From Antitrichia curtipendula (Eukaryota > Streptophyta > Bryopsida > Hypnales > Leucodontaceae), in the NCBI GenBank assembly GCA_951230915.1, contig OX579635.1:6572001-6636000 (forward strand): DNA of 64,000 nt, read 5' to 3'. How positions within the stretch are numbered: position 1 is the first letter of the stretch; every line of letters begins with the position of its first letter. Both the position numbers and the translations under genes were made by a program. Of the stretch, positions 1-64,000 are shown one piece after another. The notes under the pieces were generated by a model. That model saw only the letters and a list, made by a program, of their open reading frames with translations. It had not been told where the DNA came from and made no database searches.

Positions 1-37
1 GTCCAACAATGCAGAAAAGAAAGAAGATGTAAGGTAC

Positions 38-3000
38 CTGGGCAGTTAGAAAGTCAATATCGTGGATTATAGGTTGTGCTATCAGTAATCTTGGATCAAA
101 TGCATCTACCACAGGCTGCACCAACACATGATATATCAGAAATATGTACCAGAGAATATCACAGCAGAAACATACACATTCCTGATTATCTTCAGAACGT
201 ACCATCAGACTTTACTAGCCCAGGTCTTGTGATAATCCTGGAACAAAGCAGAAAAAGGAGGAGATGGTGAGAAATGGTAGACAAAACAATTACGTATACT
301 GTCTCAGACACATAAAAGACTTGTGTCTCGACTCTATGGATGCTCCATATGTATGCACCTGCGAGAAATACCCTTGGAAGGCAGTGTCACGCAAGGGGGT
401 GAGATCCACCCCATAATAGCCCTGTTGCTGCCAGAACAACGCCTGCAATGACAACAAATTGGTCCACCTAGGTAAAAACCACATGAAGCTAAAGTGGAAC
501 TTCAGTACAGAGATTTCAAAGAGTTACTAAAGATATTATCAACATGTCACAAACTCAAAACCAACCTCCACCAAAAATAATGTTGGCAACTCGATGCCTT
601 CTCACAATATTTTCATTTTTACTAACAAATGCACCTATCTCTTTTGCTAGCCCATGCAACAATCTTCAACTGCTAATGTTCAATCCTGCACCTTCGGTGA
701 AACTACCCAACTGCCTCCTAGTTCATTGCAGCTCCTACAGTTTCGATAATTACCAAACGAGCTTTAAAATTTTGATAAAATATTCCCACGCTCATCTATT
801 AGCCTCATAACTGACAATAAATCCATGAACCTTGCAGAACTCAACAGGCCACAACCCAGAATCCAGAATAGAGACCTTGTTTGCAATTTCACCATACAAA
901 TATTCGTCGCTGAAAGGAGCCATGTGTATCCTGCAAGCAATACCAAGAAAACAACATAATGAGATTAAAAAAAGTCTGTCCAAGTTTAGCATCGAAACGA
1001 AACTCATAGAAGTCCACGATGACTTGCAATTCCATGAGCATCAACAGAATCAATCTAGTTCCGCCAACGTTGTACAATGTTAAGAAATCAGCACTCACCT
1101 TCCTCTGGAGGGGAACATTTTACCATTTGGCACTAGGAATCGATCACGAGCAATAATGTACGATTCTAACATCCGCTCATTCACCAACAATGTCCCTGCA
1201 CAAAGACATCCAAAGACACCATCACTACAATAGCATAAACGTTGAATGCAAACTCATATTCGATCGTTTGGACGTCCGACCCTCGCCTAGGGTTTCTATG
1301 AAGCTATGACAAACACACGAGTTTCCCACAACCAGAGAGCTATATTCTGTTCAACTAAACAGAAAACTAAGATTCGCATAATACTGGCTCGTAAATAAGC
1401 AAATAGTACACGACGCGCAGAAGACAAAATCAAGTATGTATATTTGTGCACTTGACTGCAGCTTATGTCACCTAAATTGAGCTTCAACTTTTAATGAAAC
1501 CCTCCAATCTCTCTAACCAAAAGTAAATGATCCCAAAATGAAAACGTAGCAGGTTAAAAACACGGAGAAAATTCATCCTAACAAAAACTCCGCTAACGTT
1601 CCACGAACGAATCCTACAGGGGTCCAACTTTTCTTAATGGTACCATTCTTCACTTGAGAGTAAAATTTGCTTAAAGCAAACCACCATGGCTAAGCTCTCA
1701 CCCATAGGCTCTGAAATTAGAATGTCTGCTTTCTCTGGCAGCTCAACCTCCTCAACTTTGCCATGAATGACCTGCAAGAAGATCATGCCTCTCAACCCTA
1801 CCACACTAGATACAGTTTATTTTACAAATAAAGTCTTTCATGAAATACTACTAAGCTAAATTCCACACCCACCAATCAAGAAAAATGGTAACACAATTGA
1901 CAAAAACATAAAAGTTCTCACTGTCTCGCAGTTTCCAAAGCATGGAGAGCGCCAAAATCTCTCTAGCCATAGGCATTTGCTACAATGGAAGCACTTAAGG
2001 AAAAAGCTTTCAAATCTAAATTATTCCGAGGCAAAGTTAAACAATACTTAATCAAGATGATTATGCGGTCACCGTTGCCAAAGTTGGGTCACTTCAACAA
2101 AAACACCAGGCAGTCAAATGTTCTCAATGCAGAGTACAGCCACTTGAAGCATCGCTAAACAATGGCACCTAGGACAATGACAGGGACAACTGGACTGGGG
2201 ACCCAAAAGAGGTCATGGAAGAGACCTACTACTAAACTTAAACAGCCAGAAAGAAAAACAGCAGTGACACCCAGCAGTACTAGGAATCTTTGAGTTGTGA
2301 ATCATACAGTTATGCGTTGGCCCAAAGGATGATTCCCGGCAATAAGTTTGCGTGCATATTCTGCCATGCCTGAGGCCTCAATGGCATATACATGCTTCGC
2401 ACCTGCCTGTGCAGCAGCACAAAAAATGACAGACAGAATCCTCAAGTAGTCAGAATCCTCAAGTAGCGAGGTTTCACGTTCTCACCGCAAGGAGTAAAAT
2501 TTAAACCCCCTTGCAGACAATTTCAAAGTTTGGATCACTATAAATAGAGAACATCAAACCTTCTGGAACAAGCCTGAGGCACTTGCACTTGGTGCATTAC
2601 CACAAAAAATAATAACATAAACAGGAACGACATCAATATCTTTTGAATTCTATACTTGCATCCACAAAAACAGTACCATTACTTGAATTTACAAATATGA
2701 TTTACTTGTATCACTTTCATTGCCTCAGCTTGTTGAAGATAAACTTAGAAATCCACAGATAGAAAGAATCTACGGATAGTCGAAAGCTTATACTTGCCTG
2801 AGCTGCAAAAAGTGACAGGATACCACTGCCCGCTCCAACATCAACCACAACTTTGCCATGAAAGTCTCCATGATTTTCAATCACAGCTGCATAGTATGTG
2901 CCTGGTCCCGAATTCCAAAATCAAAGGACCGGAATGTCAAAGAGTGACTCATTCATTTGCAAATGATTTCAAGTATCTTAATTAGAAGGCACGAAAATCA

Positions 3001-4548
3001 AAATCGACGAATACAATTTACGATCAAATAACTTACCAGCCTCCATAGAAAAAATGCCAAAATGTTTTAAACCTGCGAAATGAGTAAGAGAATGCATGCA
3101 CGACAAACCACACCTGTTCGGACATAGTCCTGCATCATATTTTGTTGATGTAACAGCTGCCCATAGTAATGAAAGTACATTTTGGCGGACGATGCCTCAA
3201 TCTTGTTCTCAAACTTGTTCTCCGCCAATACGGAGATATCACTAGAATTCATCTCATCTGCACGGTATCAACAGCTTGTATTAGAACTCAAGCTACGGAA
3301 CATGAGCTATGACAATCTACACTCAAGGCATTTATGACTTGCCTAAACCAACAAAATCGGACAGGTGAACAGCTTTACTTGAACCCCACTCCTGCAGCAG
3401 AGAGTCATAAAACAATGCAAACAGATATATTTCGCTACATATGCAACTGAGACGTGAGTTCAAGAGATGGAACCTGGCTTATTGGCATTATCCTTGTACT
3501 CCTGAACTGCAGAATAAAAAGTATCGTTCGCTTTTTGCAAATTGAACTGTAGACCAAAAGACATCGACTGCAGAAAAGCCACAGATCCTTGTATAAGTTA
3601 TTATGACGAGACACATCGATCTTCAGCAACGAAGTCACAATTGATTCCAGGCAGGACAATAATAAAGTTAAAAAAACAGAACGGTGTTAATGCTGCAGTC
3701 AGACACCAGATACTAGTAAGTTACAAGTATACCTGGGAAGGTCCCTCCATTTGATTTGAACCTTCGACTGCCCACATTTGAAGCTTCGGACCTACTTTCA
3801 CGATCTGCGGACAAAAAAAACGTCCGTCAACTTACACTACTTACAAGAACAAGCTCTCCGGATAGAGTTCGTCTTTTAAAATGATCAGGATCGTAATCTT
3901 TAGAGCAGCAACTGCGATAACATTTGAAATTAGGCAGTTCACGACTTGAAGTACACTCGTACCCTAAACCCATCTTTTCAACTATCCTACTCCATCACAC
4001 GTAACCCACTTGATTATGAAAACATTCAATGGGTACAATTCCTTTCATAAGGTAAGAGATATTCTTGAAGTGGTTTGCAGGACCATCCTTCTGCGACTAG
4101 ATTATGTATAGGCTTCTGTGGAGGCATAGGAATGGCCGAGAGAACACTGGAACAATCAGTTGGTTATTACAGAATGCAGGCGGCAACGTTAGAGCCAAAA
4201 AAGGGATCTATGAGGCACGAACGTATCTTTATGGCACCTTGTAGAGGATGGAATGCGGGCTCATTGCGGATGATGACCAGGCAGAACGAATTAACTAACC
4301 TGTGTCAGATGCAAATAGCACCTCTTAAAAAGCTCCGCCTTCTCGCTTGCTGCTAAAGGTTGCGGAATTCGGAAAATATCCACAAACGCTCCTTGTCGGT
4401 CCTTCTTCAAGACAGCAGAAACGGAAATAGGTCTACCAAAGGTCGGCCACACTTCAGATGTCCCGTCTAAGACCATCTCGGTCAATGGAAAAATCGACAT
4501 GCCATTGAACGCCGGCGAGTCCGTAGTTGAGTCTTCCATCCTTTTCAA
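38..4548 (-). CDS. PRMT4: Protein arginine methyltransferase PRMT4/CARM1 type (3' end outside window)
   Basis: Type I asymmetric arginine methyltransferase that uses S-adenosylmethionine to methylate histone H3 and other nuclear proteins (family knowledge). I assembled 11 exons: 4300-4548, 3733-3804, 3474-3567, 3114-3257, 2798-2901, 2308-2406, 1702-1771, 1099-1195, 876-930, 359-442, 38-115. All phases join, giving 382 codons before the edge. Exons 1-3 encode the variable N-terminal PH-like region. The catalytic core shows [12 protein letters not shown] (about residues 164-175), the SAM motif VVDVGAGSG (205-213), ILISEPMG and ERMLE with the double-E glutamates E275 and E284, and [13 protein letters not shown]. 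The beta-barrel starts with FWQQQ and GVDLTPL. The THW loop and C-terminus lie beyond position 1. The ATG at 4548 is the first of two nearby in-frame ATGs (the other at 4539). The intron at 2407-2797 appears to be GC-AG. Family assignment is firm; the end of exon 3 is the least certain junction. Confidence 0.94.
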
Positions 4549-5580
4549 CTTGCGTCAAGGCTCGCCAAAACGGCCTTGAGATCTAGCACCGAAATCAAAA
4601 CAGAATGTTCAGTTCCAACAATCTGATTCCACTACAAAATATTTTCCTCCCAAACATTATCCAGTCCTAAACAGAGAGACTATAATACCTAATCAACCGC
4701 TTTTCACATTCCTCTCTCACGTCCGTCACCTGGAGGAACACGACAAACGAGCCAAAAAAAAGCGTAGAGAATCTCCAAAGCCAGAAGCTATCCTCACATC
4801 AATCTCACTCCCGCAGGCTCTAAATCGCAATGACAGAGCTACACATCACGCTCAAATGGAGCAGCATATCAACCAGGTTGCTTCGCTTCACAATGAAGAT
4901 CCTCTTCAAACCCTAATCCTCACCTCACCACCGACACGCCGAAAAGCGCTACCAAAGTCACAACTAAGAATTTTAGCCTTAAAAACTACCCCTGAAGCTG
5001 CATCGAGAGCTAAATCACTCTCTCCAAGCACATTCAAACCACAAAAAATCACATTTTCTTCGAAATTATTCCGAACTGCGCACAAAATGCACCGAAATGA
5101 CTCGAAAGAGACGCAGAAAAAACAAACTGAAAACTCCAAATGGTGTCCGAAAACAGGAAGAAGAGCAAGACGAGCGTACCAGCGTGATCGAAAGTGCACG
5201 ATTGCGAAGCGGGAATTGGAATTTCGGGCCACAGCAGGGTCAGAGGAGGACGTTCACAACTCCGCGGGGTGTCTGAAATATCTCGTGCACTATCTACATA
5301 CTATCCAGAGTTTGGAGATATTTGTTTCATGTACCGAGTAGCTTCATAATAGGAGAATCTACTATCGTAGATCTTGGGAAATTCGAGATTCCCCACTGCA
5401 CCAATCCGCAAGGCGAATTTGATAGCATGAGCCTGTAAGCCTATTTCGTATGCTGTGTTTTATCTTACTAACTGAAGTTACTACTTGCTATTTTCTCTAA
5501 TCATCCTGGCCCTTGCTCGTGCGGGAAAATCAAAGGTAGATAGCTGAAGGCCGCCACTTGAACAGTGTTCACTGTTCACA
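4549..5580. other. Leader and upstream region of PRMT4
   Basis: This stretch lies immediately 5' of the PRMT4 start codon and is richer in G+C than the DNA beyond 5400. It probably holds the 5' UTR and promoter. The open frames in it (for example 4856-5341 on plus) have no recognisable domain or biased composition and look fortuitous. I see no TATA box or other site that I would call. Confidence 0.4.
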
Positions 5581-6000
5581 TAAGGTAGTATGCTTATGCT
5601 TTAAAAGCGACCATTTAAGGACTGGTCCGCCTTTTTCATAGGTTTCTCTGGACAGAAATATTTTTAGATCATTTTTCAGAGAAAGAAAAATAGATGTGGA
5701 ACCTAACACAAGTGGTTTTGTATTTTTACAAGTAATTTTGAATTACTTATAAATTTTCAAGGATTTGGGGCATAGGTACCTATTTGTGACGATAAGTCTC
5801 CCCAAATCCGTCCACTTGCAACTTGTAAAGAGATGTGTGGAACTCAAAGACAATGATTGGCTCTTGCAATAGAAAAACAATTTTTCCTCGATGCATTCAA
5901 TTGCTAAAGTAGCCCATTTAAGGATCATCCCATTTCCATTTTCTAGCTAAAAATAGTGTCGATTTGAAGGAGAGGGTCACTTTTAGAGCATACTACCTTA
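5581..6000. mobile_element. MITE, AAGGTAG family, copy 1
   Basis: Non-coding 420-bp element with terminal inverted repeats. The left end TAAGGTAGTATGCT mirrors the right end AGCATACTACCTTA, and the inner match continues with AAAAG.GACC on both sides. Its interior is clearly related to the element at 50743-51157: both have a CCGCCTTTTTCAT/TGCCTTTTTCAT block, a TTTGAATTACTTAT.AATTTTCAA block and ATGATTGGCTCTTGCAATA. The target duplication looks like TA, which would fit Tc1/mariner-type mobilisation, but TTAA cannot be excluded. Confidence 0.78.
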
Positions 6001-6470
6001 AGGTAGAACAGTCCATCATGGTCAAAATTAGGAGTTTGTCCTTATGCCATTGTTGAAATTTTTTAATTTTTTATCCACATAAAAAGAAGTGTGTATAATA
6101 GCGATAGCAATTGAATTTATTTTTTGACAAACGATATGAATTTGTTATGAATTTTTGAAGTGTGCTTCTCCAAAAGAATTTGTAGACTACCTCCAAAACT
6201 ATCAAAAATTGTATCCATGATGCTCATCTTACTCATCTACAACAATCACAATATTTTCTAACTTAGCATAAATATGAAGGCCTTAAAAAACTACTTTTTG
6301 CAATGAATTTACATTCAAAAGCTAGAAGTTTCTATAGTATTCACAAATCACTCCATTGACATCACCTAAAACATTGATTGTGGCCCAATTCTCATTTATT
6401 AAGACCCCCGCTTTGTAATGAGGTCATTTCTTAGGTGTCCGTAATGTGTCTAATGGATTGTTCTACCTTA
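5999..6470. mobile_element. MITE with TAAGGTAGAACA termini
   Basis: The left end TAAGGTAGAACAGTCCAT (5999 onwards) is repeated in inverted form at the right end as ATGGATTGTTCTACCTTA (to 6470 after a short gap). Both ends abut TTAA. The interior has no coding frame. It starts at the base where the preceding MITE ends, so the two share the junction CTACCTTAAGGTAG. The interior does not resemble the preceding element, so this is a different family with a similar outer end. Confidence 0.66.
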
Positions 6471-7168
6471 ATAACACTTTCCTTGTATGGAGAATTATAT
6501 AAATTTGTGAGGATAGTCTAATATGGCATTAACAATGATTTTAGTAAAATCAATATAATGTGATTTACTCTATTTTCATACTACTTCAACTAGTATGATT
6601 GTCATTAAAATTAATTCAATATTAATCCCTCCGGATCCTTGCCTATTTTTCACAAAAAGTGTTTTAAAATTGACACTTTCTAGTGCATTGAGCATGGTTG
6701 AAATACAAAAAAAAATTAAAACTTTCAACTATACAAATTTGTATTAGAGTATTGGAGGAGTTTGTGAAACATTTGAGCCCATTTGACCACGTAGATTGCA
6801 AGATTATAATATTTGAAGATATAAAAAATAAATTTGGGGCATTCAACAATGTTCATACAACTGTTTGACTCAACTTTGTACATAAAGATGCACTATTCAA
6901 CTTAGGAAACTTGGACCATTCAATAGGTAGTTATGTTAGTTTTTTGCATCCAATTTGCAAAGACAATAGAGGTGCACAAACTTATCCTCATCACATGTTT
7001 CTTTACACTTCCATTGGAGCACGAAATTCTTTAAACCCAAAGTGTTCAAAGTGAAGATAGAAAGAAAACTTTACAAAAATCAACATAAATAATCACAACT
7101 TTTTAAAAGATGAATATCATTGATTCATGTAGAATGTTGTTTTTTTGTTTCTGATGAAGTAAGCTTAC

Positions 7169-7445
7169 TAAGGTAGGTGCACCCAAAACCGCCATTTTTT
7201 GCTACTAAGTCTAGTTATTATTATTAGACTGGTCAAGTTTTCATATGTTCTTGTAGGCAAGTGAAAGGAGGTTCCAACACACCAAAGAATATGGCATTTG
7301 GATATTATATGCAAAAGTTATTAAGGAACAAAATTTGATTCTTAAAGTGTTTCTTCCACATAGGTACAGAATTGATTGTAGAGATGTACAAACAGTATAG
7401 ATGGCGGTTTCAGGTCAGTGGTACATTTGGGGGTACCTCCCTTTA
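7169..7445. mobile_element. Small MITE in the spacer of the foldback element
   Basis: The left end TAAGGTAGGTGCACCC is imperfectly mirrored by the right end GGGGGTACCTCCCTTTA. The inner pair AAAACCGCCAT and ATGGCGGTTTCAG gives a second inverted match. The 277-bp interior is non-coding. The outer end resembles the other AAGGTAG elements in the window, but the interior does not match them. Confidence 0.5.
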
Positions 7446-7854
7446 GTCAAGGGTATCGACAATATGTTTTGGAGCTTCCTAAAATGAATATTAACCTCTA
7501 AAAGACAATAAACTGCCATCAAGCTTTTCGAAGGCTCAAGTAGTAGGATCACAAGATGAAGTCATTTTTGAACATTTTCTTGGTGCAAGGTGATTTGGGG
7601 GTATGCTAGAAAACTCCATTATATTTTCAAATTGGCATGCAAGTAACTAACATAACTACCTACCCAATGGTTTGAGTTCCCCAAATTGAATAATGTGTCC
7701 TTCTCTACTAAGTTGAGCCAAACAATGATGATTTTGTTAGACAAAATCACCAAATTTCTTTTCTTCTATCTTCAAACATTATACTCTTGCAATCTACGTG
7801 GTCAAATGGGCTGAACCTTTTTTACAAAGTCTAAAATACTTTAGAGTAACCTTG

Positions 7855-8075
7855 CCAATCACCGTACAAACAAAATTCAAATACTTCTCCATGACATTAT
7901 AGAATCTTGCAACCTTCGAAACTTGGCACGATTTTTAAATGCCATGTTAAGATTCACTTCCAAGAAACATAATGGCAATAGGTTTATTTTGCAAATTTCA
8001 TTCCAACTTAAAGGTAACAAGCCTAAAATCTAATATAAAAAAGCTTGCGGCTCTTTACTGCACAATGTGCGGTGC
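7855..8075. repeat. Dispersed repeat shared with 39882-40080
   Basis: The block starts CCTTGCCAATCACCG, continues ACAAAATTCAAAT and later has ATGTTAAGATTCAC. The same string of words, in the same order and orientation, is found at 39882-40080 in the leader of the F-box gene. It lies within the right arm of the foldback element and explains part of that arm's asymmetry. Its nature is unknown. Confidence 0.6.
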
Positions 8076-8435
8076 CTATGCAATGGTACAAAATTCCAAA
8101 CTTAGGGGCCTTTGAAGTTCTAAACTTCATGATCATTTGCAAAGTTCTACTTTGCGGTTAGTGTGCGGTATTTGGAACGTTTGATCTCTAGTGTTTAGAT
8201 GTGCACACTAAATGGCAGGCTTACTATGTACCCAGAAGATGCAAACGCATCTTCTGGGTATTAATATAATATACTAATTAAGTATATGTGACAATAGGTC
8301 CATATTATATAGTACAAACTTATATAGCTGAAATTTTGAATTTTATTTTTGTATTTCAATTATGTTCAATGTGCTAGAAAGTGTCAATTTGGAACACTTT
8401 AATTTATGAAAAATAGTCAAGGAACTTTAAAGGTT

Positions 8436-11180
8436 AGTTGGATAGAGTGCAATTTTACAACATCCATTATCCATTGGATAGATGGATGGATTCAAGGATT
8501 AATAGCATTTAAGAATGTTTTTGTTGATTTTTAGTAATATTTTAATATGGTGCTTTCTAGTTGATGGTCATTTTTTTTTCTAAAATAGTATCATTTTGAA
8601 CTTTTCTGTTAACCATTATTGTATGTTGGAGAACATTCATTGTTTAATTCAATTTAAGACAAATTGCAATTATACTAGGATGAATTTCAATAACAACATT
8701 TCCATATAATACGGAAAAGTTATAAGAGGTCAAAGTTGTAAATAATTTTCTTAAACCAATCCCTAATTTTGATGTCTAGATTTTGAACACTTGCAACAAA
8801 CATCTATTTTCTTTAGAATTCTTAGGTCACACTTTTGAGAATTATACTTGGTTTTGAGTGATCGTACTTTATATTTTGGGAGAGAAAGTAAGCAATGGTG
8901 TACAATGTTTTGAACATTCAAAAATGATGAAGTTGATTGAAAAAAGACATGTATTAAAATTAATATTAACACATTGGAACCAATCATTCAAAAAATGTAT
9001 TTTATGTATTAATCTAAAAGATGTGATTAGAAGAATAGTGACATGAAAATAAAAAAGCTAGAAGGTCAAATGATAATGAGACACGTGATAAACTTGATCG
9101 TACCGTGCTTAGGCTCATACCTTGTATGGATCAAGCCATTTACATAGTATTGACCTTAAGCACTTCAACCTCTGTGGTCTTAAAATTTTCAATCAATAAA
9201 GATTACATAAAAGTGTTCCAAAGATATATATTAAAAATATACACACAATTTAATTTAGAGCAAGATTGCACTAAAGATAAACATAAAAGAGATGTAATCA
9301 ACTTATGCATTATTATTTGGATGGAAATTAGTAGATTGTTTAGGCAAGAATTGCAAGGTTCTATCTGATTGGAAGTTAGTGGCAGGATGTACTAGGAGAA
9401 AAAAATGAAATGTTTTTTTCCTATCTTCATGGAGCATAAATAAGCTTCTCTAAAGGAAGTGAACTCTCACAAATAAGAATTGTCGGATAATCTCTAGCTT
9501 ATGTGGGATAGAGACAACAATAGAAATATGATTCCACTATAAAAAATAGAAGAAAACCATACAATTGAGTGAATTCCTTGTCACAAATGTGGTGACAAGA
9601 AAATAAGAGCAACAATAAGGTATGTACATTAGCAAAAGGTTCTCTCATTAGATGATTTGGGGGGGGGTCTGGAGGGCCATTTCGGGCTTGTTCCCGACGT
9701 TGTTCCCCCGGAAGCAAAAGAACGGCCGTTGTCAAAAAAAAATTTGAAAAAAAAAATCTTAAAATAGAAAAACAAGATGAACAAATTTTTGAATTTTGAA
9801 TTTTTATTTTTTTATTTTTTGTATGACGTGGCAATTGCTCGGTCACGTCACGCAGCTGCTGCAATGCAGTTCCAAACAGTTTCAGAGTCTGGGAACCCTG
9901 GGGAGCTCGCAACCCTCCATAGGGGCTGAAAAACATGTAATGTTACTTCCTCCTCAATCTACATTTGGTTTAAAACCACCACAAGCTTTTAAGAACAACT
10001 AGAGGATTTGAAGTATTCTGTGCTTCAAAGTATTCATTCATCCCTTGAGTGGTTTAGTAGACACAATCTATCCATCAAAAGCACAAAAATGGGAAATCAA
10101 AGACATTGGTCTCAAGTTTTGGCAAGGATGTTATTGACTTCTTAGTGAAAAAATAAACAAAATAGACCATGTATCATATCATAAGGGCTTCAAAAGATGG
10201 ATTGTTGTGTATTCATTTTATAATACTATATATGTAGTGAAAACATGTATTTCAAATAACTTGAAATAAGAGTCTTTTTGATGAGTAGATATGCCTCATT
10301 CTTTATAAAGAAGAAAACAAAGTGTATTGGAATGTCAATGGTTGTTTGTATTTTTGTTTGTATAGAAAGTATGATACTATATATATAGTTTTATTATTTT
10401 ATTTATTTTTATTTTATTTCAATTTTTTGTAGATTTTTTTTGATGCCAAGTCTCTCTCATTTTGAGGTTATTGTGGTATAACTTAGTTTCCAAGCACAAA
10501 TTGAAATAATTTTCTTATTTCTCGAGAGTTGGTGAGTTTTTCTATCATACAAAAAGTTTAAAAAATCACACCAAAAATTGAGGTTATACAAGCCTATCCA
10601 AAGTCCATTTTGCTCCCCATGCAGGGACATTGAGACGTTAGGAATCAAGAATGATTGTCTACAATCATTTTTGCACTTTGACAAAACTCCTTCTTAATAC
10701 AAATTTATGCAACTTATGACATAACAAAATATGATACCAAAACAACATACTACAGAAAACCAAATGTCATAAGTGTCATAATTGGCACTCATGACTTAGA
10801 TTTGAAATTCACTTGACCAATTTCATTGACACAACTACACTAAAATATGCAATTTCCAAAGGTCCGAAAACAACAATCTACAAATATAATTCAAATATTT
10901 AAACCAGTTTTGATTTCTTTAGACCTTGGGGATTCATTTGAATATGTGATTTTTTTGATGTAAAAGGTAACTCCTTTGTAATTATTAGTACTATTCTTGC
11001 CTCATCAGGAAACTGCACATTTTAAATTTGTATGGTGTGGTCCTTCTAGAGATAAACTAGTCAACGACTAAGAATATAAAACATTGCTTTCAGTAGTCCA
11101 GGAGAGATTTAGAAAAGATTTCGAAGTAGCGGGATTTTACTCTTTAAACAACTACAGTTATACAAGTCCAAAAGTCCCCA
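8436..11180. other. AT-rich intergenic DNA with no supported gene
   Basis: No coding region with recognisable domains was found on either strand. A locally GC-rich patch sits at about 9660-9930 (a G run at 9660-9668, then CGGTCACGTCACGCAGCTGC) inside AT-rich DNA and may be an element end, but I could not find its partner. The segment 10490-10650 resembles about 38393-38780 (shared AATTGAAATAA, ACAAAAAGTTTAAAAAA, TCCAAAGTCCATTTTG-like words), so it is probably another dispersed repeat. Confidence 0.5.
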
Positions 11181-12513
11181 GTCATGTGGAGTCAATCTTT
11201 ACGGGGAAGCGCAAGCGTCAAGCACGGTCATACACTCCTACACCAAGTAAGGGGTGATCACCCATCACCAACCAGCACCCCATCGGCAATCAGTAGGGTG
11301 GTAGAAATGCAACAATTCTATCTCTGCGCCTGTGGAAATATTTCCTTTCACCTTACTATACTCCACATCATGTCCACAGTTGCTTATTCGGTCGGTTATG
11401 GGTGGTCACACCTTACCGCAATCCATCAAGTAACTTACATGCTGCAACTACAGTAACGTTTACCCAAAAACCCGCTGAACTTAATCATGGCCTTCCCAGT
11501 CCACGATGCGGTACTTTGAAAACGTTCTGTATTTATCCCACGAATGCACCAAGTACTAAGCTGGCTCTTACACTGCACCTCGAGAGTGGTGACTATTGAG
11601 AATTGAGAGCAGCGTTTGTTTTCTTAACAGCATAAGTTAACTTACCTGCCACAAGCCTTCACAGTAGCGGCGCAATTCTGGAGGGCGGAGCCTGACAGGA
11701 TCAAACCTGTCAGAGTGCGAAATTTCACCACCCCACAAAAAGCTTGAGAGACTCACGGAGTCACAACATGTGCTGTCTGCCGGTTCTTAAAACTAGACGT
11801 TAAGGGAGATGTGGACGATAGACCTATGCCGCCGCCCTTCATCTAACAGGTAACCAAAGAGGAGCTATCCTGGAAAATATCCGCAAATAACTTGGGTTGT
11901 CTGGGTACTAAAAAACAGGTTCTCCCTTCAAAAAGACATGCATCCTACTAGCCTTAATAAGCCTTTCGGTAAGCACAGTGCTGCCATCAGCACAACTCAC
12001 AAGGCAACTGAATGCCACAACCTCAAACACTACGCATACCTGTTACTATATAGTACCTGATACTATCTGAGATCACGTTCTTCCTTTCGTCACTGAGCGG
12101 TTTGTGATTTGGAGACACTTCAGCATCCATTACCACCTCAAACGATTCCCTGCAGTCAGCATTCCCAAGAACAATGTCTTCATATAGTGATACAGTCCAG
12201 AATGTTTAATGATTCCTCTAAACTGCAGCCTAAAGCATGTGCACAGTTGGTCGACAGAAAACCAATGGGCTATGAGCATTTGATAAATCGAGCGTACTGG
12301 TATAAGGTTGTACTGAGACAAATCTGACAACTATTTTCGGCCGAAATCAACAACTGTTCTATAAATAGACATCTGCAAGCAAAAAGATCACGAACAGTGA
12401 CTTGAATTCAGGTACCCAGAATTCCAAAAGATTAAGAGACAATGGAAAGACAGATATTTGGGATGAGACAAGGAGGATTACCCAGAATTAGCGTTGATAT
12501 ACTCTTATAGACG
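11181..12513. other. Region 3' of the MBOAT gene, composition gene-like but no coding frame recognised
   Basis: The base composition here is more balanced than in the AT-rich DNA to the left. The longest frames are about 90 codons and show no family signature. It could be a long 3' UTR or downstream non-coding exons of the MBOAT gene on the minus strand, or an unrecognised non-coding gene. I cannot decide from sequence alone. Confidence 0.35.
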
Positions 12514-15500
12514 TCAGTCAAACACTTGTTTCCTAGAGACATCTTGTTTTTGGCTCTCCTGCATTCTCTCTTCACGATCGCGGATTGCAAGCATGAGCTG
12601 GAACATCACCAAAAGATTTCATCAATTGCATAACTTCTGAAAGTACAACACGTAAAATCCTGCTCAAATCTGCTGCTGATATAACTTGAAATTTGAACTT
12701 CTGACCAATGTCAAAGATATCAGGAGGGCGTGCACGCTCCCAATAATGAGTTCCAGTTGTACGCTAATACGGTAATGTGCCTGAAAGCTAAATGAATTTG
12801 GACCCTCTAGGAACTGGGAGGTTTCAGCAGTAAGCTCATACCTACAGCTAAATGACTCCAGTAACAAGGGTATTTACGAATTGCACCACAGATGAAGTAC
12901 CTTTGTCCCGATGTAAAAAGAAAATATGATGGCGAGGAGAAGAGGAACATCTGCAACAATCCGGCAAATTAATAACATATTTGCCGAATATCTCATGCTT
13001 ACCGCCAAGAAGCTACGGGAGAAATTATACCTTTTAACCAAACAAGGTGACCTCTCAGGTCATTTCGACATTTGGCGGTAAAAGGTAGAGCATCCTGAAA
13101 GGATAAGCTAGAGCAAGAAAGTCTAAACTCTGGGTCCCAGATTAAATTCAACGAACATAATCTAGAAAGGCAAGAGATGGAAACCAAGTACAGGAGAGCA
13201 GCTTCAATAAGGAGGTAGTTGTTAACTCACTCTCAAGAGATAGCATACGAGAAGCCAGTAGTTTCATGCCATCTGGACCCACCACAAACCCCACAAGGTT
13301 CGCCAGCTGCACACATGGAATTTTATAATATGAGTTACATTACCCGACCCATCCAAAAGTGCCCATGAAAAGGAAGTGGAGCAGAATAACAGAGCGTTGC
13401 TCAGAACAACAAAGATGGTCAAGGTTGTCTGCAGTAAGCAAACATAATATAAAGTACCACTGGAAAAGGGCAGGTTTCCTGAGAATGAAAGGAAGAGCAG
13501 CATTGAGAAAATGAGAAATTTATTATAGCCTCAATGTGTGAGTACGTTGAAATTGAAGCGCAAACACGGTACCCACCATGAGGCCAGTGATGTTGAGAGA
13601 CCCTGCTAAAGCATGGCATTCCCGGTACGCATTTGTCTTCTTAAAGCCTGCCATCTACTCAAGCATTGGGAAATGGAATTTCAGATCATCATCCCATTTC
13701 ACACTCACCAGGAATTATAAGGCACCGCATCTTATCCAATCCAGAAAGTTAGACCTCATCAGACATTGCTGTGAACCAATGTTGCTAGGTAACATGGAAT
13801 GCATCCCGTCTAAAAACATGGTCAAATAGAAAAAGAGATGGAAAGAGAAATACTTGAGGTGTGCGCATGACGGATTTCACTAGCAGCTCTGGACCCCAGA
13901 GTATACACGTCACCCAAGCCCATGACAGAAGCCTCCTGTAAATACAAGAATCAGATATTCAGCGATTCAAAAGTATAAGCTATCTGCATCGCAATCCAAC
14001 AAATAACTACATTTGAATGCGTGTTTTTCAGAGGTTTCTGTTCAGACAATCTTCATAAAAATGTGGGAAATTTAAATAGTATGGATACTTGACTCACCAT
14101 TCGAGATCATGCCAAATTGCAACAAAAGTGAAAATAATCCATACATTGAGGAACCTCCATCGTGATCCTCCAAGAGGTATATACAAGTACCTGCAGAATC
14201 AAACGTTAGCACAGGAGTCACTGAGACAAATATAAGAATTGATGCACTCCAAACCCATGAGAATGCCAAGAAAAATTAGTGCATAAAGACGAAACAATAA
14301 GTTCGATAGTACAAAAACTCTTTTCATCGTTTTCTCAGACTTAGAATAGCATTGCACTTTGGAAAAAGAGGAAGAAATAACTACGAGTACAACAGTTTAG
14401 TATATCAGGTTTCAAAAGAATTGGAGGTTTCCTAGCATGTCGTCATCACTGGGTCAACAGCGTTCCAAGCTTCATTATCCGACACGATACTTCATTACTT
14501 TGTGGAGGTCCTTCATGTATACACGTGCCACTTCTAATTTTTAATTTGCTATACACAATCCGACCATGTATGTAGGCTCGACATCAGCCTAAATTCTCAG
14601 TTGTGAACGATCCACATAAGATTGTTAGAAAGTATAAACTCCGGAATTGAAGAAGCAAAATTGGTAGGTCGCATCCTGAAGTTAATCATCAAAATACCTT
14701 ACAAGATAGCGATTATACGATGCATGCCAGCTTTTCCAGAAAGTTTCCAAATCACAGCAATTGTTGAGGCATCTAATCATGTTCTCTTGAGTTTCAACTC
14801 CATCAATCTGCAATAATCATCCAAGATACAATGAGAAACTGACTGAAACTGAAACGTGAGGTGGCTGACTGAAACTCTATGACGTGGCAAACAGACAGTA
14901 CATACCAGGGCCCAAAATCTGAAGAAGCGCCAGATGAGTAGAAATTTGAGCCACATGAAGTTCAGGACCTGACAGAGACCACAAAGTGCACACAAAAATG
15001 AGTGTTAAATGGGTAAGTTTTACTTTGCTGAACAGAGATGCAGGTATCTCTGTACTCCTACGAAACTGGACATCAAAGGTTAGGAGAACTCATTCTGTAT
15101 CTATTCAAATCTAGTAGGAAGAAAAGAAGATACTCTGGATCCTAATACGGCGTTGGTTTTGCATCTTCCAAAGATTTGGTAGATTGAAAATGTTGAAGCA
15201 AGGAAATGTTTACTTCGTTTGCAAACTTCAAACTGAGACATTCAAATGATGAAGATGTTGAAGCAAGGAAAATAATAGCAATACCCCATATCCAATGATG
15301 AAAATCTCGACAGGTGATAACATTCGCCAAACTTTACTGCAGCACCAAAGCATATTCTTGTAAGTGCTTTCAAACTCTTAAATAAATTAATGGAGGCACA
15401 AATTACATAATTGAAGCGCCGAAAGGAGTAAAAACGGCGATAATTTCGAACTCCGTTGATTATGAAAATCAAAATATTGAAATCATTTGGTTGGGTTCAG

Positions 15501-18500
15501 GGTTCGACCTGATCGCCAAGGCGTTAAAATAGCAGCGATGGGTAAGAAGCTCCATGAGGAAAAAGCAGAGCAGCCAACGCAATCCATAAATCGCAGTGTC
15601 TTTTCTACTGTAAGCTCTCTGAACATTTTCCAGCTGAATAACAGATATAACAGTCAGTCAAAATAAGATCCATTGTGCTTAAAGTTAATCGAAAGGGTAT
15701 TCGCCCTATTTGACGAAAATCCACAGATTGCGAGAACCCTCATTCTTGTGACAATCTGCACATAGATGCAGGGCAACAGACAGGTGACAATCTTACTCAC
15801 GTTGCCATCAAAGTACAGAGATAGGGTGAGGAGAAGACCTGAGAAGCAAATGCGTTAAAGGTGATAATAGGTCCAGCAATATACAAGGGTGCATAAAGGA
15901 GGTATGCCAAGTAAGCGACAAGATTGTACTGAGTCTCTTCAACTGGCTTCTCCTGAAACAAAGGAAATAAAGTTCAGAGAATAACCGATAAATGTATGAA
16001 CATAGTTCCTGATTTAACCGATTTTGCTACAAGTGTCGGCATTTCAGCATTTCTAAAATTATGTACGGCCAGGTTAAACCTCTTGTGTGGGGATCAGAGA
16101 GATGAAAAAACATCTTTTAGCAATTTAGGCTATTACGGGATATTATGCTATCATTGCAGTACAAGTGCCTATCTTTCACGTTTGATAGAAACTCAATTTG
16201 GAGTACACTTTGTCACACACAATAGCATGCCAGAAGAAATCGCTACCCACTTAAGAAAGTCTGATTATGAGAAAGCTTGATTAAAGAAAATAAAACCTAA
16301 TATCGACGGAAAACTGAGAAACTTCCATACAAGATTGACGAGGTATTGTTTAGACCAAAAGATTTCCAACTTACTTGACGAGATAAATAACAAGAATTAC
16401 CCTCAGCTCCAGATGCTCCAAGTGTGCATAGATCACATTTTCGCATATGATTCTGTATTCAGATCGCAAATTGGAAGGTAAAAATTAGTTCAATGCATTA
16501 CAAACATTCATCTCAGAAGCAGCTCCACACAAGTTCCATAAAAGCCGGCTGATGAACACAGATTCACTGCCAAGGATTCGGATAATGAAATCACTTCTAT
16601 GAAAACCAGCAGTTGGGGGAATGTGGCAAGATTTACATATGATCTTCTCTTGGGCATCAATCTTAAGAATGAACTCACCTAAGAAAGACAAATAGAACTA
16701 AGGTGAACATAAGGCGTAAATCGCATTCAATTTCAGGTGACTTTCATGAAGACTAAATCAAGAAAAAAAGGGGCACTGAACCAACCTCCCCAGGTCATGA
16801 ATGAAGGACGAAGAGAGGACGGACCTCCCAGTTGACAGTCGAAGGTCGGGAAATTTGCGCCCAGTGATAGTCAAGGCCGAAACTTAACATTCGCAACATT
16901 ACTGCAAGCACTCAACCCACAATGATGAGATCTAATAAAGTATGCCATTCTCCATTAAGTTGTTGCACCACCAAGAAAATACAGCTCTGGAACAAACAAT
17001 CTTATCCCCTCGAGCACCCATATCCTGAACAGCAAGAACAAGAGATACTCAACCACGGAATGTGCAGACAGCAGGAACAATATCACACCCAAGTTGAAGC
17101 TGATGTGCCACCGCATTTCACCCCGGTATTGATCTAAAAAGGCAAACTGCTCCCTGCAATATCAACTCCTTAGTTTCATTAAATCCGAGAGCGACATGGT
17201 ATGTCCGACGTTTCAAACCATCTGTTAACATCTCAGCATCATGACACCCTTTTCAAGATTTGAGATTCAGAAAATTCCCTACTAAAAGACGTCTTGTTAG
17301 AAAGTTCTCACCCCAAAGATGCAAACTTGTAGCCGTTGTACACACGGTTGCTTATTAGGAACGTGAGGTTGTACATCCAGAGGAGGTAAGGAAATGCATG
17401 TTTTCCTGCACAGGTCTGCTCAAACTTGGAACATGTCAGTTTCATTAGAGACGTAACCGGCATTTCACATGTTAAAACCCGTCAAACTGAGCCTTCTGCT
17501 GTGCACGTGAGATTATAGACCTAAAAAGTTCCAAAACCTCGTACATAGCAGCTTCAATAGTATCTGGTCGAAAAAAAAGATGAAGAAAGTTGAAGGATGG
17601 ATAGTGCAAGCACCTTCGTAAGCACGTAGTTACCAAGAGCAATTGCTAGAATGAAAAGGACGCTGCCAAGTCAAAAAAACAATCAAAAGACATGTCGTAA
17701 GTAACTGAGAACAGATCCCAAATAAGACATGAATTATCAAAATCCACCCATAGCATCAAGTCGAAAATAAACTGGCATCAACTTCAATCAGGAGAGGGAC
17801 CGCAAAGATGCAAAGAGTCTCTTAAGTGTCTTGAGGCAGTTATTGGAAAGGCATAAAGGATTAAAAAAATTCACTCTGTGGATTCTACATCCTACTCTGA
17901 CGCACACATATTATCTTCTTCTATCAACATGCCCATGTCACAGCTGAGAAACTGATGTATTGAAGACCTTGTTCAATCAGAAATGTCTATAAAAACTACT
18001 TCTGACTAAGTACAAAGCATATAAGATGTTGATGAAAGAAAACTAAAGATTCTAATGTCAGTTCTGTAGGAATACAACCAAGAATGGGAGCTCGCATTTA
18101 CCAATTTCCGTGCAAATAGATCACATATATTGATGATGCAAGAAGCCAAAACCTCGCCATACCCCTACCCTTCAAGCCCAGTCCTGCCCTCAGGGCAACT
18201 GCCAGAATCGAGAAGGCAGCCATAACTCCTGTCAAAGCTGGTAAACCAGAACGAAAGTTTCTCCATTGGCTGTCGGAGAGATCCTGACAACAACATCAGA
18301 AAGCTTCGTGAGATATTGGATCGATCATAACAATTCCGAAAACACAACGTCTTAGCACGAACGCGTCTGCCAAAACCTAACGTAAGCGAAGGAGAAACCT
18401 CAAGTCATTGTCAGTAATCATGGAGGGACTCGCAGAGAAACGCATCATACAGAATAACGACAAGATGAATAAGAAGAACTGCACTGGGGCACCTACCATC

Positions 18501-19423
18501 TTGCGTCCAGCAATCCATCCTGGTTTCAATCCATATAGCCATCCTGCCTTGGTGCCAGTTGAGTACTCTGCTTCATATACAATTATTAATGATTATGATC
18601 TTGCTGGTCTTTCAGAATGTGATGAAAAACATGGACAAAAATTTGTCAAAAAGACCTTCATCTCCCTCAAAACCGTGCATAAAAAGTTACATTAGAAAGC
18701 GTACCATCAGAAAAGAAAAGAAAAACGTTAAAAAGACTAGCAAAACGCAATTGCTGCTAAAGTAAGGTGGAACACCGACCGGAAGACTCTAAGAAAAACT
18801 ATCAGAGGCCTTTGTAAGCAAAAGCTATTACATTTTTGGTCAAACAGAAATACGCTCTTATCAAGAGAGCTTAGAAATTTCAAATGACTTTACATAAAAC
18901 CCCAGGGTTAATTGCTACAATCGAAAGTAACCAAAATTACTCTGCCAGAAGTCGGAGATGATCAATCACTGGCATCGTGAGATACATTCAACCAAAAAGT
19001 CAAAAATCTCAATTCTTCACGACGATGTCACTTTCATAGTAAACCTACTAAAGTTTGCGACATCAAACAGAAAAGCAAGGAATTCTCTGTAACAACGAAC
19101 CTAATTCACTCCATTCCGAGATCAAACACAATTAGAGCTTTCTAAATAGCAAGCGTGGAATAAGAATCTCTACAATTCGAATGCAAGCTCATTCTCGCGG
19201 GCAACCAAACCTCCTCATCCCTAGACCGACTACAGCATCCCCAAAGAAAAATGAAAACCTGGAAACGAGTAAGATCTAAATTAAGGAACGATTACAAACC
19301 GTCTGAAGTAGTGGAGCTGCGCCACGCAACAAAACCTTCAAACAGGATCGCATACGCAATGCAAGTGTAAAGCTCCACACTCCGCCATGACGCTTGTGGC
19401 TTCATCTTCCGAGCTACCACCAT
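12514..19423 (-). CDS. GUP1: GUP1-like membrane-bound O-acyltransferase (MBOAT), complete
   Basis: Polytopic ER-membrane acyltransferase of the GUP1/HHAT-like branch; yeast GUP1 acts in GPI-anchor lipid remodelling (family knowledge). Nineteen exons join in phase to 558 codons plus stop: 19300-19423, 18497-18567, 18102-18283, 17614-17662, 17312-17415, 17089-17153, 16825-16901, 16375-16452, 15839-15952, 15509-15633, 15285-15336, 14906-14968, 14698-14807, 14098-14190, 13854-13935, 13577-13654, 13231-13306, 12901-12950, 12514-12597. Landmarks in order: [83 protein letters not shown] with the conserved His near residue 396, [13 protein letters not shown], and AIWHDLEW with the catalytic-type His near 432. 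The length matches yeast GUP1. The tail is basic and charged, ending in KQVFD. No broken exon was found. Confidence 0.93.
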
Positions 19424-19901
19424 CTCGATCCAATGAGCCGTCGTCAATATGAGAATCAAAACGCCTCAGCTTACAATCCAATTACGTCATCAGATTTCCC
19501 CTCCGCACAACAAAATCACAACCGCGAATCGAACTAACATTGTTTCGACATACAATCTTCCAAAGACGAAGCCAAAAGTCCGAAGGAATCTTAAATCTAG
19601 GCTACAACTAGAATTGACATGCCCTCAAGGAGAACCTCTTAAATCTTGGAGGTACCTAGATTTAAGAACCCGTTCGACCTCCGCGATACAAATTTATTCC
19701 ACGTTCCCAAACAGGTGCGAGACGAAGTTCCCAATGAGAGGAACACTAGACACGAGGGAGCCCATGGTGGTGAATTAATTGATCGAAACACTCGTGATCA
19801 AATTCAGACACTGAATAGAAGGCCATGGAAATGGAAAGAGAAATACATGAGTTGATGGCACTGTTTGGATATATCCTTTATTTGGGTTTGGAGACTTTTT
19901 T
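19424..19901. other. 5' leader and upstream region of the MBOAT gene
   Basis: The ATG at 19423 begins a basic N-terminus followed by a hydrophobic segment typical of this family. The roughly 480 bases upstream are more GC-rich than the following MITE and most likely contain the 5' UTR and promoter. Plus-strand frames here (19449-19778) are basic, low-information translations of that leader and are not supported as genes. Confidence 0.4.
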
Positions 19902-20226
19902 TAAGGTAGTAGGTCCATGAATCACCCAACTAAGAGGTGGAACTTAATTCTGGGATGTGAAACTTCTTTCAGTAAATTTTTCTTGAAAGACTAGAGGAAT
20001 TGACATCTAACTCAAATCATTTCATATTTTTTGGAGTTATGTAGTATTAGTTATGAAATTTTGAAGTTGAAATGGCATAGGGCTCTAAAACCGCCCACTT
20101 CCTAACATGTACATTGTTTGTACATTACAGAATGCTATGAAAAAGAAACATGTAAAAATAGTGTACATTGGAGGAGGTGGGCGGTTTTAGAACCTGTGCA
20201 CTTTAATTTAGAACCTCCTACCTCAA
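19902..20226. mobile_element. MITE, GCCCAC-hairpin family, copy 1
   Basis: The element starts TAAGGTAGTAGG and ends CCTCCTACCTCAA, an imperfect terminal inverted repeat. A strong internal hairpin pairs CTAAAACCGCCCAC with GTGGGCGGTTTTAG, and a TGTACA-rich loop lies between. A diverged direct copy is at 21384-21715, and a fragment in the opposite orientation is at about 46084-46250. It is non-coding and lies just upstream of the MBOAT gene. Confidence 0.75.
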
Positions 20227-20292
20227 TTGTATTTACCTTCAATTAGAAAGATTGGTACTATATAGCTTCAATTGGCAGTAATTAAGGACGAG

Positions 20293-20558
20293 CATACCTC
20301 TAAAGGACCAACATGTGTGTTTTGGTAACATAGAAATTTTGGACAATACATGTGACTGGAGATTTGCATATTTAAAGCTGAAATTTTAACAAAAGGTGGG
20401 GACAAGGAATATCTTTCATATGCACTAAATTTCATGACATTTGGAAATATGAATCAAAAGTTATGGCCTAATATGTTACTTTTTTTTGTAAGTAGGCAAT
20501 CCGGGCAGATTAGAAAAAATCATTTTTCTTAGAAACAAAAATTTGAAATTGGTTTTCT

Positions 20559-20596
<38 letters not shown>

Positions 20597-21249
20597 AGCT
20601 TTTCATCATTCCATTTTTATCAATGAGACAAAAGTAATGAAGAGTTCTAGTTTGCTGACAATTATGGAATTTCTATTCTAAAATAAACTTTGATTGAAAT
20701 CCTTTATTTTATTCAATTTTTAATATTTCTTGAAAAAAATAAAATCATAGGATGTATGTAGAGTATTCATTACAACATTTCAATCATTGGGATTGGCATT
20801 TTTCAATTTCATAAATAAATTCTTAACAATTTTGTATTTTAAATCATTCTCTACTTCTTTCTACTTACTTTTTTTTCCTATATGTTGTACAATTCCAAAT
20901 GATTTGAAATTTTTCAAGCATGTAACCAACTTGCCTTGAAGAATGAATCCAAAGAAGCCCCACCATTTTGGACAATTTTTCATAAAAATGTGATCTTGTG
21001 AAGTACAGTTGCCCGGTTCTCTATAGGGCCCCCAAAGAAATTTTGTCACTTCAAACGCTAATATCTTGCAGTCTATATGGTTGAAATTTCTGAATTTTTT
21101 TCCACATCTTCTTAAACCAACGTACTACAAGATCCTATGGTTACATGTGTCCAAAAATGTTGTTTTTTTCTAAAATTTGGCGCTTGTACTAAAAATGGCA
21201 ATTTTGGATTGTTTTTTTTTAAACATAGTCATGGTCCTTTAGGGGTTAA
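20293..21249. mobile_element. TTAA-type element, about 960 bp (copy A)
   Basis: The whole block is the reverse complement, with many substitutions, of 51508-52442. Shared landmarks include TTATGGCCTAATATGTTAC, the CATCATTCCATTTT block, AACATTTCAATCATTGGGAT and AAGAAGCCCCACCATTTTGG. The right end is TCCTTTAGGGGTTAA; the left end CCTCTAAAGGACCA is its decayed mirror. TTAA plus a CCCCTAAAG-type terminus would fit a non-autonomous piggyBac-like element. An (AT)n microsatellite at about 20566-20593 is present only in this copy. No coding frame survives. Confidence 0.7.
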
Positions 21250-21383
21250 AGTCTCTCTCTATCCATGCTTTGTTTGAGGATTTAAGGGTCAGAATTGATA
21301 AAATGTCATGATGCCTCTTTTGGGGGTTGACAAAGTGACTCCCTCTTCAATGGCTGATCTCTCTTCTTTGTCTTCGTAGAGAT

Positions 21384-21715
21384 TAAGGTTACTGGTCCAG
21401 AAATTGACCACCTAAGAGCTGAAACTGAATTTTGGGAGGTGAAGCTTCTTGAAATATTTTTCGTTAAATTTTCCTTGAAAGAGAAGTGGAATTGGCATCT
21501 AACCCAAGTCATTTCATATATTTCTAGGAGCTTTGTAGAATTATTTATGAAATTTTAAAGTTGAAATGGCATAGGGCTCTAAGACCACCCACCTCCTAAA
21601 ATGTACATTGTTTGTACATTGTTAAAGGCTGTGAAGAAGAAACATGTACACGTAGTGTACATTTGAGGATGTGGACGGTTTTACAGTCTATGCAATTTTA
21701 GAGTCTATTACCTTA
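21384..21715. mobile_element. MITE, GCCCAC-hairpin family, copy 2
   Basis: Diverged direct copy of 19902-20226. Shared words include AAATGGCATAGGGCTCTAA, GTACATTGTTTGTACATT, AAGAAACATGTA, and the paired arms CTAAGACCACCCAC and GTGGACGGTTTTA. The ends are TAAGGTTACTGG and TCTATTACCTTA. Together with copy 1 it brackets the TTAA-type element at 20293-21249. Confidence 0.7.
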
Positions 21716-22012
21716 GCTAGCTTCATCCTTTCATTTTCCTTGTAGCTTAAGCTTGGTGATTCTTAGCACTATCCGACATGGGAAAAGTTGAAGTGGATTA
21801 TTTATATATGGTGGGCGATTTCACAAAACACTTGTATTGTTTGGATATTCCACACTGTGTGTCCCTCCTATTTTCTGCCATAATTTTTGAAGTATATTAA
21901 AAAAACAATGGATTTGAAATTTAAGAGGAAGATGCATGGCACTTTTATATAAGCCTTGGGGAGAGTCAAGTAGTCAACAATCAATGGTAGTGCAAATGCT
22001 ATAGTGACCAAA

Positions 22013-22021
22013 GCTTGATAA
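22013..22021. repeat. 9-bp target-site duplication, left
   Basis: GCTTGATAA, identical and in the same orientation as 37560-37568. Nine base pairs is the characteristic duplication of Mutator-superfamily elements. The flanking bases differ on both sides, so the match is exactly nine. Confidence 0.85.
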
Positions 22022-22230
22022 CAACGACGCTAGTTTGTGAGCTTGGAGCCGTGAGCCTGTGAGCGTGGAGCGTGGAGCCTGTGAGCCTAGAGCCTGAAAA
22101 AAAAAAAAAAAAAAAATTTGGGACAAATTTTTTTTTTTTTGGTAGAAAAATTCAGAAAATTGAGTTTTTTCTACTATTAATGGTAAATTTGGGACCTATG
22201 ACCGTATATCCTATGACCGTGGATTGGTAA
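22022..22230. repeat. Left terminal inverted-repeat region of the MULE
   Basis: After the GCTAGTTTGTGAGC end comes a run of GTGAGCC/GTGGAGC words to about 22096, then an A20 and a T12 tract, then two copies of CCTATGACCGT ending at 22225. The GAGCC words and the CCTATGACCGTGGAT motif recur at the other end in inverted orientation. Clustered subterminal words of this kind are typical binding-site arrays for transposases. Confidence 0.7.
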
Positions 22231-23821
22231 ATATTTTATGTGGTATTTGAATTCTTTGTAGTAGAAAAGAATCCTCCACATAGTGAGACTGAGAGTCATT
22301 TCTTATGAAGGTTACGATTTTGAAGAAACCTTGGCTCCAAAAAAATTAGAATAGTGTTGTGGTGACCATGGTGTTGTCACAAAAAATTTAGAAAAATAAA
22401 TGACGGTGTCGTGTTGAGACTGGGAGTCATTTTTCATTGAGTCTAACCTTAAGGATTTAGGGTATGTACGGATTTCAAAGACAAATGAAGAAAGCTCAAA
22501 AACCAATTGAGGCAAAGTCTGTACATGCTTTGTTTATTATTCTATACGTGCTTTATCTACACATGCTTCAGTTAGTATTTTCAACAAAATGACAAAGTAC
22601 TGGTGGGAATATAATTCTCCACATAATGACGGAGAAAGGCTATTCCCCCACACGGTACCTTGTCATGTAAGAGCATCGAGGATGACACCTCTTATAGTGA
22701 CACGTTCTAGAATGCCAATCATTATGGGATATATGAATGAGAAACTTGAAATTTTGGTCTTGTAACTCTTCCTCGGCCTTTTCAGCACTTATCACCACTT
22801 TGCGCTTACATACTAGCATTGTTGGTAAATGAAGCAATAAAACAGGAAAAAGGGATGTAGAAGAATAGGAAAGGAAAAAACAGCAAACAAACGAAATTCT
22901 TCTTATATTCATATGTTGGATGAGAGATCAACATTGTAGTTTTGGGTCATTCATACTTTCTTCTAGATTTCTTTCTATATGCAGTTTTGGGTTGTTGCCA
23001 AAATGAACTATCATTTTAATAGTGATTTTATGATCTGTTGTTATAGCTTCTTAATTATGTCCCATAACATATAACAAAACAATCGTCCATAGAGTTTTGA
23101 TTGAAATTGTATCCTTTCTTTTTAAGAATTTCATAATGTCTTTGTGAATTTGAAAGCCTATATTGTTAATTTGTCACATTTGTAGGTTTTGGATTTTTTA
23201 ATACTATTCAACGAATGACTTTAATGATTTTCATATAAAAAATCATAGCCAACTCCTATAAGTAGTAGAGTCGTTCTTTGCAATGGACATCATGAAATCC
23301 ATAATTTTATGTCCTCCACATTTCTACAAATAGGCAATCTCTAATCCACTTCTAAAAGATAGAGGTTGTTCTCACTTCCATTTTTTGGTTAAATCTTAAT
23401 ACTACGTAGATCTTCCAGAAGCCCTATTTTTTTTAAATTTTAATTCTATATTTCATGTTTCTAAAAAACAAAATCCCTTCAAATGTGTTATGAATCTTTT
23501 GAAGATGAAAAAAGTACAAGCAAATTCTTGGACATCAAATTCTGGTGATATCCTATTAGTTCTGGCAATGATTTTATTTCAGATGGTTGTAAGTGACTAA
23601 AATTTTGGGAAAATGAACTCACATTTCTGAAAAATTAAAATACCTACATCCACAGTCATAGGGTTTTCCACTGAAGGCTCACATCCCTTGGCTCTTAAAA
23701 ACTCCATGTTTGCATAGCGAAACCAATGTCAAGAAATACATCCAATGCTACCTATATAAATATAAAGCTATAATGGACAAAGCGTACATTTGAGTCATAC
23801 TGACATGAAATTTGAATACTA
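22231..23821. other. Internal non-coding DNA of the MULE, left side
   Basis: This AT-rich region lies between the left terminal repeat and the 3' end of the transposase gene. Minus-strand frames of up to 90 codons have no recognisable domains. A degenerate copy of the subterminal motif (CCACAGTCATAGG) occurs at about 23651-23663. Confidence 0.5.
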
Positions 23822-26800
23822 TCAGCTGCGTAAAATCATCCCGGCTCTTTCAAGAATTGTCATTACTTCATCCATGCTCAAGCTTGGTGCATGAATGAAC
23901 TTTTCGGTCTTGTAGTCCGCCTTGCATAGATAACAAAAAATGTAGTACAAGTGCTTGCAGTTTACATACTTTCCTCGTTTCCCAATGGATGCTGATGCCA
24001 TACTACTAAAGTACAAGCAAGTGCAAGATGGAAAATTGCACAACGTTATACGATATACTTTGTGGTCATGTTCTTTACCAAACTGCAAAGTGATGACAGC
24101 TCCAAGGCCTGGATATGGAAGAATGTTCACTCCAAGAATAGTTTCTGTCACATTTCTTGCACTTTCCCATTGGTTACGATGGTCTTCAGTGGGCGCTTTT
24201 TCGTTCCTTCGAATAGACTTCCCATTACGAATGGAGGGAGGTTTATCCGCATGATGCGGCCTTGGATGAGTCCACACTACAACTTCAAATAATTTTGACG
24301 ACGTAAACAACCGCCGCGGAGATATACATAGCCGTTGTTGGAGGTAGAATCCTGCCTCTTCAAACATAATGATCTCATCAGAAGTTAAATTAGTTCCAAC
24401 TGCCACTGACCATACATCTGGTATTTCCAGTCGACTAAGCACATGAGGCCTTTTTGGACCCATCACACAACGCTTAATATCATCTGGATAAAACCAGAAT
24501 CCACCCTTGTACCTTTGAACTCCCGCTTCTGTCCTTTATACATGGGAGCTGCTGTTGCTTTAGAGCCCCTGACTATAAACATCGTGCACTTGACCTTTGT
24601 GGTCAACTGAGTTGCATGGCACTTCCTTCTAGATTTCACAGAAATACGAGCAATGTGTCATTCAGATGTGTCACAATCTGTTTCAAATACATGCTTCACA
24701 TGAGGCATAACGGGGATAGTATTCTGAAAATTTGAATCGGGTGCTTCTGTACACTTGTTCTGAACTCACGGATGTGAAAAATTCACCTTGTCAGGGCGAT
24801 GAAAATCACCTTCAGAACCAATGGGTAGGTCCAATTTTCGCTTTGATGACCCAAAGACTTCTTCTCCTTCCAAGTGGGGGATGCGAGTGCAATATTTTTC
24901 AACACCAGGCATGCTGCACAACACATCTGTGATTTTTTGCCCATCCATGGATGCAACTGCTCTCTTCAGCTTCAAGTCATGACGAGATGGTCCCAATCCA
25001 GATGGACCGCCATTCAAATATACCCGATAATTCGTCATTTGCATGAAAGCACGGACCCAATCATCACATGTAGCAACATACAAGTCCGTGCCACGTTTAC
25101 CAGATGCCTGCAACCACTTGTTGTGCACTGTTTCCGACAAATTACAAGATGGCATATCAACCAATTCTTCCAATGATAGATCCTGCAATATACAATATGT
25201 ATTACATAATAGAATATTGATCGCCGAAAAAAATACTTGAACAAGTTCACCAAAAACACAATACCCAAAAACTTATTAACTTACCATCTCCATAAACCTG
25301 CCCCATTGTCGATATCTGAAGTGCCAGAATGCTAACCACAACTCTAATTCCCTCAAAGATTCCTCTGTTGATGCACCAGAGGAGTACCACCATGCTTTTA
25401 TCTGTAAGTACATATTCTCTGCATCTGCTAGGTTTTTGGCGTCTTTGTAGTCTCTGCAAAGCTTCAGGTGCTGACTTTGGAACTCTCTTCTAATGAGCCT
25501 TTCAGTGTGCTGCTTCAATGACATCGCCCAGTGAAAAAGGCAAGTACGTTCCCGGTCAATCATCTTCACAGTTGCATCACCTGATCCATACACAATGCGA
25601 ACAACATTCCAGTTCGCTTGAGCACTATCCGCCATAAATCCTTTGAAGCTCGGATAAGGTATACCATTCTTCTCCATAACCTTGTTTAGACATTTCCACA
25701 TGATAACTTGACCCTCAGTGTCTTCGGTTTGCATATTGCATACTGCTATTGTTATAACCTTACAGAATATCGAATCATATACATGACATGCAATAGTTGT
25801 CCAATCTTTAACACGCTTAGCGTGATCAAACATGATCCAACAATTTTCGAGATCCCTCCCTGTTTGCATTTGCCTTACCAAGTCAACACCACTTCCAGGA
25901 CCATCAACCAACATCTTGAAAACGTATACTTTTTCTTTTCCCTGTCCTGGAAAAACACTGTCGTGGATAAACTCTATCTTTGCTTGTTTCTTCATTGCCA
26001 AAATACGGTCTATTTCTCCCCCCCCTTGCTCGAGTTCTTGAATGACGCAACAATATTCCGCACATTTGGAGAGCTCAGAACCTGAAATTTGTCCATAACA
26101 TCATCTAACGCCTTCCCCCGCAACATCTCCTTGGGGCCATTACCGTCGTGAACAAGAAACGTGTCTAGAAATTCCTTGCTAGCAGCCAAAGCTATGGCGG
26201 ATACTTTTGCAGTAGGGGTCTTCTCCACTTCACGGGCAATGAGAGCTGTTATGGTAGTCAAAGAATCCCTACACAAACCATCTTCTACATGATGCTTGTG
26301 ATGGCCAAGATGAATGCAAGCCCTTCCGGCATCCGGTCCACTAAAAACATAATAAATCCTTCCGTCACAAAAGTCTACACAAGTAGGACTTCTCTTACAG
26401 ACCTTGCAAGCTAAGGACGAATCTTTTGGAGGAATGTCTCCAACATTGAAAGGAGAAATGGTATTACCAGACCACTCAGACTCGTTCCTCTTGAAGCATC
26501 TTTTCAAATAGTCGCATTCATTGTTCATACATGTCAAATGTCCAACACAACTGGACTTCCTGAACTTTAGATCTAAGTCGTTGTGAATGTTCGAGGTTAT
26601 TGTACGACACCATGTATGACCATCGTATCGTTTGTCCATTCCAGTCATATTCTTAGAAGATCCTAAAGAAGTAGATGACCGACAAGGTGGTAACTCAAAT
26701 AAAATGTCACCATCAAAATGAGATGGAAGAAATTGGACCTTCTCGTACTTAATAGACTCAAAGTCTATATGCGCTACTGCATTTCTACACCCTTTGACAC

Positions 26801-27442
26801 TTGATAACTTCTTCAGACTATGTACTATACTTGGAAATTGACGGTCTTGTGGATACAATGGAGGGCGTGACAAGGAAGAACTACTCGGACTACAATGAGG
26901 GGCAAAGGTAGATTGCGGAGTGCTTGCACTCGTTGACGCATGCACCATGATGGGAGTTTGCGTTGAAAAGCAACCTTCTGCAACCGCTTCTCCCTCTGAG
27001 TCGCTAGATAACTCCACTACTAGACTTAAGTTTTTTTTTTAGATGCACATACATTGTGACAACCTTCCAAATCCTTTGATACCGAAGGACTACTAGGTTC
27101 AATTTTAAAATCTCTAAGAGATGAAAATTGAGCAGCATAAGCAACAGATTGTGGTGTCAATATTTCAGTTGATCCTGCCATGTGATCTACAGACAAACCA
27201 AAAGCCCTATAACGACCCTTAGGTAGAATCCAGTAATGACTATTTGCACTTCTAGTCCTGTTCATCAACACTGATTCCACCAGAGTTCCACTTTCAGACA
27301 TAACTTCCTCTTCAACATAAATGGAGGAAGGGATTAAGCCGTATCGGACATGAAGTAGATGCACAGAAAGTTCTGCAATACCATCTGCATTCAGATGTAG
27401 ACGAAGGGGCGCCTTATGACCATCTGCTCGGACAGAGGCCAT
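23822..27442 (-). pseudogene. MULE transposase (DDE core, SWIM zinc finger), disrupted
   Basis: Transposase of the Mutator superfamily. From the ATG at 27442: an N-terminal region; a Cys/His-rich zinc-binding segment (C..H..C....C near 26540, then CKVC and HLGHHKH near 26300-26400); the RNase-H-like core with MFDHAKRVKDW (first Asp), FMADSAQANW (second Asp) and the MULE C..H pair in TCLFHW; then a C-terminal SWIM finger (CTC...CKH, about 23940-24040). One GT-AG intron is at 25183-25284. Disruptions: a frame change at a T10 run (27031-27040), another at a C8 run (26018-26025), TGA codons at 24766-24768 and 24658-24660, and a frame change near 24505-24530. The reading frame otherwise continues through these breaks, so decay is recent. 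Roughly 1,150 codons in total. Confidence 0.87.
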
Positions 27443-30137
27443 TCTCGAGGACTAAGAGAAATTTCAGACGCCAAAGCATATGTGTGGGTAACTGAATTAC
27501 AAAGAGAAACATAGAAGAAGACGAAGATGACAAAACTGTAGTTGAAGAGAAGAAGTGCACGGTCATATATTGAGTGAGGTTCAAAATCCATTGAATTAAA
27601 GAATATGCTATTTTCAAACGAACTATATCTATACGTAAAGCCACATTAAGCAGTAGACGTCCACAACCTCCAATACTGACACAATATAAATAGTTTGATT
27701 TCAGAAAATCCAGGATGGAGTAAACACTGACACATAATTCTGTCTTCACTAATGTAGTGTACCTACAATATAATATTATCCCAGTTAGTAATCACGAAAA
27801 TCTTTACACCGCAGACATAATGAAGACCATAATCTCGGAGAGGTCACTCTGCCATAAGTAGAAAACCACGTGAGTTAAACTATAGGGTGAGTTTTATTCA
27901 TTGGAGCAAAAATTTATAAATGATGTAGATCTATTTTAGGCTGGATTTAAATCATGAAACATCAATATATCTGAAATAGGGTATGGAATAATCATCTGAT
28001 TAAAAAACAAAGTAGATATAAATTAGTGTGAATAAAATCATACAAGAAACGATTTTAATATTAGGATGAGTATAATCCTTAGTCCATGTAATGGATGAAT
28101 GAAATTTTTTATGCTTTAACTATTGAATGCTTTATAGAAGAAGATGTGTAAAATATGAATCATCGAAGATGCTTTTTAACTGCATATAATGATGGCCAAC
28201 TTCATTCTTCAAAGCATCACTTCAAGTGCAACTTCATTTAAATATTTCATAAAATAGAAAAAGCATATCAAAAAAAAAGTTGACCACATTCTAGTCATTC
28301 ACAAAGTTAAGGGTTAAGTTTGATCCTAATTTTTTATGTATGTTGCATATTTTTATGCCCAACATTCATCCAAAAATCTTTCATTATCAAACAAAACAAA
28401 AATTCGTAAAGCTAATAAATATTATAGCGTGCCGAAAATTAAGTTAGATTTTCATTTATAATTACCTAGTGTATTTAAAATAAAGACCAAGTAGCTTTTT
28501 CCGACTAAAAAGGGTCCTTTGAAATCATGATTACTAAGTAAATAGCCTCCAAACTAATAGGTGGTTACCGCACATGGTTACAAAACATAAGGCGAAGTGA
28601 CCTCCCTGAGACCATAAGATACTAGTACCTTCTATTTACAAACATTCACGCATCAAAAAATGAAAATGGTAGTTACTGGAAGCAACTTAGTAACTATAGT
28701 TTTATTCTATTTAAAAATAGAATCAAGCAATGCACAATAAAATAAACAGTAGTTGTACCGCTTGCCCCTATGGCACGTGAATGTATCATTTTTAGTTCTT
28801 TGTAATATTCAAATTCAATCAAAATGCATATGGAAGAATGGCAATCTAGGACATATGAACATATGAACCTATGTCAAACAACTCCAGGCAGTTCACAAAG
28901 CTCTGTATACATTAAAATTTGGATTTCAACACTTGGAAACTATACATGTCAAAAAGGACGGCTATTTGCAGAAAATTCCAATAGAAGGAGAAAATAAAAT
29001 GAAGGCTAAAACACCGGAGTCTATTCCGGGTAAAATGCTTCAAATCTAGTTCGATGAATGCTTAGCTGAGATGTCGGTACCTTGTGATCAAAAATATAAT
29101 AATGGCAAACAAGATCTACAAGTTCGGTGTGAATGAGTGACTGCGCAACGACTATAGTGACTGTGCCATGCATTGAACTCTTCTAGATAGAGGCTATTTG
29201 GTGGGGTCAAGAACACAATAGTGTTATAGTAAAAGTTCGGTACCTTTATTACGGGCAGAATAAAGATTTACCGTCACAATGTAACTGTTCATATACTTGG
29301 CTAGACTTCCCCTCATAGCCGAACTTGAGAATCAATAACCTCTTGAATAGACTCATAATTCGACCATAAACGGTTGTATATAAAGTAATAAATGGCTGCC
29401 CATGCACACCGTCATCCATCATGTGGTTGCAATGTTGGTGGCAGTGGTATCAAATCTAGCTTTACTTAGAAAAATGACGGCTAGTTTTCAAAATATATAC
29501 AAACAATGATTGTGAAAACCTCTGTATGAAAGGAATAGTTTCAGCAATAGAGCATTTAGCATTCTCTAACTTTATTAACAATCACGATAGGCATTATTTG
29601 TCTTGTAGCCTAAGTTAGTTCATGAATCCTTATCTGACACATAAATTTGCCCTAATCATATCATTGGAGGGAATTCAAAACATTTGAAACACGACATCCG
29701 AAACTCTGATTAAATCCAAAGTACCAAGTGCTTGGAAGTCATTTGGTATAGTGAACTCACAATCTTTGCCTTTGTATACGAATGGACTTAGCTTATTCTT
29801 TGTTCTTAGAAGTTCAGTTCCCTCTCCTGTCGACGTTTACTAGGAGAAGACCAAAATATTATGTTACCAGACAATCAATTGATAAAAATAGATTCTCTTT
29901 GAGAATTCAAATCTAGTAACTAAACTTCGAAGCAAACGGAATTATGGGCGTCTTTTGTCGAAAGAGTTGAATTTGTCCCAAACATTTATGTAGCTACTTT
30001 GATAGAATAATCCCGGTTGGCGTAATACTACCTTTACAATTAGAAAAGAGCCAAAACCTCTAGTCCCATCCCTTAATGAAAACCATATAAATGTGTGATC
30101 AGTCCATTGTTAACCCACCATCTTAGGCCCCATCCAC
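27443..30137. other. Intergenic spacer between the divergent MULE genes
   Basis: About 2.7 kb of AT-rich DNA with no frame showing a domain or consistent codon bias. It must contain the transposase promoter (near 27450-27750). I see no terminal repeats, tRNA or structural RNA signature here. Confidence 0.5.
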
Positions 30138-30520
30138 TAAGATAGGAGGCTCTGAAATAGAGCGGGCATTATGAGTGGACCCTCTATATGGATGAAAAAT
30201 GGACATGAGTTGGTTCTGAAATTTGCATGTACAGTCACTGAATGAAACAAAGGAATACCTATTATTAGATATAGGAGCCAATTATATGCTTTGTTTCCCA
30301 ATCTTTCTGAAGAACTGCTAGTGAAACTTTTATAGAAGCCGTGCGGGGGTAAATGGGGCCTATGATCCAACCCGAATGAAAATTCATAAGTATTTAAAAA
30401 ATACTCTGAAAAATCTAAAACCATTTGGGTTATTTTCCTCATCTATATATCCTTGTCTAAAAACTGAACTCTGATTATTCACGTCTAATGAAATACTTGA
30501 AAAGGACCGACCGGATTTTG
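30138..30520. mobile_element. MITE, AAGGTAG family, truncated copy nested in the MULE
   Basis: The left end TAAGATAGGAGGCTCTGA and the next bases AGAGCGGGCAT match the right end of the element at 50743-51157 read on the minus strand. Later blocks GAGCCAATTATATGCTTTGT, GAAAATTCATAAGTATT and TTGAAAAGGACCGACC follow that copy in order. The distal inverted repeat is missing, so this copy is truncated. It ends about 320 bp before the start codon of the ParB/methyltransferase gene. Confidence 0.65.
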
Positions 30521-30840
30521 GATATGCCATTCGTGATCCTCCAACCTTCTTGATAATCAACTTTGACTGAATTTGGCGGTCTGACAAATCAGGGGCTCCG
30601 TCACCGCAACTGGTCCCTGGACTTGCGAGCCGCATTGTAGGACCCCACCTGGAAACGGCGGCCCGCCCTTCCAGCCGCAACGTCGTTGAACCAAGCAATT
30701 CTGATCTGCAGCTCGTGGCTAGTTGCGGTCCCAAGAATGGCATTTATCTCTTGTCACGCAAAGTACTGCTAGAGGTATACCAAATCATTCTCTTCACTAA
30801 ATTTTGAGGATTCCCGGTTGTTCAAAATCTTCATATCGGC

Positions 30841-33800
30841 ATGGCGACAAGGTCGCAGGCCCGTCGCGGGAAGCAGACAAGCGTGGAGGTTCCCCGCGAT
30901 AGCAATGCTCAGGTATGTGATTTCGAACTTATGCTCTATTGACATTCCGCTTTTGGTTTAGAGTGTAAGGGCGGTTTAGCACCTGCAAGAACCGGGATTC
31001 GGAGTATTTTTCGATTGCAGATTTTTTGAGCAAGGTCCCCTCCACTGCGAGAGTGCTCGGTGGCTGCTGACCTAGTGCAGATCCTCGTTGCGTTCATCAT
31101 CCTTGGTTAGCTGCGTGCGCATGCGGTTGCGATCCCAGAAGTGGAAGGCCATCGCGAACGTCTCAGTGGCGAGAGACCATCTGCCAGGGGCGGGAGTCGC
31201 GATTCATTCATGGTTACATTTTTTTTTTGGATATCGGTTGAGTTCCAGTCCACGCCGAGCTTGCTCGGTGGCTGCAAACTAGTGCCTCACTGCCAGGGCT
31301 CACGATATAGAGATCTCATCATCCTCGTTTAGCTGCGAGCGCATGAAGTTGCGATCCCGGAAGTGGAAGGCCACTCCGAGCGTCTCGGTGGCGAGAGACC
31401 ATCTGCCAGGGGCGGGAGTCGCGATACATTCATGGTTATTATTTTTTTTCCGATAACGGTTGAGTTCCTGTCCATAGCGAGCTTGCTCGGTGTGACTGCC
31501 GAACTAGTGCCTCACTGCCAGGACTCACGATATAGAGATCTCATCAGCTTTGGTTGCTGCGCGCGCATGCGGTTGCAATCCCGGAAGTGGAAGGCCACTC
31601 CGACCGTCTCGGTGGCAAGAGACCATCTGCCAGGGGCGGGAGTCGCGATACATTCATGGATATTATTTTTTTTTGGATATCGGTTGAGTTCCAGTCCACA
31701 GCGAGCTTGCTCGGTGGCTGCAAACTAGTGCCTCACTGCCAAGGCTCACGATATAGAGATCTCATCATCCTCGGTTAGCTGCACGCGCATGCGTTTGTTA
31801 TTCAATCATTCAATCATGCGTTCTGTTCATAGCAGAAGTGTGTGCAGGTAATGATTTAGTATGCTTTATCCAAAAACGAATTCGCGAGGACTTAATTAGG
31901 TTTTGGTGTCTAGTTATTATGTTTCATTTGATTCTCGTCCAGTTATATTAACTATTTTAGTTGTTTTGGTTTCCTAGACATCAGATGTGTGTTGTTGATT
32001 TCTCACATTACTGTATGACATAGTTACCACGGATTGCTTATCATTTCTTGAGCATTTGAGTACTTGATATATTATATACTCGAATAGATAAACATTAAAT
32101 TCAGTATTTTGCATCTGTGAAACTCATGCTCACAACTAATCCAGAAATATTGTGTTCATTATCATTGACATCTTTAACTTATACTTCTGTATTTGTCCCG
32201 ACCCCATGAACCCTTATTAGGTCTCTCGATGGCGAGTGGTATTGTGCTGGAAAGAACTTTGGAATGATATTGCATTTTTGGGTTAGCAGTAGATTCAAAG
32301 TTGTTCCTTTTCAGTTAACTATTAAAATCCTTTTCCAAAATGATAACATTAAAAGGCTACATTTGATTCAAAAGTTTCTGTTTCAAAAGTTCCAATGCTA
32401 GTTGAACTATTTACGTTTGAAATAAAATTGAGATTCAGTATTCCTAATGTGACATTATTGAACTAATAATGCTATATTACAATATAGTTTTATTCTTATG
32501 GGATTCATTTGTATTTCATTTGACTTCTGACCACTTTCTGTATGTAATTTATTTTTTGGAATTTCGTGCATTTCAGGCACCTTTAATACATGAGCATTTA
32601 GAGATGGGCCCAGATACTGATGACATTATGGAAATGGCTCCGCAATCGGGATTGGTAAGTCTAGTGGCATCCCTAGAAGAACTTAATTTAAAATGGATTC
32701 CATCAATTTCATCTTAATATTGTATACCATTTGGTTGTGGAAAATGGGTCTTGGAGATCTCATTCATTTGACTTGTCATTGTCTTGGTCGATGATGCCTA
32801 TTTATTTTTAAAGAGACATATCTCATTGTGTAATTGGTAATTTGATATTTCATTTCATTCTTCTTTTATGTAAACATGTAAAGTGTCTAAATTGTTTGAA
32901 CTGGCTATTTACTTCAGGATCAACCTAACATACTTGGAGTCAGTTCTGCAACAAAATCATTGTCTCCTATGTAGTCGGAGGACAATTCGTAGCCTGGTAT
33001 TCACTATGAAGAAGATGTGGACGGTATTATGTCTGAGGGCAATGACGAAGGTGGTGATGAATTATTGGAAGATGACATACGGAAGACTCAGAAATTGGAC
33101 TTCGTGTCAACCATTTCAAGTTTATGGCTGCAACCAATTTCCCTATCTCAGACTAAAATCCCCTTGTGCAGATTGGTGCCAATGCCAATGGTAAGACCAA
33201 CTTTGACATGTGATTTAACAAAATTAGAACAAGAATTTGTCCATGGCTATGATGAAGGAGCACGAGTGTTCTACGTCTCAATTTTGGATGAACAAGGGGA
33301 GTCAGGCGTTTTCACTGAGTCAGAGAAGGCAGAGTGGGGACCTCTGTGGAACTTAGTGAACAACTCCTTTAATATAGAACTCAATGCTCAAGCAAAGTTG
33401 AGCCATTTAGTGGACAAGAAGTTCTATGTTTGTGATGGAAATCATCGCCGACTCGCTTGGATGAACCACATTAACCGACTTCACAACAAAGAACTGATCT
33501 GGCATATTTCAGTTGACACAATCATTCTGGATACAAGAGGTCGAATAGGGCTTGCCATGCAGTTGATGCATGACATAAACAAGTAAGTGACCTACCTAGT
33601 TCTGGTGGTATTATTTGCATATGCATATCTTCAATGTGATTTTTAGTATCTGTATTTTTTATATTGACAAATTTGAGTTCAAATTCCTTTTGCATAGGCA
33701 GACTGAGAACAGCCATGTGAAAACAAATTTGGTTCACACGCTTTATCGAGTTCAGAAGTATGGCTCTATGCCAGTCGATAAGTTTAACGAACTGCTAAGC

Positions 33801-36800
33801 CCAGAAGATGTCAAGACTTGTCAGCAGAGCACACATAAGACATGGTATTCCATGCCGCTTGAAGTGTTCACATCCTTCATTTTCCAGGTAAGTAACAATT
33901 TCTGTTTCTCACTTGGTTTTGGGGACAAATGTTATTTAGCTTAATTCTCATTCTTTGAATAAAGCTACTCTAACTGTTATAATTACTAATTGTCGTTTTG
34001 CAGCAAGAGATTGCTGAAGCTGTTGATGTTGCTGTGAGAAAGTATCATGAGGAAACCTCTTCTGAGGATGTTACAAATGTTGGGGTGGCAGCCGCTATGA
34101 GATCAAGTTCGAAAGAGGCAACTAATAAATTGTACAAGAAACTGTCCAAAATTGTAGCTGTTGCAAATCCTGCTTTAGGTCCTGAATGGCTTCAAGAGGT
34201 ACAAATTTCACTTTTTCTACTTGATGCATTTAGTGGTTCGGTGTCGTCGTATATCTAAAGGTGCTTATGTTTTGATTTCACAGATTGAAAGGCATTGGAG
34301 TTTGTATGCGGTACAGGAACTCACCTTGGACAAGTTGCAATTAATTGCAACCTCAAATGTCTAGCCCAGCCACAAGGTGAAGTGGTTGAAGTGGTTGAAT
34401 GCCTCAGGTCCAACTCGTGAGGCTCGCCGTTTTCCTCCTCGACCAATGAACGACGAGAAGCTCAATGCTTTCCTTTCAAAAGCCTGTTGGTTTGCAGGGG
34501 TAACAGTTCGTAGTCTTTCTTGACGTAATTTTGTTTTAAACTAATTCAACTCTTCTTCATATTGCAAATTATCATGTTACTATATCATGTCCATCGCTAA
34601 TTTGTGTCTTTTGTTTCCATATAGATTGAAGATGCTGCGCTAGAGATGTTTGAAAATATCACGAAATCTGACAGCATCCCTATCAACATGGAAGTGGTGG
34701 ATGAGCCACAATCACTGGCCGACTATTTGGAGAGCTGGCGAATGAAATTGTGGGAGAACGCTTATGTTGGGGTCTTTAAGGGAACTGACGCATTTAAGAA
34801 GTCTAATTCTTTTAAATAATTCAAGGGATCCAATCTCGCTGTAAAGCAGGTCATTTATCGGTAGCCGTTTGAATTTGCTAATTGCTGGTGTTCTTTATTT
34901 TATGAAAATGTATTAGTACATTATGAAAAACTATGCTAATTATATGTTTGTGGTCCACAGATATTTCAAATTTGAGTTATATGCGAAGAAAGCTATTGCC
35001 AAAACAGATTTGCCTCCCTTCCTACACACTTGGTTGGATAGGTCTTCTCCGGATTGTATGTTCTCCCCTTCACAATTGAAGAACTGGACTAGTGTCCACC
35101 TTCAAGCCAGTCCATGGTATTTGGAGTGCAGTCAAGGTTTTGCTGCTCCTGAGGAGCAAGCCCTTCTCCAATCTCTAAATGATAGTGCTATTGTTGAGCC
35201 CGAGTTTGATGAGTTTGCCGGGTTGGATGTTGAAGCAAAAGCCAAAGCTTTCAAGAGAAGAGAGATATCAGATAAGAGGAAAGTTGAGAAACAAGAGATA
35301 GCAAAGAAGAAGGCCGAAGAAAACCAAGAGAAGAAGAAACATGAACGTGAAAGAAAAGCACTAGAAAAAGGCAAGGGTAAGAAGAGAAGGGCAGATGCAC
35401 CAATTGGTGAACAAGCAACTAGCGAGGCAGGCATGAAGGATATATCATCCAGTTTCTCACTAACACAAGAACGACTGCTCCATGGCTTACCAGCTAGAGC
35501 TTTGGATTTGACCTTGATGCCTTCCATTGATGAGCTCATCCTAAACGTGTCTATGACTGATTTATTAGGTGCAGATGAGGGCTCTTTCCCTGAATCATAC
35601 AACAAAGTCATGAAATTTTTAGAAACGGTATGCTTTACTTTTTTCCTCTCCTTGTGCTTTCTTCATGTGCTTTCTTCATGTGCCATACAGTTATTTATAT
35701 TTGGCTTGACAATTTCTAACAAGAATATTTGCACACAGCATTCTTCCGACAAGGATCGTTATTTCAAGGGAGTTTTATGCAAAGATGAGGCAGTGGATTT
35801 GATGATTGTAGATGTTCCAGAGGGATTGTCGGTTCCTACAGTATCTAGTCCACCTGATTCCATTCCTGAATGGAACAAATACTCGATCAATAGATTGGTT
35901 ACAACCCATCTTCGACTTTGCAGAGACCTATCTACACGATGGTGGTGGGTTACTTGTAATGTACCCGTTCTGTCGTGGAATGAAGTCCGACCTTCTTGGC
36001 TATATGGGACAGTATGTATTTCAGTCAAAAAAAGATTGGTGGGGCATGAACAGACTTCATCTGACATCGCCACTGGACCCTTCATCTACAGTAAGAGTCT
36101 ATTATTTAGATTTTTTAGTTGTATCAACATTTCATTTCATTTTTTGTAATGAATTCTAACTTACTAAAGTTTGCAGACTATGCGATTTTCAATTTCTCTA
36201 TATGTAAAATCGGGACTGCCTTCTTCAACACTTTTTTTCCGACCTATTCCAGCTCACGAAGCAGTTGGGGTGAATGTTGGTCGAGATGACATCCTTCAAA
36301 ACTTTTGTAGCAAGGATGATGTTACAATGCATGGCATTATTCCTTAGCGAGGACCCCGTGAGAAGGCTCGCCCGTTCATGCAAATGCTCATTGAGGCTAC
36401 TACTTTGCCTGGTGATGTGGTAATGGATTTCACCACAGCGACAGGTTTGTCCCTCTGTTATATGTTTTCACATGGGAGTGATTTCTGTTGTCCTTTAACT
36501 GCACCTGAAATTCTAAAATTATATTTGTTTGTTTTTGTAGGCTCCAGTATCTATGCTTGCCGGGCTACCGGTTGCCATATTGTTGCATTGGAAGAAGACT
36601 CGTCTCTATTTGACGTCGTACTTGCACCTCTTGTTCGCATCGTGGCATTGGATGGAACACCACAACAAGCACGAAGTATCCCTGTTGTTGATTTGGACGA
36701 CGAGGAAGTGGTTCCCCGAAAAATCGTGAAGAAGTCCAAATTCAGTAAGTAAGTGAACCATTCAATTTTGTCAAGTTAATCAAAATTCTACATACATTGC

Positions 36801-37119
36801 TTGGAACTCATATGTATCGGGTTTTTTTTGTAGGCAAGCTGAAGAGATGAAGAAATCGAAACATCAACCGTTCTTTGTTGATCCAGCTTTCTTCCGAAGT
36901 CCTCCAAAATCATTTCAACTCCCGGTCTATGCGGAGGCAATTGCTAAACAGTTTGAGACCTATGACCCTAGACAGACTTCTAAGGCCCACCTCATTGATC
37001 CTCGCGTTCTTCGATTCATAGATGACTCTACGATAGAGTCACATGACGAGAATTTGGTCAGTGATTGTAGTTCAGCATCCGGATCTTCTACCACTGTTCT
37101 TTCAGAAGATGAACTTTGA
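30841..37119 (+). pseudogene. ParB-like domain / beta-class DNA methyltransferase-like fusion gene of the MULE, disrupted
   Basis: Twelve exons: 30841-30912, 32577-32654, 32918-33582, 33698-33887, 34004-34198, 34284-34499, 34625-34860, 34961-35627, 35739-36090, 36177-36444, 36541-36748, 36834-37119 (about 1,144 codons). Phases agree throughout except exon 9, which has one base too many (frame change near 35880-35905). Domains in order: basic N-terminus (MATRSQARRGK), acidic linker, ParB-like domain with FYVCDGNHRRLAW (exon 3), helical segment, Lys/Glu-rich coiled coil ending GKGKKRR (exon 8), a methyltransferase motif IV-like strand DLMIVDVPEG (exon 9), ETYLHDGGGLLVMY, and a C-terminal motif I-like GDVVMDFTTATG with HIVALEED (exons 10-11). 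Motif order IV then I fits beta-class N4/N6 enzymes. In-frame stops: TAG at 32972, 32990, 34362, 36345; TAA at 34817. The product, if intact copies exist, would probably bind and perhaps modify DNA; the domain calls are from pattern recognition. Confidence 0.78.
31107..31774. repeat. Three GC-rich tandem repeats of about 222 bp
   Basis: Units 31107-31328, 31329-31553 and 31554-31774 are about 90% alike. Each contains AGTGGAAGGCCA, GAGAGACCATCTGCCAGGGG, CGGGAGTCGCGAT, a T-rich tract, GAGCTTGCTCGGTG and CACGATATAGAGATCTCATC. A partial degenerate unit precedes the array (about 31020-31106) and the first bases of a fourth follow it. The array lies in the first intron of the ParB/methyltransferase gene and is much richer in G+C and CpG than its surroundings. 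Frames of 60-120 codons inside it are a by-product of the repeat. Confidence 0.9.
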
Positions 37120-37417
37120 TCCCTAAACCTATAAGCCTATATATATTTTATTCTCAATATTTATATAATATGGTTTTCTTATCTATATATCTATTTCAAG
37201 TAGTCTACATCTATAATTTAGTCTATTTTTATTTCCTAAACCGCTAAACTGAATTTTAATATTATTAATAGCACAATCTTCTTAATGATTAGAAACAAAA
37301 TTTAATGTTTGCATGTCTTCCTAATGATTCAAGTTTTATATTGTTGAATCCTCAATAATATAAGTTTGCCAATTTTAATGTCAATCCTAAATCAATGAAG
37401 AGCGTTTTCTTTTTTAT

Positions 37418-37441
37418 ACCCTAAACCCTAGACCCTAATCC
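37418..37441. repeat. Short telomere-like tract
   Basis: The tract contains CCCTAAACCCTAGACCCTAA, which is two plant telomere units and one variant. It lies just inside the right terminal region of the MULE. It is too short to be a telomere; similar short interstitial tracts are common near plant promoters. Confidence 0.6.
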
Positions 37442-37559
37442 TTATCCACGGTCATAGGTCCAGTCGACCTAAAACCCAAAAATAACAACATAAATTCTAC
37501 ACTCTTAGGCTCTCCGGCTCCCGGGCTCATGCTCCCAGGCTCACAAAATAGCACCCCCG
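37440..37559. repeat. Right terminal inverted-repeat region of the MULE
   Basis: Read on the minus strand from 37559 inward: an end with GCTATTTTGTGAGC, GAGC-type words to about 37505, then CCTATGACCGTGGAT at 37459-37445. These follow the same order as the left end. The spacing between the word tract and the motif is shorter than on the left, because the left side carries long A and T tracts. Confidence 0.7.
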
Positions 37560-37568
37560 GCTTGATAA
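37560..37568. repeat. 9-bp target-site duplication, right
   Basis: GCTTGATAA, the direct copy of 22013-22021. The two copies define the insertion boundaries of the 15.5-kb element. Confidence 0.85.
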
Positions 37569-38392
37569 GAAGGTTGTGCTATGCAAAAAGACAACCTTCT
37601 CATGCATTGTAGCCGCATGTCATTGAATTTAAAAATCATTTGAGAGTAATTTAGCATTTGTGGTAGTACATAGAAGTTGGCTAAAGTAGAGACTCGTAAT
37701 ATGTCTTAGCGTAGATAGTGAATAAAGACTTGTTGTTATTCCTTTACATTCTCGTCTCTTTGTGTACTTGTTTCTATTACATTTGAATATGCAAATATAC
37801 AATAGAATCAATAGAAATAGAGTTGATTATAGATGTCCTCATACTAGCTCATACAAGTCATGGTGTATGCACATTATCAATTTAAACATAGAGATTAGGA
37901 ATATTAAAATAGAAAGTCCATAAATTGACTGGACTTTAATTGTGTCTCTTATTTAGGAATAAGTGACATGATCCTTAAAAATATGTGTTACTATCATTCC
38001 AATTGATGAGGTAGGGAGGCTTAAAGGAATGGTTTATAGACCTCCTATTTTAACTAATAAATAATTAAAAAATTAAATTAAAATTAAAATTAAATAAATA
38101 AAAATTATTATTATTTAATTAATTATTATTAATTAATTTTTACTTGCTATGTTTCAAATATTTCCAAAAAAAATTATATAACATTTAATTTTGTTAATTT
38201 GTCACATTTCTAATTTTTATCTTCTTTGAACTTTGGAGTACCCAAACTTAATGATTTGGAGATGAGCTTAAAAGGCCATATTTCCACTTTTGATGTCAAT
38301 TGACTCCACAACAAACCCCTAGAAATAAAAAAATATTTTTCCTTCTACTTGTTTGTTTCTACTTTTTGTGCCATAACTTTTGCTCCTAGACA

Positions 38393-38780
38393 CCAATTGA
38401 AATAACAAACATATTCCCCCAAAGCTAATGTGTTTTTCTATCTATGCCAGATTTAACTACTTTTGGACTTTACAAAGTCCAAAATTGGTAAAGGGACATC
38501 CAAGACAATTGTAGATTTTGACTTCTATAGATTTTAGGAATCTAGAAATGTTATAGATTTTGGACTAGGTGGTTTGAAAATTGTACAACAGGTTTAGATT
38601 TTAGATATCTATGACATCGGGGGATCTCACGATCGACAAAGTCCAAAATTTTCTTAAAAGTCCAAAAGTAGTTAAATATGGCATATCTTCACAAAAAGTT
38701 TAAAAAACAAACATGATGGATATTGAGACTATAAGAGCTTGTCCAAAATCCATCTTGTCCCTTGAGGGAACAATGGGACT
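38393..38780. repeat. Foldback repeat with internal inverted arms
   Basis: The arm TTTAACTACTTTTGGACTTT with CAAAGTCCAAAA (about 38452-38485) pairs with GACAAAGTCCAAAATT and AAAAGTCCAAAAGTAGTTAAA (38636-38677). The outer flanks resemble 10490-10650. There is no coding potential. DNA from 37569 to 38392 is AT-rich and otherwise featureless. Confidence 0.55.
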
Positions 38781-38959
38781 TTAGGGCTTAGGCACCATTC
38801 CCGCCAATCCCACTTTTCAAAGCCATTCTATTTTTTTTGTTTATGCACAAATGTATTTTTTGCTCTAAATTATTTGAGAATAAATTTTGAATACTAAAAA
38901 TCCACAAAAATAAAAATTCTTCAAATTTTCAGAAACATTTGTACAATTTTTTGTACTTT

Positions 38960-39405
38960 AGCTTTTAAACAATGAGCTGCTCATTGTGGAAATGATTTGT
39001 TTTGGTATTGTGTGAATTGTTGGTTTAAAAAAATAAAAACATTCACTAGAAGTCAAACTAATGTAGAAGATCTTGCCTTTTCACACAAAATTTGGAGGAT
39101 GAATAGTTGTACTTCTATTCAATTTGGAGAGATTCTTTGTCATTCATCAATGCCCAACGTCCTTGTTGATGTTTAACCTTTAAACAACGGGCTCATAATT
39201 GTGGAAATCATCTCTTTTGACACTATGTAAATTGTTGGATTAAAATAATACAAAAGCACTCATTGGAAGTCAAACTATTGTAGATGATCTTCCCTTTTCC
39301 CACAAAATTGGGAAGATGTATAGTTGCACTTCTATCCTATAGAGGAGATTTTCTTGTAATTCATCAGCCTCAAAATGTCCGCCTCGATGTTTAAGGGTTA
39401 AAGGG
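38960..39405. repeat. Two imperfect tandem copies of about 220 bp
   Basis: Unit 1 (about 38960-39176) and unit 2 (about 39177-39405) share TTTAAACAA..GG/AGCT, ATTGTGGAAAT, TGTAAATTGTTGGATTAAA, GAAGTCAAACTA.TGTAGA, TCTTCCCTTTTCC-like and GATGTTTAA words in the same order. The second copy ends in a GGGTTAAAGGGTTAAAC run. This looks like a duplicated segment of a larger decayed element. Confidence 0.65.
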
Positions 39406-40419
39406 TTAAACAAGTTCCAATTTTTCCCTAATTATTTACAAAACCGTCATGCCCGGGTGCCATCTCATCCAGGAGCTTCGTTCACAAGTCAAGCCCTGCG
39501 CTGCTTTTGATTCCTTTCTCTTCGCTTCGCTTTCTGCTCCGCCATCGACCCAATTCTCTCCCCAACCCTATTCCTGAGCTCTCTCGCTATCACTCTCAGG
39601 CTCTTTGTCATTTCGATTCCTTTGCTTCCCGAAGAGGTAGGCTTCTTCAGTACCGTTCTGGATTGTTGTAGTCAGAAGCGCTTTGGATTTTCTTTGGAAG
39701 ACCAATGCAACCTTGTCAAGGAGGTCGTGCATTCATGGCTAATGAAATTCAGGGTTCAGGGTTCAGGGTTTTGGGTTTAGTTTTTGTTGCTTGCGCTGAC
39801 TGTGAGATTCCATTTGTGAAGCATTCATGCTATTTGGGGACATAAAATTGTAGCAATTATACGAACGTATGGTTTTACGGCCTTGCCAATCACCGCACAG
39901 ACAAAATTCAAATGCTTTGACATTTGGTGTGATTATTAAATGTCATGTTACGATTCACCTTAAAAAACACAGAATGCAGAAAGGTTTCTCCGTACAAATT
40001 TTATTGCAATTTCAAGGCAATGAGGTTGAAATCTCATTAGAAATTCATTACAGCCCTTTACCGCAGTGTTCAGTCACTCTGTGATGACACAAAATTCTGA
40101 TCCCATCACGTCCCATTTCGTTCCTATCATGTTCCATTTTGTTCACATCAGTCAGTCCTTTCAAAACCGTGATTCCCTTTTCTCGTTCACTGACAATTGG
40201 CTTCTGTTTCGGAAGCAGGAAGAACTTGCTGCCTGCGCTGGGCGTAATTCTTGTGGCTTTGGTCGATTTGGGAGGGAGTGGGGGTTTGGGAGCGCAATTG
40301 GTGAGTAAAACTGGCTGGGGTTTAGGAGGTTTGGGAGTTTGAGAGTCTTCTTTTACGGTTTCGTGAGTTGGAGCTCATTTCTGTGAAAGTGCGGTGCAGC
40401 TTTGGAGGGCATCTCAGAC
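39406..40419. promoter_or_regulatory. Leader region of the F-box gene
   Basis: The GC-rich, pyrimidine-rich stretch at about 39450-39650 looks like a transcription start region and first untranslated exon (possible donor GAGGTAGGC at about 39634). The segment 39882-40080 is a dispersed repeat shared with 7855-8075. The bases GTGCGGTGCAG ending at about 40399 would serve as an acceptor just before the coding exon. There is no coding frame upstream that I would support. Confidence 0.45.
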
Positions 40420-41814
40420 ATGGACATTCCAGGCAGAAAGAAAACCAAGGTTGGCACGTGTATCAGAGATGAGAAGCCAAGCCTTGTTCGAGTGGCATGT
40501 GCCTTGAGAGGAATGCTGGATGACGTGATTCAAGGTGTTGGAGAATCTCCAGGCATACAAAACTTACTTGAGTATGCAGCACAAAACATGTTCACAGACG
40601 GTGTCTCATCTCAAGAGCGTGGCATTGAACGGAAGGTTGTACAAACAGAAGAGAGTGTCACCACCTGCGCTCATTCTTGTGCACATCATGCAAAGTTGAT
40701 GGACATTGCTCTCTGGAGCGGACTCCCTGAGGAGCTACAGGAGCTCGTCTTCGCGTGCTTACCGTGGCCTCAAATCTACCGAGTCCGAATTTTGTCCAAG
40801 GGGTGGAACCAGAAGCTGATGAGTGGTGGCAAGGATTCGCAGTTGAAGTGGGCTTGTGCCAGAGCTCAACCCAAGTCGTTTGGCCTTCTTGCATCGGGAT
40901 GCTGCCCAGGTTCGTTCAAAGTGAACATGTTTGACATCGCATCTAACAGATGGCATACGTTTGAAACCTCACCGGGGTATGATCCCAAGCGTGGTGAAAT
41001 CGAATTCGAATTGAATGCGAATGATGGAGGGTTGGTGTGCTTGTTGTCGAAAGTTCCATCCAAGTGCAAGAAGACCTCTTGTCTTGTCTTTGTTTGCAAC
41101 CCATTAACTCGGGTGTGGAAACAGCTTCCTCCCCTCTGTGGCATACTTCAGCAAAAGATCGTGCAACTGATCATGGACCGAGAGACAAAGCATTACAGAG
41201 TGATTGTTGTGAGCTATTGCAAAGACCCCAAAGTGGGGAATTTGGTCAATGTATACCATTCAGAGACCGGGCAGTGGAACAAAGCCGCTGGCTCCTCTTC
41301 CGGAGAAGTGGTTTATGGCTACTTTTACAACAACGATTCAGAATGGTCCGAATGTTGCTACAATTTTGCTGATGGACTGGTGCATGAGAGTGTTACCGAT
41401 TTTCCTGGAAACTATGCTCACGACTCGGTTCTTGTGAAAGACCACTTATTTCGTCTGAAGGACATGGGACCAGCAGGTGGGCTCCCGACGTACTGCATTG
41501 AGGAATATCAAGCCGTGCATTGTGGAGCCAGTTGGACCCTTTTGAAAGAGTATCCCTTTAATCGTCTTCCAAGGACTCCTCAACACATCCAGCCTCATGA
41601 TAGTATGAGCTGGTTCTCGCATTTTTTTGCATGTAAGGATTTTCTTCTGCTCTCTGTGTTCCTCGAATGGGGGGAGGAGAATCACCGTCAGTTTTTATGG
41701 CTTTACGAGTTCTCTGTAGAGGAATGGCGTGAACTTCCGGTGATGCCTGGAGGCAATCATTTGTTTCTTAATCAGCAGCAGATGTGTGAGCTTCGTTTCG
41801 ATTCTGTTCCATGA
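40420..41814 (+). CDS. F-box protein with kelch/galactose-oxidase-like C-terminal region, single coding exon
   Basis: Substrate-recognition subunit of an SCF ubiquitin ligase by family. The open frame extends 18 bases upstream of the ATG at 40420, giving a 464-residue product. The F-box is at about residues 99-134 (WSGLPEELQELVFACLPWP...RILSKGW). The downstream region has repeated FDIASNRWHTF, NPLTRVWKQLPP, HSETGQWNKA and FSVEEWRELPVMPGG strands, the usual pattern of F-box-associated kelch-like blades. The N-terminal 95 residues are unassigned. Codon use is even and G+C is well above the flanks, supporting a real gene. The substrate cannot be predicted. Single-coding-exon structure is common in this family. 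Confidence 0.9.
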   Translation: MDIPGRKKTKVGTCIRDEKPSLVRVACALRGMLDDVIQGVGESPGIQNLLEYAAQNMFTDGVSSQERGIERKVVQTEESVTTCAHSCAHHAKLMDIALWSGLPEELQELVFACLPWPQIYRVRILSKGWNQKLMSGGKDSQLKWACARAQPKSFGLLASGCCPGSFKVNMFDIASNRWHTFETSPGYDPKRGEIEFELNANDGGLVCLLSKVPSKCKKTSCLVFVCNPLTRVWKQLPPLCGILQQKIVQLIMDRETKHYRVIVVSYCKDPKVGNLVNVYHSETGQWNKAAGSSSGEVVYGYFYNNDSEWSECCYNFADGLVHESVTDFPGNYAHDSVLVKDHLFRLKDMGPAGGLPTYCIEEYQAVHCGASWTLLKEYPFNRLPRTPQHIQPHDSMSWFSHFFACKDFLLLSVFLEWGEENHRQFLWLYEFSVEEWRELPVMPGGNHLFLNQQQMCELRFDSVP

Positions 41815-42559
41815 AAAATCATGGTTTTTTGGCTCCACATCTTCAAACGGCTGTTGAAGTTGGCGGCAAAGTTGGCATATTTGGAGGCTTTAATTTGTGC
41901 ATCCATCTGGGGCTTTGAGAGCGGAGTTGTAAGTTCTGTATTTAGCAACGTAAAAGGAATTATCTGTAAACTGAACGAAAGTGCTTGACGGGGTTAGTGA
42001 TTTCTCAGGCTCATGACTTGTAGCTCAATAGACCTGTACAGTACCCACAAGGAAGCTTACGTTCAAATTTTCGAACTCAAAATACCATTGAAAATGAAGT
42101 GCAACTTCAATTGATCATATCTTCCACTTCATACCTCCAAATTTCATGAAACTATCATCTAATTGTTGGAAAACGAGTTAACTATTTGTTAGGTGTCATT
42201 TAGATGCTAATTGAAGCCACATGTCTAAGAAAAACTGAATTGCATTGATTGCACTTCAAGTTGTGTTTGCACCTCTAACACTTTGAAGGCAATGTCAATG
42301 CTTCTTGCACCAATACAATTCAGATTTTTGTCATTCAGAACTTCAAATGTGGAACTCCAACAATCTCTTAGTGCAAAATATGTTTTGGCCAAGCAATGTG
42401 GTAGCTTGTGGATGCATTGTGCTTGTGCAATGGTGAGTAAGTGCACTTCTAGTGACAAAAATAGATTGTGTGAGATTGTAGATGTTCTTGATCGTAATAA
42501 GTGACTTCAATGGTGGTATAATGTTTGCTTTAGAGCTACGAATACTAGTACTAGACAAC
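41815..42559. other. 3' flank of the F-box gene
   Basis: The first 150-200 bases are probably 3' UTR. Beyond about 42040 the DNA becomes AT-rich and may include the decayed N-terminal, helix-turn-helix part of the Tc1/mariner relic that follows, but I cannot recognise it with confidence. Confidence 0.35.
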
Positions 42560-43145
42560 ATCTAATTGGAAGAATGTGATATGGACGGACAAATCTTCAT
42601 TCAAAAACGGAAAAAGGCAAGTAAAGGGATGGCGAAAGTTACATAAACGATTTTCTTTGGATTGTTTAGCATTGTCTTTTAAATCTAGTTGTTCATCAAT
42701 GATGATATGGGGTACGTTCACTAGTTTTGATAAATTTCCTCTCCTTATAATGCCGCCTAATACTTGGAAAAGTAGGGACTTTGTTGTAATCTATGAATGC
42801 TAATTGAGTAACTTCTAATTCTCCATGATCACCCTGAGACACTTAACCTCATAGAAGACGGTGCTAAAGTGCACCGTAGCAAGGAATTAAGCGATTGAAG
42901 GCAAGCACATGACAAGAGAGGCCCACAAACTCTCCTAACTTTAGTCCAATTGAAAACGTATGGAAGATTGTAAAAGATATTGTCCAACATGAGGTACTAC
43001 TGCCAAACAAAGAAGAGTTAGTCAACACCATTCACAGGGCATAGGGAAGAGGTGTCTCTAAAGATGACGAAATTCTCCTTACCATCATGCCTCACCTTAT
43101 GTAGTCCGTAATCAAAGCTAATGGTGGTAACACTCGATGATAGCT
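42560..43145 (+). pseudogene. Tc1/mariner transposase relic
   Basis: Three catalytic blocks of the DDE transposase are recognisable in broken frames. The first Asp is in WTDKSSF (about 42578), followed by SMMIWGTF. The second Asp is in EDGAKVHRSK (about 42856). The third acidic residue is in SPIENVWKIVKDIVQHE (about 42945). Frame changes and stop codons separate the blocks, so it cannot be active. I did not find convincing terminal repeats. Confidence 0.72.
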
Positions 43146-43526
43146 AGTATGCCAAAAAATGCTATTTTTTATATATAATTTTAAAAGTTTTTTTAGAAAT
43201 GCTTAAGACATCAGTAAAGTAGACATCATTATCTTTCAAACGCATTTTGTACTTTGTAATTTGGATCATTTTTCGAGCATGTGGTGGCAATTTGAAATTT
43301 GAGGTACAATATGTGCTCTCTGTTTCTGTTAATTGACTGCTGTGAACGTAAACTTCTTTGTAAATACTCTCATTAGAGAAAATTTGGACTCTCAAGAAGG
43401 CTACTAAGAAGTGCCAGAAGGGACCCCTGTATTACATTTATTTTGGCTTGACAAATTTTTTTCCCCTATTGTCGCTCATTGTGAGTTTCACAATCGTCAG
43501 AGCATTGATTACAAAAGAAATATTAC

Positions 43527-43939
43527 TTAACCCATTAAGGACCGGTCGACCATTTTGTGGTCGATTTGGATCCTTTTGGGTTTGTAGAGAGAGCATGTCA
43601 ATGAATTTGATGACATGGCAAAGGAGATGGGTCTGGGGAATTGGGAAGTGAAGAGTTTAGGACAATAACTAGGCCAATCTGAGGTGGCATGTGGCCAAAG
43701 AGTTGAAAAAATCAAGACAACAGGGGCTGAAATTACACCAAGATTTGCTAAAAATTCTTGCTTTACAACGCACCTTCACCAAAAATTTCAATGCTAAATC
43801 CTATATCATGCACAATACTTCCATCCGTACGGTTAGATCTCTGATAGGCACTTGCATTCAAAAGTTTTAAAATTGCTCCCAATTGGCCATACAAAGGATT
43901 GCCCACCCCCCAAATCAACCACGGTCCTTAATGGGTTAA
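43527..43939. mobile_element. MITE with 14-bp inverted termini and TTAA duplications
   Basis: The element is flanked by TTAA on both sides. The left terminus CCCATTAAGGACCG is perfectly mirrored at the right end (CGGTCCTTAATGGG), and the similarity continues imperfectly inward (GGTCGACCA against GGTTGATTT). It is 413 bp including both TTAAs and non-coding. TTAA duplication with CCC-starting ends fits a piggyBac-type non-autonomous element. Confidence 0.78.
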
Positions 43940-46083
43940 ATGGAGGAGGGGGTGGCAGTTACTATTTTTAAGTACACTGACACATAACTATACCTAAACT
44001 ATACATAAAAGAATGAGTAAAAGTGATAGTTCTTCATGAAGTTCACACAAGCTAACACCGCATCTTTGACAAAGATGCCGTCCTTTTCCTAGCTCCGTAG
44101 AACTCCCCAAATCGAGTGGCTCGTCAAAGCTTGACGGCCTTCTCGAGAGTCCAAATTTTCTCTAATGTGCTGTACAGTTTTTTCGGGGGTCCCATGGCCT
44201 CTGCTTCGAAGCACGTATGTGATGTGAACTCCATGTTTCATAATCAACAATCTGACAATATTATGCAGTGACTTTTCCAAATGATTGTGTGAAATGCACT
44301 GTAGAAAACCCTCACCAACTGCAGAGAAATGTGAAGAGGCATGGGTTGGTTTCGGTGCAAAACGCTCCGTGTCGGTGAAGTGATGGCGTCTGAGCTCTGT
44401 TGAAGCAAGTGGCCATTCCTACTTAACCGAGTCCTCGTGATTTCAAGTTTCTGTGCGCTTTCAATTCATCCTTGGCTGCCGATCGACTGATCGATTGACT
44501 GAACATGGTGTGTCGGTGTTCGCAGTCGCGTTGCGTAATGGTTTTATGTGTTTTTAGCAGGATCCCACTCTCTGCTTCAACTTGAATTTCTGAAACTGTG
44601 ATCTTTATTAGATTCAAATATGTACCAGAAAATCTCTGCAGTATTTCCGCTTCCTTTGTGTAACGTGACTACCCGTCGGGTACAGTTGTGCAAAGCAGTC
44701 TATTCGGCTGAAAAGCATCTGCAAAACAACAGTACTCCTGTAAAGAATGATTGTCTATGTCATCAACAAGCTTTTGGCATAAAGTCAATAGTGTGTTGCA
44801 AGTAGGTGGGCAACTCCAAATTGGCTTAAACTTCATGGCTATAGTATGTACTACAATGTTGGCGTTTCCATGTTTTAGGGAGAACCATCAACCCCTACTC
44901 TCTAGTCATTTGGTCTCGTCAAAGTCAATAAATTGTCAAGACAAGGAAATGTAAAAATCCCAGATTATAGAATTTGCACTTTTCAAATATTTTGATTTTC
45001 TTGCAGTGTCTGGAGAGATTGTGGGCGTATGATCCTCTTTGGCCTCATTTGGATGTCACAAATTTTCAGTACGCCGGTCAATGTGTTAAACTCATTTAAA
45101 AATGTGCCCTAACTTCAATGGTTGTACTAGTTTGGATACTTTTCAATATCAAAATGCCTTAAGACTTGTTGGGGCATGTTATCATCACTAAATAATTTAT
45201 CCTAATTTTTAGAATTATTTTTATTACAACCTTGATAATTTCAAAGAAATTTCCATCACTAGTTAAAATGGTTGATTTCCTACAAAGTCATCTTTTGCAT
45301 TCCAAAATAATCTGAAACTTCTTGGATATCCTCTAAAAAGTTCCTAAACACTAAATGCAAGCTCATATTTTTACTTTGCAATTTCTACAAAAAGACCTAT
45401 TTTAATTATCTTTTAAAAATCCGATGAATGGATAATCTCTTGACTAGAAGAGAATTTTGATGAATTATTATGCCAGTAGCTTTGGACGTGTTTTTATGCC
45501 TGTAACACTTTTCTTCAATCTTTGGTTGCATCGTCCTTTGTATTGCTAGAGTTATTACCTATAAAGTCAACATCTAACTTTGTAAGATTATTTTGGAAGG
45601 AACGGTAATTTTTAAATTGACTAACTATAAATATATCTAAGGCTAGAAAGGACTCTATTGTGAACTATAAACTTTCATTGAGCCAGACTTTGTCATATAT
45701 ACTTGCAAGTTTGGTTTAGTCTTTAACGGGAATCCCAAAATCATTAGGTCTAGCACTTCCTAGACTCCTAACTTTTTTCTTTAACACCTAATTTACCTCT
45801 GAGACACCTAATCATATCCTAAAAGCAAAGAATTTGGAGTGATTTACACACTCCAAGCTTCCTCAAGATAAAACACTATATTGGTAGGGACTCTTACCAA
45901 TTACAATTTGAACATTCTTTTTATGACTTTTTGACTATAATAAATTCTATTAATTAAGAAAAAAATAAAAATAAAAATGGAAACTAAAGTAGCAACTCTA
46001 GGGCTCACAAACTAAAAGATTGTTGTAATGCCTATATGTTTTAAGGTCCATCAAAAAAATTATTTTTATGGATATCATTCAAA
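43940..46083. other. Intergenic DNA, no gene supported
   Basis: The segment 44040-44950 has more balanced composition and contains short plus and minus frames of about 60-67 codons, but none shows a domain, splice continuity or bias. The remainder to 46083 is AT-rich. A short non-coding transcript in 44.0-44.9 kb is possible but not demonstrated. Confidence 0.4.
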
Positions 46084-46250
46084 ACTTGAAGACTACTTCA
46101 AATTTTATAACTAATTCCACAAAGCTCCAAAAAATATGAAATGACTTGAGTTAGATGCCAATTCCACTTGTCTTTCAAGGAAAATTTACTGAAAATTATG
46201 TCAAAAGGCTTCGCCTCTCCAAAATTCAATTTCAAACTCTCAAGGAGCGA
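46084..46250. mobile_element. MITE fragment, GCCCAC-hairpin family, inverted
   Basis: Read on the minus strand this matches the left half of 19902-20226: CTTTCAGTAAATTTTCCTTG, GGAATTGGCATCTAACTCAA, GTCATTTCATATTTTTTGGA and TTATAAAATTTGAAG words occur in order. The hairpin half is absent, so it is a truncated copy. Confidence 0.6.
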
Positions 46251-46254
46251 AAGG

Positions 46255-46403
46255 CCTGTTTACACTAGAAAACTTTGGATTGGAGCCACAGAAATGGAGT
46301 GTTTTGATTGGGTCTTCGCTTTGGGTCCATAACTATCTTCCAATCAAAAACACTCCATTTCTGTGGGCTCCAACCCGAAGTTTTTTTGGGTGTAAACAGG
46401 TCC
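46255..46403. mobile_element. Foldback MITE, about 150 bp, in the promoter region of the lumenal protein gene
   Basis: Nearly the whole element is two inverted arms. CCTGTTTACAC, then GGATTGGAGCC and CACAGAAATGGAGTGTTTTG on the left mirror CAAAAACACTCCATTTCTGTG, GGCTCCAACCC and GTGTAAACAGG on the right, with a loop of about 20 bases near 46318-46340. It lies about 530 bp upstream of the ATG at 46931, and the frame reading through it (46280-46699) is a by-product. Confidence 0.75.
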
Positions 46404-46785
46404 CAGTGAGCAGCAGAATCTTATCTGCCCAGTCATCATCTCCCCAGTCCCCACCCACCCTCCAACCCTCTCAAGTCTCAACCCAAACACTTTTCAAGCA
46501 CCCACAACTCCATAAGTCCCCACCAATCCCCACCATCCTCCAAATCCACCCAAGTGACCCAACTGGCACCGCAGTTTTGCTTCACCAATTCTGCAACACC
46601 CTTCTTCGTCTTCTCAAAATCAGATTTTGCCATAAATGTTCTCTTCTACAACAGCATTATTACACCTTTTCCTCAGAGCCCCAAACCCCCCAATCTTGAA
46701 CCCTCATAGCAACATCTTCTTCAACAGCTGCTTGTGCATCACTTCTCTCTTTATCACCCAATTTTGTGTGTCCTGCTCGAATTTG

Positions 46786-46835
46786 TGCGAGTTTGTGCGA
46801 GTGTGTGTGAGTGTGTGCGTGAGTGTGTGTGAGTT
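46786..46835. repeat. GT/GTGA microsatellite in the 5' leader
   Basis: A run of GTGTGTGAGTGTGTGCGTGA units lies in the probable 5' UTR, about 100 bp before the start codon of the lumenal pentapeptide gene. It produces artefactual Ser/Val- or Thr/His-rich frames on both strands. Confidence 0.8.
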
Positions 46836-46930
46836 TTTGCCATATCCAAACTGGAGCAACTGTTTTGGAGAAGTAGCGAGGAAGCGCTGGGCAGAATCAT
46901 AAGCAATTGTGTGGTTTGTGACTTCTTGCA

Positions 46931-49900
46931 ATGGCTGCCTTGCCAACGATTTGTTTGTCGGCTTTGAGAGCTCTGTTTCCCGGGACGTCTGCTGCGCCTT
47001 CCAGTGTGTCCACAACTGCACAACCCCCGTCTTCTGGAGCTTCCTCGTCCGCGAGTCCTTCCATCGCCACCACCTCCCCCAGCAGGAGCGGTGACGAGCA
47101 TTTCTATTACAAAGAAGCGGATGAGAAATCAAGACAGGTTAGTTAGGGAGGAGGATTACGGTAGAGGATTCTATTTGCGCTACTTTCAGCATTTTAATGT
47201 ATTTTGCAGTGTTGTTCTGGGAGATTTCTGGGTACAGGAACCTAATCCTTTGAGATCAAATTTTTTACACTATTCTTGAATTTGTATCACTGTTGATTGT
47301 TTTTTTATAAGCAATTTCACAGTGGGAGGTTGTAGAAGCGACAATAGACAGCTCAATGTTCATTCAAAGAGTAGTGACAATAGACATTTAAGCCAAGTCA
47401 TACCTACACCACTAGATACGAAGTCCAACCAAGTGTATGAATAGATGAGTTCATATTTGTCAGACGGGTCAATATAAGAGATAGGATCAGACCCCTAATT
47501 GGCGATTTTAGCATCCTCTACCTTAATTCGATTTGGGGGGTTGCTGTGTAGCGATTTGTCATACGATTATCTGTCTGCTTGGGTTTTCCATGTTGCACTT
47601 GCAGTAAGAATGTACTAGGTTTCTAGTGGAGGCTTTCTCTGAATGCCATGTAACACGTTGACATTGAAGCAGCGATGTTGTGCTGCGAATGACTTGAGTT
47701 CCATCTTTCCATGAAAACGCTGAAGTTCAGTTGTAAGTGAATGTGATTGATCTTTGCTTCCGCAACGACAAATACGTGTGAAAGAGGCAAGCAGCTGTTA
47801 GTTGACAATTTGAGCTTTATTGTTTGTTTCTTGTTTTATGGTTCTACTCAGGTGGAGTACACGGAACGAGATTATGAATTTTCAGGGCTGCAAAGGTTTG
47901 GACGTGCCAGCCTCGTGGCCATTGCGGCAGCCTCTTTGTGCTACTCAACTCCAGACTCTGCGCAGGCCTTCCGGGTAAGTGCTGGAACTATCAATTATTC
48001 TACTGCCGGATTTGTTCTACGATTGAATCATACTTTTCCCACTCTTAAGGAATCATGTCTCCATACCAAACTTTGGTTTGAAAATGTAGAAAGTTAGGTG
48101 TTCAATGAGAAATGAGCAATAGTGACATGTTAAGGTCTGTCCAAACAGAAAATGAAGTTCTTATGTTTAATATACTCTTGACCTGTTGTTGTAGGAATGT
48201 TTCGTACTCTAAATTTTTTTAGTATGCTTGTTCTTGTAATGCTGATGGGCTTCACTTTTTGTATTTTTAAGGGTGGAGGTCCATACGGACAAGAAGTCAC
48301 ACGAGGCCAGGATTTGACGGGAAGAGACTTCAGTGGATTGACTCTGATCAAACAAGACTTCAAGACGGTAAGCTCTTTGATATGCCATGAATTCTTTATA
48401 AATTTCTTTCTCAAGGACCAAGGGGCTCTTGTTTTTTTCTTAGCAGTTTTGAATAGGCTATATGGGGATTTACTATTGTCCACTTTTTAATTTAGGTTTT
48501 GACCAATTTATGCAATGTTCCTCCTTGATGCTTGCAATATGAAATATAACCCTATTTCAGTTATATTTTGTACAGTTTATTCAATTGAATTGGTCGTTTC
48601 AAACTATGAATCCTTGGGTCCTGTAGGGATGGATCAAGGTGAATCACTAATTGAATTTTTTCAATGTACTCTGTCATTGCGCAGTCCATATTGCGGCAGG
48701 CCAACTTCAAAGGGGCAAAGATGTTGGGCGCCAGCTTCTTCGACTCAGACTTGACTGGTACTGAATCCATCGTCCCTCATTTAGCAGTACGAAGTGCAGC
48801 TTAACCCTTAAACTCTCCGAAGTTCATATTAAACTTCTCATTCGTTCAGTCATAACGGAAGGACCCATTTGATGAAATTGAGGTAAGTAATATATTTGTA
48901 CACAGATATAAGCAAAAAATTGTGAAAAAATTCAAAAAAAGGATTCAGACGTTTAAAGATATTATTTATTAAGACAAAGGTGTACAATTGAAGCATGACC
49001 TGAATTCTATTTCATAAATGAATTGTTAGTAATTGAGCAATCCGATTATTGTGGCTGTGTGAATTGCTTTGAACTTATTGAGCCTGTGTTTGCTTTCAGG
49101 AGCTAATCTTACTGATGCGGATCTTCGAGGATGCGATTTCTCTCTAGCGAATGTTCAGAAGGTGGATTCTCTTCCACATCAAGCTTGTTAATGAGGCTGT
49201 TCAGTTGTTGTTTCTTTTTAACCGGTCTAGTAATACTAAAATTGTTTGGGACTTGATCCTGGCTTTCATCAACAACTCATTTATTCATACATTGGATTGG
49301 ACTTAATAGTAAGTTGTGTAAGCATGACTGAATATTTATGGCCTCTAATCTTTGAAAGAAACAGGGTCATCTACTTTTCACTTAGTGCGGTCTCCAACCT
49401 CTCTTTGAAGTTGCACAAGAAGTTAATATATAGTGATAAACATTTTATCTCAATAGTTTTGGCTCTTGTACTTCAAGTGATCTCCCAAAAGTCACACTCC
49501 CATGTTAGAAAGCTAAAAAAAAGTGACGTAAATCGTATCTTCGAAATGTTTCATTCGTGATTATTGTTTGTTTTTAAAAAAAAAATTCCTGATCCCCTTC
49601 TTGCATTGACCGGTTCACAGGCGGACTTGACAAATGCCAATCTGGAGGGAGCTTTGGTTACAGGCAACACGTCCTTCAAAAACACTATTATCACTGGTGC
49701 TGGTACGTTTCTATTTAAATTCCTATTTCAATTCCATGGGCTTTGTCAGATCACATGGGAATTGTTCATTTTCTGAAATGAATGAGCACAGAAAGTGTGA
49801 TTACAAGCTAAACCAAACGATTTTTTTTTTTTTTTTTTTTTGGCCTTTGACAGACTTCACTGAAGTAGGTTGGAGGGAGGATCAACGGAAAGAATTATGC

Positions 49901-50339
49901 AAAGTTGCTGAAGGGTTTGTGACTGCCTCCTTTTCATAAGCATACTTCCTCATATTCCACAAATCATTTCCCTCTTATCTGAAATTAACACAGATCATAA
50001 CTCCCAACAGACTTAGAGATTCAAAAATTGAGCCTCATGATGTTTTTGCTTAGTCAAGTGGGTCTTTCATACAGAGACTTTCTTTCTTTCAATTTTCTTT
50101 CAATTTTTCTAGCAACGCATGCAATGTCCTTCAGTGATTCTAGTGGTGTAAATTTTCTAACTCCATGTGGCTTCTATTTTCCACAACAATAAGATCAATC
50201 GAGATTGTCATTTTAAATTTATGAATCGTTGGGGTTCTGTGCTTTTCGTTTTCATTAAGTTTTTTTTTGTGTTTTCTTCTGCAGAGTTAACCCTGTGACC
50301 GGAAACTCAACGCGTGAGACTCTTTTGTGTGACTACTGA
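46931..50339 (+). CDS. Thylakoid-lumen pentapeptide-repeat protein (TL20.3-like)
   Basis: Eight exons join in phase to 252 codons plus stop: 46931-47137, 47852-47974, 48272-48367, 48685-48757, 49100-49161, 49621-49702, 49854-49914, 50285-50339. The N-terminus is Ala/Ser/Pro/Thr-rich, like a chloroplast transit peptide. Exon 2 adds a second, thylakoid-transfer signal: FGRASLVAIAAASL then SAQA-F at about residues 105-109, an AxA processing site. The rest is a pentapeptide-repeat solenoid: DLTGRDFSGLTL, ANFKGAKMLGASF, ANLTDADLRGCDF, ADLTNANLEGAL, each with A(D/N)Lxx periodicity. The tail DFTEVGWREDQRKELC and NPVTGNSTRETLLCDY matches the conserved end of lumenal pentapeptide proteins. Function in the lumen is unknown for the family. 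Choosing between TL20.3 and its paralogues needs alignment. Confidence 0.9.
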
Positions 50340-50742
50340 AGGACTGAGTTTTGGAGGCTGGAAACGAGTCCAGCAAGAGTGGATTGAATTAGATGTTCAC
50401 TTGCTTGAGCAGCTAAGCAATAAATTTTGAAGAACCAAATGCAGGGATTTAGTAGAGTAGAACAAAAGAGAGTAATCTGTTGTCTTTTTTCTTTTTTAAT
50501 CAAGTGGGCTATGTTGAGAGTTTGAGTTGGAACCAAATTAATGCCAGGGTTCGTTTTGCAGATTTCACCTTTGAAGATTAAAGTAATGACAATGTACAGC
50601 ATGTTGACTGAGTTTCTCAGTTCATACTTGTATATTATAAATCCAGTGTTCCAAATGTCGGTCCATTTGCCTTGCCTGCACAAGCTTATTTGTTTGAAAT
50701 ATTTGGTTGCTTTGAATGGTCTGAAACAAAAGCAAGAACAGC

Positions 50743-51157
50743 TAAGGTAGGAGGCTCTGAAAGCGAGCATCTAAGGGCTGGTCTGCCTTTTTCATGTGGT
50801 TTCTTGGATGGGATTATTTTTAGCTCATTTTTCAGACAAAGAAAATTAGATTTTGATTGTAACACATGTTGTTTTGTATTTTTTGAAGCATTTTTGAATT
50901 ACTTATGAATTTTCAAACGTGATGAGTTGTAGGTCCCTATTTATGACCCTAGGTTTTCATAAACCGTTCACATGCAGTTTCTAGAGAGAAATGGGGAAAA
51001 CAAAGAGAATGATTGGCTCTTGCAATAAATAATATTTTTTTTACCGATCCATTCAATGACTATAGAAGGTCCATTTAAAGACCACCTTACATCCATTTCA
51101 TGTGAGTCTATATGGATAGTTCTAAATGCCCGCTCGCTTTCAGAGCCTCCTACCTTA
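50743..51157. mobile_element. MITE, AAGGTAG family, copy 2 (best preserved)
   Basis: Near-perfect termini: TAAGGTAGGAGGCTCTGAAA at 50743 and its mirror TTTCAGAGCCTCCTACCTTA ending at 51157, with inner AGCGAGC/GCTCGCT. Flanked by GC on the left and CA on the right, so a TA duplication is the simplest reading. It lies about 400 bp downstream of the pentapeptide gene, and a plus-strand frame in its left half is an artefact. Related copies are at 5581-6000 and 30138-30520. Confidence 0.85.
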
Positions 51158-51507
51158 CATCCCGTCCAATTTGAGACCCCACACTAATTTCCATATTGTC
51201 CAACGTTACACTAAGTTATAGAGTACTGATGTACATGTACACAATGTGAAATAATGCAAAATTGTAAAAATAATCTGAATTGATGTCAAGATAATGTAAA
51301 GTAATGTAAAATTCTACATGGAAGATAAACGAGAACAGAAATGGCCAATCCAGATGCTCTATATTGAGTTTAACGCTTAAAGGACGCGGCCCTCCATGAC
51401 CAAGGTAGTCACCAAAATGCTTGGATTATTGGATCAATAGTTGTATTCTTTGTTTCTACAGTGAAGGGTCTAGTCATCCATTGGCCACTTTTTGGCCTTA
51501 GCATCAT

Positions 51508-52442
51508 TTAACCCCTAAAGTTTTGTGACTATGTTTTCACTGAAAACGCTCAAGAACTGCCATTTTTAGTACAAGTACCAAATTTTTGAAAAAAACTTTT
51601 TTTTGACTCATGTAACCATAGGATCTTGTTTTCTGCTGACTTGAGAATATGTGATAAAAATTTCAGAAATTTCCACCACATGGATAGCAAGATATAAGCA
51701 TTCAAAATCACTGAAATTGTTTTTTTGACCCTGCGAAAAACAGGGCAGCTGCACTTCACAAGCTCAATTTATTATGAAAAAATGTCCAAAATGGTGGTGC
51801 TTCTTTGGATTCTTTTTTCTAAACAAGTTGGCTTCATGCTTGGAAAATTTCACATCATTTGGAATTGTACAACATATAGGAAAAAAATAGTAAGTAGAAT
51901 GAAGTAGAGAATGATTCAAAATACTAAATTGTTAAGAATTTAGGTATGAAACTGAAAAATGCCAATCCCAATGGTTGAAATGTTGTATTAAACAATCTAC
52001 ATCCTATGATTTTATTTTTTTCAAAAAATATTGAAAATTGAGTAAGAGATAAAAGACTTCAAAGTTTATTTTAGAGTAGAGATTCCAAAACTGCCCGCAA
52101 ACTAAAACTCCTCATAACTTTTGACTCATTGGTCAAAATGGAATGATTAAAAGCTTTCCACGTATAGATAGCTCTGGAAAACCAGTTTCAAATTTTTGTT
52201 TCTGAAAAAAGTGATTTTTTCTGATCTGCCCTAACTGCCCGGCCGAGAAAAAAGGTAACATATTAGGCCATAACTTTTGACTCGTATTTCCAAATGTCAT
52301 AAAATTTAGTTCAAATGAAAGGTACTCTTCATCCACAACTTCTATTAAAGTTTCAGCCTCAAAATTGTAAATTTCTAGCCACATGTACCTACCCAATTTT
52401 TTTATGTTGCCAAATTCTGCAAGTTGGTCCTTTAGGGGTTAA
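51508..52442. mobile_element. TTAA-type element, about 935 bp (copy B)
   Basis: Inverted relative of 20293-21249. The left end TTAACCCCTAAAG mirrors the right end CTTTAGGGGTTAA, so both termini are preserved and TTAA could be the target duplication. No protein is encoded; the frames of 60-90 codons on either strand carry stop-rich neighbours and no motif. The short stretch 51158-51507 between this and the previous MITE is AT-rich and featureless. Confidence 0.75.
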
Positions 52443-53960
52443 GGGTTAAGTTTATGGCTCAAGGGGTATGATTATAAAAGAAAATAATGAAGTCTTTTTT
52501 TAATGTTGGCAAGCTTTTGAAGTGAGATGCAAATTGTTGCATAAATTTTGGAGACACAATAATTAGTTGTAAAATTTCAAAGGTGGATGATGCTATCCAA
52601 CAACTCTACATGATGAATACCAAAAAGCATAAAGTTATTTGGAATATCATAGTGTTGTCTAAGTGAAAGGTGCAATTGAAAGAAACTTTATTGAATACTA
52701 TCCACTTGCAAAATTACCACCTCCACAATCATAGGGAGTTATCATAAGATTGAGACCTTTAGCAAATTGGAGGAGGGAGGCACACATTCCAAAGGTTGAG
52801 TACAACATTGTCAATGAAATTGCTAAAGAAAATGAAGTAAAGAGTGAATTGTTTGCCATATATCAAGCTTAAACAAATTCAAGGACTCAAATCTCTCAAC
52901 TATCTCAAAATCTTGGAATACTATTCAACTCTGTTTTAGAATCAATGTCAATATTTATTGAAGAATAAATTCATGAATTTTCATCTTCCTTTTGCACGTT
53001 TCATCCATGTCATATTAATAAACTAATTTAACCTATTTGTGGAAAAAAAATTAGCATCACCTCAAAAATTTTAATCTTTTTGTGGAAATTGGAATAATAA
53101 AATAATATTTAAACATGCACTAATTCAAAATAGTGTGACTTTGGTAAAATAGTTTCTCATACACTATTAGAACAAATGCATTAAGGTAGAGAATCCTATT
53201 TATACAACAATTTAGAAGCCACCCTATTTGTGCTACTATATACTAGTAGTCTACATTTTTGGATGTACCATGGAAAAAATTGAATCCCAAAAGAGGCCGC
53301 TTGGTAACGCAAAAATTTAGGTGGGAAGAGCCTTTTCAATTCACTACTCAGGCCAAGATTTGCAAAATGGGCTAAAAAATTTGTCATAATTATCCAATCC
53401 ATCTCCATAATCTCATAAATCACACACCTCATACAAATATATATACAAAGCCAAGTGTCCACTATCAACCTTTAATGTTCCTATGTGGTGGTACCATAAT
53501 GATGATGTAACCACCCTTGTACTCATCCTATTAGTATTAAAATTAGTAAGAAAAATCAGAGCTTCTTAATGGGTTCATTTTCCTTCTAATGTATGCCAAT
53601 ACAAAGTGGCTACAATAGTTGTACAAATAGGACAAATAGAATCTCTTACTTACTTTATTTGTTTTCGAAACACATGGACAATTATTTTTTTTCTTGATTA
53701 ATTTGACATTGAATTTTTTTTAAATTCTAACTTACGTAATATTTATTGAAATGATTTGAATAAAAGCTTCACACCTAGATTTGGGTGATGTCAACAGGAA
53801 CTCTGATTCATTGTAGTGAAGATCGCTCTTTTCACTGCCACCCCAAAACTTGAAATAAAAGAAACCTGGGCCAAACCCCGACTTCCCTTGCTAATTAACT
53901 GCCAAAGACAGAGACTAATATCTGACCACACTATTTCCTCGTCGGAGCTTCCTCCAAAGA
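52443..53960. other. AT-rich intergenic DNA with a possible coding relic
   Basis: Between about 52680 and 52960 plus-strand frames interrupted by stops read like decayed protein (for example LANWRREAHIPKVEYN across a frame change, then NEIAKENEVKSELFAIYQ). I do not recognise the family. The rest, to 53960, shows nothing I can support. Confidence 0.3.
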
Positions 53961-53989
53961 CACAACAACCTTTTGTGCGCAAGTAGGCG

Positions 53990-54180
53990 ATGGCCACCAA
54001 GCTTTTCGGTCTGCCAATTCGCAGCGCCCCTTTTCCCTGTGTCTCCGAGATCACCAGATTCCCAAACCGCTCCTCGTCCTCGATTGGGATTCCAATCGGC
54101 GGCCATGGAGGCTGCAATGCTCCGCTCTTCGTCTTCCACGGGGCTCCAATTCTTCCATCAATTGTACCTGGGAAGTGGCG
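53990..54180 (+). CDS. Possible first exon of an unrecognised plastid-targeted gene
   Basis: An ATG at 53990 opens a frame rich in Ser/Pro/Arg (MATKLFGLPIRSAPFPC...) that resembles a plant transit peptide, in a GC-rich island. I could not find a convincing donor and partner exon before the start of the next gene at 55353, and the opposite strand is also open. It could instead be a promoter or leader region, or a remnant of a gene. Low confidence. Confidence 0.25.
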
Positions 54181-54399
54181 TTTGGATTCTTCTCTCTCTC
54201 TCTCTTTCTCGCTGTTCTCCTTTGCAAGCTTCGTAGGTTTTATAGCTCAAATTTTGAGTTCTTCGTTCTATGCAAGAGCTTCCGGGACGACAATCAATGG
54301 GGAAGCGGTGGTTGCGCAAGGGGTGGGGAGGGGTGGAGCTTATTACTTTGTAGCGTGGAAGAGGAGCTTGGATTCAGGAGGTAGGTGATGGATTTTCTT

Positions 54400-55352
54400 C
54401 TAAGTACCGCTTGCACCTTCTTCTGTCAGTTTGTTGGGACAGAGTCTGTCCACACTTGCAGGCTTTAGCGTTGACTCTGTATACTCTGTAACTCGAATCT
54501 GGATCCTGCTGTGGAATGCTTTACATGGGGATATGAATTTGGGCAACAACCAGGTTTTATATTTAGGTTATTGATGCGGATGCTATGACCTTGGGTGATA
54601 TGATGGAAAAGGAAGAATTTATTGGGAGACTAATTGTTGAAATAGAAATTGGAAAGCGGGGAGTGGTTATGGCTTACAGCCCAGCTCAAGGTTTAGAAAG
54701 GCAGTGAGCTGGAGATTATAAGGAGAATCTCATATATTAGGAGGTGAACTGAGTTAGGGTAGGGTTAGCAACATGGACGAGGGGTTTCACGGGAATAAGC
54801 AAATACGAGAAGGCAAGAGCCGGAGTTGTGGGTGCTTGTTCCGTACTCTGTGTAAAGAGCTTTGAGGAACTTGTAGAAAGAAAGTTAGTATGCAATGCTG
54901 GTCTTGAAACATGATCTACGAGTTCACTCTAAGAAATAGGATTCACCCACTCTATCCAATACAAATGGAAAGTTTTTGAGAGTGGAAATTATATTTCCTG
55001 GCTCAAGGAATGGCTTCCAAGGACCATGTTCTTCGGAATTCAGGGGACTTATTATTCTTGTGTCTGCAGCAGGGCATCCACATGGAGCTCCAGCATCGAC
55101 AAAGGAGAAATCAAGTAATGTGCCAGCTCACCCTCCTTCTGGTGACATTGCAATTTCCATAGATAATTTTTTTGCAGGCAATATGTGCAATCAGAGATAG
55201 GCATTAAATGGACTCAGGGGTTCAGATCAATTCCTGCGGACTTCGCCTGACTGTACCATTCTTGTTGCAGGTTCATTTTGCATCCATTCTGTAAGAGTTT
55301 GTGGGTGTGATCAGTAGCATTGGTGGAAATTTCTTGAAGCCAATTGATCGCA
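54400..55352. other. Region upstream of the CAAD-like gene
   Basis: Composition is moderately balanced; the part nearest 55353 is probably the 5' leader and promoter. Short frames (54976-55200) have no recognisable features. Confidence 0.35.
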
Positions 55353-57532
55353 ATGGCATCGATCCCAAGATGTTGGTCTCCACCTGAGCACGCTTCTGTG
55401 AGCTCCTCGCAGCTCTCTTCTTTGCACTTCAGCAACCTTCCTCGTGTTCAGCAGGTACTCTTCCTCTTCTCTTGTTTTACCATTCCAGAGCTTTCTTGTT
55501 AGACAGGTTAGGTCTCCTTGAGATCTGATGTCTTATTAGATGGGTTTTAAAACATGCTAGACAACCCAATTGAACTTCTGCGCAATATTCCCAAAACATT
55601 CTTGTGTACTTTAGGAACAATTCTGAAGATTCTGAATATATTCTAATAATATGCTTGTGTGATATCTTTGTTAGATACCGTCTCAAACATGCTAGCGATC
55701 ATAATCTTTTGCTTTTTTCATATTAGTTTGAAAACCTGCCATTTTGTAAAGGAATCCTTTGAAATTATTCCAGGTTCGTGGTAGCCGTGCCCAAAGAAGT
55801 TTGCAAGTACGATGCTCGATCCAGGAAGAGAAAGTGAACCTGAAGAAGAACCAGGAATTGAACCTGCCTCTCCAATCCAAACAAAACGTGGACGAACCTT
55901 TGGCGGAGAAGCCCCTGAAAGAGGTCAGTCCTGCGGACGTCAAGGCAACGCTAAAAGCTGCAAGGGAGAAGTTTGGCCGAACGACAGTGACAAAAGCGTT
56001 GCAGCAAGCGAAGCAGCAGCTGAGGAAGCAAGGAGTGGCCAAGCTGACGTTATTTGGTGGAGCTGCAGCTGTGGGGGTCTTCCTCTCCGGAGCTGTACTT
56101 ACATCTTTGGAGGTTTTACCGGTCGTCCCTGAGGTCATGCAAGCTGTGGGACTCGCCTACTCCGTCGTTGTGGCCAGCCGAGTGATCCGAGGAGCCCCTG
56201 AGAAATTCAAGGTGTCACCCATCCGGGCCGTTCTGGAGATTGTGGAGGAAGGAGGGAAGATGACCAAGCCGAGAACTAGCTTGGTCATGCCCCAGGTAGG
56301 TTATGCCACATTTACTCTGTTTACAAAAAATATTTACTTTGTATTTTGTATTCGTACATTCTGTGTCCTAGCGACATGGCACTGAGACAAATGTCTACTA
56401 AGGTCACCTAATTCACACCTAATTGCAACCCCCACCTAATTGTGTCGCTATGTACACCTTCTCTTCATTTCAGAACCTAAATCTAGGATAGTCATTCTTG
56501 TCTTATGAGATTTGTGCCACATGAATTAAGAGAAAGAATGAAAACTTTAGATTTGGGTTCTGAAATGAAGATGGGTACACATGGTACACATTGTGATGCA
56601 ATAAGGTAGGGGCCGCAATTACATTTACTTACCTTATTCAGGCTTGGCCTGACTACCTTCATTCTGCGGTTCCCTTCTGTGTGCAAGCATATGTTCAGGC
56701 GTATTCTGAGTACAAGAGATTACATGTATTTGTACATCATGCTGGATACTTGTTCTTTGCATATGATAACCTCGATTTTGGCTTTGAACTTTTCATTTAT
56801 TTTTCCTTCGATGCAAACTCCTGGTTCTTGGTCTTGTTCTTCAATATCTCTTGGATATTGATGTCACCCGATCAGGATGGTGATGAATCAACATTTGAAG
56901 CCCCGTGCACGTTATTTTCTCAGGATCTGGACAAGGACACCGTCACAGCGATGGAGCGCTTAGCTCGGGAGCGTGACAGGGCTGTGAACCAAGTGGCGGA
57001 GATGAAACGACGGACAGCAGAGTACTCTCAAGCTCTGTCTGAGAAAGAAGCCCTTGAAACAGTGGCATTGCAGCTTGCGGAGGAGAGAGAGACGGCCATG
57101 GCAGAGGTCAATACCTTGAAATCGGCTGTGGAGTCCATGAGTGATAGAATGAAGCGGATAGAAGCCATGCTTGAAAAAGAAGTGGGGCAGCTCAAGTCCC
57201 AGAACCAGGCGCTGGAAACAGTGGCCTTGCAACTGGCGCAGGAGCGCAAAGTGGCCATGGAGGAGACTGCAAAGCTCAAAGCCAGATCAGAGTCTGAGAA
57301 ACAGGCCCTGGAAGAAGTGGCCATGCAATTAGCGCAAGAGAGAGATGATGCGCTGACAGAGCTGGACAGCTTGAGGAAGGTGGTGGCCAATATGGGAAGC
57401 AGTGCTTCGAGTGACATTAGAACTGGATTGCAAGATGGACATGGAGAGCCACCTCAACAAGACATCAGTAGCCTCATTGTTTCCCACGTTGTGGATGAGT
57501 TTGAGGTGCAGCCACCCGGTTTCGGTCCCTGA
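55353..57532 (+). CDS. Plastid CAAD/CURT1-like membrane protein with a repeated C-terminal coiled coil
   Basis: Three exons in phase: 55353-55454, 55774-56295, 56924-57532 (410 aa). The ATG at 55353 opens a Ser-rich transit peptide with a likely cleavage after VRC near residue 48 (QVRC-SIQEE). Residues about 125-172 form two hydrophobic helices with a Pro turn (FGGAAAVGVFLSGAVL, then LPVVPEVMQAVGLAYS), the arrangement of CAAD domains found in CURT1 thylakoid-curvature proteins. Exon 3 is a long charged coiled coil with three repeats of one module: ALETVALQLAEERETAM, ALETVALQLAQERKVAM, ALEEVAMQLAQERDDAL (from about 57049, 57214 and 57304). The protein ends with a Gly/Pro tail. I infer a thylakoid- or envelope-anchored scaffold with a soluble coiled coil. 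The CAAD assignment rests on pattern only. Confidence 0.8.
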
Positions 57533-58461
57533 GCTTTACATCCAGTCTTACATATCTCAGGTAAAAAAAAACATTCTCGTCGCTTCATCTGTTTTGAGTG
57601 TTTGGGGAGCATCTTGTCCCCATGTTTGCATCTCTTTAGTGGTGCTCAAGACTTTTGATCCCTCTTTTTGACTCAGAGTTCCTAAGGTGAGACCTAATCT
57701 CAATTTTGGAAGGCAACTCAATGTCATTAGATGGCATGCGATCCTGGCTTATTGTCATTCCAAATTAGTACAAGTTGATCAAGGATTCAAATGTGATCTC
57801 GAATAAGAAATGGAAGAGGTCCTAAATGCAGGATAACGAGGATTTTGTTTACAGGGTGAGTAAAATCATGAGCATACTAAAGACTTTAATATTGTCGATT
57901 TCATTAGGTTCTGAATATGCACTTGTCACCTGTTCTGAGAAACCTTCAAATAAGCTTCAAATCGCCTTGTGACAGGTGCTCGGTGATCAGCTTGCTAAAG
58001 ATTTTATCAACAAAAACATCATCATTGCCATGTTTTTATGTACTTGTACATTATGTGCGGGGATGCCGGAGATGAAGCCAAAGATCACTGCGCAAGAGCC
58101 CAATTGACCTATGAAAAGGAATTTGAGAAACTGGCCATTCATGTAGGCCATGCATCAAAAATAGTGTGCTGCAGGATTTTCGATTTTGAGAACGTTACGC
58201 AATGCATATGACATGTGCTTGTGTGTTCGGAGGAGCATTGATGGTCTCGTAGGCTAGTTTGTAAAATATATTTTCTGCACTCCTGAAATGGATGCATCTT
58301 CTTTTCACTCCATGTTTTGTGATCAATTGTTAAACAATGTGTCTTTTGAATGGACGCATGGGTGATTGCAATCTCGTAACAATCATGAAGAGATCACATT
58401 GAGGTTTTCAAAACTCTTTCGGCAGAGACACCAAAGAACAAAACTGATTATACATTGTATA
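57533..58461. other. 3' flank of the CAAD-like gene
   Basis: The probable 3' UTR occupies the first few hundred bases. No frame with recognisable content follows. I see nothing else here. Confidence 0.4.
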
Positions 58462-59443
58462 TTAACCGCCCAAGGGGACCAAAAGTGTCCTCACACAGTC
58501 CAGCAGTCAACTTCAAAGTGCTGTAACTTTTGCATCTGATGTTCAAATTTAATAAAACTTGTTAAGAAAGTTGCGCATACTAGTCTATTTTTAGTGGTAA
58601 AATTTTCAGATATATCGAAGATGGACTGAGTTTTTGAAAGCCATTCTGAGTTCGCAAGTTCAATTTGAGTTCACCACACTGCATTGAGATGGCTGCAACT
58701 TCGGGGGCTTGTATCTTTTTCATCAAATGTTAGTTTTCAATAAAATTTGTTGGGTTGGGTTTTGTTCCCCATAGAGTCTAATTATTGTGGTAAAATTTTC
58801 ATGTCAATCCAAATTGTTTTGAATGCTTGGTAGCAATTCGAAGTTCAAAATCCAGACATTTTTGCGTTACAGTAAACTTCGGCGGCTTATAACTTCTTCA
58901 GAAAGGGTTTGTTTTCAATAATTTTTTTGTGTAAAAGTTGCGCATATTAGTCTAGTTCTTGTGGTAAAAATTTCATATCAATCCAAGAAGTTATGATTGA
59001 CTGAGAAGCATTTTAGTAGAGGTAAAGTTCAGCCATAAATGTGTTTTTTTGCTACTTTTTTCAATGTTTTTTGACATTTCAAAACAATTTTGCAAACGCA
59101 ATGAGTCAATTGAATGATTTTTTTTTCCCACCAAAGTATTTGTATTTTGGTTTTGAATCACTTTGTAGTTTAAAGTTTTTTCATTTGAGTAGGTTTAGAA
59201 ATCGAATTTCATCTCCAAATGTGTTTTTAGGAAAATTTCAGAATCTTTTTTTAACACTATAACATTATAATCTTTCAATCTATACGGTCAAATGACCCCA
59301 AATTTGATTTACACCATCTAAAACATTCACATTATAAGATTGTACGGTTGAGATTTTCATACCTCTCTCACATTTAGACTTATAACATTTGAAAAGCAAG
59401 GTTGTTTTTTGACATGGTTAGGCTTTCGGCGGTGAAGGGTTAA
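58462..59443. mobile_element. Probable TTAA-type element containing three diverged internal repeats
   Basis: TTAACCGCCCAAGG at the left faces GGCGGTGAAGGGTTAA at the right, an approximate inverted end with TTAA on both sides. Inside, a unit of about 170-185 bp occurs three times (about 58508-58690, 58691-58876, 58877-59040). Each has a GCTG(T/C)AACTT or CTTATAACTT start, TTCAATAAAA/TT.AATAA, AGTCTA.TT.TTGTGGTAAAA and TTTCA.ATCAATCCAA. The termini are weaker than those of the other elements, so the mobile-element call is tentative; the internal repeat is clear. Confidence 0.5.
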
Positions 59444-62400
59444 GGGCCAGGTACTAAATTGATTTTGGGTGTGTCAATCTTGTTATATTGTCTAACTACA
59501 AAAGTCTCAGTGTTTCATTTTAGTAGACTCATCTTCATATTCAATATCTCTAAAGTGACCACACCCAATTCTGACACCTTTTGGAGAACTTGAATGAAGA
59601 CTTTCATGACTCAAAACCACAAAACTTTCAAAAGCAATCAAATAGAGGTGACTAGTTTTTTGAAGCAACCAATTGGTATTGAGACATTTTGAGTTTGAGA
59701 CATTTTCAAGGTGAGTCTAGTATTATGTATTTCTCAACTTTGGAAATTTTTAAAATTCTTAACTCCTAAATGCCTAAACCTTTTCAAATGTGTTTTGACT
59801 CTTAAAATAGAACATGGGCTTATAGTTATCCCCAATGAAGCAAATTGTTTTTTTTTCAAAATCTAACTATATAGATGTTTAAAGAACTTGCTTACTAGTA
59901 TACATACCAATTTTGAGTGTGAAAATTGCGTAGGAGTTGTGAGATTATAACAAGAAAAATGTGCATTTTTGTTTTTTAGTATGTTGCCCTTCCCTACAAT
60001 GCTTTGGAATTGGAGGTGACATGAACAACTACAAATAATGTTAGCACACTAAAATTCACATTCCAAAAAATGACTTTCACATGAAAAGCTATCAAACTCA
60101 TTACACAATCCACCTTGTAATTGTTGAAATGCATTTTTTTATAAAAGGAAGTAGAAATCACAAATAACTCCAAATCAACACTTGCATGTTCAAATTTCCA
60201 ACAGTGAAAATCATAAAAACACTTTATTCTTTTGATTCGGACCATTTTCAAAGCAAATAGATAAATACAATTTTAAGAATCTCAAATTAAGTGAAATTGT
60301 TAAGCTTTGCTCGAAGCCAAAAAATCAAGTAAAATTCACAAGCTTTACTCTTCCACTAATAGTACATATATGCCTTTGAAGACCTCTTGAAAATCAAACA
60401 TTTACCTTTTTTAGTGAAAAATAAAAACTTCCAATAGTTAACCCTCAAAACTGCTTGTAAAAATTTTTAAACTGGTTAAATTTAATTGCCCATACTAAAA
60501 CAAGTTTGAAATTTTGGAGTGATCATATTTGGTCACTTAGGCATTTAAGGGTTAAGCACTAAAAATTTACAAAATCACTTAGGTTGCATTTCCCTTGAGT
60601 TTGCTAATAATCTCATCAAAGTTTTTTGGTTGTTTGATTGCTAAGAGAGTAGAAATTTAAAAAAGTGTTGCTTTTAGGTACTCATATCTTACATGCCAAG
60701 TAGAGAGGTTGCACTAGATAAAGTAGAAGATGCTTCAATTGCTAGGACATGATCTCACCTCTATAATAAGCATTGGCAAGTCTTGTGATTAAGGAGAAAT
60801 GACTCAATTACATTTGTAAAGCCATTTTTTACATTTTTTGAAAATGTGGCCCCAAAAGTGCAATTAAACCATTCCTATACTCAATTGTGAGTGGTTGACT
60901 ATTGAGTTTCTAGATTTTAATTTTATGAGAAGTTTATGTGACTATTTTCATAGTCTAGGGAGTTGCTACTTTCAAATATATAATAATTATGTTTCTTATC
61001 TAAGAAAGTCTATTTTTTTTTCATGATTTTCAATTGCTAGTACTATAAAAATGTTTTTTTTTCTTGAAAAAGACACTTCCAATTATGTAGAATTGCTTAT
61101 TTTGACATTTTGGATATTTTCACTTCAAATAGAAACTAAATTGAATTTAAAAGAAGAAGAATGTGTTCTTTTTAGTAAATTGAAATAAAAGTATGTTGAA
61201 GTGGGCGTAGAGAAATTTGGACCAAAAATGAAGAGATATTAGAAATATTTGATAAGTAATACAAACAAAATATGACTAGAGCATGAGATTCCAAATGTTG
61301 CAACAGACTTGAAATCTTGTAAAAAACATGCCAACCTGAGCCAAGACAAGAAAGATCAATAGAACACCACCCTACTTGTTGAATGGGATCCAACAAGTGT
61401 AAATGGGCTCTCTTTGTTGTCTATAGCTTGGTCACCTAATTTGAATCAACTTTTTTGAACTTTGTCATTTCTTCAAGTTGTTTCTCAAGATTTAGTAACC
61501 ACGCTTAGATAACCCACAAAAAATATATCTCTCTGTATCCTATGATATTCACAACACTAATATATTCAATTAATATAATATAAAATGATTTAATATTATA
61601 TTTTTCTACTAGAATAATATTTATTTCCAAAATTTAATCACTTTAGGACAAAAAAGATACTTCTACATTCTCCCAACAATCACTAAACAAATAAAATAAA
61701 ATAATTTCTTGTTGAAAAATGTCATATAACATAAGTAGTATATTTCACACCTAATGAATTGTTTTATGTAGCATTTATTGTTTCTTTTAAGATTTTGATT
61801 CAAAATCAATGTGAAGAAAACAACAATAAACAATAGATTAGCAATCAATAAAATGTTGAAAAGAACACAGTGAACACAAAAATAGTGGTTCTTCATAATG
61901 ATATACAATACAACATACATTCAATAACTAACACTAATGGGTGCTCATACCTTCCATCAATCCTTGTTACCAACATCATCTAATCATACACTACATTGAC
62001 TTGTCCAACCAATGCATGTGACACTAATTTACCATAATCATACACTATTGATTGATTTGTTTAACCAATGCATGTGACACTAATTTATCATAGTCACACT
62101 ATTTGTAAAATAGTGTAGGCTGAAATACTGAAGCAGTCCTGTTTGCACCAGATGTGTGCACTCATTTGTCCTATTAGGGTTTAGGGTGAAATATCTAAAG
62201 TATAATAGGCCTGAATGTATGTGGCTGCCGATTTTTGAATGGAAATAGAGTGGTCCGCTGTCACTGAAGGCAAACAGCAACCTCCCACTTTGAAATTGAA
62301 TTAGCAATTCATACAATGCTGAATTTTTTTATCTCATCAGATCAGACCGTTGTACCCACAACTCTCTACAACTCCCTAAGAGAGAATTAACGTCGGTTCT

Positions 62401-62940
62401 CAGTTGGAGCCGGCATACTTCAAGGGTCTGTTTGTATGAGGTCCTGCAGCTGAATATTGTGTATGACAGATCCTACATACCATCGTTAGATGGTAGACTC
62501 TATATCTAATTTATATTTTACATTATGGTTCATTTAGAATTATGATACATCTCCCCCAAATCACACTCCTACATGTGCTAAATGCTTAATGAGACAATTA
62601 TAAATATTTAGCTGCAAAACTAAGGCACCTAAAAAAATTGAATACTGCAAGAAGTTAATTTCTTTTTTCGGTGAGCTCCAAAAGATAACAACCATCATAA
62701 CATGCACTTCACATCACATTTTGTCAAGAATGAGCTCTTCACAGACTGCACCAAAAGACAGATACGTTACCAGATGTCTTGCCATCCATTCCAGAAGAAA
62801 AATATACACTAACTGGAGCAGCTTTGTTTGCTGCTGTGGTAGTTACGAGTTGTAAACACCTCTTTCTAACTAAGATTCTACCCTCTACACCTAATAATTA
62901 CAGAAAAAGGAGTGTACAATATCTCACCATGATCCTGTGA
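59444..62940. other. AT-rich intergenic DNA, no gene supported
   Basis: About 3.5 kb with many homopolymer tracts and short frames on both strands, none longer than about 85 codons and none with a recognisable motif. The segment near 59262-59345, just before it, resembles 7777-7850 of the foldback element. The last part (62340-62940) becomes more balanced and may belong to the 3' region of the F-box gene that follows. Confidence 0.5.
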
Positions 62941-63495
62941 GATGAAACTCCAGAAACAACTTCACTCCTTCACACAGGTGAAGCTCGGCAGCTTCTACCA
63001 AATGAAGAACAAGCGCTCGAACATATTGGTCAGAAATCACCAGACGAGAGTTCTGTGGGTATGGTACATGATTCACATAAGCCATGAGCTATATCAGGGG
63101 GTGTCAGACCTTGGACTCCACAAACAGAGTCCAATTGGAGACGCAAATCCGAAAACTGTATCCCAGGGAAAGAGTGTTAAGGCGAGAATTAGGGCCTCAA
63201 ATTCCCACAGTACGGAGTGTCAGAGTTCAAGATTTGCGCTCCAAGAATGGAGGCAATTTACGCAACATGATCCGACGTTTCTACAAGGGGCCACATTCCT
63301 TTGAAACGAGGCTCAGAACTGCGCAGGGCCGGATTTGAAAACAAACAACAGAATCCTGTGGCTGAAATCAAGAACTTGGACACTCTCTTGTAGAATCATG
63401 GTCTCGAAATCTAGACTCAAAACCCCGGACACCTCCGGCAGAAAACAGAGACTATAAACAAATGGAAACAGAAGGAAAGAGAGAGCTTCCCTCTG

Positions 63496-64000
63496 TTACA
63501 GCAGGAAACCAGGATTCAACGTTGTGGAGCTTGCAGCCAGCGTCCGGTTGAAATGGTGCCGTTTCTGCGCCGACCGCCATGAGCCTCTTGACAAATCATA
63601 CACCACCGACCTTCCACTACTCGAAGTGAACACAATCGCTCCTTCCGAAGCCACCGCAAGGAAGCTAGGCATCCCTTCACAGTTGTTCCAAGTCAAGCAT
63701 GTCGGATACAGCAACGAATGCCAAGTCTCCGGCATGCGAGCCACTCGAACAGGCACCTTGGGCGACGGCAGCACTTTCGATATCGTGATCCCCGATTTCA
63801 AACAAGTCTCCAGGCCACAATAGCACAGCATTCTGGAGCCTGCCACAATGTAAACCTCGCCACTACACACCACGAGCTGCACATAGGAAAGACTCTGCGA
63901 CAATTCAATGCCCTTGTTGCTCCACACGTCGTCGAGAAGGCTGTATGTTAACAAAACGTAACAAGAGCCGTTCCCGAAGACGGTGTAGACCGTATTGTTG
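63496..64000 (-). CDS. C-terminal part of a kelch-type F-box protein (5' part outside window)
   Basis: An open minus-strand frame enters from the right edge (NNTVYTVFGNGSCYVL and on) and ends at a stop at 63496-63498, about 168 codons in view. Features typical of plant F-box/kelch C-terminal regions: VYTVFG, TYSLLDDVW, YVQLVVCSGEVYIVAGS, PTCLTWNNCEGMPSFLAVASEGAIVFTS-type blades and a VYDLSRGSWRSA strand. The F-box itself must lie upstream, beyond 64000. The DNA from 62940 to 63495 is gene-like in composition and is probably its 3' UTR. Function as an SCF adaptor is from family knowledge. Confidence 0.78.
   Translation of the reverse strand, partial: NNTVYTVFGNGSCYVLLTYSLLDDVWSNKGIELSQSLSYVQLVVCSGEVYIVAGSRMLCYCGLETCLKSGITISKVLPSPKVPVRVARMPETWHSLLYPTCLTWNNCEGMPSFLAVASEGAIVFTSSSGRSVVYDLSRGSWRSAQKRHHFNRTLAASSTTLNPGFLL

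Follow-up and report, generated by a model that had tools for sequence, protein, structure and literature searches.

A decayed member of a two-gene, MULE-like plant transposon family with a ParB/methyltransferase-like gene and a palindrome array that may be its landing site

Described systems and the present element

Algal transposons from other superfamilies are already known to carry ParB-methyltransferase accessory genes (PMC12477816). In that report, Sola1-1_Ec32 of Ectocarpus is described as a large transposon with a 1104-aa ParB-like plus N4/N6 methyltransferase protein encoded opposite the transposase, red algae are said to have giant EnSpm elements that carry accessory genes, and the role proposed for the ParB-methyltransferase genes is to bind and modify their own element (PMC12477816). 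The element considered here, found in a 64,000-nucleotide stretch of Antitrichia curtipendula DNA (the window), is a decayed member of a two-gene DNA transposon family in a 400-Mb plant genome. It resembles Sola1-1_Ec32 in layout, the partner gene being on the strand opposite the transposase and encoding a protein of ca. 1,100 aa, compared to 1104 aa in the alga. The algal-type layout, with both genes within the element ends, is found in the window copy (W) and in copies A, C, and D, the ParB part being weakly recognizable. The differences are that the algal element belongs to the Sola superfamily, whereas here 9–10 bp duplications and a plant genome are involved, and that the palindrome array described below is unmentioned in the available part of the algal report (PMC12477816).

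The VANDAL elements of Arabidopsis are similar in encoding an accessory protein, VANC, in having degenerated terminal inverted repeats, and in carrying motif-bearing tandem repeats in non-coding DNA, the motif being bound by VANC (PMC5735166, PMC10398659). The last of these traits, tandem repeats with a motif in non-coding DNA, is present in our element as well. However, as far as the accessible parts of those reports go, the VANC21 motif, YAGTATTAY, is not of the inverted-repeat type found here and the VANC6 motif differs from it, whereas the present palindrome does not vary among the subfamilies read; moreover, binding and anti-silencing have been demonstrated for VANC, while we infer the counterpart for the partner protein (PMC5735166, PMC10398659). 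A bacterial-type N4-methylcytosine system is also described in a eukaryote, the bdelloid rotifers, where it is presented as an epigenetic mark in host DNA, unlike the transposon-borne gene here (PMC8885841).

In the open PMC literature we came across no report of ParB-methyltransferase cargo in MULEs or of such a palindrome array, which we regard as a weak negative. What appears to be new is the tandem palindrome array before the partner gene, together with the ParB-methyltransferase type of accessory gene in a MULE-like plant element. Bacterial ParB–parS systems have a DGxHR-type motif and clustered palindromic sites beside the gene. Our element shares with them such a motif and the clustered palindromes adjoining the gene, but differs in its weak ParB homology, in being a eukaryotic transposon, and in that a partner ATPase is not seen.

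Boundaries, termini, and copies

The element is bracketed by the 9-bp sequence GCTTGATAA at 22013–22021 and 37560–37568, the edges being fixed by alignment with copy A (G000:C7, L039+L040) from the same genome. These are the two occurrences of GCTTGATAA within the window, and both abut the inverted termini. The pair by itself is unremarkable, as two copies are reached in 26 of 100 shuffles. Copy A, with ca. 95% identity overall, spans exactly 22022 to 37559 (alignment blocks 22022–31797, 31094–37247, and 37240–37559, at 95–98%) and has its own duplication, AGGACCATT, at both flanks. Because copy A starts and stops at those bases with a duplication of its own, 22022–37559 is a single mobile unit, flanked on both sides by exact 9-bp duplications of the target, in agreement with the original prediction. 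A chance duplication of GCTTGATAA is ruled out by this alignment and the duplication of copy A, and two separate insertions by the end-to-end alignment. Both ends are present in 8 of the 11 copies examined, with eight different duplications of 9 bp (W, A, D, and E2) or 10 bp (four subfamily-2 copies); each insertion read thus has a new duplication.

The left terminus (22022–22096, plus strand) contains short TGTGAGCC/GGAGCC repeats and forms an imperfect inverted match with the right terminus (37506–37559, minus strand), 27 of 40 end bases being identical and the arms 77–78% complementary. Two tandem subterminal motifs, CCTATGACCGTATAT and CCTATGACCGTGGAT, are located at 22195–22224 on the plus strand. 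The 15-mer CCTATGACCGTGGAT is exactly inverted between the ends (22210 on the plus strand versus 37444–37458 on the minus strand), as expected from the earlier claim of related inverted termini with a common subterminal motif. Another copy, with one mismatch, is found at 23648–23662 (minus strand), and with up to 3 mismatches CCTATGACCGTGGAT has 8 matches in the window versus 0.83 expected. The 13-base core of the motif is exact in A and B and differs by one base in C, and it was not found in copies D, F, and G.

The partner gene is present at at least 37 loci in the same genome, which rules out the single-copy host gene that the original prediction had named as the opposing outcome. The loci form at least three, probably four, subfamilies. 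Transposase sequence accompanies the partner gene in 10 of the 11 copies (as pieces in six of them, for which the left part alone was fetched), such that both genes reside within one element across diverged subfamilies. Their order is head-to-head in W, A, C, and D. Identities to copy C are 69–83% for the transposase and 48–77% by exon for the partner, and those to copy D are 45–58% and 39–75%, respectively, D thus being the more diverged in both genes alike. The transposase was not found within 20 kb at locus B or within 18 kb at locus F, and locus G, with transposase and partner pieces on one strand, perhaps represents two overlapping partial elements.

Purifying selection has acted on the partner gene, with a dN/dS of 0.27 between copies A and B (Fisher p 3e-13). 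W, A, B, and C each carry some lesions, and D has stops in its transposase matches. The density of C>T/G>A changes private to W is ca. 4-fold higher at CG and CHG sites than at CHH sites, and we count this bias as a sign of silencing.

The two divergent genes

Of the two divergent multi-exon genes predicted, both are present, on the minus strand at 27442–23825 and on the plus strand at ca. 30841–37119, but both are broken in the window copy. The minus-strand, transposase-like gene (relatives in copies A, C, and D) has three reading-frame changes, the first also in copy A, and two stops. Part of its core exon (25285–26019) contains the conserved MFDH, MADSAQA, CLFHW, and LELWL residues, and the DDE-like D340, D406, C435..H438, and E501 are conserved in all three aligned members. 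MULE transposases have DDE-type catalytic residues with C..H ahead of the E, often but not universally accompanied by a SWIM zinc finger, and MULE target duplications are 8–11 bp long, typically 9. A SWIM-like CxCx(n)CxH finger is found here at 23951–24025, and although this pattern occurs in 3/3 aligned members, the Pfam SWIM models gave no match. PF10551, the Pfam MULE transposase profile, was likewise unmatched by the read-through (E up to 5) and by three members (E up to 1), no meaningful match to the PDB was obtained, and single-sequence structure predictions were poor, with mean pLDDT of 45 (transposase, AF2) and 31. The MULE transposase of the original prediction is thus retained in a weaker form, since the duplication length, the DDE-like residues, and the SWIM-like finger suggest a MULE-like element while the Pfam matches are absent.

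The plus-strand partner gene is read, with GT–AG borders, as ca. 12 exons, and carries five premature stops in counted codons and one frame-shifting insertion. The proposed first exon (MATRSQARRGKQ..., 30841–30912) is conserved in copy A, and a search by sequence did not recover it in B, C, D, F, and G. The DGNHR motif of the ParB/DndB-like domain is at 33434–33448 (phrog_1033, E 0.0071) and reads DSNHR in copy D, and a lysine/glutamate-rich, coiled-coil-like stretch is found, as judged by eye, in the exon at 34957–35629. Then come the equivalents of methyltransferase motif IV, DVPEG (35811–35825), and motif I, DFTTAT (36427–36444, the next residue, G, being completed in the following exon). 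The C-terminal domain around motif I matches PF01555 in all four members, with a best E of 1.4e-6 and the one bit score given, 22.9, below the 26.7 cut-off; PHROG methyltransferase profiles likewise match 4/4 members (2e-8), and the DpnA profile matches at 0.0012. Across members, motif I reads D[FC]T[TA][AS]TG, and the motif order is permuted, motif IV, which was placed by eye, being upstream of motif I. In methyltransferases motif IV is usually [DNS]PP[YFW], e.g., DPPY or NPPY. This catalytic motif is absent from the four aligned members, in which DVPEG is invariant; locus G also has DVPEG and locus F DVSEG. From these profiles and motifs, we assign to the C-terminal domain a permuted beta-type N4/N6 DNA-methyltransferase fold with an unusual motif IV, and, given DVPEG and the altered motif I, its methylating activity may be lost or changed.

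Of the combination originally predicted, ParB domain, coil, and methyltransferase, the methyltransferase fold is supported. The ParB profiles are weak: phrog_1033 matches 3/4 members, with E 0.018 at best (0.007–0.045 across tests), the DndB profile matches one of four (E 0.0084), and the ParB region has no meaningful match in the PDB. The fold is of bacterial or phage type. As for the suggested bacterial or phage source, searches of viral contigs (three query pieces), phages, and prokaryote genomes found no close relative within their sensitivity; the scan of prokaryote genomes with the methyltransferase alignment gave 99 matches to two peptide patterns, none of them a relative by tblastn. 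A PF01555 scan of the own genome gave 2 weak matches, none over the cut-off; the scan was exon-wise and also missed known transposon copies, so that a host gene may have escaped it.

The palindrome array and its possible role

A tandem array of 3.2 units of 222 bp (31094–31797) lies between the divergent genes, within what is proposed to be the first intron of the partner gene and ca. 3.6 kb from the transposase start. It did not figure in the original prediction and is probably more informative than any other feature. The palindrome TCTCGGTGGCGAGA has its sole exact site in the window at 31383–31396, and sites with one changed base are found in the first (31161–31174) and third (31607–31620) units. 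Arrays are also present in copies A, B, C, D, F, and G, and their sequence varies among subfamilies, the palindrome TCTCG-N4-CGAGA being constant in those read. This palindrome has 88 sites over 19/19 ParB-exon loci, versus 0.06 expected, and none in 10 coil-exon loci or in 8 unrelated loci. Among the four clusters listed from a genome-wide scan, two (F and G) were outside the listed partner-gene loci, and both were predicted, and then confirmed, to adjoin partner genes. Lone exact sites also occur away from identified copies. The repeated palindrome before the partner gene may be a landing site of the partner protein.

Our preferred reading, to which we give a probability of roughly 0.6, is that the partner protein binds the palindromes of its own element and marks or occupies the array against silencing and/or autoregulates the element. 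The protein, a weak ParB/DndB-like module joined by a basic linker to the permuted methyltransferase fold, would probably act as a dimer on TCTCG-N4-CGAGA, and would then methylate bases nearby or merely occupy and organize the palindromes through its methyltransferase-like domain. The bound array and adjacent promoters would be kept out of host silencing, and/or the element would be autoregulated. The sites of action of the transposase would be the termini and subterminal motifs. Put forward tentatively, at somewhat less than even odds, is a self-addressed epigenetic system, in which the ParB/methyltransferase-like protein loads through the element's own parS-like centre, a tandem array that evolves around unchanging palindromes, and marks or shields the element.

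It is quite possible, if still doubtful, that the partner is a catalytically dead scaffold or DNA-binding protein, which would not methylate DNA but would serve in VANC-like anti-silencing or as a helper in excision or regulation. The invariant DVPEG in four aligned members, in place of DPPY/NPPY, fits such a protein, and its conservation suggests a function kept but different, while the motif I region still matches active methylases. Furthermore, other authors predict N4/N6 methyltransferase activity for the related algal proteins (PMC12477816). The array might instead be bound by the transposase, or by host factors as a promoter or enhancer, with the partner acting elsewhere, which we consider unlikely. 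Lying between divergent genes, it could be used by either product. Transposase binding sites are expected near element ends, where other repeats occur here, internal ones being possible as well, and the array is ca. 3.6 kb from the transposase start yet adjoins the partner gene or lies in its first intron. In addition, B and F have the array and the partner, with the transposase absent from the fetched 20 and 18 kb.

The assignment of the element to another DDE superfamily with 9–10 bp duplications is likewise improbable; it would account for the unmatched MULE and SWIM models and for the PDB result, but the duplications are of MULE length, C..H follows the second D and precedes the E, the SWIM-like finger is present, and the inverted ends are degenerate. 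Gene capture is known from MULEs (Pack-MULEs), but the capture here of a host or bacterial gene as a passenger with no role in transposition is very improbable, considering that the partner is kept in at least three subfamilies, with dN/dS of 0.27 and the same position, array adjoining, in W, A, C, and D, and that in the exon-wise genome search, which was of low sensitivity, no host gene passed the PF01555 cut-off.

If the self-addressed system is real, it would stand beside VANC as a second counterpart, built independently, its protein–site pairing being conserved over diverged subfamilies. The present family extends this type of accessory gene to a MULE-like element in a plant genome and adds the half that was missing: in the loci read, a candidate cis-site precedes the partner gene, so that the idea of binding and modifying the own element can be tested directly. 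The sequences suggest a transposon that carries a protein similar to a bacterial DNA-marking enzyme together with palindromes, by which it may mark or shield its own DNA.

Boundaries and mobility of the element

The present comparisons show that the element at 22022-37559 is a mobile unit. In the window (G000:C3:6572001-6636000, in an assembly of 400,189,583 bases and 303 contigs), GCTTGATAA has just two occurrences, at 22013-22021 and at 37560-37568. The termini match each other imperfectly as inverted repeats, at 27 of 40 end bases, and an exact, inverted 15-mer lies inside both of them, in agreement with the original observation of a shared subterminal motif. Copy A, on contig C7, aligns with the window copy, W, at ~95% from exactly 22022 to exactly 37559 and is flanked on both sides by a duplication of its own, AGGACCATT, confirming that the 9-bp direct repeats and inverted termini bound one element. 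It differs from W by one more unit of a tandem array and by a 0.7-kb nested insertion. The latter, near the right end (~17260-17985 of the joined piece L039+L040; window 37240-37247), is a small non-autonomous transposon whose inverted ends are of the GGGTGAATGCAAGAAACAC type and which has a short, CTAA-like duplication.

The ends were sought in 11 copies, namely W, A, B, C (subfamily 2), D (subfamily 3), two more members of subfamily 3, and four more of subfamily 2. Both ends and direct repeats were found in eight (GCTTGATAA, AGGACCATT, ACCTCAACTT, TGCCGTGCTG, GTCCAATACG, CTTATTGCTC, GCGTGAGAT, and CACTAAAAC). In the two subfamily-3 copies the right end was placed after CATTCCCC, at one and the same base; for copy D, this is one base before the alignment stops. 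The expectation of new duplications at both ends thus holds for 8 of the 11; the other three are incomplete: B has no left end, the left piece of C6:13609427 is interrupted, and the left end of C9:14181752 lies outside the fetched piece. The duplications are 9 bp long in the four copies read from subfamilies 1 and 3 vs 10 bp in the four from subfamily 2, which suggests that the cut spacing depends on the transposase.

The transposase-like gene (minus strand, 27442-23825) gave chance-level matches only against Pfam and no meaningful match in the PDB. MFDH, MADxAQA, CLFHW, and LELWL blocks recur in three members and would fit a D-D-(C..H)-E catalytic site; near the C-terminus all three also have a SWIM-type CxCx(n)CxH finger. 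Together with the 9-10 bp duplications, these sequence features suggest that the element is probably a MULE, as had been proposed.

The transposase gene and its ParB/methyltransferase-like partner

The survey of copies shows that the transposase and partner genes are linked. With the partner gene (plus strand, ~30841-37119) as query, the genome gave 201 matches, falling among those listed into at least 37 separate loci, window included; this is a lower bound, since scoring covered 43 of the 4085 first-look candidates and the loci come from the matches listed. The gene is, accordingly, not a single-copy host gene. Two other genes in the window, coding for an F-box/At3g26010-like propeller protein (40387-41814, plus strand) and a CAAD-domain protein (55750-56385, plus strand), each with a weak Pfam match just below the cut-off, appear to be plant-type host genes. 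A dispersed repeat, at 5612-5888, 30136-30505, and 50743-51157 and thus both within and beyond the element, matches pieces of other copies and their flanks at ~66-85%.

Copies A and B were read first, with 20 kb around each. Copy B retains its right half and right end, and no recognizable transposase was found within these 20 kb. In copies C (contig C4) and D (contig C3), the transposase (minus) and the partner (plus) lie head to head. The claim that copies contain both genes stands for 10 of 11 partner-gene copies, where transposase exons were found (for six of the ten from the left part alone), but not for B. In locus G, the array separates a transposase piece from a partner gene of the same orientation, and a stretch resembling a left end, at 10525-10558 of the joined 17-kb piece, suggests that two partial elements overlap here. 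In locus F (L059+L060), the right end at 16742 directly abuts a second partner-/methyltransferase-gene fragment, as though one element had inserted into, or lay next to, a relative's partner gene; the fetched piece holds no matching target duplication.

The predicted methyltransferase fold is supported. The C-terminal end of the partner is a permuted methyltransferase domain, matched by PF01555 in four members (best 1.4e-6) and by five PHROG methyltransferase families in 4/4, and the partner profile finds DpnA at 0.0012; these matches span the motif I part, while motif IV, located by eye, reads DVPEG in the four aligned members and G and DVSEG in F. The proposed ParB-like DGNHR domain bears a weak likeness to ParB/DndB. 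A tblastn search against phages (E up to 1) gave 65 records. Six of them span 80% or more of the query, at 20.7-24.3% identity; the best E among the matches listed, 5e-6, extends over a quarter of the query. Scans of viral contigs and prokaryote genomes found no relatives, and hence no donor is visible there.

A tandem array with a conserved palindrome

A tandem array lies on the 5' side of the partner gene in all seven copies read there, with units of 222 bp x 3.2 in W (31094-31797), 224 x 4.1 in A, 235 x 6.1 in B, 382 x 4.9 in C, 255 x 3.5 in D, 224 x 11.6 in F, and 224 x 4.8 in G. No 9-mer is common to the arrays of W, B, C, and D, and all four carry the palindrome TCTCG-N4-CGAGA; C has two per unit, as do parts of the F and G arrays. 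W has one exact palindrome and two other sites with one change each.

The exact palindrome occurs in 19/19 loci recruited by the ParB exon, at 88 sites, every one 5' of the gene; the sites are not independent, since each array consists of tandem copies and the loci are related. The expectation is 0.06 under a first-order Markov model, with a maximum of 1 over 100 draws. The window's own ParB-exon locus, L011, which begins downstream of the window's exact site, is outside the 19. Ten coil-exon loci (36.8 kb) and eight unrelated loci (24 kb) contain no site. Allowing one mismatch, 21 array regions (leaving out L013, L015, and L027, the same places as A, B, and C) hold 137 sites, 113 of them distinct. 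Core columns are conserved at 0.88-1.0, which is partly built in because the sites were chosen by the core, and most flanking columns at 0.3-0.55; the G and A that follow the core reach 0.89 and 0.69. The absence of flank conservation is the informative half.

Genome-wide, the palindrome has 2871 sites vs 1006 for the reversed control. Among the first hundred places listed, from the start of contig C1 to 8.60 Mb, there are four clusters, two at known partner loci and two, F and G, adjoining partner genes of a further subfamily, as well as some single or paired palindromes distant from known copies. The partner locus C1:7041988 has neither ParB exon nor palindrome among the matches listed. Clusters of the palindrome may offer an inexpensive means of locating copies, including ones too diverged for a protein search.

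Selection, decay, and a possible role of the partner

The partner gene has been under selection, with dN/dS of 0.27 (A-B), 0.36 (W-B), and 0.44 (W-A), the differences being significant for the two pairs tested, A-B and W-B. In W it has five premature stop codons and one frame-shifting insertion, in A one stop, in B no stop among the counted codons and a small insertion in another exon, and in C a stop and a frame change. The W transposase is interrupted by two stops and by three frame changes, of which A shares the first. Better preserved relatives exist: in L061+L062 the minus strand, from 14854 and from 12609, holds a transposase piece whose long open frames reach 735 and 485 aa. Of 95 substitutions private to W, 64 are C>T or G>A, at 21/455 CG, 20/451 CHG, and 23/2157 CHH sites, as expected if the host had methylated W at CG and CHG. 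The 138 changes private to A, among them 16 at CG, 21 at CHG, and 27 at CHH, show the same tendency.

According to PMC12477816, algal transposons with ParB-methyltransferase genes are already published, and their protein was suggested to bind and modify its own element. VANC, the accessory protein of Arabidopsis VANDAL transposons, offers a precedent (PMC5735166, PMC10398659): the non-coding parts of these elements contain tandem repeats that bear motifs, and their inverted ends are degenerate. As far as a limited literature search reached, what appears to be new is a ParB-methyltransferase gene in a MULE-like element with 9-10 bp duplications in a plant-like genome, the joint retention of partner and transposase across several subfamilies, the altered motif IV, and the palindromic array.

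The palindrome would suit a dimeric DNA-binding protein. We favor the partner protein as the likely binder because the palindrome lies 5' of this protein's gene even in B and F, near which no transposase was found. The protein's methyltransferase-like domain may then mark or shield the element against host methylation, the traces of which would be those visible in W.
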